Assembly: GCA_010692645.1 (NCBI GenBank) | Contig: JAAHGS010000018.1 | Span: 588 to 64,587, forward strand | Source: Symploca sp. SIO2E9 | Lineage (GTDB): Bacteria > Cyanobacteriota > Cyanobacteriia > Cyanobacteriales > Coleofasciculaceae | Direction: 5' to 3' | Length of the DNA stretch: 64,000 nt | Shown here: in pieces, positions 1-64,000 of the stretch | Position numbering within the stretch: the stretch's first letter is position 1 | Layout of the letters: each line of letters begins with the position of its first letter | Notes under the pieces: model-generated | Seen by the model: the letters and a program-made list of their open reading frames with translations, nothing else | Database searches by the model: none | Told to the model about the DNA's origin: nothing | Program-made: the position numbers and the translations under genes

Positions 1-2
1 CT

Positions 3-470
3 GGGAAATATCAACATCATCTTCCCTGTAGTACTTATCCTCCTGAAAGAAATGGAGAGGTAATTAATAATTCGAGGTATCGGCATCCAGCAAATGACAA
101 AAAGCATCTTTTGTTGAGGAAGTATCCTACTATTCTAAAATTATGTAATGGTATTTTTACGGAAGATCAGGTATTTAAAATTACTTTTGAAAGAGTTAGC
201 GATAGGTTGCCAAACTGCTTTAAACAAGAATTATTTCTTGGAAATATTCTATTCTTAGGATACAGCTTGAACAACACAAAAACTAGAACAATTATTAAAC
301 TTTTTTGCTCGGGAAGACACAATGAATCGAATACTAAATGGTGGACTGTGCAGGAAAATTTTCCAGACGACGACGAGAATATATGGATACGTGAATATAA
401 AGCTCAACCTATTTCTATGTCTCCTGGAGATTTTATTTTAGAGCTTAATAAACACTTGAATAATAGTTAG
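3..470 (+). CDS. 3' part of an unrecognised gene (left-edge partial)
   Basis: The reading frame is open from the first bases of the window to the TAG at 468-470, so this is the C-terminal part of a longer protein. A TTG at 111 could serve as a start, but there is no ribosome binding site in front of it and the codons upstream (in-frame residues such as YRHPANDKKH) look like ordinary coding sequence, so I treat the gene as cut by the window edge. About 155 residues are visible. They contain no motif I recognise: there are scattered aromatic residues, a KWW triplet, an acidic DDDE stretch, and a hydrophilic end. Only 18 bases separate it from the STAND-WD40 gene on the same strand, so the two are probably co-transcribed. 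Its role may be as partner or effector of that NTPase, but this is inference from position only. Confidence 0.6.
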   Translation, partial: GKYQHHLPCSTYPPERNGEVINNSRYRHPANDKKHLLLRKYPTILKLCNGIFTEDQVFKITFERVSDRLPNCFKQELFLGNILFLGYSLNNTKTRTIIKLFCSGRHNESNTKWWTVQENFPDDDENIWIREYKAQPISMSPGDFILELNKHLNNS

Positions 471-488
471 AAAATTGGAGATATTACT

Positions 489-2696
489 ATGAAAATTGAA
501 GACTCTATTATCCCAAAAATGCCTTATAAAGGACTAGATTCATACGATGAAGAAGATGCAGATATTTTCTTTGGACGTGATGAGGAAGTACAGGAAATTC
601 TTGATTCTCTTCTTCCTAAGACCATATCAATAGTTTATGGTCCTACTGGGGTAGGTAAGTCTTCAATTCTTAAGGCAGGAGTTATCAAAGAACTTAATAT
701 TGACTCGCGTAAAAGAACGATTTCTATATATTTTGATAAATGGGAGGGTAATGTTTTAGAAAAATTGCTCTCTAAAATAAATACAAAGCTTATTAATAGA
801 TTCTTAGATCATGATCAAGACAATGCCATGTCTCTGTCTTCCTCACTGATTGAGGTGCTGAATTTCTGGGAAGGAGTACTTATAAAATCTAAAATCGATA
901 GTTATTTATGTTTGATTCTTGATCAGTTTAGTAATTATTTTAGAAGCCATAAAGAGGATAACATTAACACCGATAGAGCCTTTATTCAAGAATTTGCCAA
1001 TGCAGTGAAGTCGTGCCATAGTGGCAGAGTGAATTTCATAATTGCTATTACTAGCTCAGAGTACTTTAAAATCGTTCCTTTCCTGGAGGATATTCGCTCT
1101 AGTATAAACGTCATTGAAATTCCTATTAAGAATCTTGATCTAAAATCAGCGAGGGAAGCAATTGAGAAACCTGTTGATCAATATAATAACTTGGTTAGAA
1201 AATATCGACAAAATTTGCTAAAGGATAATTTGTCAGATGTTAAACCTGTACACATAGGAGATGGATTGGTCGAGAGGATATTAGGTGTTTTTCGCAATGG
1301 TAAAGATGATGGGAATCAGAGAGGAGTTGCTGCTCCTTATTTACAGATAATTATGACCACTCTTTGGCGCGAAGAGATGAGATCTGACTCAAGTTGTCTC
1401 ACCGTAAACACTTTTAGAGAAAAATTAAAGGGCAGACAAGGAGTGCTTAGCACATATCTTAACGATAGGATGGATTCATTAACTGTGCCTGAGCAAGATG
1501 ATGCAGAGAGGATTTTTCAATATCTAGTAACTCCTTCCCATGAAAAAAGGAGTTATTCTATCCGCGATTTAGCAGAATACACCAGAGTAGACAAAACAAA
1601 GCTTGACGAATTACTTTTAAAACTTACAGGTTGGAGTTATCGTATCTTGCGTCCTGTTAGGGCATCTGAAAAATATCAAGATGAAATACGATATGAAATA
1701 TTTTTGGAAATTCTCGCACCTGGGATTCACAACTGGTATCATCAACATTCTCAAAATCGGCAAAAAATTCAAGAATTGCCCTTAATTTCACGAGATCAAA
1801 GTAGGCATAAACAAGCAGAACTAGGTGCTTTATTAGCTCGACAAGCATATCTCTTCAGAAAGCAGGGGCATAACTTAGAACTGTCTCAAATTGATGAGGC
1901 ATTCCGTGAAGCATTAGTTGGTCATCAGTTTAGTACTGTCCTTGAGGGACATGAAAAAGAAGTGTCCTCTGTAGCCATTAGTCCAGATGGTAAGTGGTTG
2001 GCGTCTGGTAGCCACGATTGTACCGTCATACTCTGGAACTTAGAGAAATCGGTTAATAAATCGATTGGCAAGAAATTAAAAACTCTTAAAGAACATAAGT
2101 TTGGAGTTTTATCAGTAGCTTTCAGCCCAGATGGTAAATGGTTAGCTTCATCTGAAGACGATTACTCGTTGGATCTTAATCAAAAAAACAAGCCTACTAT
2201 CAAATTATGGGATTTAGAGCAGCTAAAGAATTCAGAGCAGTGCGATTACACCCCGAAAACTTTGACTGGGCATGAGGAAGCTATAAGAACAGTTACCTTT
2301 AGTCCTAATAGCCAGATAATTGCAAGTGGAAGTAAAGACAAGACAGTCAGGTTGTGGGATCTTAACGGTAATCTCCTTATTGAACCTCTTCAATTTGGAG
2401 GAAAGGTCAATGCAGTATCTTTCAGCCCAGATGGCAACAGGCTTGCAGCAGGAGGCGATGAGAAGGAGGCTAGATCAAGAGAAGATAAGAAGCTTAGGGT
2501 TGGAGATTTAATAAACCCCATACGCAGCCTATTGTCAAGGTTTGGCCTTACCAAGTTCCTGTTTTCCAAATTAGATCCTATAAAATTTTCATTTCTTAGC
2601 TCAAGTCGAGGATCAAATCAAGAAGTAAGTTGTGTCACTATTTGGGAATTGTATGATTCTAGCGAGTCTACAGAAATTGCTTCTAAACCTCGGTGA
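489..2696 (+). CDS. nSTAND-type NTPase with C-terminal WD40 repeats
   Basis: Cytoplasmic signal-transduction NTPase of 735 residues. Residues 12-35 carry the motif that opens many nSTAND1 proteins (PYKGLDSY, then FFGRDEE). Walker A is GPTGVGKS at 51-58, and Walker B is LCLILDQF at about 140-147, with the aspartate followed by Q-F as usual in this family. A winged-helix-like region follows to about residue 420. From about 485 there are WD40 repeats, each with a GH...SPDG...W(N/D)L pattern: three clear ones (about 487-520, 535-580, 590-625) and a degraded fourth near 632-655. A full seven-blade propeller is therefore not present. The last 80 residues are not WD-like until a final VTIWEL. STAND NTPases act as ligand-triggered switches in signalling, defence or cell death; the trigger here is unknown. 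The gene runs behind the partial gene to its left. Confidence 0.85.
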   Translation: MKIEDSIIPKMPYKGLDSYDEEDADIFFGRDEEVQEILDSLLPKTISIVYGPTGVGKSSILKAGVIKELNIDSRKRTISIYFDKWEGNVLEKLLSKINTKLINRFLDHDQDNAMSLSSSLIEVLNFWEGVLIKSKIDSYLCLILDQFSNYFRSHKEDNINTDRAFIQEFANAVKSCHSGRVNFIIAITSSEYFKIVPFLEDIRSSINVIEIPIKNLDLKSAREAIEKPVDQYNNLVRKYRQNLLKDNLSDVKPVHIGDGLVERILGVFRNGKDDGNQRGVAAPYLQIIMTTLWREEMRSDSSCLTVNTFREKLKGRQGVLSTYLNDRMDSLTVPEQDDAERIFQYLVTPSHEKRSYSIRDLAEYTRVDKTKLDELLLKLTGWSYRILRPVRASEKYQDEIRYEIFLEILAPGIHNWYHQHSQNRQKIQELPLISRDQSRHKQAELGALLARQAYLFRKQGHNLELSQIDEAFREALVGHQFSTVLEGHEKEVSSVAISPDGKWLASGSHDCTVILWNLEKSVNKSIGKKLKTLKEHKFGVLSVAFSPDGKWLASSEDDYSLDLNQKNKPTIKLWDLEQLKNSEQCDYTPKTLTGHEEAIRTVTFSPNSQIIASGSKDKTVRLWDLNGNLLIEPLQFGGKVNAVSFSPDGNRLAAGGDEKEARSREDKKLRVGDLINPIRSLLSRFGLTKFLFSKLDPIKFSFLSSSRGSNQEVSCVTIWELYDSSESTEIASKPR

Positions 2697-2734
2697 GGAT
2701 GCAGATCAAGCAATCGACAATCCTGACTGATATT

Positions 2735-4933
2735 TCAACAGATCAGCACAACTAGAGATCTATCCCTCACCACTAACACTTCACTCCCCCAGTAAAAGCG
2801 CTCCTCCTCAACAAACCGTGGTTCAGTCGTATCTATCACAACTCTCCATTTTTTCTCCTCTAACCCCCTAGGACAGCGAAACTCAACCTCTTCATCACTG
2901 GCATTGAAGCACAACAGAAACCTATCCTCAATTATGCTTTCCTCCTGACCCTTGGATGTATAGCCTCCCTCGCTGCTCAAAGCAAGACTGATTGCACTAA
3001 TATTGTCCTGCCACTGCCCCTCAGAAACCTCGCTGCCATCAGGATTAAACCAGCGAATATCCCCTCGATCCAAACCCTGTTCAACCCAATCACGCTGCCG
3101 AAACACCGGATGCTGACGCCGAAACTCAATCAGTTGGCGGGCAAAGTCTAACAGGGCTGCATTCTCCTCCGTTAAATCCCAATCAAACCAGGAAATCTGA
3201 TTATCCTGACAATAAGGATTGTTATTGCCCTGTTGCGATCGCCCCATCTCGTCTCCCCCCAACAACATGGGAACCCCTTGCGATAGCATCAAAGTCGTGA
3301 GGAAATTACGCTTCTGTCTTTCTCGTAACTGCAATACCTCTGGCTCATCAGTCTCCCCTTCTACACCACAATTCCAGGAGTAGTTGTGATTGCCTCCACT
3401 TTCCTCCTGGTTATCTTGATTGTGCTTCTGGTTATAACTAACTAAATCATTCAGCGTGAAGCCATCATGACAGGTAATGTGGTTGATACTGGCACGAGAA
3501 AGGCGACCCATGCTCTTGTACAAATCAGGACTGCCTGTAAAGCGGTTGGCAAACTCCTCGAGCGTGATGTCTTCACCCCGCCAGAAATCTCGCATCCTAT
3601 CTCGATACTTATCATTCCATTCCGACCACAACAGAGGAAAGTTTCCTACCTGATACCCCCCTTCTCCCGAATCCCAGGCTTCAGCAATCAGCTTCACTTG
3701 AGAGAGCACCGGGTCTTGATGAAGAATAGTAAAGAATGATTGCCAAGGATCAAATTCCCGGTCTAAAACCTTAACTGTACGCCGGTTAGAACCTCTCCAA
3801 ATTTCGACCTCGATTAACTCGCCCCTTGCTAGAGTTGCAGCCACATCAAACCGAAAACCATCCACATGCATCTGTTCTACCCAATAGCGCAGGCTATCCA
3901 TAATCAACTTCAGCACTTGCGGATGGAGCGTATTGAGGCAATTACCACAGCCAGTATAATTCCCAATATAGTAACGGGGATCCTCCTCAACCAATCGATA
4001 ATACACAGCATTATCGATGCCTCGAAACGAGAGCATCGGACCTAAGTGATCGCCTTCTCCTGTGTGGTTGTATACCACATCCAAAATTACCTCAATTCCA
4101 GCAGCATGGAGGCTTTTCACCATCTGCTTGAACTCTATAACCTGTTCTCCCAGAATGCCACTGGCGCTGTAGCCAGAATAGGGTGATCCATAACCTATGG
4201 GATCATAACCCCAGTAGTTGCGCAATCCTTTTCCAGCCAAATGTCGCGGATTGGCATGGAAGTGATGGACTGGGAGCAGTTCAACTGCCGTAATCCCAAG
4301 TGACTGGAGATGAGCGATCGCAGCAGGATGGGCAAGTCCAGCATAAGTGCCGCGCAGGTTTTCTGGAATGTCTGGGTGTAACTGGGTAAAGCCCTTAACG
4401 TGGGTTTCATAGATCACCGTGTCACACCAAGGCAGTTGCAGCAGGTGATCACCTTCCCAATGGAAGGACTCGTCGACAACAACCGCCTTAGGAATCAGAT
4501 GAGAATTGTCTGTCTCAGATTTGCTTAGGTCTCTTTCATCCTCTGGTGCATCCCACAGATAGCCGAATAGTTCTGGTGCATGGCTGACATCACCGGAGAT
4601 CGCCTTTGCATAGGGGTCAAGTAAGAGTTTGGACGGATTGAAGCGGTACCCCTGCTCAGGTTCGTAAACGCCATGAACCCGGAATCCATATTTCTGTCCT
4701 GGTTTAATTCCTGGTACATAACCATGCCAGACATAGTTCTCTACCTGTGTCAGAGGCAAACGTATCTCCTGCTCCCGTTCGTCGAACAAGCACAGTTCAA
4801 CACCCGTCGCGTTTTCTGAAAATAAAGCAAAGTTTGTCCCCTCACTATCCCAAGTGGCTCCGAGAGGATCAGGTTTTCCATGTCTGAGAAGCATATCCAT
4901 AAACAGAAAAATTTGAATAGGGTTTTGCTTCAT
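2735..4933 (-). CDS. glgX: Glycogen debranching enzyme (isoamylase type, GlgX)
   Basis: GH13 alpha-1,6-glucosidase that removes short branches during glycogen breakdown in the cytoplasm. The 732-residue length fits GlgX/TreX. An N-terminal CBM48-like domain (HGKPDPLGATW, then FALFSENATGVELCLFD) precedes the catalytic barrel. The conserved barrel segments are visible: DVVYNHTGEG, DGFRFDVAA with the nucleophile aspartate, LIAEAWD with the acid/base glutamate, and HITCHDGFTLNDLVSYNQKHN with the third carboxylate. The all-beta C-terminal domain is present. The first 11 to 13 codons are not typical of the family; methionines at 12 or 14, just before LLRHGKPDP, are likelier starts, although no start has a clear ribosome binding site. 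It converges with the STAND gene, leaving 38 bases between them. It stands alone, which is common for cyanobacterial glycogen genes. Confidence 0.95.
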   Translation of the reverse strand: MKQNPIQIFLFMDMLLRHGKPDPLGATWDSEGTNFALFSENATGVELCLFDEREQEIRLPLTQVENYVWHGYVPGIKPGQKYGFRVHGVYEPEQGYRFNPSKLLLDPYAKAISGDVSHAPELFGYLWDAPEDERDLSKSETDNSHLIPKAVVVDESFHWEGDHLLQLPWCDTVIYETHVKGFTQLHPDIPENLRGTYAGLAHPAAIAHLQSLGITAVELLPVHHFHANPRHLAGKGLRNYWGYDPIGYGSPYSGYSASGILGEQVIEFKQMVKSLHAAGIEVILDVVYNHTGEGDHLGPMLSFRGIDNAVYYRLVEEDPRYYIGNYTGCGNCLNTLHPQVLKLIMDSLRYWVEQMHVDGFRFDVAATLARGELIEVEIWRGSNRRTVKVLDREFDPWQSFFTILHQDPVLSQVKLIAEAWDSGEGGYQVGNFPLLWSEWNDKYRDRMRDFWRGEDITLEEFANRFTGSPDLYKSMGRLSRASINHITCHDGFTLNDLVSYNQKHNQDNQEESGGNHNYSWNCGVEGETDEPEVLQLRERQKRNFLTTLMLSQGVPMLLGGDEMGRSQQGNNNPYCQDNQISWFDWDLTEENAALLDFARQLIEFRRQHPVFRQRDWVEQGLDRGDIRWFNPDGSEVSEGQWQDNISAISLALSSEGGYTSKGQEESIIEDRFLLCFNASDEEVEFRCPRGLEEKKWRVVIDTTEPRFVEEERFYWGSEVLVVRDRSLVVLIC

Positions 4934-5128
4934 TGTGCATCGAAAGTTATCTGTTTTTGAAGATTTTAGAGTGGGTCAATTATAAAGTGAGGGTTGGTTG
5001 CGCTACTGGGTCAAAGCATAAACTGAAAGCAGGACACAGAAGCCCAAAAGCAGCGATCCTGTCAAGCACTCTGTGGTAGATTCATCTGGTGATATAGTTA
5101 GCATGGGCTCAGATCTACTCTGTTGTTA

Positions 5129-5527
5129 ATGCTGCAAGACCCAAGTTTCCGCCATCCCGTTGCAGTTTGCTTAGGGGCGATCGCAGGTGCTTTGTGTCGC
5201 TACTATTTAACATTGTGGTTTACTCAACGCTTCGGCACCACTTTTCCTTATAGCACCTTGATTATTAATCTCAGCGGCTGTTTTGCCATGGGCTTTTTTG
5301 TCACTTTTGCCTTAGAACGAGTGGCAACGATTCCTAGGGAAGTGACTTTGATGGTGACTACTGGCTTTTTGGGTGCCTACACAACTTTCTCAACTTATGG
5401 TTTAGAAACTTTTATTCTCAAGCATGCAGGTAATCTTACTGCCGCTATTGTGTACTGGGCAGGCAGTGCCACCCTTGGAGTCATCAGTGTTGAGTTGGGT
5501 GTCATTCTCGCTGGCTTAGGAAAATAG
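5129..5527 (+). CDS. crcB: Fluoride ion channel CrcB/Fluc
   Basis: Small inner-membrane protein of about 132 residues with four predicted membrane helices, of the Fluc family that exports toxic fluoride. Family signatures are all present: [12 protein letters not shown] near the N terminus, the [18 protein letters not shown] segment with the conserved Asn-x-x-Gly, and [15 protein letters not shown], which holds the phenylalanine and threonine residues that line the pore in characterised members. I chose the ATG at 5129 rather than the TTG two codons upstream. Fluc channels work as antiparallel dual-topology dimers. Only one crcB gene is seen here, so a homodimer is implied. I see no convincing fluoride riboswitch fold in the upstream 200 bases. 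Confidence 0.93.
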
Positions 5528-5598
5528 GATTGGATGAACCTCACAACCCTTTAGACTGAATGCAACACTTAACCTAAAACTCACAAGGAGGGCTTGCC

Positions 5599-7023
5599 TT
5601 GACTGAAAACAAAATTCCCCTCCAGACAATCTCACGCAGTGAATTACGGCAGTTGGTTCGTACCCAGCTGCAGATGTTGCTTGAGCAAAACAACCTAGAA
5701 GGGGCGAAAGCGCTACTGGTGCCAGTACAGCCAGTAGATATAGCTGAAGCAATTGAAGGGCTACCAGAAGCTATGCAGGTGATTGCTTTCCGCTTACTTT
5801 CCAAAGCCGAGGCAATTGAAGTTTATGAGTATTTAGACTCCAGTGTCCAACAATCGCTAATTGAGGAGTTCAAGCGCCAAGAGGTTATTGATATCGTAGA
5901 CAAGATGTCGCCTGATGACAGGGTACGTCTATTCGATGAATTACCAGCAAAAGTAGTCCGGCGTTTACTTGAACAACTTAGCCCCAAAGAGCGCCAAGCT
6001 ACAGCCCAATTATTGGGTTACGAACCGGATACAGCTGGGCGAATCATGACGCCCGAATATATCTCCCTCAAAGAAACTGTGACTATTGGCGAAACCCTAG
6101 AACGGATTCGTTCTTTAGCCAAAGCTACGGAGATGATTTATTACCTCTATGTTACTGATGCCGCTAGACGCCTAACTGGGATTGTATCCTTGCGTGATTT
6201 GGTTATTTCCTCCCCCGAGAGAACCTTGGGGGAAATTATGACTCGCGATGTCGTTTATGTACACACAGGAACAGATCAAGAGGAAGTAGCAAGGTTAATC
6301 CAACGTTACGACTTTTTGGCGGTGCCGATTGTTGACAGGGAGCAACGTTTAGTTGGTATTGTGACAGTTGATGATGTGATTGACATCTTGGAGGAGGAAA
6401 CCACAGAGGATATTTATGCCTTGGGCGGTGGTGTGCAGTCTGGAGGGGACAATTATTTTCAAACAGATTTATTAACAGTTGCTCGCAAAAGGGTTGTCTG
6501 GCTATTCGTGCTGTTATTAACAAATAGTGTTACTGCCACAATTATTAGCTCTCAAGAGGTACTCTTGCAGCGAGTTGTGGCTCTAGCAGCCTTTATCCCT
6601 TTACTCACTGGTACCGGTGGTAATGTTGGCGCTCAGTCTTCTACAGTAGTGATTCGCGGCTTAAATACTGATGAACTTAAGGATTTAGGCGTAGGTCAAG
6701 TAGTCTTTAGAGAAGCTAGGGCAGGAGCGCTTCTAGGAACGATTCTGGGAGTAGTAGCAACTTTATGGGCTTACATCTTGGTACAGGATGGGAATTTTCT
6801 TGCACCTTTCTCAATGTATAGCTTTTTCATCGCCCTCTCAGTAGGATTAAGTTTAATTGCGATCGCGATTTTGGCATCTATTGCCGGTTCAGCACTACCT
6901 TTTCTGTTTCGCTCTATTGGTTTTGATCCTGCCCTCATGTCAGCACCTTTTATCACTACTGCAGTAGATGTCCTAGGTGTGCTGATCTATTTCAACATTG
7001 CTAGAGTTATTTTGAAGCTTTAA
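5599..7023 (+). CDS. mgtE: Magnesium transporter MgtE
   Basis: Magnesium channel/transporter of 474 residues, normal for MgtE. The order is an N-terminal superhelical domain (about 30-140, with DIAEAIEGLP and the LLEQLSPKERQ segment), two CBS domains (about 145-265, with RIMTPEYISL and EIMTRDVVYV marking each start), a connecting helix rich in acidic residues (DILEEETTEDI), and five membrane helices from about 300 to the end. The PLLTGTGGNVGAQSS segment is the conserved pore region. In characterised MgtE, magnesium binding between the CBS and N domains closes the channel. The start is a TTG; it is supported by an AAGGAGGG ribosome binding site at 5585-5592, six bases upstream, one of the best such sites in the window. 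Confidence 0.95.
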   Translation: MTENKIPLQTISRSELRQLVRTQLQMLLEQNNLEGAKALLVPVQPVDIAEAIEGLPEAMQVIAFRLLSKAEAIEVYEYLDSSVQQSLIEEFKRQEVIDIVDKMSPDDRVRLFDELPAKVVRRLLEQLSPKERQATAQLLGYEPDTAGRIMTPEYISLKETVTIGETLERIRSLAKATEMIYYLYVTDAARRLTGIVSLRDLVISSPERTLGEIMTRDVVYVHTGTDQEEVARLIQRYDFLAVPIVDREQRLVGIVTVDDVIDILEEETTEDIYALGGGVQSGGDNYFQTDLLTVARKRVVWLFVLLLTNSVTATIISSQEVLLQRVVALAAFIPLLTGTGGNVGAQSSTVVIRGLNTDELKDLGVGQVVFREARAGALLGTILGVVATLWAYILVQDGNFLAPFSMYSFFIALSVGLSLIAIAILASIAGSALPFLFRSIGFDPALMSAPFITTAVDVLGVLIYFNIARVILKL

Positions 7024-7045
7024 TTGAAGGAGAAGATGTTTTGGG

Positions 7046-7148
7046 TATAGCAGTTCGCTCTCGGTTATGTGCAATACAAATGTTCTAAGCCATTGATAAT
7101 CAAGCATCGATTTGTGATTTGTAAATACACCAGCGCGTAGCGCTATAG
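7046..7148 (+). repeat. Dispersed ~100-bp repeat, copy 1
   Basis: This segment opens with TATAGC and ends with GCTATAG. It matches 27468-27569 along its whole length, including a long near-identical core around ATACAAATGTTCTAAG and TTTGTGATTTGTAAATACAC. It begins 22 bases after the mgtE stop codon and is non-coding. The short inverted ends suggest a MITE-like element, but no target duplication is obvious. Confidence 0.8.
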
Positions 7149-7151
7149 ATG

Positions 7152-8330
7152 TCAACTACCATGCTGCCAGTATTGATAGATCGTATAGGCAAGCGTAACC
7201 ACGCCAGTCACAATTGCTGATTCCTCAACGTCAAATTGCGGGTGATGTAGTGGGTAATTGAGTTTATCCTTGAACCCGACGCCGAGGCGAAACATGGTAC
7301 CGGGAGTATTTTCTAAATATACAGAGAAATCTTCAGCTCCTAGAGATGGTTCCTGTAAAATTTGAATGCGCTCATTACCCCAGGCTTGTTTAGCTGACTC
7401 CTCTAATAACTGAGTCAGCGCTAAATCATTTTGTACTGAAGGCACTCCCCTCCGGTAATTCATTTCATAGCTAGCACCGTAAGTGTTGCAAACATGCGAC
7501 ACAATCTTTTCAATCCATTCTGGTAGACTAGCATGAGTTTCTGGGTGAAGCGTACGCACAGTCCCAGTCATTCGCACTTGGTCTGCAATTACATTCGGAG
7601 CACGACCGCCACTAATTTGCCCAATTGTCAATACAATTGGTCGTAAAGGATTATGAGTGCGGCTAATTGCCTGCTGTAGGGTTGTAATGACTTGAGAAGC
7701 AATCCAAATGGCATCTATCGCCTCATGGGGACGAGCTCCATGACCAGATTCTCCGATGATAATTATTTCCAAATCATCTGCTGCCGCCGTCAGCGCGCCA
7801 TAGCGGATGCCCACTGAACCTGCTCTAATGGAGGGGAAAACATGAACCCCAAAGACCGCAGTGACATCATTCATTGCCCCAGCTTGCACCATCCAACTGG
7901 CACCTTCGGCAATCTCCTCTGCTGGTTGGAATAAAAAGCGTACATTTCCAGGCAATGCTTCCCCCAACTGAGATAGTACCATAGCAGTGCCTAGACCCAA
8001 GGTGGAGTGAACGTCGTGACCACAAGCGTGCATTACTCCAGGATGGCGGGAGGCAAATTCAAGATTGGTAAGTTCGCTGATTGGTAGGGCGTCCATATCA
8101 GTGCGTAGTGCCACTAACCGTTCGTCTGTGCCGCCAACTAGTTCTCCAATGACGCCAGTTTTACCTACAGCTTCTTGTACAATAAGACCGCAGGAGGAGA
8201 GTACCCCAGCAATGTAGGCGGCTGTTTGGCATTCTTGACCACTCAATTCTGGGTGAGAGTGAATGTGACGTCGAATTTCAATTAAGCGTGGCGCTAGTGC
8301 TTGGGCTAAATCTTTAATTTTTGTAAGCAT
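7152..8330 (-). CDS. M20-family amidohydrolase (hippurate/N-acyl-amino-acid hydrolase type)
   Basis: Metal-dependent amidohydrolase of peptidase family M20D, about 392 residues from the chosen start. Motifs: HSHPELSGQE near the N terminus, LRTDMDALP with the metal-bridging aspartate region, HACGHDVHST with the metal-binding cysteine and histidine, FQPAEE with the catalytic glutamate pair, and GAEDFSVYL near the C terminus. These enzymes cleave N-acyl or N-carbamoyl amino acids, or auxin-type conjugates; the exact substrate cannot be read from sequence. A longer reading starting at 8375 exists, but its first codons run through a heptamer repeat (CCTTCTGCCTTCTGC), so I prefer the methionine at 8330, which begins MLTKIKDLA. 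The gene lies 104 bases from the 5-FTHF cyclo-ligase gene on the same strand, so a short transcription unit is possible. Confidence 0.88.
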   Translation of the reverse strand: MLTKIKDLAQALAPRLIEIRRHIHSHPELSGQECQTAAYIAGVLSSCGLIVQEAVGKTGVIGELVGGTDERLVALRTDMDALPISELTNLEFASRHPGVMHACGHDVHSTLGLGTAMVLSQLGEALPGNVRFLFQPAEEIAEGASWMVQAGAMNDVTAVFGVHVFPSIRAGSVGIRYGALTAAADDLEIIIIGESGHGARPHEAIDAIWIASQVITTLQQAISRTHNPLRPIVLTIGQISGGRAPNVIADQVRMTGTVRTLHPETHASLPEWIEKIVSHVCNTYGASYEMNYRRGVPSVQNDLALTQLLEESAKQAWGNERIQILQEPSLGAEDFSVYLENTPGTMFRLGVGFKDKLNYPLHHPQFDVEESAIVTGVVTLAYTIYQYWQHGS

Positions 8331-8434
8331 AGACTGATTATCAGTGCCTTCTGCCTTCTGCGTTTTCTTTTCCAAGATACAACTTAAATGGGCGACAACT
8401 TAGTTGATTCTATAGAATTGAAAGCATCTGAATT

Positions 8435-9034
8435 CTATTCGTGGGAAAGGTGCTGCTGCCTTGGAATCTCCTGCTTTCCAAGTACAGCGAGGTTGAATCG
8501 GGCCTCTGTACAAACAGCGTGCAAAGATTTATCCCAATCATCAATGGGTAGTTGGGAAAGATAGGCTTGTTCAAAAATAATCCCAATTGTCGGTTTAGAC
8601 TCCCACTCAGATGAACTAAGCATACGGTCGTAGAAACCCCCACCGTAGCCAAGTCTATATCCGCGCTGGTCACAAGCAACAGCAGGTACAATAATTAAGT
8701 CTACTTCAGATGGCTTTATAGTGGGAGCATCTGGATAGGGTTCAAAAATGCCATATTTTCCTTTTTGCAGGGCTTCACCAGGCTTCCAGCTATGCCAACA
8801 CAGGGATTTGTCAATGCAGCGAGGAAATCCCCATCGGCGTTCAGTATCGGCAAACATAGTGCTTAAATCTGGTTCTTTTCTAAAGCTAAAATAGGCAAGA
8901 ACAGTCTGCGCTTGAGTAAATAGAGGTGAGGAGCGCAAGTGCTTGGTAAGGCACTCACTCTTGTAGTGCCAATGTTCAGATGACATTGACTGGCGTTGTT
9001 TGAGTAGTAATCGCCTTAACTCTGATTTACTCAT
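8435..9034 (-). CDS. 5-formyltetrahydrofolate cyclo-ligase
   Basis: Cytoplasmic folate enzyme (MTHFS/YgfA family) that converts 5-formyl-THF to 5,10-methenyl-THF using ATP. About 199 residues, the usual size. Diagnostic segments: SKSELRRLLLKQRQ at the start, YFSFRKEPDLS in the substrate-binding part, GKYGIFEP, DLIIVPAVACDQRGYRLGYGGGFYDR with the glycine-rich ATP site, and a degenerate PIDDWDKSLHAVCTE at the end (the family usually has P..DWD...D.I.TE). A TTG two codons upstream is possible, but the ATG at 9034 is the simpler start. It lies upstream of the M20 amidohydrolase on the same strand. Confidence 0.93.
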   Translation of the reverse strand: MSKSELRRLLLKQRQSMSSEHWHYKSECLTKHLRSSPLFTQAQTVLAYFSFRKEPDLSTMFADTERRWGFPRCIDKSLCWHSWKPGEALQKGKYGIFEPYPDAPTIKPSEVDLIIVPAVACDQRGYRLGYGGGFYDRMLSSSEWESKPTIGIIFEQAYLSQLPIDDWDKSLHAVCTEARFNLAVLGKQEIPRQQHLSHE

Positions 9035-9207
9035 TCCCAAGTAATCTCGATTACCTAAAGGTTTGCTACAAATACTTTTTAAGTAATGAATTTCAAATAA
9101 TTAGGACTTACCCACTCAGACATTTCAAAAGGCTGTAATCCTCTGTTAATAAATTCCCTGTTAGCCAGACGCTAAAACATTCATTTTTAGTTTCGCGGCT
9201 GAAGTCC

Positions 9208-9263
9208 TAGTAATAAGTAATAAATACACCTCTTGTTACTTATTACTTATTACTTATTACTTA
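9208..9263. repeat. Heptamer tandem repeat (TTACTTA) with inverted partner
   Basis: Four tandem copies of TTACTTA occupy 9236-9263. The preceding 9208-9225 (TAGTAATAAGTAATAAAT) is complementary to them, so the stretch can fold into an AT-rich hairpin. Short tandem heptamers between genes are typical of filamentous cyanobacteria. It lies about 35 bases past the stop codon of the fucose synthase gene. Confidence 0.75.
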
Positions 9264-9299
9264 TAGAAATTCCTCCCTCTTACCTGTTGAAAAATAACT

Positions 9300-10244
9300 T
9301 TACTTGCCTCTGATATCACTATAGTTATCTAAGAACCATTTGTAAGTAATTTCAATACCTTCCTTTAAAGAAGTTTCGGCTTGCCAACCAAGGGCGTTTA
9401 ATTTGGATGTATCTAACAACTTACGAGGTGTTCCATCCGGTTTAGATGTGTCGAATTTCAACTCACCTTCATAACCGACGACTGCTTTGATAATCAAGGC
9501 AAGTTCCTTTATAGCAACTTCCTGACCTGTGCCCACATTAATAAATTCTATATCGTTATAATTTTCCATCAAGAAAACTAATGCTTTCGCTAAATCGTCA
9601 GCGTATAAAAATTCTCTTAGAGCTGAGCCAGTCCCCCAGACTTCAACGTGTTTTGAGTTGGAGATTTTAGCTTCATGGAATTTCCTGATTAATGCAGGTA
9701 GTACATGGGAGTTAGCTAAATCAAAATTATCTTGGGGGCCGTAGAGATTTGTTGGCATGGCGGAAATAAAATTCACGCCATACTGACGACAATAATTTTC
9801 GCAGAGTTTAATTCCTGTAATTTTAGCAATGGCATAGGGTTCATTTGTTGGTTCTAGAAAGCCTGTGAGCAAATAGTCTTCTTTCATAGGCTGTGGACAC
9901 AATTTAGGATAGATACAAGAAGAGCCAAGAAACAGAAGTTTTTCAACTTTGTGTAAATACGCGCTGTTAATGATATTTGCCTCAATCATGAGGTTGTCAT
10001 AGAGAAATTCAGCGCGGTAAATATTATTGGCGTTGATGCCGCCTACTTTTGCTGCTGCCAGGAAAACATAATCTGGACGTTCTTGAGCAAAGAAAGCTTC
10101 AACTTCTGTCTGCTTTCTCAAGTCGAGTTCTTTACTCGTCTTTAGTAAGAGATTGTTATATCCGTTGGCACGTAAAATTTTGACGATAGCACTGCCAACT
10201 AATCCTCTATGTCCCGCTACGTAGATTTTTGATTCTTTGTTCAT
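9300..10244 (-). CDS. fcl: GDP-L-fucose synthase
   Basis: NADPH-dependent epimerase/reductase of the SDR family that turns GDP-4-keto-6-deoxy-mannose into GDP-L-fucose for surface glycans. 314 residues, normal length. The N terminus carries the Rossmann signature [10 protein letters not shown]. The catalytic serine lies in LGSSCIYP, and the Tyr-x3-Lys pair in [10 protein letters not shown]. Family-specific stretches [23 protein letters not shown] and [15 protein letters not shown] are clear. It sits directly after the GDP-mannose 4,6-dehydratase gene on the same strand, the usual two-step partner, with a 296-base gap. Confidence 0.96.
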
Positions 10245-10540
10245 CAGACTTTTACCATTAATTGCTACGTCACAAATTACCCCTTAATCTGCTTTCCCTG
10301 ATTGAGGTTGTATGATTGTTAGTTATCGAGTACTTGTTGATAAGACTGAAGAGCCAGACCAGAGCTTATCTAGCGATTAGCTATTTACATTGCACTCATG
10401 AACTAATCGCCAACTGTCCTCAGTAAAACACAACCTAATGGGGAGATGGAAATCACGGATCATAATCGACTTTGAATAAATGCAAAGAATTAGATTTATT
10501 TAGGTTTCCCCCACCCTTTCAATGATTGTGTTTACTAAAG

Positions 10541-11614
10541 TCAATCAACTGTAGTGCCGCGAACAGGAAGAAAAACTTTATCTGAGGATTGCTGCCCATT
10601 GCCGTTAGGCGAAGATAGCCCGACAGCTTGCAAGTCTGCATCCACCATTAATTTCACTAGTTCCTCAAAACTCACAGAAGGTTCCCAACCAAGCTTATTC
10701 TTGGCTTTACTGGGATCGCCAATCAATAAATCGACTTCTGCAGGGCGCAGATAACGGGGATCAAACTCCACAAAATCATGCCAATCAAGATTGACGTAAT
10801 TAAAGGCAATATCCAAAAATTCTCGAATTGAGTGAGTTTCGCCCATGGCAATGACGTAATCATCTGGTTCGTCTTGCTGTAGCATCATCCACATTGCTTT
10901 GACATAGTCCTTGGCGTAACCCCAATCTCTTTTAGCATCAAGATTACCGAGGTAGAGTTTTTTCTGCTTGCCAGCCATAATCCTAGCAAGTGCCCTAGTA
11001 ATCTTGCGAGTTACGAAGGTTTCGCCACGGCGGGGCGATTCATGGTTAAAAAGTATGCCATTGCAGGCAAAGATACCATAGGATTCGCGATGATTGACTG
11101 TCTGCCAATGGGCATAGACTTTGGCACAAGAATAGGGACTGCGAGGATAGAAAGGTGTCGTTTCCTTCTGCGGTACTTCTAGCACCTTACCAAACATCTC
11201 AGAAGAACCAGCCTGATAGAAACGCACATCAATACCAGTGCGGTGAACATAGTCTCGTATTGCTTCGAGCAGACGTAGCGTGCCCATAGCTACAGAATCA
11301 ACAGTGTACTCTGGTGAGTCAAAACTTACGCGCACATGGGATTGAGCGCCTAAGTTATAAATTTCTTTTGGTCTGACTTCCTCTAGGATGCGGCGCAAAG
11401 TCACACCATCAGTCAAGTCACCGTAGTGGAGGAAAAATTTAGCTCCTTCCTTGTGACGATCCTCATAGATGTGATCAATGCGATCCGTATTGAAAGTAGA
11501 AGTTCTACGAATAATACCGTGAACTTCATAGTCTTTTTCCAGTAGCAACTCACTGAGGTAAGAGCCATCTTGACCAGTAACTCCAGTGATTAGTGCTCGC
11601 TTGCGTAGCGTCAT
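10541..11614 (-). CDS. gmd: GDP-mannose 4,6-dehydratase
   Basis: First enzyme of the GDP-6-deoxyhexose branch, making GDP-4-keto-6-deoxy-D-mannose from GDP-mannose in the cytoplasm. 357 residues. The start [19 protein letters not shown] is the family's NADP-binding signature. The active-site Thr/Ser and Glu lie in [10 protein letters not shown], and the catalytic Tyr-x3-Lys in [38 protein letters not shown] is a hallmark of Gmd. It is followed by fcl, so together they supply GDP-L-fucose, which fits the glycosyltransferase genes just beyond. Confidence 0.97.
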
Positions 11615-12216
11615 GCTTAAATCTTCCTGTAACGAATAGGTGAACTTACGATAGATGCAAATTAAAGGACAAATCCCACGAGTATTGCCTGGGGTGTAGG
11701 TTAATCAATACCTAAACTAACCTAAAATTTTAGTAATGGCTTTAGTTGAATAGGCATAATCTTTGCTTTCTTGTCCCTTACCTCTAGATTGTCCTCCTGT
11801 TGTCGATCTTCTTACCTACTAACAGCTCAGTGTTAGAGAGCATGATGGGGAAATGAGAGACATTGACCAAGGCTTGAACTTTGGAAGGCTCCAAGGATTT
11901 CCTTTTCACTTAGGCATTGAGGATACAAGCCCCGTGATGGGAGAACCTTTCGAGGCTTCACCGAGGAGTTCAACAAAAAAGGAGTTACAGGAGTTCAGAA
12001 TTAAGAATTGCTCAATTCGGAGTAACGACATCTGTGGGTTAGAATCCCTGCCCCTGCAAAAGCGTTTACAGTTAGGTGGGATCCAATCTCCCCATCTAAC
12101 TGCCCAACTGAATTCCTGGGGCGCAGCCGGAGAACTTCTGTATTCTGAAGTCCTTCTTCAAGCTTCCTAAGCATCCCATCAACCACAGATAATTAAACTG
12201 TATTGCCTATGTCCAT
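11615..12216. other. Intergenic stretch of 602 bp between gmd and the sugar transferase
   Basis: I see no convincing gene here. A 105-codon plus-strand frame at 11853-12170 has no ribosome binding site, no recognisable domain and a composition unlike its neighbours. The part next to 11614 probably holds the promoter of gmd. No inverted repeats of note were seen. Confidence 0.5.
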
Positions 12217-12948
12217 TTAGTACGCACCATTATTTTGGGGAAAGATAATCACACCAATTGTTTTCACAACTAGTAATATATCGAGCCAAAAACTTCTGTA
12301 ATTTACGTAGTAAACATCCATTTGTACGCGACGGTTATAAGGTATATCATTACGCCCTGAAACTTGCCATAAACCAGTAATACCAGGTCTAATCGTCAAT
12401 ACTTTATCCATGTGACGCCCATACTTGTGGATTTCTTCTGGCACTAAAGGTCTCGGTCCAACAACACTCATATCTCCCTTCAAAACATTCCAAAATTGAG
12501 GAAATTCATCAAGGCTAGTGAGCCGCAAGAATCTTCCAATCCAGGTAATTCGAGGGTCTTGTTTCAGTTTAAAATTCTCCTCAAATTCCTGACGCAGAGT
12601 AGGTGATGTTGCCATCATATCTAACAAAATTTCGTCGGCATTATTTACCATAGTTCGGAATTTCATGCAGCCAAAAGATTTATAATTTTTACCCACACGT
12701 TCCTGGATATAAAAAATTGGTCCCGGGGAGCTAATAGCAATTAGCATTGCTAAGATCAGGTAAATTGGCATCAACAAAATCAGAACTGATAGCGAAAAAA
12801 TGACATCAAACAGTCGCTTGGCTAAATTTCCGTCTAAGCGATGTCGAGCTAGACCTATTTGTCCGCTGCGCGAAGCAGGTAACTGAAAACCTCGCTTCAC
12901 CAACACCTGCAACATCTTGACGGAGATAAGTTGGCTTTGAGCAGTCAT
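12217..12948 (-). CDS. Polyprenyl-phosphate sugar-phosphate transferase (initiating enzyme)
   Basis: Bacterial sugar transferase family (WcaJ/RfbP catalytic domain only), 243 residues. It transfers a hexose-1-phosphate from a nucleotide sugar to undecaprenyl phosphate and so starts a polysaccharide repeat unit at the inner membrane. A single hydrophobic hairpin helix lies at about 47-72 (LFDVIFSLSVLILLMP), followed by the catalytic motifs SPGPIFYIQERVGKN, CMKFRTM, TSLDEFPQFWNVLKGDMSVVGPRP and RPGITGLWQVSGRN. It lacks the N-terminal four-helix/CoA-binding region of full-length WbaP-type proteins, which is common for single-domain members. Neighbours are gmd/fcl and a GT4 gene, all on the minus strand, which suggests a capsule or exopolysaccharide locus. 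Confidence 0.93.
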   Translation of the reverse strand: MTAQSQLISVKMLQVLVKRGFQLPASRSGQIGLARHRLDGNLAKRLFDVIFSLSVLILLMPIYLILAMLIAISSPGPIFYIQERVGKNYKSFGCMKFRTMVNNADEILLDMMATSPTLRQEFEENFKLKQDPRITWIGRFLRLTSLDEFPQFWNVLKGDMSVVGPRPLVPEEIHKYGRHMDKVLTIRPGITGLWQVSGRNDIPYNRRVQMDVYYVNYRSFWLDILLVVKTIGVIIFPQNNGAY

Positions 12949-13162
12949 CTTACTCCTTCACTTCACACACCACACGTCATGATCATAAAGCCACAAGAGG
13001 CTGGCTATGGCGAATAAGCCTCTGACAACAACAAGTTGTTGAGACAAGCATGATACCAAACCCGCTTCTATCACTCCTTTTCAAGGAGTGAGCTTTTTTT
13101 TCTCTATCTCCTCTACTGCCAAGAACTTCCCCAGCTTGCTCATGATCACATGTTCAATAGAG

Positions 13163-13330
13163 TAGGACTTACGCATCGTACATTAGTACTATAGGAGATT
13201 TGGTTATTTCAGCCATTTATAGTGCCTGAGGCAGCAAAAGCAGCAAGCAAATTAGGGTTAGTCGAAGCGTTTGAAATGACCGAATCACGCGATACACACT
13301 ATGGCTGATTTGTACAGTGCGTAACTCCTA
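13163..13330. mobile_element. MITE-like element with 19-bp terminal inverted repeats
   Basis: AGGACTTACGCATCGTACA at 13164-13182 is matched by the inverted copy TGTACAGTGCGTAACTCCT at 13311-13329 with three mismatches. The interior of about 130 bases has no long reading frame. A shorter element with the same outer motif lies at 34948-35036. It lies within the 536-bp gap 12949-13484, in which I see no gene. Confidence 0.65.
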
Positions 13331-13484
13331 TAGAGGTCAATCAACTAGATTGGGTATTAATTTTGCTTCCCTTCTCTCAGGGCACCGTCGAGGGACTCCC
13401 TGGTGACAACACCTCTCCTAATTGATCATATTTCCTCGACTTAGATGAAGACTTGTTCATTAGGGAACATTTCCACGGGTAAAA

Positions 13485-14621
13485 TCAACACTGGTATTCT
13501 TGATAGTATCGCTCTAGAAAAGCTAGGTAACGCTTGCTAAATATTTTTGGAGAGAATCTAGCTGCGTTTAATCGGCTTGTGTCTGGACTAAACCCTCCTT
13601 TTACAGACTCAAAATAATTCACTGCTTCCCTCAAGGCTTCTGAAGTTTGGTCTCTAAAAAATAGACCTGTTGCACAATCGGGATGTTGCCGAAACTCCCG
13701 AATAGTTTCGAGAGCACCACCTGCGCCATAGGCAATTACAGGTGTACCACAGGCTTGGGCTTCTACCAGAGCAATGCCAAAATCTTCACAGGCAGCATAA
13801 ACAAAAGCTTTGGCTCTTGCCATATACTGCTCAACTACGGAATTCGGCTGAAAGCCCAATATTTGCACATTGGCTTGAGCCAGTTTGCTGAGCGTTTTCA
13901 ATTCTGGTCCATCACCAATTACTACTAGCCGATGTCCAAGTTGATTGAAGGCTTCAACAATCAAATTGACTCGCTTATAACTCACTAGCCGGGAAACTGT
14001 CAAATAAAAGTCTTCTTTTTGAGCTTGGAAGGGAAATCGTTCAATATTGACTGGTGGGTAAATTACTTCTGCTTGACGCCTGTAGCAACGCCAGATGCGG
14101 CGTGCTGTGTGCTTAGAGTTAGCAAGAAAGTAGTCTACTCGATTTGCCGAAATCGCATCCCACTGGCGCAACTTATGCAGAAAATAACGTGTGAGCAAGC
14201 CCTGAGGAGCGCGCCCCATAAAGCTACTGCGCAGGTAGTCAAAAGTCAAGTCCCAGGCGTAGCGCATGGGTGTATGGCAGTAGCAGATGTGTAATTGTTG
14301 TGGACTGGTGAGGACTCCTTTGGCAACAGCATGGGCAGAGGAGAGAATGACATCATACTCACTTAAATCAAGCTGTTCAATCGCCAGGGGCAATAGTGGC
14401 AGATACTTCTGGACGCCGTTGCTTGCCAAAGGAAAGTTTTGCAAGAAAGTTGTGCCAATCTTTCTGCCAAACAGATAACTCTGAGGATTTGTTGATTCAA
14501 AATCAATTAGCGCATAAAGGTCGGCATCAATGTGCTTTAAAATTTCTTGAACTACTAGTTCCGAGCCACCAGTGGCTTTGGGGGTTAACCACTCATGAAC
14601 CAAGGCATATTTCAACGACAT
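13485..14621 (-). CDS. Glycosyltransferase family 4
   Basis: Retaining GT-B glycosyltransferase of 378 residues. The N-terminal acceptor domain begins KYALVHEWLTPKATGGSE, a pattern common in GT4 enzymes of cyanobacterial polysaccharide clusters, and contains ICYCHTPMRYAWD. The C-terminal donor domain contains FYLTVSRLVSYKRV, the nucleotide-sugar segment VVIGDGPELK, and the EX7E motif region EDFGIALVEAQACGTPVIAYGAGG with both glutamates present. No membrane helix is evident, so it is probably peripheral on the cytoplasmic face. The sugar donor is not readable from sequence. Its position beside the initiating sugar transferase and the GDP-fucose genes suggests that it adds an early sugar of the same polysaccharide. 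Confidence 0.9.
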   Translation of the reverse strand: MSLKYALVHEWLTPKATGGSELVVQEILKHIDADLYALIDFESTNPQSYLFGRKIGTTFLQNFPLASNGVQKYLPLLPLAIEQLDLSEYDVILSSAHAVAKGVLTSPQQLHICYCHTPMRYAWDLTFDYLRSSFMGRAPQGLLTRYFLHKLRQWDAISANRVDYFLANSKHTARRIWRCYRRQAEVIYPPVNIERFPFQAQKEDFYLTVSRLVSYKRVNLIVEAFNQLGHRLVVIGDGPELKTLSKLAQANVQILGFQPNSVVEQYMARAKAFVYAACEDFGIALVEAQACGTPVIAYGAGGALETIREFRQHPDCATGLFFRDQTSEALREAVNYFESVKGGFSPDTSRLNAARFSPKIFSKRYLAFLERYYQEYQC

Positions 14622-14845
14622 TTACCCAGAATGCTTCTCAGAGTAAGAGCTTACCCCAAGGTGAGGCACTAGGCTTTGATTTGCTTTCATGCACTTAAGA
14701 GAGCATGCTTGGGTCTTGCCCTGTTCGATTTCAAGTCATTGCCCTAATGCTTCGTCAAGATTGTTTTGAGGGATAGATTATTTGCACAAGTACTGCTGTA
14801 GTTGAGTTGCAGAAAAATCCTATCCTTGATCTCAAAGTTGACAGA

Positions 14846-15283
14846 CTACTCTGAGCAGTAAGAATCAAAGTCTGCCAGTAATTGCTCTTCAGGAGTAGTA
14901 GCTTCGAGAAGATTGTTCTTAGCAAGATCTGCTGCTTCTCGATCCTGCTTTTTGTATGCGGCGATGAAATCCCGTGTAGCTTGGCTGGTATCGCGATACA
15001 TTTTCACAAAACCAGTCTGATAGTATTTGAGCTTTTTGTCCTGGAGTTCTACAGCCTCCATTTTTTGGGAGGCTTTTTCCATCGCCTCGGCTGCTTGGAG
15101 AGCCGCCTTGGGGTCTTTTGCCTGAGCACCTTTGGCATGGGATTTGACTTCGCTTACTGCCTCGTCGGCGATCTTGTTAATCTTGACACACTGAGCAGTC
15201 CTACTCTCACCGCAGCTAGCGATTAATAAGCTCATGGCAACAGTAATTGGCATCAGAAAAAAGTACCGCTTGGGAAAATGCAT
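14846..15283 (-). CDS. Putative lipoprotein of unknown function
   Basis: A small secreted protein of about 145 residues. From the methionine at 15283 it has a basic start (HFPKRYFF), a hydrophobic stretch and a lipobox LIASC, so it is probably anchored to a membrane by its cysteine. The start is supported by AGGAG about seven bases upstream; a longer frame to 15370 lacks this and would bury the signal peptide. The mature part is strongly helical and charged, with alanine-rich repeats of acidic and basic residues (AAEAMEKASQKMEAVELQDKK), like small periplasmic coiled-coil proteins. The end carries one more cysteine (DSYCSE) and another follows the lipobox (TAQC). I do not recognise the family by name. 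Confidence 0.75.
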   Translation of the reverse strand: MHFPKRYFFLMPITVAMSLLIASCGESRTAQCVKINKIADEAVSEVKSHAKGAQAKDPKAALQAAEAMEKASQKMEAVELQDKKLKYYQTGFVKMYRDTSQATRDFIAAYKKQDREAADLAKNNLLEATTPEEQLLADFDSYCSE

Positions 15284-15680
15284 CAACGCTCTCCTAATGA
15301 GTTGTAAGCACTTTCGTTGTCGTAGCATATTTTTCCCATGCTGATTACCTTGATCTCTATGAAGCTGCACTATATTTTACCCCCTGTCTATCGGCTTCCC
15401 CCCTTACTAAGGGGGGAATACTGGAGGATTGGAACTTGACAGAGTCCCTGAGCTTAAGTTATGGCTAGGCAATCCCTCCGATTCGGGGGCAGTATGATTC
15501 CATGCTTACCTAAATCGCTTTATAGGCAATTATTGTTGCCAGTGGCAGGTATAATGCCTCATATTAAAGTAATTCAACTCCTGCGATGGGCAAGTCAACT
15601 GTTATTTTTTAGTTGTTATTTTGATGGGGTTGGACTAACAACCAAACAGCTAACAACCAATAACTTACAATTTCTTAACA

Positions 15681-16751
15681 ATGTTTCTACTACTTACTCA
15701 AATACTGCTGTGGCTGCTGATCACATTCATTCTTTACAATCTGCTGACCAAGCTGATCCCAAAGCAATACTTCACCTTACTTGGGGGTTTGTTTCTGTTT
15801 GCAGTCATTGTGCTGGCGTTTTTCTTCCCTGATGATCCCTTGGTCTCAGCTGCATGGCGAGTTCTCTCCTTTCCCTTGACGCCAGTAGGAGCTTGCATCT
15901 TGCTATTGTCTATTAGCATGCGCCAGGGTCTTGATAAATCTAAGAATTATATTTTGGCAGCACTACTGATTTTGCTGCTCTCAAGTACACCTTTGGTTTC
16001 TAACCTGTTGGTTCAAAGTGCCGAAATAGATGCCCTCAGCGCCGAACAACGAAGGCAGTTAGAACTTCAGCGAGAGAGTCCTGGGGCAACAACAACTCAA
16101 ACAGCAGGAGCAATTGTCTTACTGGGACGGGACACTACACAGGCTAAACTTTTACCAGACGGTCAGAGGCAGGTTCAACTAACTGATAAAGGCGATCGCA
16201 TTCTTCATACTGCCCGCATCTATCAACAGCAGGTAGCCTTAGGTACTAACCCCATTGTAATTGTCAGTGCCGGACCCAGACCAGCCTGGCAAGGAAATAG
16301 CAGCCAGGTTGCTGAGGCTAATGATATTGCCCAACTGTTATCACAATTGGGAGTTCCCCAAGACCGGATTGTACCTGAACCCTTTAGTCTTAACATGCAC
16401 AGCAGTGCTGAACAGGTAAAGAGAATTTTGGAGGAACGAGGACTAGTTAACACCAGGATTTTTGTTGTCACCTCCGGTATAAGTAGCCGTCGTTCCAGGT
16501 TAACTTTTGCTAATGTTGGTCTTAACGTTGTTCCTCAACCTACTGATTTTCAAGGGCCTCAGTTAGCTTCTAGATCAGAAACTGCTGTAACCACACAACC
16601 ATTCCTAGGTTCAAATTTCTTACCACCTATTCGAGTAGAATCTTTTGTACCCGGTGTCGAAGCTCTGGGAGTAACTACAAGAGTTTGGGAAGAGACTCTA
16701 ATTAGGATTTACTACATCTTACGAGGCTGGACTAGCCCAGGACCTTTGTAA
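15681..16751 (+). CDS. YdcF/ElyC-family membrane protein (DUF218)
   Basis: A 356-residue envelope protein. Three or four membrane helices fill the first 115 residues, followed by the DUF218 domain: GAIVLLGRDT, then GDRILHTARIYQQ, IVIVSAGPR and NDIAQLLSQLGVPQDRIVPEPFSLNMHSSAEQ, then VTSGISSRRS. Relatives (ElyC, SanA, YdcF) are linked to envelope polysaccharide or peptidoglycan homeostasis, but no catalytic activity is firmly assigned. The fold region carries the usual Asn/Glu-rich pattern. A strong hairpin terminator follows about 45 bases after the stop codon, which fits a single-gene transcript. Confidence 0.88.
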   Translation: MFLLLTQILLWLLITFILYNLLTKLIPKQYFTLLGGLFLFAVIVLAFFFPDDPLVSAAWRVLSFPLTPVGACILLLSISMRQGLDKSKNYILAALLILLLSSTPLVSNLLVQSAEIDALSAEQRRQLELQRESPGATTTQTAGAIVLLGRDTTQAKLLPDGQRQVQLTDKGDRILHTARIYQQQVALGTNPIVIVSAGPRPAWQGNSSQVAEANDIAQLLSQLGVPQDRIVPEPFSLNMHSSAEQVKRILEERGLVNTRIFVVTSGISSRRSRLTFANVGLNVVPQPTDFQGPQLASRSETAVTTQPFLGSNFLPPIRVESFVPGVEALGVTTRVWEETLIRIYYILRGWTSPGPL

Positions 16752-16797
16752 GTTTTGGCAACCCAGACCTGTCTGTTCATTGATTCAAGAGCAGCAA

Positions 16798-16844
16798 GGC
16801 GATTGATCCCACTACCAAAGTAGTGGTGATCAATCGCCCTTTTC
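16798..16844 (+). terminator. Strong hairpin terminator between convergent genes
   Basis: GGCGATTGATC plus CCACTAC pairs with GTAGTGG plus GATCAATCGCC around a four-base CAAA loop, with one bulged T at 16827: an 18-bp stem. It is followed by CTTTTC. It lies between the YdcF-family gene (plus) and the PTOX gene (minus). The T-run is only on the plus-strand side. Confidence 0.85.
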
Positions 16845-16885
16845 GTAGATGAGAACTCAATCGCTAGAGCTAATTACTAGTATTT

Positions 16886-17545
16886 CTATACAAGCTCTTT
16901 TTCGGGACTTTTAGTACCCTTGAAATCCAAATCTGTGCCTGGCTCCTGACATGCCGTCATAGTTTTAACATGTTCGAGTTCATCATCTCTAATCGCCACG
17001 AAGACATCATAGAGATTGTTGATTGTCGGACGTCGCAGCTCTATTGCTTGAGCTGTTTGAAAGGCATCAAACATATAGATATCGCCTTCGCCGTAGTACT
17101 TGAGCGCAACTTCCGGTGCTGGCTGAGTTTTTAGCTCTTCCCCATGCTGTCTGACAAATTTGTCGTAAGTATGGTAGGCATGGGATTCAACTTCCTCCAT
17201 AAATTGGTAAGCAGCCATTGGCGCTACTGCGTACACAACTACCAGAATCCAGAAGTATAAAGTAGCGCAGAAATGAGCTAAGAAACGGTCAATCAAGTAT
17301 TCGTTGCCGCCTAGTGACTCCATAATCAGAAGGTGGTGCATCTCATTCCAGGATTCGGCAAAATGAACCTTGAGCCAGTTGCATTTACGCCATAGCCCCA
17401 CTGTTTCATAAAAGTGCAACACCGAAGTATAGGCAAAGTATGGAACGCGAGCAACCGTCTCCAGTACATAAAATCGCGGATAAGAACGATCCTTGTAAAG
17501 ATTATCTAAGACAAACACTAGAACGTTTACGAGGAATTTGATCAT
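16886..17545 (-). CDS. Plastoquinol terminal oxidase (PTOX, alternative oxidase family)
   Basis: Di-iron quinol oxidase of 219 residues, related to the chloroplast IMMUTANS protein, that moves electrons from plastoquinol to oxygen and so relieves over-reduction of thylakoid membranes. The four-helix di-iron motifs are visible: LETVARVPY with Glu29, NEMHHL with Glu68 and His71, the MEEVESHAYHTY segment with Glu117-Glu120, and RDDELEH with Glu189 and His192. The interfacial membrane-binding segment DRFLAHFCATLYFWILVVVY lies between. Length and motif spacing match cyanobacterial PTOX without a plastid transit peptide. It is a single gene, preceded by a 561-base AT-rich region and followed by a hairpin terminator. 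PTOX occurs only in some cyanobacteria. Confidence 0.95.
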   Translation of the reverse strand: MIKFLVNVLVFVLDNLYKDRSYPRFYVLETVARVPYFAYTSVLHFYETVGLWRKCNWLKVHFAESWNEMHHLLIMESLGGNEYLIDRFLAHFCATLYFWILVVVYAVAPMAAYQFMEEVESHAYHTYDKFVRQHGEELKTQPAPEVALKYYGEGDIYMFDAFQTAQAIELRRPTINNLYDVFVAIRDDELEHVKTMTACQEPGTDLDFKGTKSPEKELV

Positions 17546-18106
17546 TTCCTGTCCTTGTAAATAAATACCTTAATCGTGAGTTTAAATTCACGACTTTTGA
17601 GCTGATAGACTTGTCAACTTGTTCGGATAAACCGCAGTTATGTTGCCAGAGACTTGATGATTAATCATTCGCGACAACACCTGAAATTGTTACACAAGGT
17701 TAAATCTTAATCCTGATAAAAATGTTACATTTTGAGGTTTTTTCGAGAGTTTAATGATTAAATATTTATGCTTTTCTTGACAAGAATGTCATCCATTGGA
17801 ATCAAATTTATATTTTGTAACATATCTCTAATTAAACTAAAAAACAGTTTTTATTAATTCAAAATACATCTCAAATTAGTTAAAAACTTAAGTGTTAATC
17901 AAGTCAAAAATACAGTAAAATGCCACCTTCCAATTTACGAAAAGTATCAGGCTCATCAAAGTAAATTTGACAGAAATCTGCTTGATTTCTAAACTGTTAG
18001 GATAGGTAATAAGCCCCTGCACAACCTTGCCAATTTGAAAAAATGCTCATTATGTATAGAGCTAACAGCATTTTCTCTAAACTTCAAAAACTGTTAGACT
18101 TGTTTA
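17546..18106. other. AT-rich intergenic region between divergent PTOX and ABC exporter genes
   Basis: This 561-base stretch must hold the promoters of the PTOX gene (minus) and the ABC exporter gene (plus). It is rich in A/T tracts. I cannot place -10 or -35 boxes reliably. No open frame or repeat worth naming was seen. Confidence 0.5.
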
Positions 18107-19852
18107 ATGGTTAACTCGCGTCTACAGAAACTGGTGGGTTACCTGCGCCCTTATTGGCGGCAGGCAGCGCTAGGTATTCTAGCCTTACTCATAGTCAATG
18201 CTTTTGGTGTTTACATCCCTCTGCTGATTAGGGATAGTATTGATGAACTGCGTACAGCCTTCAATTTTGATCAGATCTGGCACTTGGTTGTATTCATCCT
18301 CATCCTCGCCTCTTTAATGTGGGTGATTCGGATAACATCGCGCATCTTGATCTTTGGAATAGGACGTAGAGTAGAATTTGACCTCAAACAAAAGATTTTT
18401 CAGCATCTGCTGAGGCTAGAGCCTTCTTACTTCTCTAAAAATACGGCAGGTGATTTGATCAACAGAGCCACTAGCGATCTTGATAATATCCGGCGTTTGT
18501 TGGGGTTTGCAGTTTTGAGTCTGGCAAATATAGTATTTGCCTACAGCTTGACGCTGCCGATTATGATTGCGATCAATCTACAGTTAACTCTGAGTGCGCT
18601 GGCAGTTTACCCGTTGATGCTAATTACTGTACAGTTGTTCAGCAAGAAGCTGCGCTCTCAACAGCAATCAGTTCAGGAAGAACTCTCGAACCTGAGTGAG
18701 CTAATTCAGGAAGATATGAGTGGCATCTCCCTGATTAAAATCTATGCTCAGGAGGACAACGAACGCGGTGCATTTCGACACCTCAATAGCAAATTATTGA
18801 AGGCAAACCTCAATTTGGCAAGAACCCGGAATACACTATTTCCTGTCATTGAAGCTCTTACCTCTGTCAGCATATTGATCTTACTTTTCCTTGGTCCTGG
18901 GTCGATCACTTCTGGCAAACTGGATATTGGCGATTTTGTGGCGCTGATTCTCTATGCAGAACGTCTAGTTTACCCTACTGCGCTACTAGGTTTTACCATT
19001 ACTACCTATCAACGGGGTGAAGTTAGTATTGATCGTATCGAATCAATTCTCTTAACCAACCCGCAAATTCAGGATGCCCCTGATGCAATCGAGCTACCGG
19101 TACCAGTTAAAGGTGAGATCAAAGCTGTTAATCTAACTTACACTTACCCTGGTTGCCAAAATCCGGCACTCAAAGACCTGAATTTCACTATTAAAGCTGG
19201 TGAGAGGGTGGCGATTGTCGGTCCAATTGGTTCTGGCAAATCGACTCTTGCCAATGCATTGCCTCGACTTTTAGATATTGGTGCCAATCAGCTGTTTTTC
19301 GATGGCTGTGACATTACCAAGTTACAGGTGCAGGATTTACGTAAAGCAATTGCCTATGTTCCCCAAGAAAGCTTCTTGTTTAGTACTACTGTCAAGAACA
19401 ATATTCGCTATAGCGATCCCTTATCTGAACAGTTAGAAGTTGAATTGGCTGCCAAGCAAGCACAAATTCACCCGGAAATCCTCAAGTTTCCTAAGCAATA
19501 TGAAACAATTGTGGGGGAGCGAGGAATTACTCTTTCTGGGGGACAACGACAGCGTACTTCTTTAGCAAGGGCGCTACTAGTAGAAGCACCAATACTGATT
19601 CTTGATGATGCCCTTTCTAGTCTTGACAATCAGACAGCTACCCAGATTTTAGACAACCTCTCGGCAGGTTCTCAAAATAAAACTTTGATTTTTATCTCTC
19701 ACCAACTCTCTGCAGCTGCCACTGCTGACCGTATCTTGGTTATGGATGCTGGTAAAATTGTCCAAATTGGTACTCACCGAGAACTACTACAAACTCATGG
19801 TCTTTACCAATTGCTTTGGAAGCAGCATCAGCTAGGAGAGGTGTTTAATTAG
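18107..19852 (+). CDS. ABC exporter half-transporter (MdlA/YheI-like, non-canonical NBD)
   Basis: Membrane-spanning ABC exporter of 581 residues with six transmembrane helices in the first 320 residues and one nucleotide-binding domain. NBD motifs: Walker A GPIGSGKST near residue 373, a Q-loop in AYVPQESFLFS, signature LSGGQRQRTSLARAL, and Walker B ILILDDALSSLD. The residue after the Walker B aspartate is Asp rather than the catalytic Glu, as in MdlA- or YheI-type subunits that usually pair with a second, catalytic subunit. No partner gene is adjacent. The substrate is unknown; relatives export lipids, peptides or drugs. It is followed by eight bases and then the broken transglutaminase-like frame. 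Confidence 0.9.
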   Translation: MVNSRLQKLVGYLRPYWRQAALGILALLIVNAFGVYIPLLIRDSIDELRTAFNFDQIWHLVVFILILASLMWVIRITSRILIFGIGRRVEFDLKQKIFQHLLRLEPSYFSKNTAGDLINRATSDLDNIRRLLGFAVLSLANIVFAYSLTLPIMIAINLQLTLSALAVYPLMLITVQLFSKKLRSQQQSVQEELSNLSELIQEDMSGISLIKIYAQEDNERGAFRHLNSKLLKANLNLARTRNTLFPVIEALTSVSILILLFLGPGSITSGKLDIGDFVALILYAERLVYPTALLGFTITTYQRGEVSIDRIESILLTNPQIQDAPDAIELPVPVKGEIKAVNLTYTYPGCQNPALKDLNFTIKAGERVAIVGPIGSGKSTLANALPRLLDIGANQLFFDGCDITKLQVQDLRKAIAYVPQESFLFSTTVKNNIRYSDPLSEQLEVELAAKQAQIHPEILKFPKQYETIVGERGITLSGGQRQRTSLARALLVEAPILILDDALSSLDNQTATQILDNLSAGSQNKTLIFISHQLSAAATADRILVMDAGKIVQIGTHRELLQTHGLYQLLWKQHQLGEVFN

Positions 19853-19859
19853 GAGGGAA

Positions 19860-20156
19860 ATGGAAGAATATCTGCAAGCGAGTGAAGTTATTGACTGGCA
19901 AGACCAGACAATTACTGAGCTTGCCCAGAAAATTGCCTCGCAATATCAAACCCAAGAGGCGATGCTCCGCTCAGAGCATACCCGCTTTGCGATTGCCCGG
20001 AGGGCAGCGCCAAAGGCGATCGCTAAAGCGTGTTTTGAGTGGGTTCGGGATCAAATTTACCATAGTTGCGACTATCATATCAATCGTGTAACTTGTTGTG
20101 ATCCTGATCTACTCAAGTACAAATTTGATACCCTAATTCATTACACTCAGGGGTAG
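19860..20156 (+). pseudogene. Truncated transglutaminase-like protein (N-terminal remnant)
   Basis: A 98-codon frame whose sequence resembles the N-terminal part of bacterial transglutaminase-like proteins: a helical start (ITELAQKIAS), then FEWVRDQIYHSCDY and VTCCDPDLLKYK. In the full family this is followed by a segment holding the catalytic cysteine (typically YKxGxCYAKSHLLAALLR) and later a His and Asp. Here the frame turns into LIHYTQG and stops, so the active site is missing. I found no continuation in the other frames before ribD starts at 20175. An in-frame extra stretch (RRAAPKAI) lies between the first helix and FEWVRD and is unusual. It is probably non-functional. It is carried between the ABC exporter and ribD. 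Confidence 0.7.
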
Positions 20157-20174
20157 CGCAGTAACGTCAAACTG

Positions 20175-21317
20175 ATGGAAAAATCTCCTGTCGATGCCCA
20201 ACCTGATTACCAAAATTTATCACTAAGCTCTCCTCTAGGAACGCCTTTTGAGCGCATGATGATGCAACGGTGCATTCAACTTGCTCGCCGCGCCCTTGGA
20301 CTAACAACCCCTAATCCCATTGTCGGTGCTGTGGTTGTCCGAGACGGTAAAATTGTAGGGGAAGGGTTTCATCCTGGCCCTGGTCAACCCCATGCCGAAG
20401 TATTTGCCTTGCGCGAGGCTGGTGAACAGGCAAGGGGAGGTACTGTTTATGTCAATTTGGAACCTTGTAATCATTATGGGCGAACACCGCCCTGTTCAGA
20501 AGCTTTAATTGCAGCAGGTGTGGCGAAAGTAGTAGTAGGTATGATTGACCCCAATCCCCAGGTTTCAGGGGGCGGCATTAAGCGGTTAACAGAAGCAGGG
20601 ATTGAAGTTGTCGTCGGTATAGAGGAGGCAGATTGCCGTGAACTCAATGAAGCCTTTATTCATCGAATTCTCCATCAGCGCCCCTTGGGAATTTTGAAGT
20701 ATGCTATGACTTTAGATGGGAAAATTGCTGCTGCCAGTGGTCATAGTCAATGGGTCACTGGTAAGGAAGCACGGGCTTACGTACATCAAATACGTGCAGC
20801 TTGTGATGCCGTAATTGTTGGCGGCAATACAGTGCGTCATGATAACCCCTATCTAACTAGCCATAATCTTAGCACTCACAACCCTCTACGGGTGGTGATG
20901 ACTCGCACCCTCAACTTGCCTCTCGAAGCTAATCTCTGGCAAACCTCCGAGGCTCATACCTTAGTCTTAACAGAAACAGGAGCTAATCCATATATACAGG
21001 AGCAACTGTTAAATATGGGAGTGGAAGTTTTGGAATTACGATCTTTGACACCCCGCCAGGTAATGACCTATTTATATGAACGAGAACTTTCGTGCGTTTT
21101 ATGGGAATGCGGGGGAGTATTAGGGGCAAGGGCGATTGCTGAGGGCGCAGTACAAAAAGTTTTGGCATTCATTGCCCCAAAAATAATCGGCGGCAGAGAA
21201 GCTCTCTCTCCAGTGGAGGATTTAGGGTTAGTAAAAATGACAGATGCCCTGAATTTAGAAAGAGTCAGTTGTCGTCAGCTAGGATCAGATTATCTTCTCG
21301 AAGGCTATTTGCCTTAA
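20175..21317 (+). CDS. ribD: Bifunctional riboflavin enzyme RibD (deaminase/reductase)
   Basis: Cytoplasmic enzyme of 380 residues for steps two and three of riboflavin synthesis: deamination of the diaminopyrimidine ring and NADPH-dependent reduction of the ribosyl chain. The cytidine-deaminase-like domain (about 27-150) shows the zinc site: His73 and Glu75 in QPHAEVFALREAG, then Cys98 and Cys107 in EPCNHYGRTPPC. The reductase domain (about 165-380) starts with PLGILKYAMTLDGKIAA and contains GGNTVRHDNPYL, the substrate/NADPH region. The last four bases overlap the stop of the DUF928 gene on the other strand. The start follows the broken transglutaminase frame by 18 bases. Confidence 0.97.
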   Translation: MEKSPVDAQPDYQNLSLSSPLGTPFERMMMQRCIQLARRALGLTTPNPIVGAVVVRDGKIVGEGFHPGPGQPHAEVFALREAGEQARGGTVYVNLEPCNHYGRTPPCSEALIAAGVAKVVVGMIDPNPQVSGGGIKRLTEAGIEVVVGIEEADCRELNEAFIHRILHQRPLGILKYAMTLDGKIAAASGHSQWVTGKEARAYVHQIRAACDAVIVGGNTVRHDNPYLTSHNLSTHNPLRVVMTRTLNLPLEANLWQTSEAHTLVLTETGANPYIQEQLLNMGVEVLELRSLTPRQVMTYLYERELSCVLWECGGVLGARAIAEGAVQKVLAFIAPKIIGGREALSPVEDLGLVKMTDALNLERVSCRQLGSDYLLEGYLP

Positions 21318-22174
21318 TTGCCTGTTGCTTGAGCAATTTTTTGCAGCCCTACTGAATCAAGTAATTCTTCCCAGGCTGTTTTGAGTTCTTTATCCCTTGG
21401 GCGATCGCGCCTTAGTATGAGCAAAGTCTTCAAAGTATCATACCAAATTTCTCTCTGTGCATATAGATCCATGCGTTCTTGGGGACTTGCCCACTGAAGG
21501 CGACGCGCCAAAATTGGGTCGAGTGGGACTCGCCGGATAATGCCTTCAACAATAACGTCGGCAGAAGGATCTTGGGAATTACAAATCAAAGATAACTGCC
21601 ATTGATATTCCTGATTGATTGCCAAAGGTGAGAGGTTAGCAAAGGGAGGAAGAGTTAAACTCATAACCCCAGGAGAGCTAACAATTCCTTCGGAGGACTT
21701 TGCCAAGGTATGTTTAGTTGCATAAATCTCCTGATTTTTGCTATCAAGCAACACTAGTTCCAATCCCGAGGCCGAAGTTTCAGGCATATACCAAGATAAA
21801 GTGGGATACTCATCAAAGGTTGCACCTAATCCGGAAGCTGGAACTAAGGCAGTCAGAGTCTGTTGACCCTGAACACAATTACCTCTAGTTGCCCCTGCTT
21901 GCCGATTTCCAGCAACACCAGAACCAGAAGTAGCTGGCTTAAATGAGTCCCAGTTAGAGAAATTCCACCGCCTCTTGTTGCCATTCTTACTCACAGGAAG
22001 ACCAGCTACTAGGTGCAATTGAGATGATTTATCTACTGCCGATTCTGTTGGCAGTTCGCTTCTGAGTGATGAACTCAATTGTGCTGGCAGTTTTTCTTGG
22101 ATATTTACTACAAACAGCACAGTTAAAACCACCACCAAGATTATGAAGCGTGATGAGCGCGTGAACCAAGTCAT
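21314..22174 (-). CDS. DUF928 domain protein
   Basis: Cyanobacterial secreted or membrane-anchored protein of 286 residues. A hydrophobic segment at about 9-25 (FIILVVVLTVLFVVNI) is a signal anchor. The DUF928 region starts near 85: GNRQAGATRGNC, then LTALVPASG, PTLSWYMPET with a beta-sandwich-like series, and the C-terminal helices QREIWYDTLKTLLILRRDRP. The two cysteines in RGNC and SLICN are conserved in the family and may pair. The function is unknown. In other cyanobacteria such genes are often near CHAT- or TPR-protein genes; here it sits alone, converging with ribD. Confidence 0.88.
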   Translation of the reverse strand: MTWFTRSSRFIILVVVLTVLFVVNIQEKLPAQLSSSLRSELPTESAVDKSSQLHLVAGLPVSKNGNKRRWNFSNWDSFKPATSGSGVAGNRQAGATRGNCVQGQQTLTALVPASGLGATFDEYPTLSWYMPETSASGLELVLLDSKNQEIYATKHTLAKSSEGIVSSPGVMSLTLPPFANLSPLAINQEYQWQLSLICNSQDPSADVIVEGIIRRVPLDPILARRLQWASPQERMDLYAQREIWYDTLKTLLILRRDRPRDKELKTAWEELLDSVGLQKIAQATGN

Positions 22175-22395
22175 GATTGATTTATTTGGGAAATATGTAC
22201 AACTTTAGAACTATTAAGTTGGAGATCCGGACCCAATTAAGTTAGTTGGGTTAAGAGGCTAAGTACCTGGACATAAATTATGTTGAGTGTATTAAGAGTA
22301 TTGAAGATGCTAAATCCCCTTCTGTTCCCTGTTCCCATGTCTCCATAGTTAACTTTGATTTTGTCCGACTACTTAGTTGTTAGACAAACTAACAG

Positions 22396-23169
22396 CTAAA
22401 GAATTTGTTCGAGAAATCGACGGGTACGTTCTTGTTTTGGATTCCGGAAGAACTCCTGTGGTGCTCCTTCTTCCACCAAGACGCCACTATCCATCAAGAA
22501 TATCCGGTCTGCCACCTCACGAGCAAAACCTACTTCGTGAGTAACAACCACCATTGTCATTCCTGACTGGGCAAGGAAACGCATGGTGTCGAGTACTTCT
22601 CTTACCATTTCTGGATCAAGGGCAGAGGTCGGTTCATCAAACAGCATAATTTTCGGTTGCATTGCTAAAGCACGAATAATCGCGACTCGCTGCTGTTGAC
22701 CACCGGAAAGTTGACCTGGATACTTGTGTGCCTGCTCTACAATTCCTATACGCTCTAACAACTCGATGGCAACGGTCTCTGCTTTTTTCTTAGACCAACG
22801 TCTGACCCAAATTGGTGCCAGCGTTACATTTTGTAATACAGATAGGTGGGGGAACAGGTTAAATTGCTGAAAAACCATTCCCACTTCCTTGCGAATGGCG
22901 TCAATATTGCGGAGGTCGTGTGATAATTCAATCCCATCAACTTCAATCCTCCCCTTTTGGTACTCTTCTAGAGCATTGAAGGTACGGATGAAAGTTGACT
23001 TACCTGAACCAGAAGGCCCCATCACTACCACTACTTCCCCCTTATTCACCCTCATGCTGACGCCGCGCAGCACGTGAAAATTGTTACTGGCATACCACTT
23101 ATGGACATCTTGGGCAATAATCGCTGATTTCTGGACTCCTGAGTTGCCAGTGTCCTGGGCTAAATTCAT
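22396..23169 (-). CDS. Polar amino acid ABC transporter ATP-binding protein (GlnQ type)
   Basis: ATPase subunit of 257 residues for an amino-acid importer. Motifs: Walker [27 protein letters not shown] (Q-loop with the typical polar-amino-acid signature), [15 protein letters not shown], Walker [17 protein letters not shown], and the H-loop [10 protein letters not shown]. These place it in the GlnQ/HisP group that pairs with GltK/HisM-like permeases. No permease or binding-protein gene is next to it. Upstream of 23169 is the divergent ABC-F gene, so its partners must lie elsewhere. No regulatory site could be read with confidence. Confidence 0.93.
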
Positions 23170-23424
23170 CTAAAACCTCACGGGAGCGTGGTACTGACAG
23201 GTTGCGGATTCGTTGGATGCGCCTACTGCTAGTCTAGCCTATCGTTTTGAACTGTTTGCCTAGGCTCACAGATAAAGAATTGCGGCAAATTTCCGGAGTT
23301 ATCTATACCGAAATTGTAGTTAAATTTTGTTAAGATTAGTCGAGTATTGAGTAATTTATTACACTACGCCAGTCTGGCGTTCAACTTACCCCGCTTGAAT
23401 CAGCCATGGAGATGGAGACTGTTG

Positions 23425-25125
23425 ATGCTGCGACTCGAACATATAAATAAAATCTACCCTACAGGCGAAATACTCAAGGATATTAACTGGGAAGTTAAAC
23501 CAGGCGATCGCATTGGCTTAGTGGGAGTTAATGGTGCCGGCAAATCAACTCAACTTAAAATTATAGCTGGAGAAATCGAACCCACGGCTGGGGAAATCAT
23601 CCGCCCTGCCAATTTACACATTGCCTACCTCACTCAAGAGTTTGAGGTGGAACTCGCCCGCACCGTCAGAGAAGAATTTTGGACAGTCTTCAAGGAGGCT
23701 AACCAAACACAGCTGTCGATGGGGCAGGTGCAGCGAGAGATGGAAGCTGCCACCCCTGAGGAACTAGAACAGCTAATTCACAAATTAGACAGGTTACAGC
23801 GCCAGTTTGAAGCCCTTGATGGCTACGGCTTGGAGGCACAGATTGAGAAGATTTTACCAGAGATGGGTTTTGAACCAGAAGATGGCGATCGCCTAGTCAG
23901 TGCCTTTAGTGGTGGCTGGCAAATGCGCATGAGCTTAGGTAAAATCCTGCTACAAAAACCTGACCTCCTGCTGCTGGATGAGCCAACTAACCATTTGGAT
24001 TTGGAAACTATCGAATGGCTAGAAAATTACCTCAAGGGTCTCAAAACTCCGATGGTAATAGTCTCTCATGACCGAGAATTTCTTGACCGCCTCTGTACTC
24101 AAATAGTGGAAACTGAGCGTGGTGTTTCCACTACCTATCTGGGCAATTACTCGAGCTATCTTCAACAGAAAGCGGAGAATGCCCAAGCTCAAATGAGTGC
24201 CTATGAACGACAACAAAAGGAACTAGAAAAGCAACAAGCTTTTGTTGATCGCTTCCGCGCCAGTGCCACTCGCTCTACTCAGGCAAAAAGTAGGGAAAAA
24301 CAATTAGAAAAAACTGAACGCATTGAAGCCCCAACTGCTAACTTAAGAACCCTGCATTTCCACTTTCCACAAGCCCCTCGCAGTGGTCGTGAGGTGGTGG
24401 AAATTAAAGATTTAGTACATACCTACGGTGATAAAATTCTGTTTTTGGGAGCAGAGTTACTCATAGAAAGAGGTGATCGTGTAGCTTTTCTTGGACCTAA
24501 TGGCGCTGGTAAATCCACTTTATTGCACATGATGGTGGGCATGGAGAAACCTACTGAAGGTACTGTGGAACTGGGCAAGCACAACGTTATCCCTGGATAT
24601 TTTGAACAAAATCAAGCGGAGGCTTTGAATTTAAGCAAAACCGTCATGGAAACTATCCATGATGAAGTCCCAGACTGGAAGAATGAAGAAGTTCGCACTC
24701 TTTTAGGTAAGTTCTTATTTAGTGGTGAGACAGTTTTTAAAAAGGTCGAGTCCCTCAGTGGTGGAGAAAAAGCTCGCCTTGCTCTGGCAAAGATGCTCTT
24801 GCGTCCTGCTAACCTGCTAATTTTGGATGAGCCTACTAATCATTTGGATATCCCTGCTAAAGAAATATTGGAGGAAGCTATTCAGAATTACGATGGCACG
24901 GTGATTGTTGTTTCCCACGACCGTTATTTTATCTCGAAGGTAGCTAACAAAATTGTGGAAATTAGGGAGGGAGAATTCCACACTTATCTCGGAGATTATC
25001 ATTACTATCTCGATAAGATTGCTCAGGAAAAAGAGCAAGCGAGGTTAGAAGCGATCGCGGCTCAAAAGGCGGCTAAGAAAGAGGCAAAAGCGGCTAAGAA
25101 AAAAGCTGCTGGGAAACGAAAATAG
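23425..25125 (+). CDS. ABC-F family ATPase (translation factor or resistance type)
   Basis: Cytoplasmic protein with two ABC ATPase domains in one chain and no membrane segments, about 566 residues. The first NBD has GVNGAGKST, LVSAFSGGWQMRMSLGKIL and LLLLDEPTNHLDLETIEWLE; the second has GPNGAGKST, ESLSGGEKARLALAKML and LLILDEPTNHLDIPAKEILE. The P-site tRNA interaction linker between them is charged (QKELEKQQAFVDRFRASATRS). The C terminus is a lysine- and alanine-rich tail (AQKAAKKEAKAAKKKAAGK). ABC-F proteins act at the ribosome. I chose the ATG at 23425, preceded by GGAG at a good distance, rather than a TTG at 23347 that would add 26 unrelated residues. Confidence 0.93.
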   Translation: MLRLEHINKIYPTGEILKDINWEVKPGDRIGLVGVNGAGKSTQLKIIAGEIEPTAGEIIRPANLHIAYLTQEFEVELARTVREEFWTVFKEANQTQLSMGQVQREMEAATPEELEQLIHKLDRLQRQFEALDGYGLEAQIEKILPEMGFEPEDGDRLVSAFSGGWQMRMSLGKILLQKPDLLLLDEPTNHLDLETIEWLENYLKGLKTPMVIVSHDREFLDRLCTQIVETERGVSTTYLGNYSSYLQQKAENAQAQMSAYERQQKELEKQQAFVDRFRASATRSTQAKSREKQLEKTERIEAPTANLRTLHFHFPQAPRSGREVVEIKDLVHTYGDKILFLGAELLIERGDRVAFLGPNGAGKSTLLHMMVGMEKPTEGTVELGKHNVIPGYFEQNQAEALNLSKTVMETIHDEVPDWKNEEVRTLLGKFLFSGETVFKKVESLSGGEKARLALAKMLLRPANLLILDEPTNHLDIPAKEILEEAIQNYDGTVIVVSHDRYFISKVANKIVEIREGEFHTYLGDYHYYLDKIAQEKEQARLEAIAAQKAAKKEAKAAKKKAAGKRK

Positions 25126-25297
25126 TTCATAGTTCATAGTTCATTGTTCATTAAACAAAAAAACAACTTCGAGCGAGAGTAATGCCGTTTGTTGTCGTTT
25201 TCACCCGAGGAGAGGTCAAATATACTCAAGCTCGAAGCCTTAACCCATCTAAAAAGATTTTAAACGAGAGAGTGGTATAAGTAATAGTGACATCCTC

Positions 25298-25495
25298 CTA
25301 CAGCATGACTGGCTCTAGTTGAGGTGTTTTCTGAAATTCAGGCTTTCGTGCCAAATACAGATGATGCCTATTGTAACTAACACCACGATACTTGAGCTGA
25401 ATTCCAGGTGATGGTTCTGGTAATATCTTCAGTAGTTTTAGTTGCTGTTGCCAATTCCAAGGCTCGTAACTGACACCGCGATAGTGGAGTTTCAT
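25298..25495 (-). CDS. DUF4278 domain protein
   Basis: Cyanobacterial small protein of 65 residues. Two copies of the motif K-(L)-x-YRGVSY occur: HYRGVSYEPW at the start and KYRGVSYNRH in the middle, the hallmark of DUF4278. The rest is basic and proline-rich. Function is unknown. It is isolated: downstream of the ABC-F gene on the other strand. Confidence 0.85.
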   Translation of the reverse strand: MKLHYRGVSYEPWNWQQQLKLLKILPEPSPGIQLKYRGVSYNRHHLYLARKPEFQKTPQLEPVML

Positions 25496-25808
25496 GGTTG
25501 TTGCATTCCCTGAATGACAAGATCAAAGTAGGTTTCTGGATAAAATCCTATCTCTTAGAGAGTGATGATTAAACCTATAAAACTAATAAGATAGCGATAA
25601 TAAACTCATAAAAAATTTAATAAAATAATCTCAACAGCATTTATTTATTGCATAAAGGTAATAATTGTATGTCTTAACCAGTAACCCCAGATAATCATAA
25701 GTTAAATATTGGCATCCCCAGATGTAAATCTACTGGTTATCCAATGAAGAGGCTGGGGATATTCACCAACTTTTAGCTTTATTTATTAGAGAAATTGGAT
25801 GAATAATT
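25496..25808. other. Intergenic stretch upstream of the first Uma2 gene
   Basis: 313 bases, AT-rich. No frame, repeat or hairpin that I can support. It probably contains the promoters of the DUF4278 gene (minus) and the Uma2 gene (plus). Confidence 0.4.
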
Positions 25809-26447
25809 ATGTTATTAGAATTAAAGCAATTGAGGATTCAACCGGGGCACCAATTACTGCTTGAGGATGTTAGCTGGCAGCAATTGGAAAATATCTTAAC
25901 CGAATTGGGAGAACATCGCGCTGCGAGGCTTTCCTATAGTAATGGTCAATTAGAAATTATGGTTCCTCTACCAGAACATGAAAAAGCCAAAGAAATTATT
26001 GGCGACATGGTAAAAATCTTGCTGGAAGCACGACACGTTGCCTTTGAGTCATTAGGTTCAACAACCTTGAAGAATGAGCGCATGACTCAGGCAGTTGAGC
26101 CGGATAGCTGCTTTTACATTCAAAATCAAGCGGCGGTTGTCGGTAAAAATAGGTTTGACTTGAGTGTAGATCCTCCCCCAGACTTAGCCATAGAAATTGA
26201 CCTTACCTCCCGCACTCGGTTGGATAACTATCAGATTTTAGGAGTACCGGAACTCTGGCGATACGCACGACGAGGGTTACAGATTAATCTCTTGCAAGCT
26301 GGAAAATATGTAGAGTCTGATTCTAGTCTCACATTTCCAGATATCCCGATTATTGAACTAGTGAATCAGTACGTTCAACAGAGTCAAGCTTCTGGCAGAA
26401 CCCAAGCCATTCAAGCATTTAGAAATTGGTTACGGGAAAATCTATAG
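25809..26447 (+). CDS. Uma2 family putative endonuclease (DUF820), copy A
   Basis: 212 residues with the PD-(D/E)XK nuclease-like fold typical of Uma2 proteins, very numerous in cyanobacteria. Visible core elements: YSNGQLEIMVPLPEHEKAKEII, an EPDSCFYIQN strand, and PPPDLAIEIDLTSRTRLDNYQILGVPELWRYARRGLQI, which includes the D-x-E/D-x-D catalytic region. The start ATG follows a short AT-rich leader. The biological role of the family is unproven. A second, divergent Uma2 gene lies 338 bases downstream on the same strand. They may be paralogous remnants of an older expansion rather than an operon. Confidence 0.88.
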   Translation: MLLELKQLRIQPGHQLLLEDVSWQQLENILTELGEHRAARLSYSNGQLEIMVPLPEHEKAKEIIGDMVKILLEARHVAFESLGSTTLKNERMTQAVEPDSCFYIQNQAAVVGKNRFDLSVDPPPDLAIEIDLTSRTRLDNYQILGVPELWRYARRGLQINLLQAGKYVESDSSLTFPDIPIIELVNQYVQQSQASGRTQAIQAFRNWLRENL

Positions 26448-26589
26448 TCTCAGATGAGAGCAAGTTGAGGTGGTGTGATCACTAGCACAACCGGAGAAGG
26501 TGCAAAACTAGAACTCATTTAAACCATACCTGAAAAGAGGAGCGGTCGCATAAGGGACTTCCAAATAAAAAAATATCCCATCGAGGAGA

Positions 26590-26618
26590 GGGGGGGAGGG
26601 GGAGATGGGGAGAGGGGG
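26590..26618 (+). repeat. G-rich run, possible G-quadruplex
   Basis: Four G runs of seven, five, four and five bases are separated by A, AGAT and AGA. This fits a canonical four-tract G-quadruplex on the plus strand. It sits in the 338-bp gap between the two Uma2 genes, 170 bases before the second start. No gene is seen in the gap. Confidence 0.7.
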
Positions 26619-26785
26619 AGAAGATTCTTTAAGTCATATTTCTAAGTAAATTGGATAATTTATTTCTTGGAGTTCCCTAAACAATAAAACTATCCTACCC
26701 CATCCAGCTCAACAGCTGAAGCAAAATACTATATCACTCTTGCTCGCTAAAATAAACACAACCCTGAGACTCCAACCTACCAACC

Positions 26786-27445
26786 ATGTCCCTTGCCAAA
26801 GAAGTATCACCTGCCAACGACATCTCAGAAGATGTTATCTTTCCCCCTAGCGATTTATACAGCGACGAACCTCCTTTGGAAACTGAACTGCATCTACGAC
26901 AAATAATTCTACTCTTGAAATGTCTTGAATGGCTGTGGCGAGACAGAAATGACTTCTATGTAGCTGGCAACCTCACCATCTACTACAGCCCCCACCAACG
27001 TAAATCTGAAGATTTCAGAGGACCAGATTTTTTTGTGGTCTTAGGAACCCAACGTAAAACCCGTAAAAGTTGGGTAGTTTGGGAAGAAGATGGTAAATAT
27101 CCAAATGTAATTATAGAAATCCTTTCTACCAATACAGCTGATACTGATAAAGGACTGAAGAAACAAATTTACCAAGACACCTTCCGTACACCCGATTACT
27201 TTTGGTTTGATCCATACACCCTAGAATTTGCTGGCTTCCATTTAGTAGACGGCGAGTACCAACCGCTAGAACCAAATCCCCAAGGGCATTTATGGAGTCA
27301 GCAGTTAGGTTTATATCTGGGAATTGATCAGAACCAATTGCGTTTTTTCACAACTGAAGGGAAATTAGTTCCTACACCAGAAGAAACAGCAGAACGATTA
27401 GCAGCTAAACTGCGGGAATTAAACGTAGATCCAGATTCAATTTAA
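26786..27445 (+). CDS. Uma2 family putative endonuclease (DUF820), copy B
   Basis: 219 residues. The nuclease-like core appears as GNLTIYYSPHQRKSEDFRGPDFFVVL, then PNVIIEILSTNTADTDKGLKKQIYQ and PDYFWFDPYTLEFAGFHL. This is the longer Uma2 subtype with a C-terminal helical tail (PEETAERLAAKLRELNVDP). It differs clearly from copy A, so the pair is not a recent duplication. A ~100-bp dispersed repeat starts 22 bases after its stop codon, the same distance as the other copy has from mgtE. Confidence 0.88.
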   Translation: MSLAKEVSPANDISEDVIFPPSDLYSDEPPLETELHLRQIILLLKCLEWLWRDRNDFYVAGNLTIYYSPHQRKSEDFRGPDFFVVLGTQRKTRKSWVVWEEDGKYPNVIIEILSTNTADTDKGLKKQIYQDTFRTPDYFWFDPYTLEFAGFHLVDGEYQPLEPNPQGHLWSQQLGLYLGIDQNQLRFFTTEGKLVPTPEETAERLAAKLRELNVDPDSI

Positions 27446-27467
27446 TAAAAGCCTACCATTTATCAGT

Positions 27468-27569
27468 TATAGCTATTCGCTCTCGTCTATTTACAGTACA
27501 AATGTTCTAAGCATTTGCTAATCAAGCTTCTATTTGTGATTTGTAAATACACCAGCGCGAAGCCCTATA
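27468..27569 (+). repeat. Dispersed ~100-bp repeat, copy 2
   Basis: Matches 7046-7148 in the same orientation with only scattered differences over about 100 bases. It is non-coding and placed just past a stop codon, as is copy 1. A short piece of its right end (TATAGCGCTACGCGC, inverted) recurs at 42619-42633. Confidence 0.8.
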
Positions 27570-27646
27570 CCACATTTTTTACCAACCACTGAAAAGCGAT
27601 CGCTTTTTAAGATTAATAGGATTGACATATGACTCAAGAGTATTAC

Positions 27647-29710
27647 TTAAAAATCTAGCGCACGTACCAAAAAAGCCCAGCGATCGCTAACTTCTTCTAT
27701 AATTTTGGTAGTAGGCTTACCCGCACCATGTCCAGCCTTAGTCTCAATTCTAATTAGAACTGGCTTTTCACCTGCATGGGCTGCCTGCAAACTAGCAGCA
27801 AACTTGAAACTGTGGGCAGGCACAACTCGATCATCATGATCCGCTGTGGTAATCATCGTCGCCGGATAAGTTATGTCTGCTTTAAGATTATGCAGTGGTG
27901 AATAAGCATAAAGTGCTTTGAACTCTTCCGGATTATCAGGGGAACCATAATCAGAGCACCAAGCCCAACCAATTGTAAACTTGTGGAACCGCAACATATC
28001 TATCACCCCCACTGCTGGCAGTGCTGCACCGAATAAATCGGGGCGCTGAGATATGCATGCAGCCACTAATAAACCGCCATTACTACCGCCACCAATCGCT
28101 AATTTTTCCGGTGTTGTGTAACTAGAAGCAATCAGCCACTCAGCTGCAGCGATAAAATCATCAAAAACATTCTGTTTATTAAGTTTAGTTCCCGCTTGGT
28201 GCCATTCTTCGCCATACTCACCGCCACCGCGCAGATTGGGCACTGCCAAAACGCCACCCATTTCCATCCAGACTAGGCTACTAATTGAGAAACTGGGAGT
28301 TAATGAGATATTGAAGCCGCCGTATCCATAGAGATAAGTTGGATTATTTCCATCGAGTTTAAGTCCCTTTTTGTGAGTAATAAACATTGGCACTTGAGTG
28401 CCGTCTTTACTGCTATAGAAAACTTGTTTTGTCTCGTAGTCATTGGGGTTAAAATCAACCTGTGGCTGGCGGAAAATCTGACTTTCTCCACTAACCATGT
28501 TGTAGCGATAGATCCTTGTTGGTGTAGTAAAGCTAGTAAAGCTATAAAAAGTTTCTGTATCGTAGCGCTTACCATCAAAGCCGCCAGCTGAAGCAATCCC
28601 AGGCAACTCCACCTCGCGCACAAAAGAACCATCTAGGTTGAAAATTTTGATCGAAGACTGGGCATCTTTTAGGTAATCAACAATAAACTGGTTATTAAGT
28701 ACACCTACAGCTTGAAGAGTTTCTGCAGTTTGGGGAATCACTTCTTGCCAATTATCCCGCCCTGGGTTATTAATATCGATGGCAATAACACGACTGCGGG
28801 GAGCATTCAAGTCAGTGCTGAACCAGAAAATAGAGCCATCGTTATCAATAAAACTATAGTCAGCCTCAAATTCACTAATTAATTCAATAACTTTAGCCTC
28901 TGGGTCTTGTAAATCTTTATAAAAAACCAGATTTTTGGGTTCAGTACCCTGCCTGACACTAATAATTAAATAGTAACCATTTTCAGTTACCCCACCCCTA
29001 AAACCCCATTCCTTTTTGTCGGGGCGCTCATATATAAGTATGTCTTCTGACTGCGGCTTTCCCAGTTGATGATAATAAAGCTTTTGATAATAATTAAGGT
29101 CTTCTAACTTGGTTTCTTCATTTGGTTCACTATAGCGGCTGTAGAAAAAACCACGATTGTCATGAGTCCAAGAGACACCAGAAAATTTAACCCACTTAAG
29201 ATGATCTGCAAGGTCTTTGCCTGTTTCTACATTGCGCACTTTCCACTCTATCCAATCAGAACCAGATCTAGAGAGACCATATGCTATTAAATTACCATCT
29301 TCGCTGATTTCCAAACCTGATAAAGCTATAGTTCCATCTTCTGAGAGGGTGTTTGGATCAAGCAATACCCTAGGTTCAGCATCAAGGGAATTCAAAGTGT
29401 AGAGAACGCTTTGGTTTTGAAGACCATCATTCTTAAAATAGAAGTAACGATTGCCCTCCTTAAAAGGAGTCCCAAACTTCTCGTAATTCCACAGCTGAGT
29501 AACCCGCTGCTTAATTTTCTCCCGTGCCGGAATCTCACTGAGATAACTAAAAGTAACTTGGTTTTGAGCCTCTACCCAAGCTTTTGTTTCCTCTGAATCT
29601 GGCTCTTCCAGCCATCGGTAAGGATCAGCAACCTTGGTGCCATGGTAGTCGTCAACTTGATCAACTTGGCGACTGGGTGGATAGACAATGGCTTTGTTGG
29701 AAGACGGCAT
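27647..29710 (-). CDS. Prolyl oligopeptidase (S9A family)
   Basis: Serine peptidase of 687 residues that cleaves short proline-containing peptides in the cytoplasm. It has a beta-propeller (about 80-420) and an alpha/beta-hydrolase domain made from both ends of the chain. The catalytic serine is Ser543 in GGGSNGGLL, the acid is in DHDDRVVP (624-631), and the histidine is His661 in AGHGAGKP. The N-terminal pattern YPPSRQVDQVDDYHGTKVADPYRWLE is typical. The start at 29710 is a good ATG. It is a single gene; a palindromic repeat lies about 125 bases upstream. Confidence 0.95.
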   Translation of the reverse strand: MPSSNKAIVYPPSRQVDQVDDYHGTKVADPYRWLEEPDSEETKAWVEAQNQVTFSYLSEIPAREKIKQRVTQLWNYEKFGTPFKEGNRYFYFKNDGLQNQSVLYTLNSLDAEPRVLLDPNTLSEDGTIALSGLEISEDGNLIAYGLSRSGSDWIEWKVRNVETGKDLADHLKWVKFSGVSWTHDNRGFFYSRYSEPNEETKLEDLNYYQKLYYHQLGKPQSEDILIYERPDKKEWGFRGGVTENGYYLIISVRQGTEPKNLVFYKDLQDPEAKVIELISEFEADYSFIDNDGSIFWFSTDLNAPRSRVIAIDINNPGRDNWQEVIPQTAETLQAVGVLNNQFIVDYLKDAQSSIKIFNLDGSFVREVELPGIASAGGFDGKRYDTETFYSFTSFTTPTRIYRYNMVSGESQIFRQPQVDFNPNDYETKQVFYSSKDGTQVPMFITHKKGLKLDGNNPTYLYGYGGFNISLTPSFSISSLVWMEMGGVLAVPNLRGGGEYGEEWHQAGTKLNKQNVFDDFIAAAEWLIASSYTTPEKLAIGGGSNGGLLVAACISQRPDLFGAALPAVGVIDMLRFHKFTIGWAWCSDYGSPDNPEEFKALYAYSPLHNLKADITYPATMITTADHDDRVVPAHSFKFAASLQAAHAGEKPVLIRIETKAGHGAGKPTTKIIEEVSDRWAFLVRALDF

Positions 29711-29835
29711 ATTCCCTAGTCTTGGATAACAACGCAGTAGATTACTTTATTGTACCTAGACCTGTGAAATGCAATGTAATACTATATTGTCGTATTTCAT
29801 CATCTTTGGAAGTCTAGTGCCTTTCAAGTTCACTC

Positions 29836-29870
29836 GTAGGTTGGGCTTTACTCCGCTCAACCCAACCTAC
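29836..29870. repeat. REP-like palindrome
   Basis: GTAGGTTGGG pairs with CCCAACCTAC, flanking a 15-base loop. This GTAGGTTGGG hairpin form is a common scattered repeat in cyanobacterial genomes. It lies in the 253-bp gap between the prolyl oligopeptidase and sulfiredoxin genes, which are divergent. Confidence 0.75.
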
Positions 29871-29963
29871 AATTAGTCCTTAATCAAAGAGTGACTTGCA
29901 AGTCAAAGTCATAACGACTATGATTAAGAGTGGAGATTAGAAACAGAGGCAGTAAGCGAGAAA

Positions 29964-30227
29964 ATGGTAAAGATAAGAGAAATTCCCCTAGGGCAAATTC
30001 GTCGCCCCCTACCGCGAGCAAATGATCAACAGAAGGTAGTGGCTTTGATGGAATCAATTGCTAAAGAGGGCTTAAGAGAACCAATCGACGTCTTAGAAGT
30101 AGATGGTCAATACTATGGCTTTTCTGGTTGCCATAGATATGAAGCTCATCAACGCCTTGGCAAGGAAACCATTAAGTGCCGAGTTCGCCACGCCCCTCGT
30201 TCAGTTTTGCAAAGGCATTTAGCGTGA
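29964..30227 (+). CDS. srx: Sulfiredoxin
   Basis: Small ParB-fold enzyme of 87 residues that uses ATP to reduce the sulfinic form of 2-Cys peroxiredoxins, restoring them after peroxide stress. The active-site cysteine is Cys56 in FSGCHRYEAHQRLG, the diagnostic motif (FGGCHR in most relatives). The start IREIPLGQIRRPLPR and the end APRSVLQRHL also match. It is complete, although a group II intron remnant on the other strand ends at or within a few bases of its stop codon. Confidence 0.93.
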   Translation: MVKIREIPLGQIRRPLPRANDQQKVVALMESIAKEGLREPIDVLEVDGQYYGFSGCHRYEAHQRLGKETIKCRVRHAPRSVLQRHLA

Positions 30228-30266
30228 AGTACTCAAGTGGGAAGTATTATCCTCCGCACCTCTCAG

Positions 30267-30636
30267 TTAGATCCGGACGTGCGCCTTTCGGAGCATCCGG
30301 CTCCCGACATTCTTAGCCGTAGCTTTGCCCCTATGGTGTAATTGGTGGCAGCTCCGATGAACAGCTAGAAGATTGTTCTTCTTCCAGTTGTTGTGATTTC
30401 CGTCTACATGGTGTAGGTTGACTTTTTCATCGTTGAGCATTTTTAATCCACAAAATCCACAGGTATGGTTTTGCCTTTTAAGGGCTTTAGAGGTTTCACC
30501 GTCATAGAGCTTGCTATTGCGCTCACTCCAGTAGGTTATATCGCCGTCGTACGGAGATTTATCTCCTTTAACATTGATGAATTTATTTTCGGAGTAAGGA
30601 ACTGAATTGATATCCGGCAGTTGTAAAATACTTTCC
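30267..30636 (-). pseudogene. HNH end of a group II intron maturase
   Basis: About 120 codons matching the C-terminal end of cyanobacterial intron-encoded proteins: KGDKSPYDGDITYWSER, then an HNH nuclease with a CxxC zinc pair (HTCGFCGL), LHHVDGNHNNWKKNNLLAVHRSCH and a final CHQLHH. The upstream reverse transcriptase and X domains, normally several hundred residues, are missing. The last codons overlap domain V of the intron RNA. A stand-alone HNH protein is a possible alternative reading, but the domain V next to it argues for an intron remnant. Confidence 0.75.
30270..30303 (-). ncRNA. Group II intron domain V
   Basis: Read on the minus strand, this 34-nt element starts GAGCCGGATGC, has a GAAA loop and ends GCACGTCCGGATC. 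It has the exact length and pattern of bacterial domain V (AGC triad, GAAA-type loop, two-base bulge CG), with paired changes relative to the common form. Confidence 0.8.
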
Positions 30637-30652
30637 TCATGAACAATCAACA

Positions 30653-31582
30653 ATGAACTATGAAAAGTCAATGACTAGAAACAGTGAGTCATCCAATTCT
30701 AATTACACTCAGCTGTTGCAAAAACTTATGCAGCAGCTGGGTATTACTAGTTTTAGAGAGCTAAGTCGCACTGCTGGTATTTCTGAGTGGCAACTCAAAC
30801 GCCTGCGACAAGGGTATTTAGAGCAAATGCGCTTGGAAACTATACTCAAACTTTCTAAGGCTTTACAAATGTCAGTGAGTCAGTTGCTGGCAATATTTTC
30901 ACCTGATTCTATACCTACTAATACTCTTCCGCAACAAGAAGAGTCAGCATTCTCTGCTAATACTCTTCCGCAACAAGAAGAGTCGGCGTTATCTGCTAAT
31001 ACTCTTCCCCAACAAGAAGAGTCGGCGTTATCGGCTAATACTCTTCCCCAACCACAAGAGTCAGCATTATCAGCTAATACTCTTCCCCAACCACAAGAGT
31101 CGCCATTATCTGCTAATACTCTTCCGCAACAAGAAGAGTCGGCGTTATCTGCTAATACTCTTCCGCAACAAGAAGAGTCGGTATTAGTGGCATCCCTCAG
31201 GCAGGAATATCAGCGCTTGCAACAACAGATGGAAAGTCAGCGAGAGACTTTGATACAGGAATTTCAGCTATCGAGTTTGCAGGTTTTAGAATCTTGGCTG
31301 GTGTTTTGGCCGAGTGCAGCTCATGCTGCTAGGCAAAATCAGCAGTTACCAGCAGTAAATTTGCTGCCTTTGATGCGACCTATAGAACAATTACTGCAAC
31401 AATGGGGTATAGAAGCGATCGCTTCTATAGATTCAGAAATACCTTACGATCCACAACAACATCAACTCATTGAAGGAATTGCTCAGCCTGGTGAAACTGT
31501 GAGAGTTCGTAATCTTGGCTATCGTCAGGGAGAAAAGTTGCTCTATCGCGCTAAGGTTAGTCCAGTTATCGGTAATAATTGA
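30653..31582 (+). CDS. HTH-GrpE fusion protein with repeat linker
   Basis: A 309-residue protein with three parts. Residues 14-75 form a helix-turn-helix of XRE type (TSFRELSRTAGISEWQLKRLRQGYLEQM, then LSKALQMSVSQLLAIF). Residues 90-180 are seven copies of a 13-residue repeat (NTLPQQEESALSA with small changes). From 185 a coiled coil (EYQRLQQQMESQRETLIQEF) leads to a GrpE-like C terminus, with IPYDPQQHQLIEG and VRVRNLGYRQGEKLLYRAKVSPV matching the beta domain of nucleotide-exchange factors for DnaK. Cyanobacteria are known to carry such GrpE-related proteins in addition to the canonical one. A role as a DNA-binding, chaperone-linked regulator is inference. The start could instead be ATG 30671; the region overlaps the intron remnant end. 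Confidence 0.8.
   Translation: MNYEKSMTRNSESSNSNYTQLLQKLMQQLGITSFRELSRTAGISEWQLKRLRQGYLEQMRLETILKLSKALQMSVSQLLAIFSPDSIPTNTLPQQEESAFSANTLPQQEESALSANTLPQQEESALSANTLPQPQESALSANTLPQPQESPLSANTLPQQEESALSANTLPQQEESVLVASLRQEYQRLQQQMESQRETLIQEFQLSSLQVLESWLVFWPSAAHAARQNQQLPAVNLLPLMRPIEQLLQQWGIEAIASIDSEIPYDPQQHQLIEGIAQPGETVRVRNLGYRQGEKLLYRAKVSPVIGNN
30920..31192 (+). repeat. 39-bp coding minisatellite, seven copies
   Basis: Seven tandem 39-base units starting AATACTCTTCC(G/C)CAA occur in frame inside the HTH-GrpE gene. Units 1, 2, 3, 6 and 7 share QQEE; units 4 and 5 carry QPQE. Near-identity at the DNA level suggests recent slippage and variable copy number. Confidence 0.95.
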
Positions 31583-31613
31583 AATTTTTGCTGGCGCTTT
31601 TCAATTTGCTTGT

Positions 31614-31641
31614 TATCGCAACGGACATGTCGGTTGCTATA
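31614..31641. repeat. Palindrome related to a MITE terminus
   Basis: TATCGCAACGGACATGTCGG followed by TTGCTATA is almost a perfect palindrome around GACATGTC. The TATAGCAACGGACATGTC arm recurs at the right end of the element at 34501-34607. It lies 32 bases past the HTH-GrpE stop codon. Confidence 0.6.
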
Positions 31642-31769
31642 CTTGCTGAAAGTAACGCTCAAATACTTGAGTTAAAACCATTCTGGTCATTTTCCCTCAG
31701 CATTGTGGATTTCTTTAGCCAACTACAAATCTGGGGAAATCACAACACCTCGAAAGGGCTGGTCCTAAA

Positions 31770-32981
31770 CTATTCCGAAGGAATAACCACATCCGAATAC
31801 AAATGCTTCCGGATCACGCTTAGCAGTTTTTGGGCATCTAATGGTTTATTAAGGAAATCTGAGGCTCCAACCAGCTTTGCCCTTAGTCGTGCTGCCTCAC
31901 CATCTTTCCAGGTTAAGAACACAATTGGGGTGTCACGGAACAAAGAAAGCTTTCGTAACTGCTCACAAATTTCATACCCGTTGGCATTGGGCATCACAAT
32001 ATCTAAAAAGATCAAATCTGGTTTGCGTGCCAACAGAACAGCAGGTGCTCGCAGAGCATTATTTACAGATACAAAACGATAGCCTGCTGCTGTGATCAGC
32101 TTTTTCATGGTTTGGCATACCCAAATACTGTCATCAACACAGGCAACTAAGGCTTCAGTGTGCTCAGCACTAGCTTTAGTCGCAGAAGGTTTTTCAGGAG
32201 CTGTTGAAATCGGAGCTGGTAAATCAGCGATGCTAGTTAACTTAACCCATTCCAAGCGAATGTAGGGCAGAAGTGAGCGAGTTATTTCTACAATATCCCG
32301 GTGCATCTGCACGGCCACATCGCGCAGAGTGTTTTGTCCATTTAGGATCTTAGTTAGAGTTTGGTAAACCGGTTCTGAACTGTATTTCTGTAGTGACTGA
32401 GGTTGCTCAATTACTGGTGCGTGGTTGGGAGAGTATTCTAAAAGCTTAGCCTTCTGCCAAGCCTGCCAGAGCGTCTGAACTTCGGCAATGGTTTCTTCTA
32501 CACCAATCAAAATCGATGGTTGAGATAAAGAGCTATTTGGCTTAATGCGAGCAGTCACTCGCATGGCTTGGGCGGCATCAAATAACACCTCAGCACTAAC
32601 AGAGGTAACTATTTTGGCTGCTTGGAAGCGAGTCATTTTCTGCTGTCCTACCCATAAGCACAATAACCGATACTCCCAGCTAATAGTTAAGCTCCCAGAA
32701 TCAATACCAATCAAATCACTCTGCCATGCTGAACTTTGGGCAGGTATCTGAGGAGAATGAGCAATTAAATTTCTTTGCCACCTTCTCACCGGATGAGTCC
32801 CTCCAGTGGCATAAATAATCTCACCCAGGTAAAAATAAACAATCCATTGTTGTCCTGTTGAACCTGCCAATACTAGTTGACCACTAAACCGAAGCCTTTT
32901 CAAAGTTTTGAGAAACTGAAACTGCTTCTGGGCAGTCAAAAGGCTCATATAAACAAGAGGAGGGTTTGGTTGAGCAGCCAT
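31770..32981 (-). CDS. PatA/PixG-like response regulator (PATAN plus receiver)
   Basis: 403 residues. The N-terminal PATAN/DUF4388-type domain (about 12-260) begins LLTAQKQFQFLKTLKRLRFSGQLVLAG and includes WIVYFYLGEIIYATGGTHPVRRWQR. The C-terminal receiver domain (about 282-400) has ACVDDS with the acidic pocket, the phospho-acceptor Asp327 in LIFLDIVMPNANG, the Thr in IVFLTWKDG and the Lys in FLNKPLDA. The same order is found in PatA (heterocyst pattern) and in PixG/TaxP1-type regulators of phototaxis. No kinase, CheW or chemoreceptor gene is nearby, so the pathway cannot be assigned. The stop is followed at about 130 bases by the palindrome near 31614. Confidence 0.92.
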   Translation of the reverse strand: MAAQPNPPLVYMSLLTAQKQFQFLKTLKRLRFSGQLVLAGSTGQQWIVYFYLGEIIYATGGTHPVRRWQRNLIAHSPQIPAQSSAWQSDLIGIDSGSLTISWEYRLLCLWVGQQKMTRFQAAKIVTSVSAEVLFDAAQAMRVTARIKPNSSLSQPSILIGVEETIAEVQTLWQAWQKAKLLEYSPNHAPVIEQPQSLQKYSSEPVYQTLTKILNGQNTLRDVAVQMHRDIVEITRSLLPYIRLEWVKLTSIADLPAPISTAPEKPSATKASAEHTEALVACVDDSIWVCQTMKKLITAAGYRFVSVNNALRAPAVLLARKPDLIFLDIVMPNANGYEICEQLRKLSLFRDTPIVFLTWKDGEAARLRAKLVGASDFLNKPLDAQKLLSVIRKHLYSDVVIPSE

Positions 32982-33470
32982 CTAAATTCAGTAGAGTTAA
33001 CACTTTCCCTATCATCAGGATTACATATTACATCCCACTGCATCAGTCTCGTAGGGACTGTTATTGCTTAATACGCACTAAGCAAAATAAGCCCCCTTGA
33101 TTGCCTAATTTTCTAGTTTTGAGAAGATGCGATGCTCTGCTTACTTTTATGATGCCCGAAGGGCTTTAGAACAGACACGTTTCGTGATTGCACCTTGGGC
33201 AGCGCCAAAGGCAATTACCCCAAGGGGGTAGCCCACAACGATAGCACAAGTTTCGATTACGCAGGGCAGCAAAGACTAATGCCACGAGCATCGAAATCAG
33301 CCGTTTTTAGTTGAGTCCGCAGTGCATTAAATTTGCGCAGAGAACCTTCTAATAAAGAAAATACCGATGCCCTGGCAGGTAATCCGGATTTTCTCCCCAG
33401 AAAGATTAATTGATTACGAACATTGAGTGAGTTACACTTTGTCAAGTTAAACTATATCTTATCAGCAATT
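32982..33470. other. Intergenic stretch of 489 bp
   Basis: No supported gene. A 62-codon minus frame at 33257-33445 has plausible composition but no recognisable match and no ribosome binding site. Around 33193-33230 a short GCAGCGCCAAAGGC segment resembles an insert seen in the truncated gene at 19860-20156. Confidence 0.4.
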
Positions 33471-34166
33471 TCAAGATATTGCTGATAGTTGTTGCACTGT
33501 TTCCACTGGTTTAGTTTTGATTAGAGAGAGTGCATGTACTCTTTGATAGTGGGGTTTGTCTTGCTTTTGAGCTAACAAACGTCCTGGGATGTCTGCTGAT
33601 TGAGTGATATTGATTTTAAGGAAAGCCAGGTTCGTCAAATTGGATAAGGCTCTGGTATCATCTACTGGATTTTCACTAAGGTCAAGCCCTTTGAGTTGTC
33701 TTAGTTGTGACAAAGGTCTTACATCAATGATCTGATTGCTAGATAGGCGAAGATAACTCAAGTTAACTAGGGAGGATAAAGAGCTAATGTCAGTGATTTG
33801 ATTATCAGCTAGGTCAAGATAACTCAGGTTAACTAGGGAGGATAAAGAGCTAATGTCAGTGATTTGATTGCCAGCTAGGTCAAGATAACTCAGGTTAACT
33901 AGGGAAGATAAAGAGCTAATGTCAGTGATTTGATTGTTAGCCAAATTCAGGCTTCTCAAGTTATTTAGACTCGAAAAGGGCGTTAAGTCGGTGATTCCAG
34001 CTTTGGAGAGATTGAGTGTCATTCGAGTTGATAGTTGTTTATATGCCTGGCTGCACTCACGGTGGATAATTGTTTGTGATAAAACATCTACCGTTTGTTT
34101 GGCAACGACAGGCAGGTTCTTTTGCTGACGACACCAATTGGCAAAGGAATTCCGGATCTTAATCAT
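33471..34166 (-). CDS. Leucine-rich repeat protein (SDS22/internalin-like)
   Basis: 231 residues without a signal peptide, so probably cytoplasmic. The N-terminal part (FANWCRQQKNLP, VAKQTVDVL, ECSQAYKQL) is a cap often seen in cyanobacterial LRR proteins. It is followed by about six 22-residue repeats of the form L-x-L-A-x-N-Q-I-T-D-I-S-S-L-S-S-L-V-N-L. Three of them are nearly identical at protein and DNA level (LSYLDLAGNQITDISSLSSL and variants). The C-terminal 50 residues (LLAQKQDKPHYQRV, LIKTKPVETVQQL) have no clear homology. The fold implies protein binding; the partner is unknown. Confidence 0.88.
   Translation of the reverse strand: MIKIRNSFANWCRQQKNLPVVAKQTVDVLSQTIIHRECSQAYKQLSTRMTLNLSKAGITDLTPFSSLNNLRSLNLANNQITDISSLSSLVNLSYLDLAGNQITDISSLSSLVNLSYLDLADNQITDISSLSSLVNLSYLRLSSNQIIDVRPLSQLRQLKGLDLSENPVDDTRALSNLTNLAFLKINITQSADIPGRLLAQKQDKPHYQRVHALSLIKTKPVETVQQLSAIS
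33745..33945 (-). repeat. 66-bp tandem coding repeats in the LRR gene
   Basis: Units at 33781-33846 and 33847-33912 differ at only a few positions, and flanking partial units on both sides are close to them. Each encodes one 22-residue LRR. This near-identity suggests recent expansion or gene conversion. Confidence 0.85.
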
Positions 34167-34500
34167 TTAGTTATTATCCCGAAGCTAGAAGGTAATGGTA
34201 GTTGAAATAGGACTACATCCAACTGAGTCCAAGCGCTCTAATGGGAGCTTCTCCTGCTGTGGCAGGGATTTGGAGGCAGTGGCATTGCCCAGGATTTGTA
34301 GGGGGTGCATCCCTTTGGGTAGATGTCTTCCCTGGGGTAATGGCACTGTATTGTGGCTGTTTGGGACCGATTCCACTCAGGAGTTGTTCTCAACAGCTAT
34401 GATCAAGAGTGCGAAACCTCCACACCCTCAATCAACTGCGGAATTTTCTCTTCAATTTGTCTGCCAAGGAGTCCTAGCGCGAAATCTTGGCTCGAAGAGT

Positions 34501-34607
34501 TATAGCAGTCGCCACAGCTGTTAGGACACTTTCTTGTTCCCTGTTAAGAGTTCCCTGTTCCCTTTAAATCAAAATAGGATGTCCTAACTGACATGTCCGT
34601 TGCTATA
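34501..34607. mobile_element. MITE-like element, ~107 bp
   Basis: The left end TATAGCAGTCGCCACAGCTG followed by TTAGGACAC is matched in inverse by GTCCTAACTGACATGTCCGT followed by TGCTATA at the right end. The pairing covers roughly 29 bases with about nine mismatches. The interior holds short direct repeats of TTCCCTGTT and has no frame. Confidence 0.6.
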
Positions 34608-34947
34608 GTATGTGGAAGATTACCCTGGCATGATAACCCTAGACTTATAGCTGAGCAGGTTTGAGCAAATTGCTATCTTTAAGACCCCTCCATTACTGTA
34701 GATAGCTTTGTGTGTCAGAGGCGGAGAGTGCCCAAGCCTTGTTTTTTGAATGCTCAGCCACTAACTTGACGGAAAGTAGATGCTGGCGACGTACGCCTCG
34801 ATAGTCTGATTTATTCAGAGTCGCCCCACTGGCAAAATCAATGTTTTCGATTCATAACACTAATAACCTAAACTTCCCTTAGTTTTTGCTAGAATTGCGA
34901 CAAAAACATCAAGGATTATTGTGATATTCTGAGGAGTTAAGTAGGAC

Positions 34948-35036
34948 AGGACTTACGCACAGACTTCATTGGTAGAGTTGGCAAAAGTCTGCACACCCTA
35001 CAAATAGCCTTTAATTGGGCTATTTGTGTAAGTCCT
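34948..35036. mobile_element. MITE-like element, ~89 bp
   Basis: AGGACTTACGCA at the left is inverted as TGTGTAAGTCCT at the right (11 of 12 match). An inner hairpin (AAATAGCC...GGGCTATTT) lies near the right end. It shares its outer motif with the element at 13163-13330. Confidence 0.6.
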
Positions 35037-35090
35037 ATAGGAAAAAACTGTAACGCATTTAAGTTGTATTGATGGTAAATGCTAATTTTG

Positions 35091-35393
35091 CTACATATTT
35101 CGCTGGAACTCCTCTAGTATCTCCATCAAGTTAGTCTGACACTGTGCTGGCAGCAAATCTGACAGAGGAACTTCACGCTTGCCCCCTCCTAATTTAACGG
35201 GGATACTTTGCAGGATTTGCAGCACCCGATTTTCTTCGAGGTTGTCATCGACTAGCATCGGGTAGATTTCCTCAGCTACAGTGGTGTGTAAATGAGCATC
35301 CCTCAAGTATAGATGCCACTTGGCAACATCAATGTAAATATTTTCGCCAATTTCAGCAGCGAGGGTTTCAATTGCTTCTGTAGTATTAGCCAT
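35091..35393 (-). CDS. DUF3181 family protein
   Basis: Small cyanobacterial protein of 100 residues: TTEAIETLAAEIGENIYIDVAKWHLYLRDAHLHTTVAEE, then a C-terminal helix with LPAQCQTNLMEILEEFQ. The pattern and length match DUF3181, whose function is unknown. The ATG at 35393 follows an AAAGGTG ribosome site; a GTG three codons upstream is less likely. It is 18 bases behind the 2TM gene on the same strand, so they may be co-transcribed. Confidence 0.88.
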   Translation of the reverse strand: MANTTEAIETLAAEIGENIYIDVAKWHLYLRDAHLHTTVAEEIYPMLVDDNLEENRVLQILQSIPVKLGGGKREVPLSDLLPAQCQTNLMEILEEFQRNM

Positions 35394-35411
35394 GGGAATC
35401 ACCTTTGAGGT

Positions 35412-35690
35412 TTATCCTGGAGAGGACTTAGTCTGAGTATCTTTAGCAGTTAGCGGCGAATAATCTGCGATCGCAAAAATATAAATAGCATGCCCTACTA
35501 AAAGCATTATCCAGATTCCGGTGAACCAGTACGACCAAGACCATTGCGCGTACTGTATATTTCTAAAGAACCACACGCCGGAGTTAACAGCTGCAAAGAT
35601 GAAAGCATGTACGGCGAAGTTCATCCGGTCATCCAGTCGGCGGTAGTCTGGATCCCGTCGATCAGGTTTGCGAGGCCAACGAGGAGGCAT
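35412..35690 (-). CDS. 2TM domain protein
   Basis: 92 residues. A basic, proline-rich start (PPRWPRKPDRRDPDYRRLDD) precedes two membrane helices (about 24-44 and 53-73: AVHAFIFAAVNSGVWF and FTGIWIMLLVGHAIYIF) separated by a short tryptophan-rich loop. This is the pattern of the 2TM family (PF13239 type). The function is unknown. It is upstream of the DUF3181 gene. Confidence 0.85.
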   Translation of the reverse strand: MPPRWPRKPDRRDPDYRRLDDRMNFAVHAFIFAAVNSGVWFFRNIQYAQWSWSYWFTGIWIMLLVGHAIYIFAIADYSPLTAKDTQTKSSPG

Positions 35691-35795
35691 AAATTAAGTA
35701 GTCGGCTTGAACAGGGATGTAACTAATTCTATCTTGACACTCCCCCTTTTTCTATTTTGGTGGGAATTTCAATTCTGGGCGTCTGGAGCGTCTGC

Positions 35796-36329
35796 TTACT
35801 CGTTCCCCCACTCTTTTTTTCGCTCACCCTCTTCTTGGTAGACGTAATCACCTGATTTACCGCCCTTTTTGCTTAACAAACGAATTGATTCAATCTCAAT
35901 CGACTTCTCTAGAGCTTTCGCCATATCATAAAGGGTTAGGGCAGCTACTGAAACTGCTGTCAGCGCTTCCATTTCAACTCCAGTTTCAGCTTTAGTAATT
36001 ACCAATGCCTGAATCTGGTAACCTGGTAGTTGAGGATCGGGTCTTATCTGTACTTCGACCTTATGCAGTGGTAAGGTGTGGCACAGGGGGATCAACTGTG
36101 CAGTCTGTTTAGCTGCCATAATCCCTGCTATTCTTGCTGTTCCTAAGACATCTCCCTTGGGAGCATTGCCAGCTTCAATCGCCTCAAAGGTAGCAGTCTG
36201 CATCCGCACTTGTCCAGCAGCTACTGCCTGACGTTTCGTAGCTGTCTTCGTAGAGACATCAACCATCTGGGCTTGTCCCTGAACATCTAGATGGGTCAAC
36301 TGTGGAGATGCACTAATTTCTTGCTTCAT
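35796..36329 (-). CDS. moaC: Cyclic pyranopterin monophosphate synthase MoaC
   Basis: 177 residues. The enzyme closes the pyrano ring in the second half of the first step of molybdenum cofactor synthesis. Motifs: [16 protein letters not shown] at the start, [23 protein letters not shown], and [22 protein letters not shown]-like sequence (here [18 protein letters not shown]) followed by [11 protein letters not shown]. Active-site residues expected in these blocks are present. It is a stand-alone gene; a tRNA gene lies 49 bases upstream on the other strand. Confidence 0.96.
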
Positions 36330-36377
36330 CTGACTAAGATGTGTTATTGTATGTAATCGGTGGGTTAATGATGACTA

Positions 36378-36451
36378 GGGCTTGTAGCTCAGTGGACTAG
36401 AGCACGTGGCTACGGACCACGGTGTCGGGGGTTCGAATCCCTCCTAGCCCG
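36378..36451 (+). tRNA. tRNA-Arg (anticodon ACG)
   Basis: A 74-base cloverleaf: acceptor GGGCTTG with CTAGCCC, D arm GCTC/GAGC, anticodon arm CGTGG-CTACGGA-CCACG, and T arm GGGGG-TTCGAAT-CCCTC, then G as discriminator. The CCA end is not encoded. One T:T mismatch in the acceptor stem resembles mismatches in plastid and cyanobacterial tRNA-Arg(ACG), so the gene is probably functional. Confidence 0.95.
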
Positions 36452-36485
36452 TTTTCAATCATTAGTCTAACTTGAGTGCACTGTG

Positions 36486-37754
36486 CTATCGTGCAGTGTT
36501 CTCTAAGGCGTATATATCTCGTTCGCGACCTATAGCAAATCGCAGCGAGTGGGATAAACTTCTGCTTGACTGCGTAACGAAGATCATCAGTGCCAGGAAC
36601 ATCAAACCTGTGGTAAGGGTAAAAATGTCCCGGTAGCTCAGTATGTCTGCAAAAGAACCAAAGACTGGTCCAGCAAGGGCAATTCCTAAGTCAAAACCGC
36701 CAATACCGACTGAGAAAATTCGACCGCGTTCATCGGGGGTAGAGCGGTCAGACATCAAAACAATCATCATTGGTAGTACTGTACCTGCGGCAATACCTTG
36801 TGCTATAGTAGCTAGTAAGAATCCTTGTGGGCTTTGAGCTATAGAGATCAAGAACATTGAAGAGCAATAGCAGATCAGACCGCCACTAATGAACAGTCCC
36901 CGCCCATAGAGATCAGAAGCGCGGCCAGCAATTAGGCGTGTACTGAAATTGATCATTGCAGTTGCGCTGAAAAATAAGCCCGCGTTAAAATTGACTCCAG
37001 TCTCTCTAATAAATAGGGAGATAAATGTGCTAATCGTTCCAAAAGCAAAACCAACCATTAATAAAACAGCGACGGGAATACGCAAACGGGGACTGACCAA
37101 TAAGTGCAACAGATGCTTGGAGTGCGGTGGTGAATTTCCCTGATGCTCAGATTCAAACCTTGTCTGCTCACTAACAAGACAGCTAAAAACCACACTCAGC
37201 AAACCTAATCCCCCAGCACAGATAAATAAAGCAGGGTAACCAGCCTCAGTCTGTAGAAAACTGCCCATCATTGGTCCAAGAGCCAAACCAATGGGAGCAA
37301 CTAGACTCATATAGCCAATCAACTCGCCTCGCTGTTGTGGTGGTGACAAGTCAGCCACCAGAGCACTATAACCAGTGGTAAAGGCAGCAATGCTAATGCC
37401 ATGAAATACCCTGATGAGCATTAATAAGGCAATCGAATTTACCCAAAGATAGTCCAAGGGAGCAATAAGATAGCACAAGGGTGCGATCGCTACCACGAGA
37501 GTACCAATAATTAAAACTAGCTTGCGACTGTGTTTATCGGCAAGAAATCCTAGGGGGGTTCTGAACAGCAACAGACCGATGGCAAAGCAACCCATTACTA
37601 TACCCAGCTGTTGTGTAGTCGCTCCCATGTCCTCAATATATGGCGGCAGGGTTGGCAGCATCGAAGCTATACTTGACCAAAATAACAGACCAGTTGCAAA
37701 TAAGACCAGTAAGTTTTGGCGTACATTTGGCTTGAGCTTACTAAATATTTTCAC
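36486..37754 (-). CDS. MFS transporter, possible exporter
   Basis: 422 residues with twelve predicted membrane helices. The MFS loop motif after helix 2 is GFLADKHSRKLVL, and a second copy occurs in GRASDLYGRGLF. The exporter-like segment GYMSLVAPIGLALGPMMGSFL lies in helix 5, the region that marks drug:proton antiporters. It is the last gene behind the PKS-NRPS operon and the ABC exporter on the minus strand, with a 116-base gap. It may therefore export the product, but the gap and its general family make this uncertain. Confidence 0.85.
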   Translation of the reverse strand: MKIFSKLKPNVRQNLLVLFATGLLFWSSIASMLPTLPPYIEDMGATTQQLGIVMGCFAIGLLLFRTPLGFLADKHSRKLVLIIGTLVVAIAPLCYLIAPLDYLWVNSIALLMLIRVFHGISIAAFTTGYSALVADLSPPQQRGELIGYMSLVAPIGLALGPMMGSFLQTEAGYPALFICAGGLGLLSVVFSCLVSEQTRFESEHQGNSPPHSKHLLHLLVSPRLRIPVAVLLMVGFAFGTISTFISLFIRETGVNFNAGLFFSATAMINFSTRLIAGRASDLYGRGLFISGGLICYCSSMFLISIAQSPQGFLLATIAQGIAAGTVLPMMIVLMSDRSTPDERGRIFSVGIGGFDLGIALAGPVFGSFADILSYRDIFTLTTGLMFLALMIFVTQSSRSLSHSLRFAIGRERDIYALENTAR

Positions 37755-37870
37755 GCACCCAGTACCCCTGCGAAACTTTTTGAAGTTATCTTTTCTCCAA
37801 CTTTAATATTCTTAACATATTCTTTAATTATTGCCTTCACCCTGTAGATAGTTAAAGAGAGATCCTGATC

Positions 37871-39697
37871 TTAACCTGTTCGCTGTAATTGGTGATAAGA
37901 CCATAACTTACCCTCTCGTTTGATTAGTTCTTGGTAACTTCCCTGCTCTACTATACGACCCTTTTCTAACACTACCACTTGCTCAGCTTTTGCAATAGTA
38001 GACAAACGATGGGCTATTGCAATGACAGTGCGGTTCACTGATAGCTTCTCTAAGGCTTCCTGAATTAGCCGTTCAGATTTAGAATCGAGAGCACTGGTTG
38101 CTTCATCGAGGATCAAGATTTCAGGGTTTTTTAGTATAGTGCGGGCGATCGCAATCCGCTGGCGTTGACCTCCAGATAATCGAACTCCCCTGTCTCCTAG
38201 TAGGCTCTCAAAGCCTTCAGGTAGCTCCTGAATGAATTCCATAGCATGAGCTAGTTCAGCTGCTTGTCGAATCTGTTTCTCCTCAGCACCTTCAGTGCCA
38301 TAGGCAATATTGTCTTTGACAGAAGCATTGAAAATAAATGTATCCTGACTAACTACTCCGATCTTCTTGCGTAGTGAATTGATTTCAAACTCTTGAACAT
38401 CAACCCCATCAATCAGAATTTGACCTCGTTGTGAGTCATAAAAACGCGGGATTAGAGCTGCTAAAGTGCTTTTGCCAGCGCCGGAGGCACCGACTAGAGC
38501 AGTCATCTGCCCTTTTTTGATTTCTAGGTTAACCTTGTGGAGGACTGTTGAACCATCGTTATAGCTAAAGTCTACTGAAATAAGTTTGATGGATTGCTTT
38601 AACCCAGAATACAGAACTTTACCATTTTTAAAATAAGGCTTATCATCAGTTCTAAGTAATTCATTGATATTGCTCAAGGAACCTTGTTTTTGGCTTATTT
38701 GTGTTGCCGTTTGATTTATTCCATGCACCATTGGTGTTAAACGCATTAAAGCATATAGAAATGTTAACAATCTGGCCACAGGCATATTTAAAACAGTAAT
38801 TCCTAGAATTATTATCAGAATAATAATTGTTGTACCTATGCCTCCTCCTAAGGGACCGACAACTGTTAATCTTAATAAAGATTTAGTTTGAGTTATTTTT
38901 ATATCATCACTGGCTTTATAGAAACGTCTCCGCTCATGTTCTTGAGTTGCAAAGGCATGAATTGTCGAAATGCCACTTATGAATTCCACAGCAACTGAAG
39001 TAAAGTGACCATTAGCTTTAGAGGTTTCAAAACTAACTTCTCTTACTTGTTTTCTTAGGGTTGATAGTCCGATTGATAATAAAGTTAATAATAGTAGCGC
39101 CACCAGAGAAAGTTGCCAGGAGATTACAATAACAACTAAGGCATAGACCAACAGAGAAATCCACTGAATAATTAAATGAGAATACCAGTTTAAAATCATC
39201 TGTAGCTCGTTAAGTTCAGTAGTAATACTGTTAATCAGCTCTCCCGAACGGATTTGTGCAAAATAACTCAGGCTAAGTTGCTGAAACTGTTCAAATATTT
39301 TTTTGCGCAGACGATCTATTAGAGTTACTCGGGCAATCCCGAGATACAAGACTTGCAGATAATGAAACCCTGAGCGCAGCCAGATAATAAGTAGAATCAA
39401 AGCCGACAGTCGATACAATCGATTATTAGCAGGTTCATTTATGCCTAAAACAAAAATATCAAACCAATTAATTCCTGTTTGAACAATTTGATTATCCTGG
39501 TTAATTAAGTTTTGCAAAAAAGCTAAAATAGCACCGATTCCAATTCCATCAGATACTGAGGCTAACAAAGAGAAAATGAATGCCAGAGTTACGACTTTAG
39601 GAAAATATTTTAGTTCTCGCAATAATATGTAATTTTCTTGGGCAACTCTAGTCAGTTGACTTAAGAAATTGGGTGATAATTGCAGAAATTTCATCAA
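37871..39697 (-). CDS. ABC exporter (permease-ATPase fusion) of the PKS-NRPS locus
   Basis: Type IV exporter half-transporter of 608 residues that probably works as a homodimer. Six membrane helices lie in the first 330 residues (including ILAFLQNLINQ-like helix 1 and VVIVISWQLSLVALLLL). The NBD has Walker A GASGAGKST, Q-loop VVSQDTFIFN, signature LSGGQRQRIAIARTI and Walker B ILILDEATSALD with an intact catalytic glutamate, then IAIAHRLSTI. It follows the last assembly-line gene by 184 bases on the same strand, the usual position of the exporter in natural-product clusters. A long stem-loop lies in that gap and might tune its expression. Confidence 0.92.
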   Translation of the reverse strand: MMKFLQLSPNFLSQLTRVAQENYILLRELKYFPKVVTLAFIFSLLASVSDGIGIGAILAFLQNLINQDNQIVQTGINWFDIFVLGINEPANNRLYRLSALILLIIWLRSGFHYLQVLYLGIARVTLIDRLRKKIFEQFQQLSLSYFAQIRSGELINSITTELNELQMILNWYSHLIIQWISLLVYALVVIVISWQLSLVALLLLTLLSIGLSTLRKQVREVSFETSKANGHFTSVAVEFISGISTIHAFATQEHERRRFYKASDDIKITQTKSLLRLTVVGPLGGGIGTTIIILIIILGITVLNMPVARLLTFLYALMRLTPMVHGINQTATQISQKQGSLSNINELLRTDDKPYFKNGKVLYSGLKQSIKLISVDFSYNDGSTVLHKVNLEIKKGQMTALVGASGAGKSTLAALIPRFYDSQRGQILIDGVDVQEFEINSLRKKIGVVSQDTFIFNASVKDNIAYGTEGAEEKQIRQAAELAHAMEFIQELPEGFESLLGDRGVRLSGGQRQRIAIARTILKNPEILILDEATSALDSKSERLIQEALEKLSVNRTVIAIAHRLSTIAKAEQVVVLEKGRIVEQGSYQELIKREGKLWSYHQLQRTG

Positions 39698-39805
39698 CTA
39701 AAAATTGAATTTCTAGGTTAGGTGCAAGATCTAAGCCTCTGACGAAAGTAAAGTCAAAAGCCATGCATTCAAAAGTATGAAACCTCCTTCCCTAGCAACA
39801 AATGA

Positions 39806-39870
39806 AAGAAGCACATTTTTAGGTAAATTCTAAAAACTTTGCTGTATCAGGATTCTAAAATGTGCTTCTT
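39806..39870 (-). promoter_or_regulatory. Long stem-loop between the last NRPS gene and the exporter
   Basis: AAGAAGCACATTTT at 39806-39819 is a perfect 14-bp inverted copy of AAAATGTGCTTCTT at 39857-39870, with a 37-base loop. It starts 12 bases past the NRPS stop codon. There is no long T-run after it on the transcribed strand, so it could be a partial terminator, an mRNA-stabilising element or a decayed MITE. Confidence 0.6.
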
Positions 39871-39881
39871 AAGAGTTTTTC

Positions 39882-42566
39882 CTATTTTTTTGAGATTCCT
39901 ATTTTTGAAAAATCAACATTGCTTTCATTCGCCTGAGCTTGATTTAAGCAAGCCTGAAATTTTTCTGCCAACACTTGAACGTTAGGTTCTTGCAACATAC
40001 TCAAAGTTTTCCCAGGAACATCATGGAGTTCCAAACCTCCAGGAGCCATCTTGCTCCATCCTAGGTCAGGTTCATAGAAGTCGATATCATCAAGCCAACG
40101 GAATAGGGTTACATGACCTTGGTAGACTTTCGTGGGCATGAATACCCACTTCTCATTTCCTTTCGCTTTTTTCCGGCGATAAAGGAAGTCTTGGCAGGTT
40201 TGAGGCAAAGGGAGCCCAAGCTTCTCGTAAAATTTGCAGTAGAGTTGCATGAACCGATTTGTAAGCCGATGTATTACCATATTTCTTCTTTCCAACAAGT
40301 AGGGATAACCACTTCTTGAAAAGTGATTCCAATGTGCAGAGACCTTCTCAAAAAAGGACATTTTTTTGAGAGAATTATGATCTGTCATCGTTCCTAACAT
40401 AGCCATCAGAGACACCTTTTGACCTTGTGCGCGGAGTTGTTCAGCAATTTTATAGGCTACTCTACCTCCGCACTGTATACCTGCTAGAAAATAAGGACCT
40501 TCAGGTTGGATATTAGACAACTCTTTCATGTAGTAATCAGTAACATTATTAATCTGATGCTGGGAAACTTCATCCATTAATCCAACTGATAGACCATAAA
40601 TAGGTTGTTCAGGATCTAAATGACTGGCTAAAGGTCGGCAGAATTGAAGACCCTCCCCAAGTACATGGAAAAAAAACAAAGGAGGTTTTTTTCCACCAGG
40701 TTGAATGATTGCTAATGAGGGATTTAATGCTGACGATTCTTTCTGAGACAAAATTCTGCTTATTTCCTCAATCGTCCCAAGCTGAAAGAGAGTAGACATC
40801 GGCAGATTTTTGCCAAGACTCTTCTCAATTTCACCAACTAACCTTAAAGCTAACAGTGAATGCCCTCCTAGCTCAAAGAAGTTATCTCTGATGCCAATGG
40901 GCTTCTTGCCTAAAACTTTTTCCCAAATTCTTGTGAGCTGAAGTTCTAATTCGTTACTAGGAGACACAAAGGTTTCTTCAGACTCTTTGCCATTGACCTG
41001 GGAGTAGTTTGGGTAGCCATTCTTGTCAAACAATTGACCAGAGTTAGTTTCTGTTAACAGGGGCAAGTCCGAGAGCTGTTGCTCTGGATTAGTAACAATA
41101 CTTTCAAGTAAAGTCTGAAAATTCCTGATTATCTGCTCAATAGTACTGGTATTAAATAGATCAGTTTTATAATCGAGTACCGCCCTCAGTTCTCCCCTTT
41201 GCTCCTCCATCGACAGTGACAAATCAAAATTCGCTGTCCCGTTGCCGACATCGAAGGAACTAACGCTGATTCCATGTAACTCTAGAGGTTGAGTTGGGGT
41301 ATTCTGAAGCACTAACATCGCCCGAGACAAAGGAGTGCTAATTAGATTGGGCAACTCTGCTATTTTCTGAAAAGGCACATCCTGGTTATCATAAGCCCCT
41401 GAGGCGACTTTTTGTACTCGGGTTAATAGCTCCCTAAAACTTGGGTCTCCAGACAAATCAGTACGCATCAAAATGATATTATTGAAGTATCCAATTAGCT
41501 CTTCGGTCTCGATGCGACCGCGACAGGCGACGGGCGAACAGATGATCATATCTTTCTGCCCTGTATATCTGTGGAGCAACGCTTTGAATGCTGCTGTGAG
41601 AGTCATAAATAGAGATACTCCATGATGACGACTCAGAAATTTGAGGGCCTCGGTTAGGTTTTGATTGATTACCAGAGATTGACGCGCACCTCGGTAAGTT
41701 TGAGCTGAAGCTCTTGATCTGTCAATTGGTAGTTGTAGTGCTTCTAGGTTGCCCTCAAGTTGCTGTTGCCAGTATTCGAGCTGAGATTCGAGTACCTCAC
41801 CTGGTAGCCACTGCTGCTGCCAGTGAGCAAAGTCAGCATACTGGATAGGCAAATTAGAGAGCGAGGAGGGCTTATCAGCGCAGAAGGCATTATAGAAAGC
41901 TGTCAGCTCCCTAAAGAACACTTTAAAGGACCAACCGTCAGAGATTATGTGATGCATGACCAAGAGGAACACATGTTCCTCTTCAGCTAAGCGCAGGAGT
42001 TTTACACGCAAAAGTGGTCCTTGAGCTAGGTCAAAGGGTTGCAGAGCCTCCTGAGTTATCAACTGCTGGGCATGAACCTCCCGTTCTGATTGAGGGATGT
42101 CTCGGAGATCTATCACCGACACAATTGAGGGGATATCTGGGGAAATGACCTGAAAATTTTGTCCATCAACAGCCTTAAAAGTTGTTCTGAGAATTTCGTG
42201 GCGCTGCACAATGTCACTCAGACTCTTTTCTAGTGCAGCCAGATTGAGCAAACCTTTTAGGCGAAAAGCTACGGGAAGATTATAGACAGAACTGCCAGGC
42301 TCTAACTGATCAAGATTCCATAGGCGTTGCTGGGCAAAAGAGAGTGGCAGAGCTTCCTCCCTCGAAACAGGCAATATGGGCTCTTGGGCGGAACAGGTAG
42401 AAACATTTTTCAGAAACTTGAGGATTTCTGGTTTCCGCTGAGCAATCTCCAGTTTCAAAGTCTTGGTTAGAGCTCCTGAAGGGGCATCACATTCGAGCCG
42501 CTCCCCATTGACAGAAAGCTTGACATCGAGACTCCGAAGATGGGACATCAATTCCAAAGTGTTCAT
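39882..42566 (-). CDS. Terminal NRPS protein: TubC docking-C-PCP-TE, no A domain
   Basis: 894 residues; last protein of the line. Residues 1-54 (MSHLRSLDVKLSVNGERLECDAP) are a TubC-type beta-hairpin docking domain. The condensation domain follows (about 65-490) with the active-site HHIISDG at 205-211. A carrier domain has its pantetheine serine at Ser570 (DNFFELGGHSL), and a TE domain spans about 625-870. No adenylation domain is present, so the amino acid or nucleophile for this step must come in trans, or the C domain acts on something other than a loaded amino acid. The TE nucleophile position is Cys699 in GIQCGG, where the family has Ser. The usual LLD aspartate is MLG (Gly725), and the GHH/GDH histidine block is GKT (853-854). 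Function therefore departs from standard TE hydrolysis. Confidence 0.9.
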   Translation of the reverse strand: MNTLELMSHLRSLDVKLSVNGERLECDAPSGALTKTLKLEIAQRKPEILKFLKNVSTCSAQEPILPVSREEALPLSFAQQRLWNLDQLEPGSSVYNLPVAFRLKGLLNLAALEKSLSDIVQRHEILRTTFKAVDGQNFQVISPDIPSIVSVIDLRDIPQSEREVHAQQLITQEALQPFDLAQGPLLRVKLLRLAEEEHVFLLVMHHIISDGWSFKVFFRELTAFYNAFCADKPSSLSNLPIQYADFAHWQQQWLPGEVLESQLEYWQQQLEGNLEALQLPIDRSRASAQTYRGARQSLVINQNLTEALKFLSRHHGVSLFMTLTAAFKALLHRYTGQKDMIICSPVACRGRIETEELIGYFNNIILMRTDLSGDPSFRELLTRVQKVASGAYDNQDVPFQKIAELPNLISTPLSRAMLVLQNTPTQPLELHGISVSSFDVGNGTANFDLSLSMEEQRGELRAVLDYKTDLFNTSTIEQIIRNFQTLLESIVTNPEQQLSDLPLLTETNSGQLFDKNGYPNYSQVNGKESEETFVSPSNELELQLTRIWEKVLGKKPIGIRDNFFELGGHSLLALRLVGEIEKSLGKNLPMSTLFQLGTIEEISRILSQKESSALNPSLAIIQPGGKKPPLFFFHVLGEGLQFCRPLASHLDPEQPIYGLSVGLMDEVSQHQINNVTDYYMKELSNIQPEGPYFLAGIQCGGRVAYKIAEQLRAQGQKVSLMAMLGTMTDHNSLKKMSFFEKVSAHWNHFSRSGYPYLLERRNMVIHRLTNRFMQLYCKFYEKLGLPLPQTCQDFLYRRKKAKGNEKWVFMPTKVYQGHVTLFRWLDDIDFYEPDLGWSKMAPGGLELHDVPGKTLSMLQEPNVQVLAEKFQACLNQAQANESNVDFSKIGISKK

Positions 42567-42633
42567 AGCAAAATATTCTCTAGAGTTGGTAGGTCAAACA
42601 AAAACTGAGATTGAGTTGTATAGCGCTACGCGC

Positions 42634-42664
42634 AAGGCAGAAGGCAGAAGGCAGAAGGCAGAAG
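42634..42664. repeat. Heptamer tandem repeat (AAGGCAG)
   Basis: Four copies of AAGGCAG plus a partial copy, in the 223-base gap between the last PKS and the terminal NRPS genes. It is preceded by TATAGCGCTACGCGC, which matches the end of the ~100-bp dispersed repeat. The same heptamer family appears at 8346-8362. Confidence 0.85.
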
Positions 42665-42789
42665 TTGACTGTGACAAGGTTTTAGCGATTTAGCTTGTCC
42701 TAACCTTAATACTTACTGCTATACTCAAAGATCTGATTTACTGGTTTTGGAGAGACAAAGAAAGAGTTACCTCTTGGTATAAAAGTTGC

Positions 42790-45700
42790 TCAAAACGAAA
42801 TCTGCTCACGATCTTCTTCAGCATTGCCTGAAGTTTGATTGCTTTCGGGTGCAGTATCCTGGTTTTGAGTAGCTTGGGTTGCCCAAAGGATTGTCTCGAC
42901 CTTCTCAGCTAACTCGGTCACTGTAGGTGCCTCAAAGAGGATGTTTGGGGATAGATTAACCTCAGGGAATTCTGTGCGCAACCGAGAAATGACTTGAATC
43001 GCCACCAGGGAATCTCCTCCCTGTTCAAAGAAGTTGTCGTCTCTGCCAACCTGCTCAAGTCCAAGCAATTTTTCCCAGATGCTAGCTAATGTCTGTTCTA
43101 ACTCATTAGCAGGAGCGACATAGGGCTTGAGCAAACTGGGTCTTGTATAGGAGGAGGTTGAGGCTTCTGGCTCAGAAGTGTCTGATTCTTGTAAAGCGTC
43201 AAGCTTGAGCCATTGATTAATCCTCGTTTGCAGGTCTCCAGTCGAAACAACAATCTGACTAATTCGACGCTGAGATAGAATCCGCTCAAAGGCATTAACG
43301 CCTTCGTTAGGTGCGATCGCAAATTTAGCTAAAGCAGACCCCCAAGATGGGTTTTGTTGCTGATTTTCCTGTAATTGCCAGCCATCCCAATTGACACTGA
43401 TCCAGGGGAGAGGGCTAGTCTGGTTATGCTGTTGCACAAACGCATCCATGAATATATTTACTGCCGAATAAGCAGCAAATCCTAATCCTCCTAACACTGA
43501 AGACAAAGAAGATAACAATAGACAAAAGTCTAACTCAACGCCTTCGACAACTTTTGATAATACCAAGAGTCCATATACTTTAGGTTGAAATAACGGCTCA
43601 CAATTAGCTTGATCAGCATCCCTTATAAAGGACATTTCTGGAATAATTCCTGCCGCATGGATGACTCCATTGAGCTGACCAAAACGTTCTTGAGCCTCAG
43701 AGACTACAGCTTGCATTTGTTGTTGATTAGCCACATCAGCACTAACCACCAAAACCTCAGCTCCCAACTTCTCTAGTTCCTGGACTTTCCGAATCTTGAG
43801 GCTTACAGGATCTTGCTCATCGTGAGTTTCTAGCCATTGTTGCCAACTATCTCTCGAGGGTAAGGTAGAACGTCCTGTCAGTATTAATTTCGCTTGTACA
43901 GTCTTTGCTAAGTGTTCAGCTAGGACAAGACCAATTCCTCCCAGTCCACCAGTAATTAAATAGACTCCTCCTTCCTTGAGTTGCGTAGTTTTTTGAGAAG
44001 ATGCGTTTAAGTGAATAGCTTCAAAGGTTTGTACCCAACGATGATAATTGCGGTAGGCAATCACTTGCTCAGAGGTATTGGCTTGTAATTCCTCTAACAG
44101 CAGGTCTATAAGTTGCTCGTTGCTTTTTCCCGCTTGGGGCAAAATAATATCTATACTGCGGCAGCTTATGCTGGAGTATTCTTGTGGAATGACCTTAACA
44201 GGTCCGAGTAAAGTTGTCTTCTCAGGGCAGATTAATTCATCTCCAGTCACCAGCTGCAGGTTATTGGAGACAACTGCAAGTTGAACTCTATGTGTCAAGT
44301 TCTGTTTATCAATAGCCTGAGCTAAAAATAGTAGACTGTAAAATCCTAAATCCTGAGCTTTATCAACTGATTGTGCCTGATTGTTCGGCGTAACACTCCA
44401 TAAATGAACAACTGTTTTTGCATGCTTGTTGAGTTTGCCAAGCTCACTGAGCAGGGCATGATAATCATTAGATTGTTGAGGATTAAGGGTATATACTCCC
44501 TCGTTGAGCTTGGCAAATTCTGAGCCAACCTTCACAGTAATGACATTGTGTCCTTTCAGTTCCAGTTGTTTTGCAAGTTGGCAGCCCAAGCCCCACTCAT
44601 CGAGAAATACAAGTGTGCAAGATTGAGCCAGCTCACTATTTTCTTGAAAAGCTGAGATAATAGAGCGTTTCCAGGATGGAATGTAGAACCAGTCTGCAAT
44701 ATCTTGTTTTTTGCCCGGTATAGCTTTAGTTTTAACAGTCTTAGCCTGCTTTGAAGGTTCAATCCAGTAACGCTTACTCTCAAAGGGATAGGTTGGCAAG
44801 GAGAGACGACAAGATTGCTGATGGGCATAGAATCGCGACCAATCAAGCTGTACACCTGCAAGCCAAAGTTTACCCAAGGTGGTGAGCAAAAACGCTACAT
44901 CTGATTGGTTGTCTTTAGGATGGCGTACTGAAGTGAGAATAGTTTGCTGGACTGTTTGATCTTGATTTCGCTTAGCTAATGTGCTTAAGTTGCGTCCAGG
45001 ACCAACTTCTAGCATAATTTGCTCTGGTTTGGACAACAACTGTTGCAGTGCCTCAGCAAAACGTACTGTTTGCCGCAGATGTTTTGCCCAATAGCTGGGA
45101 TCGGTTGCTTCTTCTGCTGTAATCCAGGTACCAGTGACGTTGGACAGATAGGGAATTTGTGGAGGCTTGAGGCTGAGTTGTTTCACCCGCTCAGTGAAGG
45201 GTTCCAAAATAGGTTCCATCATCTCTGAATGGAAAGCATGAGAAGTATGGAGCTTGCGGCATTCTACCCCTTGTTCAACCAGTTGCTTTTGTAATGTTTC
45301 TATGCTGTCGATAGAACCGGAAACCACACACTGGGATGGTCCATTAATTGCTGCCACTTGCAGAGATATTCCCTGGAAGGTTTCTGCAGCCAGCAAGGAT
45401 TGCAACTCCTGATCTGGCAGTGGTACAGCAAGCATAGCACCAGCAGGAAGTTGCTGCATCATCTGTCCTCGGGCAGCCACCAGGGATAAGGCATCCTCTA
45501 AAGAGAAAACCCCTGCCAGACAAGCTGCTACATATTCACCGATACTGTGACCAATCATTGCCTGAGGATTTACCCCCAACGACATCCATAACTTAGCAAG
45601 GGCGTACTCGATTACAAACAGTGCTGGTTGGGCAATTGCAGTCTGTTGCAGTTGCTTGGCTGCCTGATCACTCTGTTGTTCGGTTGGATACAACAAATCT

Positions 45701-47460
45701 CGCAGGTCGATTCCCAGGTGAGGTTGGAGCAACTCTGAGCATTGATCTACCTGTTGGCGAAATCTCGGCTCAACCTGGTAGAGTTCCAGCGCCATGTTCA
45801 CATACTGTGATCCCTGCCCTGAGAACATAAAGGTAACAGATTGCTCTGTGGACTCTTGAAAGTTTGTAAAAACTCGTTGCGGATCAAGAGTCTGAAGTGC
45901 AATTGCCCCATCCTTGGCATCTTGACAAATTACTATCCGGCGATAATTAAAAACCTGACGACCAACGCTTAGGGTGTAAGCTACATCTGTCAAATTAATC
46001 TCTGGATTATCAGTGAAATACTCAGCTAGATTAGTTGTAGCAGTTTCTAAAGCTGAACTGGTTTTAGCCGAGAGCAGTAACAGTTGAGGCTTGTTCCCCT
46101 GTTCTATAACTTCCCTATTGGAGAGCTTTTCTACAGGAGGAGCTTCTTCTAAGATTACATGAGCATTTGTACCCCCAATACCAAAAGAGCTTACCCCAGC
46201 TCGGCGAGGAGTCCCGTTAGCTTTCCATTCTGAGAGTTCATTATTGACGTAGAAAGGACTATTCGCGAAATCAATCTTGGGATTGGGTTGTTCAAAGTGT
46301 AGCGTCGGCGGCAGCAATTTGTGTTTAAGGGCGAGGACAGTTTTGATTAGACCAATTACGCCAGCTGCTGTATTCAGATGTCCGAAATTGGTTTTCACCG
46401 AACCAATAGCACAGAAGTTCTGTTTCTGGGTGCTGGCACGAAAAGCTTTGGTCAGCGCGGCAATTTCAATTGGGTCTCCCAGAGTGGTTCCAGTACCATG
46501 GGCTTCTATATAGGTAATGGTCTCGGCGTCAATTCCAGCTACATCCTGAGTCTCACAAATCACTGCCGCCTGACGATCTACGCTAGGAGCTGTATAGCCA
46601 ACTTTTCTAGAGCCGTCGTTATTAATAGCTGAGCCTTTGATCACGGCATGGATCTCATCTCCATCTGCGATCGCATCTGCCAGCCGCTTGAGAACAACAA
46701 TTCCTAAACCATTGCCGCCAACTGTTCCCTGGGCTTGGGCATCAAAAGCACGACAATGCCCATCGGGAGAAAGAATCATGCCCTCTTGATATAAATAGCC
46801 AGCTTGGTTGGGAAGGAGTACTGAAACTCCACCAGCCAAAGTCATATCGCATTCGTTATTGAGCAAACTTTGGCAAGCTAAATGGACGGCAACTAGTGAA
46901 GTGGAACAGGCAGTTTGAATATTAATACTTGGTCCAGTGAGATTTAATTTATAAGAAATTCGTGTGGGTAGATAATCTTTATCATTGCCCACCATCACCT
47001 GATAATTTGCTGCTGGTTCTGAGAGGTCAAGCTGTTGAGCTAAGTTATTGAGTACATAAGTGTTCATGCCTGCACCTGCATAAACACCAATTGAACCTTC
47101 GTATCTTTCTGGATCGTAACCAGCACGTTCTATAGCTTCCCAGGCACACTCTAGAAAAAGACGGTGTTGTGGATCCATGATTTGAGCTTCTTTGGCACTG
47201 AAGCCGAAAAAGGAAGCGTCAAACAGCTCAATATCTGAGAGTTTGCCAAATGCTTTGACGTAATTAGGGTTATTCAATAAGGCGCGGTCTATACCTACAG
47301 ACTCTAATTCAGAGTCAGAGAAAAAGGAAATAGATTCCACACCATTTAGCAGATTCTGCCAGAAAGTATTGATATCTTTTGCTCCTGGTACGCGGCAGGA
47401 CATGCCGATGATGGCAATATCTAACTCATTAATATAATTGGATAAATCTGGTTCATTCAT
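42790..47460 (-). CDS. Type I PKS module KS-AT-KR-carrier
   Basis: 1556 residues. KS about 14-440: Cys185 in TACSTSL, EAHGTGTTLGD and GSVKTNFGHL supply the Cys-His-His triad. AT about 535-830: GHSIGEY holds the catalytic serine, and SHAFHS marks a malonyl-CoA-selective AT. KR about 1150-1345: TGGLGGIG binds NADPH, and the catalytic residues are in LLLSSLSSVLGG and AAYSAVN. The LDD motif of B-type KRs is absent. The carrier domain (Ser1484 in DNFFEQGGDSL) looks more like an NRPS-style PCP. There is no DH, ER or MT. The acidic C-terminal tail (GNAEEDREQISF) fits a short motif that binds the TubC-like docking domain of the next protein. The acidic start (MNEPDLSNYINELD) may pair with the basic tail of the preceding NRPS. 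Confidence 0.95.
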   Translation of the reverse strand: MNEPDLSNYINELDIAIIGMSCRVPGAKDINTFWQNLLNGVESISFFSDSELESVGIDRALLNNPNYVKAFGKLSDIELFDASFFGFSAKEAQIMDPQHRLFLECAWEAIERAGYDPERYEGSIGVYAGAGMNTYVLNNLAQQLDLSEPAANYQVMVGNDKDYLPTRISYKLNLTGPSINIQTACSTSLVAVHLACQSLLNNECDMTLAGGVSVLLPNQAGYLYQEGMILSPDGHCRAFDAQAQGTVGGNGLGIVVLKRLADAIADGDEIHAVIKGSAINNDGSRKVGYTAPSVDRQAAVICETQDVAGIDAETITYIEAHGTGTTLGDPIEIAALTKAFRASTQKQNFCAIGSVKTNFGHLNTAAGVIGLIKTVLALKHKLLPPTLHFEQPNPKIDFANSPFYVNNELSEWKANGTPRRAGVSSFGIGGTNAHVILEEAPPVEKLSNREVIEQGNKPQLLLLSAKTSSALETATTNLAEYFTDNPEINLTDVAYTLSVGRQVFNYRRIVICQDAKDGAIALQTLDPQRVFTNFQESTEQSVTFMFSGQGSQYVNMALELYQVEPRFRQQVDQCSELLQPHLGIDLRDLLYPTEQQSDQAAKQLQQTAIAQPALFVIEYALAKLWMSLGVNPQAMIGHSIGEYVAACLAGVFSLEDALSLVAARGQMMQQLPAGAMLAVPLPDQELQSLLAAETFQGISLQVAAINGPSQCVVSGSIDSIETLQKQLVEQGVECRKLHTSHAFHSEMMEPILEPFTERVKQLSLKPPQIPYLSNVTGTWITAEEATDPSYWAKHLRQTVRFAEALQQLLSKPEQIMLEVGPGRNLSTLAKRNQDQTVQQTILTSVRHPKDNQSDVAFLLTTLGKLWLAGVQLDWSRFYAHQQSCRLSLPTYPFESKRYWIEPSKQAKTVKTKAIPGKKQDIADWFYIPSWKRSIISAFQENSELAQSCTLVFLDEWGLGCQLAKQLELKGHNVITVKVGSEFAKLNEGVYTLNPQQSNDYHALLSELGKLNKHAKTVVHLWSVTPNNQAQSVDKAQDLGFYSLLFLAQAIDKQNLTHRVQLAVVSNNLQLVTGDELICPEKTTLLGPVKVIPQEYSSISCRSIDIILPQAGKSNEQLIDLLLEELQANTSEQVIAYRNYHRWVQTFEAIHLNASSQKTTQLKEGGVYLITGGLGGIGLVLAEHLAKTVQAKLILTGRSTLPSRDSWQQWLETHDEQDPVSLKIRKVQELEKLGAEVLVVSADVANQQQMQAVVSEAQERFGQLNGVIHAAGIIPEMSFIRDADQANCEPLFQPKVYGLLVLSKVVEGVELDFCLLLSSLSSVLGGLGFAAYSAVNIFMDAFVQQHNQTSPLPWISVNWDGWQLQENQQQNPSWGSALAKFAIAPNEGVNAFERILSQRRISQIVVSTGDLQTRINQWLKLDALQESDTSEPEASTSSYTRPSLLKPYVAPANELEQTLASIWEKLLGLEQVGRDDNFFEQGGDSLVAIQVISRLRTEFPEVNLSPNILFEAPTVTELAEKVETILWATQATQNQDTAPESNQTSGNAEEDREQISF

Positions 47461-47618
47461 CTGAATAATCTCACTTCTTTAAATCAAATACTCGTAATTA
47501 TTGAACTTAAAAATATCTATATAATGCCTGATTTTTTATTTGTAAATAGTTGCTTGTTGATATAGATTCAAGATTGTGTTTTTTTAAGTTCAATGCTTCG
47601 GAAATTCTGTAGTTTTAA

Positions 47619-50600
47619 TTAGCTTTGGCGCTTTCTTGCAAGTAGACGATTTCTTCGCTTCTGACCACGGTCATCACTAGGTTGAGAAGAAAGCTGTCCA
47701 TTTTGTTGTTGACTTAAGTATTCTCTCAAAGAGTGGATAGTTGGGTATTGAAACATCTCAACAATTGATAACTCTTGTCCAATAATTGTTGATAATTTGC
47801 TATGAATCTGCATCATGAGTAATGAATTACCCCCTAGCTCAAAGAAATTGTCATGAATACCCACCTTCTCTAGTTGAAGCGTCTGCTGCCAAGCCTCAGC
47901 TAGACGTTGCTCAACCTCAGTTTGAGGCATTGCATAAGTCGTTTCCAGCTCTGGGCGAAGACCTTCTGGAGCAGGTAGCCCTCGGCGGTTTACTTTGCCG
48001 TTAGGGGTCAGAGGCATAGCCTCCAAGAACATAAAGGCTGACGGTATCATATAGTTGGGCAGTTTATCTTTGAGGAAGCGGCGCAGTTCGCTGGTTGTAG
48101 GGGGTGGTTCCTGATCACAAACTACATAAGCTGCTAAGCGCTTGTCTCCAGGTATATCCTCACGAATCATGACCACAGCTTCTTTGACTTTAGGATGTTG
48201 ACTTAGTAAAGTTTCAATCTCTCCCAACTCAATGCGAAAACCATTAATCTTCACTTGATGATCGATGCGACCTAGACATTCAATGTTGCCGTCTGGCAGG
48301 TAACGTGCTAAGTCTCCAGTTCGATAGAGACGGGCTCCAGGCTCGTCGCTAAAGGGGTTAAGAACAAATTTTTGATCAGTAAGTTCATGTCGGTTGAGAT
48401 AACCTCGTGCTAGACCTACTCCACCAATTAGTAACTCTCCCGGCTGTCCCACTGGAACTAGTTGAAGTGAGTCATATTTCTGGTACAGCCCAGGATCTAC
48501 TATATAGATCTGGGTATTGGCAATGGGCTGCCCAATGGGGATAAGAGTGTTTCCAGGCTCTACTCGATAAACTGCTGACCAGATAGTAGTCTCAGTAGGA
48601 CCGTACATATTCCAAACACTGGTACTCCTGTCTAGAAGTTGATTGGCTAGATTTAGGGACAATGCTTCTCCGCCACAGAGAATTTTGAGTGTGGAAGAAC
48701 CCTGCCAGCCTGCTGTTAATAGCATTCGCCAAGTGGCAGGTGTTGCTTGCATAATGGTTGTACCAGATTGCTCTAGAACTTGTATCAACTTGGTCGCATC
48801 CAAAGCAACTTCTCGCCTCGCCAATAGGACCTTAGCTCCTACTGTTATCGGTAAGTATAGTTCTAATACAGCAATGTCGAAGGAGATAGTAGTGACGGCA
48901 AGCAGGACATCTTGAGAAGTTAATCCAGGAGCTTGGCTCATGAACTTTAGAAAATTGACAACCGCTCGATGGATAATTTGCACTCCTTTGGGCTTACCCG
49001 TTGAGCCAGAGGTGTAAATGATATATGCTAAGTTATCTGATGCGACTTTACTATCTGGGTTATTCTCACTGTGTTGGGCAATTTTCCCCCAATCGCTATC
49101 AAGACATAAGACTTTTGCACAATTGTCTGGCAGCCTCAGGAATTGGTCTTGTTGAGTCAAAAGCACTGACAATTTGGAATCTTCAATCATCCAAGCTAAT
49201 CGTTCTTGGGGATAGGCTGGGTCTAGTGGCACATAAGCACCACCCGCTTTGAGGATTCCCAAAAGTCCCACCACCATTTCTAAGGAACGCTCTACACAGA
49301 TGCCTACTAGAACTTCTGGTCCTACTCCCATTGCTTGCAGGTAATGCGCCAGTTGATTGGCACGAGTATTCAACTCTCGATAGGTTAAGTGCTGATCTTC
49401 AAATACTACAGCGATCGCATCTGGTGTTCGCTCTACCTGAGCTTCAAACAACTGATGGATACACTTGTCCTGGGAATATTCTGTTTGGGTGTTATTCCAT
49501 TCCACCAACAACTGATGCTGTTCAGCTTCAGTTAGCAGTGGTAGTTTTGAAACTTGCTCCTCTGGATCCTTGACAATTCCTTCTAACAAGGTTTGGAAAT
49601 GCCCTGCCATCCGGTTAATCGTCACCGCATCAAACAAATCTGTATTGTATTTGAAAACCCCAAAAAGCGCATCCTTCCCTTCTACTGTTTCCAAGGTTAA
49701 ATCAAACTGACCTTCTTGCTGCTCCAGTTCAAAAGACTCCAATTCTAATTGTCCCCAACTTGCCTGGAGTGGTGTTTCGCTAGGTACTAATAGACCAGGA
49801 ACTTCTCCCAGGCGCTGCGGATTCAGGAAGTTAAATAGTACTTGGAACAGGGGTGAACGGCTGGGATCCCGGTTCGGTTGCAATTGTTCCACAAGTAAAG
49901 AGAAAGGATAATCTTGATAGTTGATCGCATCCAAGACCGTGCGCCGCACTTGAGAGAGAAATGATTTAAAAGTAGGATTTCCTGAAAAGGACGCTCGCAA
50001 AACAACTGGGTTAACGAAGTATCCCACAATTTCATCAAATTCTGCCTGAGAGCGACCTCCAGTGGGAGAACCCACTAATATATCTTCCTGACCTGTATAG
50101 CGGTAAAGTAGAACCTGAAAGGCTGCTAAGAGCAAGGTGTAAAGTGTAACTCCTTGAGTCTGCAACAGTTTCCTTAGCTGTTTGGTCAATGTCTCAGTAA
50201 GCTTCAAAGTATAGGAAGCTCCCTGATAGCTCTGCAAGGGCGGTCGAGGTCGGTCAGTAGGCAGGTTGAGTACCGGTAACTCACCAGCTAGTTGTTGTCG
50301 CCAGTAATTCCAAAGTTGCTCCCCTTTGGAACCTGCAAGCATTTGAGTCTGCCACTGCACGTAGTCTGCATATTGACTCTTCAACGGAGGCAAAGAAGCT
50401 ACTCTGCCAGCTTTTGCATCTGAGTACAACACCTGTGCATCATCCAACAGTGTCCCCATAGAACGGGCATCGTAGACAATATGGTGTAGGGTCAGCAAAA
50501 GTATGTGGTCTTGTTGAGAGCTAGTAAACAGATGCACTTTGAATACAGGTCCTCGTTGAAGATCAAAAGGATGTTCGTATGTTTTAACTACCTTCTCCTT

Positions 50601-50972
50601 CAGCTGTTCCCAGGTCAAGGTTGAGGCATCTATCTGCTCGAAGTAAACTTCCTGATACCCTTGAACCTCTTGAACAGATTTACCGTTTTGTACCTTGAAT
50701 GTGGTACGTAAGGTTGCATAACGATTAACTAGTCCCTGAAATGCTTGTCGCAAAGCTGAAACATCTACCTTTGAGCAGATACGTGCTGGGAAGGCAACAT
50801 TGTAAGCTTTACTTAATTTAGCACTCTGGTATAAAAACCATAGAGCTTGCTGACCATATGATAATGGATATACAGATTTTTCCCCGCTCGCTTTTTCCCG
50901 TAGTAGCTTTGCCAGAAGTAGACGCTTTTCCTCCGGCGAAAGGTTAATTTGGGAGCTAGAAATTTCATTCAT
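47619..50972 (-). CDS. NRPS module C-A-PCP (predicted glycine)
   Basis: 1117 residues. Condensation domain about 35-460 with HHIVYDA at 163-169 (the usual final Gly is Ala). Adenylation domain about 500-1000: YIIYTSGSTGKPKG, NMYGPTETTIW, LYRTGDL, GRIDHQVKINGFRIELGEIE and NGKVNR. PCP about 1020-1090 with Ser1050 in DNFFELGGNSL. Reading the Stachelhaus positions by eye gives D-I-L-Q-L-G-M-I-W-K, which is close to codes linked to glycine. No epimerase or methyltransferase is present. The start has a helical LSPEEKRLLLAKLLREK segment suited to docking with the preceding PKS, and the end is strongly basic (GQKRRNRLLARKRQS). It is 31 bases behind the preceding PKS gene. Confidence 0.95.
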   Translation of the reverse strand: MNEISSSQINLSPEEKRLLLAKLLREKASGEKSVYPLSYGQQALWFLYQSAKLSKAYNVAFPARICSKVDVSALRQAFQGLVNRYATLRTTFKVQNGKSVQEVQGYQEVYFEQIDASTLTWEQLKEKVVKTYEHPFDLQRGPVFKVHLFTSSQQDHILLLTLHHIVYDARSMGTLLDDAQVLYSDAKAGRVASLPPLKSQYADYVQWQTQMLAGSKGEQLWNYWRQQLAGELPVLNLPTDRPRPPLQSYQGASYTLKLTETLTKQLRKLLQTQGVTLYTLLLAAFQVLLYRYTGQEDILVGSPTGGRSQAEFDEIVGYFVNPVVLRASFSGNPTFKSFLSQVRRTVLDAINYQDYPFSLLVEQLQPNRDPSRSPLFQVLFNFLNPQRLGEVPGLLVPSETPLQASWGQLELESFELEQQEGQFDLTLETVEGKDALFGVFKYNTDLFDAVTINRMAGHFQTLLEGIVKDPEEQVSKLPLLTEAEQHQLLVEWNNTQTEYSQDKCIHQLFEAQVERTPDAIAVVFEDQHLTYRELNTRANQLAHYLQAMGVGPEVLVGICVERSLEMVVGLLGILKAGGAYVPLDPAYPQERLAWMIEDSKLSVLLTQQDQFLRLPDNCAKVLCLDSDWGKIAQHSENNPDSKVASDNLAYIIYTSGSTGKPKGVQIIHRAVVNFLKFMSQAPGLTSQDVLLAVTTISFDIAVLELYLPITVGAKVLLARREVALDATKLIQVLEQSGTTIMQATPATWRMLLTAGWQGSSTLKILCGGEALSLNLANQLLDRSTSVWNMYGPTETTIWSAVYRVEPGNTLIPIGQPIANTQIYIVDPGLYQKYDSLQLVPVGQPGELLIGGVGLARGYLNRHELTDQKFVLNPFSDEPGARLYRTGDLARYLPDGNIECLGRIDHQVKINGFRIELGEIETLLSQHPKVKEAVVMIREDIPGDKRLAAYVVCDQEPPPTTSELRRFLKDKLPNYMIPSAFMFLEAMPLTPNGKVNRRGLPAPEGLRPELETTYAMPQTEVEQRLAEAWQQTLQLEKVGIHDNFFELGGNSLLMMQIHSKLSTIIGQELSIVEMFQYPTIHSLREYLSQQQNGQLSSQPSDDRGQKRRNRLLARKRQS

Positions 50973-51003
50973 AACTATAAAGATGCTCTTAAACAGTCCT
51001 TCG

Positions 51004-54000
51004 TTAAATGTTTTGTGAAGACGACATAGAGCTTAATAATGCGTCGACTTCTTCATCTGTAAGTTGGTCGAGATTAGCCAACATTTTTTCAGCATTCGAT
51101 TGTTGGGCTTTTTTATTGATCTCAATCTGGGTCATTTTTGGGTCACCTGTAGCGGCTGTAGTAGCAGAGGTAGATGGGGTTAATTGTGCTGGTGTCAGTT
51201 GCTCACTCACCTGCATCGCTAGATTAGTAACACTAAGACCTTCCATGAATTTCACTGTTGGCACGTCTACATTCAAATGGATTGTTATCCATTTCCTGAG
51301 TTCGATAGCCATCAGGGAATCTAGCCCCATATTGTTCAAGGGTTGGTTTACGTCTAGTTGGGATGCATTAAGACCTAGGGTTTTAGCAACCTGCTCTTTA
51401 AGATAGGTAATCAAAAGTGATTTGCGATCATCGGCAGTGGCTTCGAGCAAATCTGTGGCTGACAACTGCCTACTACTCACTTGTCGTTTCTGCTGATCAA
51501 ACTCAGAGAGTAAAGTCGGGGAACCTCCAGAAGGAAAGTGCTGCATAAACTTCGACCAGTCGATCGATAGTACTCCCACCTGAGCCAGATTTTGGCTAAG
51601 TAAGTCTCTTAACAACTGCACCCCAATTTCTGGTGCCATCGAATCAATCCCTAAGGAGGCTAAACGACGACGATCACGATGCTTCAAATTTGCTGCCATT
51701 CCTACCTCTGCCCATGGTCCCCAGTTAATGCTCAAGCCAGAAAGTCCCAGTGCCTGACGATGATGTGCTAGGGTATCCATGAAGGCGTTGGCAGCTGAAT
51801 AATTTCCTTGCCCCAATGAGCCTAGTAACGAGGCAGTTGAGGAGAAACAGACAAAGAAATCCAACTGCAGATCTTGGGTCAACGTGTGTAAATTCCAAGC
51901 TCCCCGTACCTTCGGTTCCATCACCTTGGTAAAACTTTCTGAATTTTGTTCCAACAGTAGCCTGTCATCTAGAACACCAGCAGCATGTATTATTCCCCGC
52001 AGTTGGGGCATAGATCCTTTAACCTGCTCCAACACCTTAGCCATCTGCTCTTGATTGGAGACATCGGCTTGAGCCGCTAGAACCCTAGCGCCTTGCTGCT
52101 TAATCTGGTTTAGGGCTTCCTGAGCCAGTGCCGAAGCCTCACTACGCCCCACTAAGACTAAGTTCCGTGCCCCTTGTTCTACCATGAAATGAGCAACCTT
52201 GAGTCCTAATGCTCCTAAACCACCGGTAATCAGGTAACTGCCATCAGCATGAAATTGTGGCTGTTGAGGTTTTACTGGTTGATGGTAAGGCAGCAAGCGG
52301 CAAACATAGCGCTGTCCATCTCGAAAGGCTAAATGGTCTTCCCCATCTGAGTTCCAAATCTCTGCTAATATGGTTGCTGCCTCATCCAAGGAAGCATCAG
52401 GTGCTAAGTCAAGCATTCCTCCCCAGAGTTCCGGGTGTTCTAATGCAACCACCTTACCTAGTCCCCACAAAGGAGCCTGAGCAACAGCCACTGAAGCAGT
52501 GTTGCTTGCAACTGGCACTGCTCCCTTACTCACCAGCCATAACCGAGGTGATGCTGAGCCATTGTATTTGACAAGCATTTGCACCAGATGCAATACACTA
52601 CCACAACTGAGAGTCTGAGCTTTTTCAAGGGATGAGATTGTCAACTCCTCTGAGAGTTCTGCCTCTAAACTCCACAGGTGTATTACTCCCTTAAGAGTTA
52701 GCTTTGTCATCCCCAAAGCTTCTTGGAACAGCCGCTCAAAGTGCGCTGGTTTGCTCGGGTTAAGACTCCAAGTTCCGGTTTCTGAAGCTTGATACTCTGT
52801 AGCGCTATAAACTAGAATGCAGTTTTGAGAGCGTTCTGTTAACAATTTTGCCAGGGCTTGTCCCATACCCCCTTGGTCAGCAAAAATTAGCCAGCTGCCA
52901 GGTTCAGAAGTTTGGTTTCCTGCCGATGATTTCGCCTGATTAGGTTTGAGCTGCCACTGTATCTGGTAAAGCCAGTCTTTGCTGGAGGTATTTTGCTGTT
53001 TATGTTGCTCAGCTAATACTTCCAGTAACTTAGGCAGTAATTTCATCTCATCTTCTGAGAATTTGTTTGCCCGCTCTAGTAGCTGCGCTAATTGCTGTGA
53101 GAATCTTCCAGCTTGATCTATTGGTTGAGTTGAGAGTTTGGCATTTCCTGGAGCCAGTAGTCTAGAAATTAGATTCTCGACATTTTCTTCGCTGAGGGAT
53201 GCTTGAATAGATTCAGGCTCTACCCAATAGCGCTGTCGCTCAAAGGGATAGGTTGGCAAAGGAAGGCGATTGCGCTGCTCATGGGCATAGAATCCGGGCC
53301 AATCAACTTCGATACCTTTAAGCCACAGCTGACCCAAGGTATTGAGCAAAAATGCAAGATCTGAGCTTTGCTCTTTGGGATGGCGCACTGAAGACAAGAC
53401 AAACCGCCCCTCTGCATCCGGATGCTGCATAGCTAATGATTTCAAAGTCCGTCCCGGTCCAACTTCCAATAGAATTCGATCTGGGTCTTGCAATAGTTCT
53501 AGCACCCCCTCACTAAAGTGGACTGTTTGGCGCAGATGCTTCGCCCAATAGCTCGGAGCTGTTGCTTCTGTCGCTGTGATCCATGTCCCAGTGACATTAG
53601 AAATATAAGGAATTTGAGGGGGATTGAGATTGATTTTACTAAAAAGGGAACTAAATTCTCCCAAGATAGGATCCATCATCTGCGAATGGAAAGCGTGGGA
53701 AGTATGCAGATGGCGACAGTCTATACCCTGTTCAAGGAGTTGCTTTTCTAAAGTCTCTATAGCATCCTTGGGACCGGAAACTGCGCAGACTGATGGTGCA
53801 TTGATTGCTGCCAGGGAGAGTTTTTCACCCAGAAGCGGGCGCACTTCCTGCTCCGGAAGGAAAACTGCAAGCAGTGAGCCACCTGGAAGTTTCTGCATCA
53901 TCTGTCCCCGTGCAGCTACTAGCATCAAGGCATCTTCTAAGGAGAACACCCCTGCTAGACAACCGGCGACATACTCACCAATACTGTGACCAATCATCGC

Positions 54001-55875
54001 TTGTGGTTTGCATCCCCAGCTCATCCACAAACGGGCTAAGGCATACTCGATTACAAAGAGTGCAGCTTGGGTAATAGCAGTCTGTTTAAGTTGATGCGTT
54101 GCCTGATTAGCTTCTTGTGGACTGGGATAGAGCAGATTGCGCAAGTCAAGTTTGAGGTGAGGTTTGAGAAGTTCTGAGCAGATATCTACCTGTTGACGAA
54201 ATATCGGCTCAATCTGGTAGAGTTCCAGCGCCATATTCACATACTGTGCACCCTGTCCTGAGAACATGAAGGCAACAGACCGATTCTTGACTTGTTGAGA
54301 GTGGTTCAAAACCGATTGCGGATCCGGTGTTTCTAGAGCAGAAACCGCCTGCTCCCGATTTTGGCAAATCAGCATCCGTCGATGTTGGAAGACCTGACGA
54401 CCCACTTGCAGAGTATAGGCGACATCGGCCAGATTCAACTGAGAATTCTGCTGGAGATGTCGAGCCAAATTTTGACTTGCAGCTTTGAGAGCTGCATCTG
54501 TTTTCGCCGAAAGCAGCAGTAACTGCCAAGTTCTTGAGGTTCCAGAGTTAACTGGGGTTGGAGCTTCTTCAAGAACAGCATGGGCATTGGTTCCCCCGAT
54601 GCCAAAGGAACTGACTCCAGCTCGGCGGGGAGTGCCGTTGGTTTGCCACGGTTGCAGTTTGGTGTTGACGTAAAAGGGACTATTAGCGAAGTCAATCTGA
54701 GGATTGGGCTGCTCGAAATGTAAACTGGGTGGAATCAGCTTGTGTTTGAGTGCTAGGGCTGTCTTGATCAAACCCACAACACCAGCGGCTCGATTCAGGT
54801 GTCCTAGGTTACTTTTAGCAGAACCGATCGCGCAGAAGCCCTTTTTGTCAGTACTGGCACGAAATACCTGGGTAAGGGCAGCGATTTCAATTGGGTCTCC
54901 CATGCCTGTGGCAGTTCCGTGGGCCTCAATATAGGAAATCGTCTCAGGATCGACCTCGGCAAGCGCCTGGGCTTCAGCGATCGCTTCTGCTTGACCATCT
55001 ATGCTAGGTGCTGTATAACCCACTTTTAATGAGCCATCGTTATTGATCGCTGAACCCCTAATTACTGCATAAATGTGGTCGCGATCCTCTAGGGCATCCT
55101 CTAGGCGCTTGAGTAGCACAATCCCTGCTCCACTGCCGAAAATAGTGCCCTGAGCTTTAGCATCAAAAGAGCGGCAGTGTCCATCAGGAGAAGCAATTCC
55201 ATCCTCTTGATAGAAATAACCTTGTTTGTGCGGGACTTGGATTGTCACTCCACCAGCTAATGCCATATCGCACTCTTGATCAAGCAAACCTTGGCACGCC
55301 ATATGAACAGCTACTAAAGAGGTAGAGCAGGCAGTATTGATGCAGACGGAAGGCCCCTTTAAGTTCATCTTGTAGGAGATGCGTGTGGGTACAAAGTCTT
55401 TATCATTACCAATTTCAATTTGCAAATCACCTGCAAGTTTGAGGAAATCGCGATTGGGCAGCAGGTTATAATGCAAGTAAGTGCTGAGGCTGGTACCGGT
55501 GTAAACACCAATTTTGCCATCGTAGGTTTGAGAGTTGTAGCCAGCATTCTCCATAGCTCCCCAAGCACATTCGAGTAATAGCCGATGCTGCGGATCCATC
55601 GCTTTAGCTTCTCGGGGGGAAAAGCCGAAGAAGGAAGCGTCAAACATCTCGATGTCCGAGAGCACAGAGCCAGCCTTGACATAGTTAGGATCACTCAGGG
55701 TCTCGGGGTCTATGCCTACTGCTGCTAATTCTTTATCGGTAAAGAAGGAAATGGACTCTATGCCATCGCGCAGATTCTGCCAGAACTTATCAACTGTCTT
55801 GGCTCCTGGAAAACGACCATCCATGCCGATAATTGCAATGCCTTCCAAGGAATCGGGCGTTGGGTAGTTATCCAT
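51004..55875 (-). CDS. Type I PKS module KS-AT-KR-ACP (first extension)
   Basis: 1623 residues. KS about 11-435: Cys183 in TACSTSL, His319 in EAHGTATGMGD and His359 in SNLGHL. AT about 535-835: Ser631 in GHSIGEY, with HAFH at 727-730 indicating malonyl-CoA. A helical segment links AT and KR (about 890-965). KR about 1195-1440: TGGLGALG for NADPH, and the LDD motif at 1302-1304 marks a B-type KR (expected D-configured hydroxyl); catalytic SSTASLLG, GNYSAANAF. ACP: Ser1520 in MGLDSLMAIEL. The C terminus ends LTDEEVDALLSSM, an acidic docking-like helix. The start overlaps the stop of the upstream loading gene by eight bases, so translation is probably coupled. Confidence 0.96.
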   Translation of the reverse strand: MDNYPTPDSLEGIAIIGMDGRFPGAKTVDKFWQNLRDGIESISFFTDKELAAVGIDPETLSDPNYVKAGSVLSDIEMFDASFFGFSPREAKAMDPQHRLLLECAWGAMENAGYNSQTYDGKIGVYTGTSLSTYLHYNLLPNRDFLKLAGDLQIEIGNDKDFVPTRISYKMNLKGPSVCINTACSTSLVAVHMACQGLLDQECDMALAGGVTIQVPHKQGYFYQEDGIASPDGHCRSFDAKAQGTIFGSGAGIVLLKRLEDALEDRDHIYAVIRGSAINNDGSLKVGYTAPSIDGQAEAIAEAQALAEVDPETISYIEAHGTATGMGDPIEIAALTQVFRASTDKKGFCAIGSAKSNLGHLNRAAGVVGLIKTALALKHKLIPPSLHFEQPNPQIDFANSPFYVNTKLQPWQTNGTPRRAGVSSFGIGGTNAHAVLEEAPTPVNSGTSRTWQLLLLSAKTDAALKAASQNLARHLQQNSQLNLADVAYTLQVGRQVFQHRRMLICQNREQAVSALETPDPQSVLNHSQQVKNRSVAFMFSGQGAQYVNMALELYQIEPIFRQQVDICSELLKPHLKLDLRNLLYPSPQEANQATHQLKQTAITQAALFVIEYALARLWMSWGCKPQAMIGHSIGEYVAGCLAGVFSLEDALMLVAARGQMMQKLPGGSLLAVFLPEQEVRPLLGEKLSLAAINAPSVCAVSGPKDAIETLEKQLLEQGIDCRHLHTSHAFHSQMMDPILGEFSSLFSKINLNPPQIPYISNVTGTWITATEATAPSYWAKHLRQTVHFSEGVLELLQDPDRILLEVGPGRTLKSLAMQHPDAEGRFVLSSVRHPKEQSSDLAFLLNTLGQLWLKGIEVDWPGFYAHEQRNRLPLPTYPFERQRYWVEPESIQASLSEENVENLISRLLAPGNAKLSTQPIDQAGRFSQQLAQLLERANKFSEDEMKLLPKLLEVLAEQHKQQNTSSKDWLYQIQWQLKPNQAKSSAGNQTSEPGSWLIFADQGGMGQALAKLLTERSQNCILVYSATEYQASETGTWSLNPSKPAHFERLFQEALGMTKLTLKGVIHLWSLEAELSEELTISSLEKAQTLSCGSVLHLVQMLVKYNGSASPRLWLVSKGAVPVASNTASVAVAQAPLWGLGKVVALEHPELWGGMLDLAPDASLDEAATILAEIWNSDGEDHLAFRDGQRYVCRLLPYHQPVKPQQPQFHADGSYLITGGLGALGLKVAHFMVEQGARNLVLVGRSEASALAQEALNQIKQQGARVLAAQADVSNQEQMAKVLEQVKGSMPQLRGIIHAAGVLDDRLLLEQNSESFTKVMEPKVRGAWNLHTLTQDLQLDFFVCFSSTASLLGSLGQGNYSAANAFMDTLAHHRQALGLSGLSINWGPWAEVGMAANLKHRDRRRLASLGIDSMAPEIGVQLLRDLLSQNLAQVGVLSIDWSKFMQHFPSGGSPTLLSEFDQQKRQVSSRQLSATDLLEATADDRKSLLITYLKEQVAKTLGLNASQLDVNQPLNNMGLDSLMAIELRKWITIHLNVDVPTVKFMEGLSVTNLAMQVSEQLTPAQLTPSTSATTAATGDPKMTQIEINKKAQQSNAEKMLANLDQLTDEEVDALLSSMSSSQNI

Positions 55876-58800
55876 TTTTTCTTACCTCCCTCTTTTGCTT
55901 GCGTTCTTTCCTGGCGTTTTGTTTTCGACGAACACGCTCATCAACCTCTTGAAAAGTCTCTTGCTCCTGTCGGTGGCTGTTGGATTTCTGCCTTAAATAG
56001 TTTGCTTGAGCATTGATAGTAGGATACTTATACAAGTCCACCAGGGAAATACTGCTATCAATTTCTTGCAGTTTGCTGAAAACCTGAACCATTAAGAGCG
56101 AAGTTCCCCCCAACTCGAAGAAGTTGTCGTGGATGCCCACCTGCTCAATACTTAGTACTTCCGACCAAATCTTCACCAGCATTTCTTCAACTTGGTTACT
56201 GGCAGCCACAAACTTTGACTCTAGTTCTGGGGGCCGAACCCGATGCTTTAGGGATTCAATCAGTTTGAGAATCTGTTCGGGATCCCACAACTCTTTGGTA
56301 ATCTTTTGAATCGCTAGAGTTTGTATCTGGTTATTAACTACTGAGTGCTTAGTGTTGAGAGTTGACGGTGAATTATTAACCAATTCGACAACCTCTGGGC
56401 TATAGGTTAGCTCCGCGGCCAACAACGCCTGGAACTTAAACAGCCAGCCCTCAGCTAGTTGCTGCTTGCAAGAAACACCCACAGCATCAAGAAAATCAAG
56501 TGCTGGTTGATTCTTCTGAGTAGGGATATAGGAAACATCGATCCAACTGAGTCCACGCTCTTTGGCAATTGCTCCCAATTTGGCAAGCATCTGATGCTCA
56601 ACACCTCTGCCTAGAGCCCGACAGCTTAATAGGAAGGAATCAATTTTGATACCATCGGCTACTGTCTTAAACAGGAGTACACCCACTAAGCCGTAATCTC
56701 CAAAGCGATCGCTCACCTCAACAGTAAGACACTCTAATTTACCGGATTCACAAAGCTGTTGAATCTCGCTTTCAGAGCGCCTGATTGTTGTCAAGTTGAA
56801 CTGGTTGGTTCGCTGTGTTAATTGCGAAACCCTCGCCAGTGTATGCGCTGCCATCGGCGCTATCTTAACCTCCAAGCCAAGACCCGTCAAGAAATCTTTG
56901 AAGGTTAGCGCCTCTTGGCGGAAACTCTCGCGCTCAATGTTTTGTTGATAGAGAGCAGTTCGCTGTTTATCTTCCTCAGTGCTATTCAAGCGATCAAAAG
57001 CCCAGACATGTTTGAGAAATTGGGGTATCTGATTTGGCTCGGAGGGTAGCTCAAGGGTCAGTACTGCCGGACAGTTGGCTTGAACCTCTGCACATTCAAC
57101 GGGATTATCATCGACAAAGATAAAGCTATCGAGTCCCAAATTAAGCTCTTGGGCTAGGGATTTGATATTCTCTGACTTAGGTTGCCAGTTAATTCGCGCC
57201 TGTACGATCTGATCACGTTTGAGAGGCATCTCCGAACGCTGCTCAAATACTGCCCAGACATCCTCTGGATTATTCTTGCTGCATAAACAGATCAACATCC
57301 CAGCATCATGCTGCGCCACCATGAATTCTTGCAGTGCCTTGCGAGGAGGGTCGATTTCAATGCCATCAGCTCCGTCCTCTCCGCAGACTCCTTTCCAAAG
57401 TGTTTGATCGCAGTCGAGTACAATCACTTTGTAGGGAGCGCTCTTAATAGCATGGATTTTGCGTGCGATCGCAGTTCCGAGAGCAGTGTAGAAAGCTGGT
57501 GTATAGGGGACATGACCGAACTCGTCTCCATGAGGGTCATAGTATGTTGAAACAGGGTAACTTGCACTCAATTGAGAGCTTTTGAGCAAGTACATACCAC
57601 TGACGCCATCAAGGTAGGAGGCTAAAAGCTCTTCCATCTGCTGGTAGAGACTGCTACGCTCTGAGTCAGCGAGGGCTTTAGGCGAGGCGGGACAAAGGCA
57701 AACTAGATGGGGAGTGGCCAAGCGGGAAGTTGCGCTTCTGAGGGCATTCCCAAGGTCTTTGACATTCTGCTCGATCTTGGCAGTATTGACTACAGGTTTT
57801 GCCGATGATGTATTTGCTTGCCAAGGGCGACGAGCATAGATATTGTAGAGACCTGAACCATGAAGCAGAGTCTCTTCTTCAATATGGAGTTCAAAACCTT
57901 TTTCTTGAAGTAAGCGTTTAACTTCTGTGATTACACTTCCTTCTTGGTCATGCACTTCCACTACCATTTGTTGAATGATTTCCCAATGCTGGTCTTCAAT
58001 CCCTTGGAGAACTGGCAACTCACTTTTCTCTGCATCGAGTTTGAGTAAATCAATCCGTTCGATATTATGCTCTTTAATCACACTCGAGAGAGTTCGCAGT
58101 TGGGCCTCAAAGGTTTCTCGATCAAGCCTACCAGCCATGAATTCGTCAGCGATTGCATCTAAGTGTTCTCCCTGAGCCACATTAATTTGCTGTAGCATGT
58201 TGAGGATAACAGCTCGGACTGCCTTTTCGTCTTGATCATTATCGGCATGGAAGCCTGAGAAAACTGATGAGTTGGGATAGAAGGTAAATGTTTCCTCCTT
58301 ATTTTCCGAAGATAGTCCGCAGTTGAAAAGGTTGGCGTTTTTGCAGTAGAGCCTGGCGTTGCTTTCTAGCTTCTTAAAAGCATGGGGTGCTGGTTCAAAG
58401 GAATAAACAGTTGCATTCGGGCATTTTTGTTGTACAAATAGGGTAAACAGACCAATATTAGCCCCGACATCAACCACACAGGCATCATCATTGAGGATAA
58501 TCCCATGCCTCATATAAACCTGATCAACAAAAAGTTCCTGGTAGAGATACTCAGTTTCATATTGATTAAGGTGCGCGATTTCTAGACGGTTGGGCAAGGT
58601 ATAGCGAAGCTGATTGGCCAGAACCTGTTCCTTTTGAGAGGAATCAATTGCCAGTTGTAGGCGATTGTCGCTTTGCTCCCAATCTTGCAATCGTAGCAGA
58701 ACCACATTTACCCCATCTTGATTACTACCAAGAAGGCTGTTGGGATTGAGAAGTTCTTGGAATACTTGATTATAGGCAGCAAACTCAGTTTTGAAGGGAA

Positions 58801-59806
58801 TATTGAGTTGTTTACTCCAAAAGGCGAGAGAATCCTCAACTGGTTCTGCTGTAAATGTAGCAGTTAGGGCAATCCTTTGCTTTTTTTGAAAGTGACGCAA
58901 CATCGCTTCACGAGAGGCTCGTCCAATGAATATCCCCTCTATTTCAATGACTAAAGCCCCACTTTCATCAAATAGGGATAGATTGGCGCTAAGTGTTTGC
59001 TCACTTGAGTCTTGGGCAGGACTCAATTTGGCATAGCTCCAGAGGCGATTGCCAGGATGACGGTAGACTTTCAAGCGCTCCAGACTCACTGGTAGATAAG
59101 TCTGTTGTTTAAGGGAATTCGGTAAGGCAGCCCATAAAACTTGCAAGCAGCTATCGAGTAACACTGGATGCACATTGTAATCCCGGGCCTCTGGAATTAA
59201 AGCCGACGGCAGCTGAATTTGACCTAGGGCCTCTCCTTCTTGCCTCCATAGTTGTTCAATGACTTGAAAGTTGGAACCATAGTCGATACCTCGCTCTGTA
59301 CACTCTTGGTAATAGGCAGCAACAGATATCTCTTGACACCGTGCTTGCAAAACGCTCAAGTCTGTCTGAGGAGTTTCCAAGTCTAATTCTTTGAGCAGAA
59401 GCTTTCCAGATGCATGGATATTGTGAGATGACTCTTCGTGAGCTTGACCTTTTGTAAGTTTCAAAATTCTGAAAGAATAGGCTTGATTTCCTTCAGCTGT
59501 TAAAATGGTTTGGATAGTTTTACTTTTATTCTCTGATAAGATTAGAGCTTCTTGGATAATGAAGTTCTCTACAACCCAACTCTCGGATTTAGACAAGGAA
59601 TTTACCGCAGCTAATGCCATCTCTATATAAGCAGTCGCAGGTAAAATTGCTCGGTCGTATACGCAGTGATGCTGTAGAAAGGCTGGGAATTCAGCCCTGA
59701 TTTGGGATTCAAACTTAACTTCATTAATAGCTGACTCAAGGCGCTGACCCAGAAGAGGGTGAAGGCTCTGGCTTTGATTATTACAGTCAGAATAAGCTTG
59801 GTTCAT
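55868..59806 (-). CDS. Loading protein DH-FkbM methyltransferase-FkbH-ACP
   Basis: About 1312 residues, first protein of the line. From the ATG at 59806 (AGAGG about ten bases upstream): DH-like double hot-dog domain at about 15-300, with His47 in HHCVYDRAILP and Asp218 in HPVLLDSCLQ; the Gly of the HxxxG motif is Asp. FkbM-type methyltransferase about 439-665 with the SAM motif VDVGANIGLF. FkbH HAD-like domain about 694-1125 with DCDQTLW and LTQRTNQFNLTT. Carrier domain with Ser1236 in DNFFELGGTSL, then a basic tail (RKERKQKREVRKNG). FkbH enzymes load glyceryl-ACP from 1,3-bisphosphoglycerate, and FkbM-type enzymes O-methylate sugars or hydroxyls. A DH with no upstream module is odd. A longer reading from a TTG at 59884 has no ribosome site. 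Confidence 0.93.
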   Translation of the reverse strand: MNQAYSDCNNQSQSLHPLLGQRLESAINEVKFESQIRAEFPAFLQHHCVYDRAILPATAYIEMALAAVNSLSKSESWVVENFIIQEALILSENKSKTIQTILTAEGNQAYSFRILKLTKGQAHEESSHNIHASGKLLLKELDLETPQTDLSVLQARCQEISVAAYYQECTERGIDYGSNFQVIEQLWRQEGEALGQIQLPSALIPEARDYNVHPVLLDSCLQVLWAALPNSLKQQTYLPVSLERLKVYRHPGNRLWSYAKLSPAQDSSEQTLSANLSLFDESGALVIEIEGIFIGRASREAMLRHFQKKQRIALTATFTAEPVEDSLAFWSKQLNIPFKTEFAAYNQVFQELLNPNSLLGSNQDGVNVVLLRLQDWEQSDNRLQLAIDSSQKEQVLANQLRYTLPNRLEIAHLNQYETEYLYQELFVDQVYMRHGIILNDDACVVDVGANIGLFTLFVQQKCPNATVYSFEPAPHAFKKLESNARLYCKNANLFNCGLSSENKEETFTFYPNSSVFSGFHADNDQDEKAVRAVILNMLQQINVAQGEHLDAIADEFMAGRLDRETFEAQLRTLSSVIKEHNIERIDLLKLDAEKSELPVLQGIEDQHWEIIQQMVVEVHDQEGSVITEVKRLLQEKGFELHIEEETLLHGSGLYNIYARRPWQANTSSAKPVVNTAKIEQNVKDLGNALRSATSRLATPHLVCLCPASPKALADSERSSLYQQMEELLASYLDGVSGMYLLKSSQLSASYPVSTYYDPHGDEFGHVPYTPAFYTALGTAIARKIHAIKSAPYKVIVLDCDQTLWKGVCGEDGADGIEIDPPRKALQEFMVAQHDAGMLICLCSKNNPEDVWAVFEQRSEMPLKRDQIVQARINWQPKSENIKSLAQELNLGLDSFIFVDDNPVECAEVQANCPAVLTLELPSEPNQIPQFLKHVWAFDRLNSTEEDKQRTALYQQNIERESFRQEALTFKDFLTGLGLEVKIAPMAAHTLARVSQLTQRTNQFNLTTIRRSESEIQQLCESGKLECLTVEVSDRFGDYGLVGVLLFKTVADGIKIDSFLLSCRALGRGVEHQMLAKLGAIAKERGLSWIDVSYIPTQKNQPALDFLDAVGVSCKQQLAEGWLFKFQALLAAELTYSPEVVELVNNSPSTLNTKHSVVNNQIQTLAIQKITKELWDPEQILKLIESLKHRVRPPELESKFVAASNQVEEMLVKIWSEVLSIEQVGIHDNFFELGGTSLLMVQVFSKLQEIDSSISLVDLYKYPTINAQANYLRQKSNSHRQEQETFQEVDERVRRKQNARKERKQKREVRKNG

Positions 59807-60476
59807 AAATACCTCTGAATTATTTTGTAAATAGAGTAAATTGTAGTGTTTCGTAATGCACTCTTCCGATTTATAGAGCTGCAATTTATAGGATGATTCA
59901 TACTGAATATAGTCTTGCCAAGAAATTGATTTTATGTATTCTACATAAGGATAGCCTCAAAATCCAGCTTAGCCAAGAGCTTAATGAGCATCTGATTGAG
60001 TTACTGATTCAAATTATTTAATGCCTTGGTATGAGACTGGAGTTTAGACTAAATCATTACCAGATTAGAGGTGTCAGAATTTACTGCTTTTAACATTTGT
60101 CACTATTAAAATTAACACCTCCTTATAAAGGTTTGGATTATAATACTAAAACTTCATAGTATTTTGAAGATTTTATGAATTTAATTTTGGGCAAATAATT
60201 TTTGTTTTGTAGTTGCATGCAGTAGCCTCATGGTATAGGAAAAAATGATCACTTTTCCAATAACAATGAAATTGAAAAAATATCTATATTAGGGGATGCA
60301 ATTAGCCCTTCTTGCTAAAATGAACTAGTCTCTACCAGAAAGCAGGCGATTATTACTTCTGCAACAAGATTAACACTCAGAGGCAGAGACCGCCTCATTA
60401 GTAAAATCAGTATCTTTTGCATGGAACTTGCAAAATTCAAAAATTTTCACAAACTCACAATGGGTAATTATCACCC
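59807..60476. other. AT-rich region upstream of the PKS-NRPS operon
   Basis: 670 bases without a supported gene between the GT2 stop codon (60477) and the operon start. It should hold the operon promoter. It is rich in A/T tracts. I cannot define boxes or operator sites reliably. No regulator gene is next to it. Confidence 0.5.
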
Positions 60477-61505
60477 CTAATTTTTAATATCCTTGGAGTC
60501 TTTTCCCACAACTTCCCTGACCCTGTAGATTGGTTTATCCTGAGATTCATGATAAGTTCGCATGATCAGTTCTCCTAACAGACCAAAACAAAACAGCTGT
60601 ACACCTGTTAAAAGCAAGACTACTACCAAGATCAGTAAGGGACGATCACCGATGTTTTCACTCAGGGCAAATTTGAGAAAAGTGAGATAGATTCCTAATA
60701 TACTTCCTGCCATGAAGGAAATAATTCCTAACAACCCAAACACATGCATTGGTCGCGTCAGAAATTTTTTTATAAAAAAGATGGTTAATAAATCTAATAA
60801 AACTCGGAAGGTACGCCCGATCCCATATTTGCTGTTACCATGCTCCCGGGCTTTATGACCCACTGCTACCTCAGTAATTCTTGCCCCTTCAATATATGCT
60901 AAGGCAGGCAAAAATCGATGTAACTCGCCGTAGAGATTCATATCGGCGACTAACTCTGAACGATAAGCTTTCAGAGAACAGCCATAGTCATGTAGTTTCA
61001 CCTCAGTGATGCGACTAATTAGCCAATTAGCAATTTTAGAAGGCAGCAGGCGACTTATTTTGGCATCCTGTCGGTTTTTACGCCAGCCGCTGACTAGGTC
61101 ATAGCCTTCGCCTTCAGATAGCTTGTTAAGCACTTTGGGAATTTCCGACGGTGGGTTTTGTAGATCCGCATCTAAAGTTACGATCACTTTACCTTTAGCG
61201 TAATTAAACCCCGCTGCCATTGCGGCGGTTTGACCATAGTTACGGCGCAAAAGCACTGCTTTGAGATGAGGATGGGTGAGAACTTGTTCTCTGAGTAGTT
61301 GAGCTGAACCGTCTTTAGAGCCATCATCTACGCAAATTATTTCGTAGCTGTGACCTGTGTTGTTGATAGTGGTAGTAATCTCCTCAATCAATTTGGGCAA
61401 GCTTTCCACTTCGTTGTAGATGGGTACTACTACTGATACTTCGGGACTGGCTGAGATTAGGGCAGAGGTTTGTTGATCGTTTACAGAAGGAAATAAAGTA
61501 TTCAT
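60477..61505 (-). CDS. Membrane-bound GT2 glycosyltransferase (GtrB/DPM1-like)
   Basis: 342 residues. The GT-A domain has VVVPIYNEVESLPKLIEE at the start, the nucleotide-binding CVDDGSKDGS, the metal-binding DADLQNPP, and the GYDLVSGWRKNR segment. Two membrane helices lie near the C terminus (about 255-275 and 292-312). This arrangement matches polyprenyl-phosphate glucose/mannose synthases (GtrB, DPM1-like), which charge undecaprenyl phosphate with a sugar. It is upstream of the assembly line on the same strand, but the 670-base gap argues against one transcript. Whether it glycosylates the product is unknown; general envelope roles are more likely. Confidence 0.9.
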   Translation of the reverse strand: MNTLFPSVNDQQTSALISASPEVSVVVPIYNEVESLPKLIEEITTTINNTGHSYEIICVDDGSKDGSAQLLREQVLTHPHLKAVLLRRNYGQTAAMAAGFNYAKGKVIVTLDADLQNPPSEIPKVLNKLSEGEGYDLVSGWRKNRQDAKISRLLPSKIANWLISRITEVKLHDYGCSLKAYRSELVADMNLYGELHRFLPALAYIEGARITEVAVGHKAREHGNSKYGIGRTFRVLLDLLTIFFIKKFLTRPMHVFGLLGIISFMAGSILGIYLTFLKFALSENIGDRPLLILVVVLLLTGVQLFCFGLLGELIMRTYHESQDKPIYRVREVVGKDSKDIKN

Positions 61506-61561
61506 GAATTCTTTAAAATATCGTTGGCGCTGAGGATTTAACTGGAGAAGTTGACCTACCT

Positions 61562-62449
61562 ATGACATTTTTTCGCAAAGACGAACAATTAGAAAAAATT
61601 GGAACCCAAATCTTGGAAGCAACCTGGACAGAGTTTCCAAATTTAGCTCGCAATCAAATTGCCCTTACCTGGATAGTTTATGATCCACCTGTACCTGTGA
61701 ATACGGGCGGGGCATTATCAGCTGAGGAATTTTGGAAATATCAAGTCCGAGGCTTTAGCTATCGTTCTCTTGAGCGGATTTATCCAGCCAACATAGTCAA
61801 ACTTTTTTACTTAGTTGCTGTTCAGGAGTGGCTAGAAAATGACATGATTGCTCCCTCAACTGAGTTGGAAAGAGCAATGCGGAATATGATTGTCAACTCC
61901 AGCGATGACGCCACAAGCCTGATTATAGACATTTTGAGTGGCACCACTAGCGGCTCAGAGTTACCACCAGGACCCTTTGAAACTTGGAAGTTCCAGCGCC
62001 AGATTGTTAATCGCTACTTCCAGTCCCTAGGTTGGTCAGAACTAGAATCGATCAATGTCAATCAAAAAACCTGGAAAGATGGTCCTTATGGTCGGGAGAG
62101 GGCTTTTATGGGGGAGTTGATGGAAAACCGTAATATGCTAACAACTGATGCCACAGCAAGATTATTGCATAGTATTGTGGGGGGAGTAGCTGTTTCATCA
62201 GTGCGATCGCAAGGAATGATGAATCTAATCAAGCGCAGTCTCAACCCTACTGATTCGATTAATGCTCAAGAAAATCAGTTAGCAGGTTTCCTAGGTGCTG
62301 CCCTTCCCCAAGATGCTCAATTGTGGTCACAAGCTGCTTGGACTCCCCAAATTCGGCACGAAGCAGCTTATATTGAGCTACCATCTCAGCCGCCTTATCT
62401 TTTAGTAGTGTTTACTGAGAGTAGCTTTCTTGAAGCTGGAGTATGTTGA
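61562..62449 (+). pseudogene. Decayed serine hydrolase (beta-lactamase-like), 3' truncated
   Basis: 295 codons with the fold pattern of class A beta-lactamase-like serine hydrolases common in cyanobacteria (RIYPA..VKLFYLVAVQEWLE, VNSS.DAT, AWTPQIRHEAAYIELP). The SxxK serine is Asn77 (NIVK; codon AAC where AGC would be expected), the SDN site is SDD, and the K[TS]G-type motif reads QAA at 257-259 rather than KAG. The frame ends [14 protein letters not shown], where relatives continue for another 20 or so residues: from about 62420 the DNA belongs to the aldo/keto reductase gene. It is therefore probably inactive, through point changes and a deletion. It might instead be a non-catalytic binding protein. 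Confidence 0.75.
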
Positions 62450-63287
62450 TCTACTAGGATTACACGGAATTAATAATTCTGAACTGTTACACCATAGCAT
62501 TCGCCCTGGTGGCTGCCTGGAAGTGGCGCGGCAGCTGCAAGCACAGGGCAAGGTAAGGTTTATTGGTTTTTCTACTCATGGCCCCACAGACGTGATTGTT
62601 AAGACCATTGAAACCAACCAGTTTGACTACGTTAATCTGCACTGGTATTACATTAACCAATTTAACTGGTCTGCGATCGCTGCTGCAAGGCGTCACGATA
62701 TGGGTATTTTTATTATTAGTCCTTCAGATAAAGGAGGGAAGCTATATCAACCACCACCAAGATTAGTAGAATTATGTGCTCCTCTGAGCCCAATGGTGTT
62801 TAATGATTTATTCTGTTTGAGTCATCCTCAGGTGCATACCCTCAGTTTAGGTGCTTCTCAACCATCGGACTTTGACGAACATCTCAAGGCTGTAGAAATT
62901 TTGGAGCAGGCTTGGGAGATTTTACCGCCGATTCTCAACAGACTACAACAAGAAGCCATAGCGCGGTTAGGAGAAGACTGGGTTCGTAGCTGGCACCTTG
63001 GTTTGCCTACCTATGACAATACTCCCGGAGGCATTAATATCCCAGTGATTTTGTGGCTGAGAAATTTGGCGATCGCTTATGATATGTTTGAATACGCCAA
63101 AATGCGCTACAACCTCTTGGGTAATGCTGGTCATTGGTTCCCTGGGAATAATGCAGAAGGAGTTAGGGAATTGGACTTGCGGCAATGTCTACGGGAGAGC
63201 CTCTTTGCTGAACAAATCCCCTCTTTACTCGAAGATGCTCATCAGCTATTAGCTGGGAAAGTGGTAAAACGTTTATCGCAGTCTTGA
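62421..63287 (+). pseudogene. Aldo/keto reductase, 5' truncated
   Basis: 285 codons matching the C-terminal three quarters of a cyanobacterial aldo/keto reductase: [74 protein letters not shown], and a family-specific C-terminal extension ([38 protein letters not shown]). The first ~115 residues are missing, including the TIM-barrel start and the catalytic Asp/Tyr segment. The frame becomes related only at about 62421 and has a stop upstream at 62406. The TTG at 62430 might restart translation, but the barrel would be incomplete. Best read as the downstream half of a deletion that joined two genes. Confidence 0.75.
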
Positions 63288-63900
63288 TACTCTTTTAGCA
63301 TATTTCTTATTGATTTTCATTTTTTTGAATTTGTACTTTACTGTTTTGCTATCAAATTATTACTTGAGCCAAGAAGTTAGGTGTTAATTGCTATTAATTA
63401 AATGTATTTAAAAAAAAGTCGTATGTTTGGGTTTTACTAATTTAGTTTTCAAAATAAGAGACAAGTTTTTTGAAAAATTTCTGTTGTTCTAGATATATAA
63501 AATCTTCTCAACCAAGTTGGGATTAATGTAAATTTTTTAGGATAGCTTTCTGTTAACATTATTAGCTATTTGTAAGCTTATAATGATACTAATTAGTTTA
63601 CCTAATTATTACGCAGTCAGAGTATTAAAGGAAACCCTAACCTACTCCAGGGAGAGTAATTTGTCTTTCATAGTTCATGGTTATAAACTGGTGAGCTATA
63701 AACTATAAATTCTGAAATAATCGGTGCTTGACTTTCCTCTCTAGCCTTGTATATATAGGGATTAGAGCTAATTACTCATTGACACTTTCCACCTCTGTTA
63801 AAAGTGCATCTCCACAACGCATTTATTACTAGTACACAACAGTGCTATCAACTGTAAGTGAACCTAGGTAAAATCTTCAATAATTTTCACACAAACCATA
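63288..63900. other. AT-rich intergenic stretch near the right edge
   Basis: 613 bases. No gene or strong repeat was seen. It is markedly AT-rich between 63300 and 63600. It should contain the promoter for the frame that begins near 63901. Confidence 0.4.
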
Positions 63901-64000
63901 GTGTTAAAAACCATTCAACTCCTTAAAACTCCATCAGTGGAGCGCATAGTTAAGCTTTGGGAGCAACGCTACTCTCCTGAATTGTTCTTAAAATATTCAC
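63901..64000 (+). CDS. Possible 5' end of a gene (right-edge partial)
   Basis: A GTG at 63901 opens a frame that runs off the window: VLKTIQLLKTPSVERIVKLW is its start. The composition looks coding, but only 33 residues are visible, there is no clear ribosome binding site, and I do not recognise the family. An in-frame stop lies upstream at 63865. Confidence 0.4.
   Translation, partial: MLKTIQLLKTPSVERIVKLWEQRYSPELFLKYS

Follow-up and report, generated by a model that had tools for sequence, protein, structure and literature searches.

Can the thioesterase (TE) domain that closes the last assembly-line protein encoded in this DNA still cut its product free and, if not, what might it be kept for? 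The window, i.e. the whole stretch of 64,000 nucleotides that was analyzed, contains a PKS/NRPS cassette of five genes on one strand, running from P0005 through P0004, P0003 and P0002 to P0001, and it is the C-terminal domain of P0001, here called TE*, that raises the question. The working order of the five proteins is inferred from the gene order, and P0005 is presumably a glyceryl-type loading protein, as we take from established knowledge of the FkbH family. The core motifs appear intact in the KS, AT, KR and FkbH domains of the cassette, as they do in the C and T domains that P0001 contains. No KS precedes the DH domain at the start of P0005, and the motif of this DH, HCVYDRAILP, carries Asp in place of the Gly of HxxxGxxxxP. 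TE* itself is recognized by Pfam as a TE of family PF00975 with 57 bits against a cut-off of 26.4, and the coordinates of all features are collected in Table 1.

Table 1. Location in the window of P0001, its domains and key residues, and the remaining genes of the cassette.
Feature	Coordinates	Strand	Basis
P0001, TubC_N-C-T-TE*, last assembly-line protein, 894 aa, without adenylation domain	39882..42566	-	Pfam
TubC_N docking domain, residues 5-53	42408..42554	-	Pfam PF18563
Condensation (C) domain, residues 70-512, HHIISDG motif intact	41031..42359	-	Pfam PF00668 and motif check
Carrier (T) domain, residues 544-604, GGHS intact	40755..40937	-	Pfam PF00550 and motif check
TE* domain, residues 625-880 approximately, TE fold lacking the catalytic triad	39927..40694	-	Pfam PF00975, Foldseek, alignments
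Gln698, GxSxG nucleophile position	40473..40475	-	phmmer, MAFFT, AlphaFold
Cys699, Ser+1 position, invariant in triad-less clade	40470..40472	-	Clade alignment
Arg702 of CGGR motif, invariant in clade	40461..40463	-	Clade alignment
Gly725, catalytic Asp position	40392..40394	-	phmmer and MAFFT alignments
Asp729, invariant in clade, absent from intact relatives compared	40380..40382	-	Clade alignment
Thr854, catalytic His position	40005..40007	-	phmmer and MAFFT alignments
P0002, KS-AT-KR-ACP, upstream partner of P0001 by gene order	42790..47460	-	Pfam and motifs
P0003, C-A-T	47619..50972	-	Pfam
P0004, KS-AT-KR-ACP	51004..55875	-	Pfam and motifs
P0005, DH-FkbM-FkbH-PCP, likely glyceryl-type loading protein	55868..59884	-	Pfam; role from FkbH family knowledge
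Region shared with Symploca sp. SIO3C6, comprising the five genes and no others	39931..59855		blastn

At the positions of the nucleophile, of the Asp that follows strand β6 and of the His in the VPGxH block, TE* reads Gln698, Gly725 and Thr854, leaving no residue of the triad. Alignment by phmmer to TE domains of solved structure places both the Cys of AB3403 (4zxh) and the Ser of Pks13 on Gln698 and the Asp of each on Gly725, and the His of AB3403 falls on Thr854, with Lys853 as the residue before it (VPGDH versus VPGKT). The same register is found by MAFFT for 57 cyanobacterial TE sequences together with the domain of the window and SrfTE, and it is the solved-structure alignments that carry the weight. 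Both flanks of the elbow are in register (GPYFLAG- and -GGRVAY), and the position of Cys699 is occupied by Phe in most relatives. The AlphaFold model (mean pLDDT of 68, pTM of 0.62, with block means of about 80–90 near the elbow) has a strand at residues 692–697, Gln698 in the turn and a helix starting at Cys699, and in the control fold of a triad-intact homologue (L011) the Ser sits in exactly that turn. The best PDB matches of the model in Foldseek are TE domains with Pks13 at the top, and the overall r.m.s.d. is large owing to a poor lid in the model. Judged from these alignments, the catalytic Ser/Cys-Asp-His mechanism is not available to TE*.

The sequence-only reading of this locus had proposed replacement of the entire triad, which the phmmer, MAFFT and 109-domain alignments (see below) confirm. 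The motifs to which it pointed (GIQCGG, MLGT and VPGKT) are all present in the TE part of the minus-strand ORF at 39882–42566, and its reading of the Asp position, Gly725, was correct. It had located the nucleophile in the right elbow motif but at Cys699, one residue beyond the actual position, and had found the right block for the His, where the aligned residue is Thr854 and not Lys853. The alignment and structure prediction that it suggested as checks are those described here, and they returned a Pfam TE match and a model with Gln698 in the elbow turn.

To place TE* among its relatives, 109 TE domains that turned up in searches across several hundred genomes of cyanobacteria were aligned. 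The pattern (S/C)-(D/E)-H is kept in 100 of these, three more miss only a readable His, and nucleophile and His are both absent in only six, whose nucleophile/Asp/His positions read Q/G/T twice, M/G/T, Y/D/T, Y/N/N and F/N/N. Just one of the six, that of G015, retains an Asp at the Asp position. A maximum-likelihood tree of 107 rows unites these six in one group (support 100/100) that calls for a single change of state, in surroundings that are mostly Ser-Asp-His domains, and one loss in a triad-bearing ancestor would be the simplest reading. Relatives were also sought in viral contigs in order to deepen the alignment, and that scan returned none.

Members of the clade come from two families and five genera and are found on three kinds of assembly line. 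Symploca sp. SIO3C6 encodes, at the end of the same PKS/NRPS cassette, a protein of 83% identity in which GIQCGG, MLGT and VPGKT all recur, the members of G015 and G453 terminate C-A-T-TE* NRPSs, and those of G013 and G002 belong to C-T-TE* proteins encoded next to genes for a chorismatase, an AMP ligase and a luciferase-like monooxygenase. The monooxygenase gene accompanies TE* in these two genomes and in none of the other clade loci examined; that it might be a recruited tailoring enzyme is suggestive only. The distance from the Ser of the T domain to CGGR is 128 residues in five of the six members, and thus the T-TE* junction has been kept. Upstream of TE*, the C domain of G013 (L078:10657-13287, minus strand; G013:C9) has HQVVFDG where HHxxxDG is expected, and that of G453 (L128:12609-16664, minus strand; G453:C161) has a MPAICADAW motif. 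Going by these motifs, C and TE may both be inactive in G013.

Other unusual TEs were met in the same alignment. In a 1535-residue protein (L146:515-5119, minus strand; G009:C939) three tandem TEs come after a T domain, all three with Cys at the nucleophile position and the first with Phe at the His position, and another (L145:7402-11178, minus strand; G513:C151) has two TEs in tandem behind its T domain, of which the first shows the Cys elbow GGYCND and the second has Ser. There is also a well supported group of Cys-nucleophile TEs with a full Cys-Asp-His triad and elbows such as VYCGD, comprising L054 (from the same genome as the window, G000:C362), L068, the second TE of L070, L125 and the third TE of L146.

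Could the product instead be released by another enzyme of the cassette? The block that blastn finds in common with Symploca sp. SIO3C6 consists of the five genes only and holds no second TE, ligase, tailoring or release gene, and a release enzyme inside the cassette is therefore rejected. The neighboring ABC transporter, MFS, glycosyltransferase and β-lactamase-like genes have no match at the Symploca sp. SIO3C6 locus or at the other clade loci examined. The last of these, just beyond the conserved cassette at 61562–62449 on the plus strand, encodes a Beta-lactamase2 (PF13354) protein, from a superfamily to which PBP-type release enzymes are distantly related.

Comparison of the window with Symploca sp. 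SIO3C6 gives a dN/dS of 0.235 (0.16–0.33) for TE* and 0.236 for the C domain of the same protein, while the TE of a triad-intact C-T-TE protein of the same two genomes gives 0.067 (0.033–0.109). TE* is thus under purifying selection, and its constraint is weaker than that on the triad-intact TE. The latter protein (G000:C223) is a paralogue in the same genome that resembles P0001 in lacking an A domain, has 45% identity to it in the TE and differs in having kept Ser-Asp-His; its counterpart in G001 adjoins chorismatase and AMP ligase genes. L023–L026 were considered as a further C-T-TE control and dropped, since L023 (locus L086), the one checked, had a poor C-domain alignment and an N terminus with the look of an AMP ligase.

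Within the clade, where pairwise identity is 48–81%, 75 of the 249 gap-free columns are invariant. They include Val635–Gly639 of the oxyanion loop, Cys699, Gly700, Gly701, Arg702 and Asp729, which lies four residues past the lost catalytic Asp position; neither Cys699 nor Asp729 occurs in any of the 11 intact relatives compared. The nucleophile column (Q, M, Y, F) is among the most variable, at the 8th percentile, and the Asp column varies too. The only His residues invariant in the clade, His745 and His848, are also common in those intact relatives, and comparison of the six members with the 11 revealed no clade-specific His in place of the lost one. Among the substitutes named in the sequence-only reading (Asp729, His730 and His848), Asp729 does stand out, but neither His qualifies as a new base, as the column of His730 reads H, H, E, D, A, N and His848 also occurs in the majority of the 11 intact relatives, whose catalytic His is a separate residue.

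On balance, and with some reserve, we consider it probable that TE* is catalytically dead in the Ser-Asp-His sense and yet a retained TE fold in the role of a carrier-bound platform or gate, the product leaving by another route. A dead hydrolase with a retained fold is proposed because no Ser/Cys-Asp-His is available and no clade-specific His could serve as base, and the sequence-only reading had already suggested a dead TE or one with a gating or binding role, which fits the data. Such a pseudo-thioesterase would be a fixed trait of one clade among the terminal modules of cyanobacteria; it would still dock the preceding carrier protein, and it may hold the carrier-bound chain, shield it or bring in a partner acting in trans. 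The terminal C domain could then transfer the chain to an acceptor loaded in trans, or the product might exit through a trans-acting hydrolase or by spontaneous cyclization. We count in favor of this explanation the Q/G/T residues, their recurrence in a second genome, the 100/100 clade, the variable nucleophile column next to invariant Cys699–Arg702, Asp729 and Val635–Gly639, the dN/dS, the T-TE* spacing shared by five of six members and the varied assembly lines, together with the non-canonical C motifs of G013 and G453 and a cassette with no second TE or release gene. Counted against it is a dN/dS above that of the triad-intact TE, which would be expected of a partly vestigial domain too. 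A bolder version, that the TE fold has turned into a new non-hydrolytic terminal domain (a platform, a gate or a different catalyst built on x-C-G-G-R and Asp729) that has spread across different cyanobacterial synthetases and implies an unrecognized ending of biosynthesis, is possible but doubtful.

It is rather unlikely, though deserving of weight, that TE* is a vestige whose releasing function has moved elsewhere and whose fold is kept for the stability of the terminal module or has simply not yet been deleted. The free drift of the catalytic positions and the weaker constraint relative to the intact TE are what such a remnant would display, but the dN/dS is well under 1 and equals that of the C domain, nearly a third of the gap-free columns are invariant, among them the clade-specific Cys699, Arg702 and Asp729, and the domain persists in five genera and on assembly lines of different kinds. 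Somewhat less likely again is a repurposed catalyst that works by another mechanism through residues such as Cys699, Arg702 and Asp729, e.g. acyl transfer or ring closure by no more than binding and positioning. The invariance of x-C-G-G-R and Asp729, the absence of Cys699 and Asp729 from the 11 intact relatives compared and the kept oxyanion loop would suit it; against this, Cys699 is the first helix residue of the model and lies off the elbow, the two invariant His are shared with intact relatives, and invariance among six sequences of one ancestry is weak evidence.

A classical Cys-TE with Cys699 as nucleophile is very improbable. This Cys does adjoin the elbow, and Cys-TEs are known both in the 109-domain alignment and as SulM and ObiF (PMC11298585), but in those of the alignment it is the Ser position that the Cys occupies, Asp/Glu is kept and, apart from one case, so is the His. 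The placing of the AB3403 Cys on Gln698, the register on both flanks and the turn of the AlphaFold model speak against Cys699 as the nucleophile, since it lies off the apex of the elbow, and the His position is a Thr. We found no support for a sequencing, assembly or annotation artefact, which is refuted by an open reading frame, the same motifs in Symploca sp. SIO3C6 and similar motifs in four more genomes.

Among known systems, type I TEs (PF00975; the TEs of Pks13, EntF and AB3403) share with TE* the fold, the position after the T domain, the oxyanion loop and the GG of the elbow, and differ in having the nucleophile, Asp and His that TE* lacks. The TEs of SulM and ObiF use an elbow Cys as nucleophile, with the His kept and the Asp relocated (PMC11298585); they resemble TE* in fold, in a Cys near the elbow and in an unusual Asp position, whereas TE* has Gln at the elbow and Thr at the His position. 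The analogy from which we infer the platform or gate role is with the X domain of glycopeptide antibiotic NRPSs, a derivative of the C domain that has lost its catalytic motif, is kept in the termination module and recruits P450s (PMC8949500). TE* likewise is a core-domain fold that has lost its motif and is held in a terminal module under selection; it descends from a TE and not from a C domain. No description of a triad-less clade of type I terminal TEs was found in the literature searched, which, being open-access only, is weak evidence of novelty.

Since selection has preserved the disarmed form in six related domains from five genera, TE* probably serves a non-cutting job, the product being released by another route. 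Gene-cluster predictors generally read a C-terminal TE as the release step, and triad-less terminal TEs would mislead them. A selected clade of this kind would mean that there are pathways whose products are released by a route for which no description was found in the literature searched. With six members and the invariant Cys699, Arg702 and Asp729 in hand, the question of function is directly testable, and should it prove to be a platform, TE* would match the C-derived X domain as a counterpart that arose from a TE.
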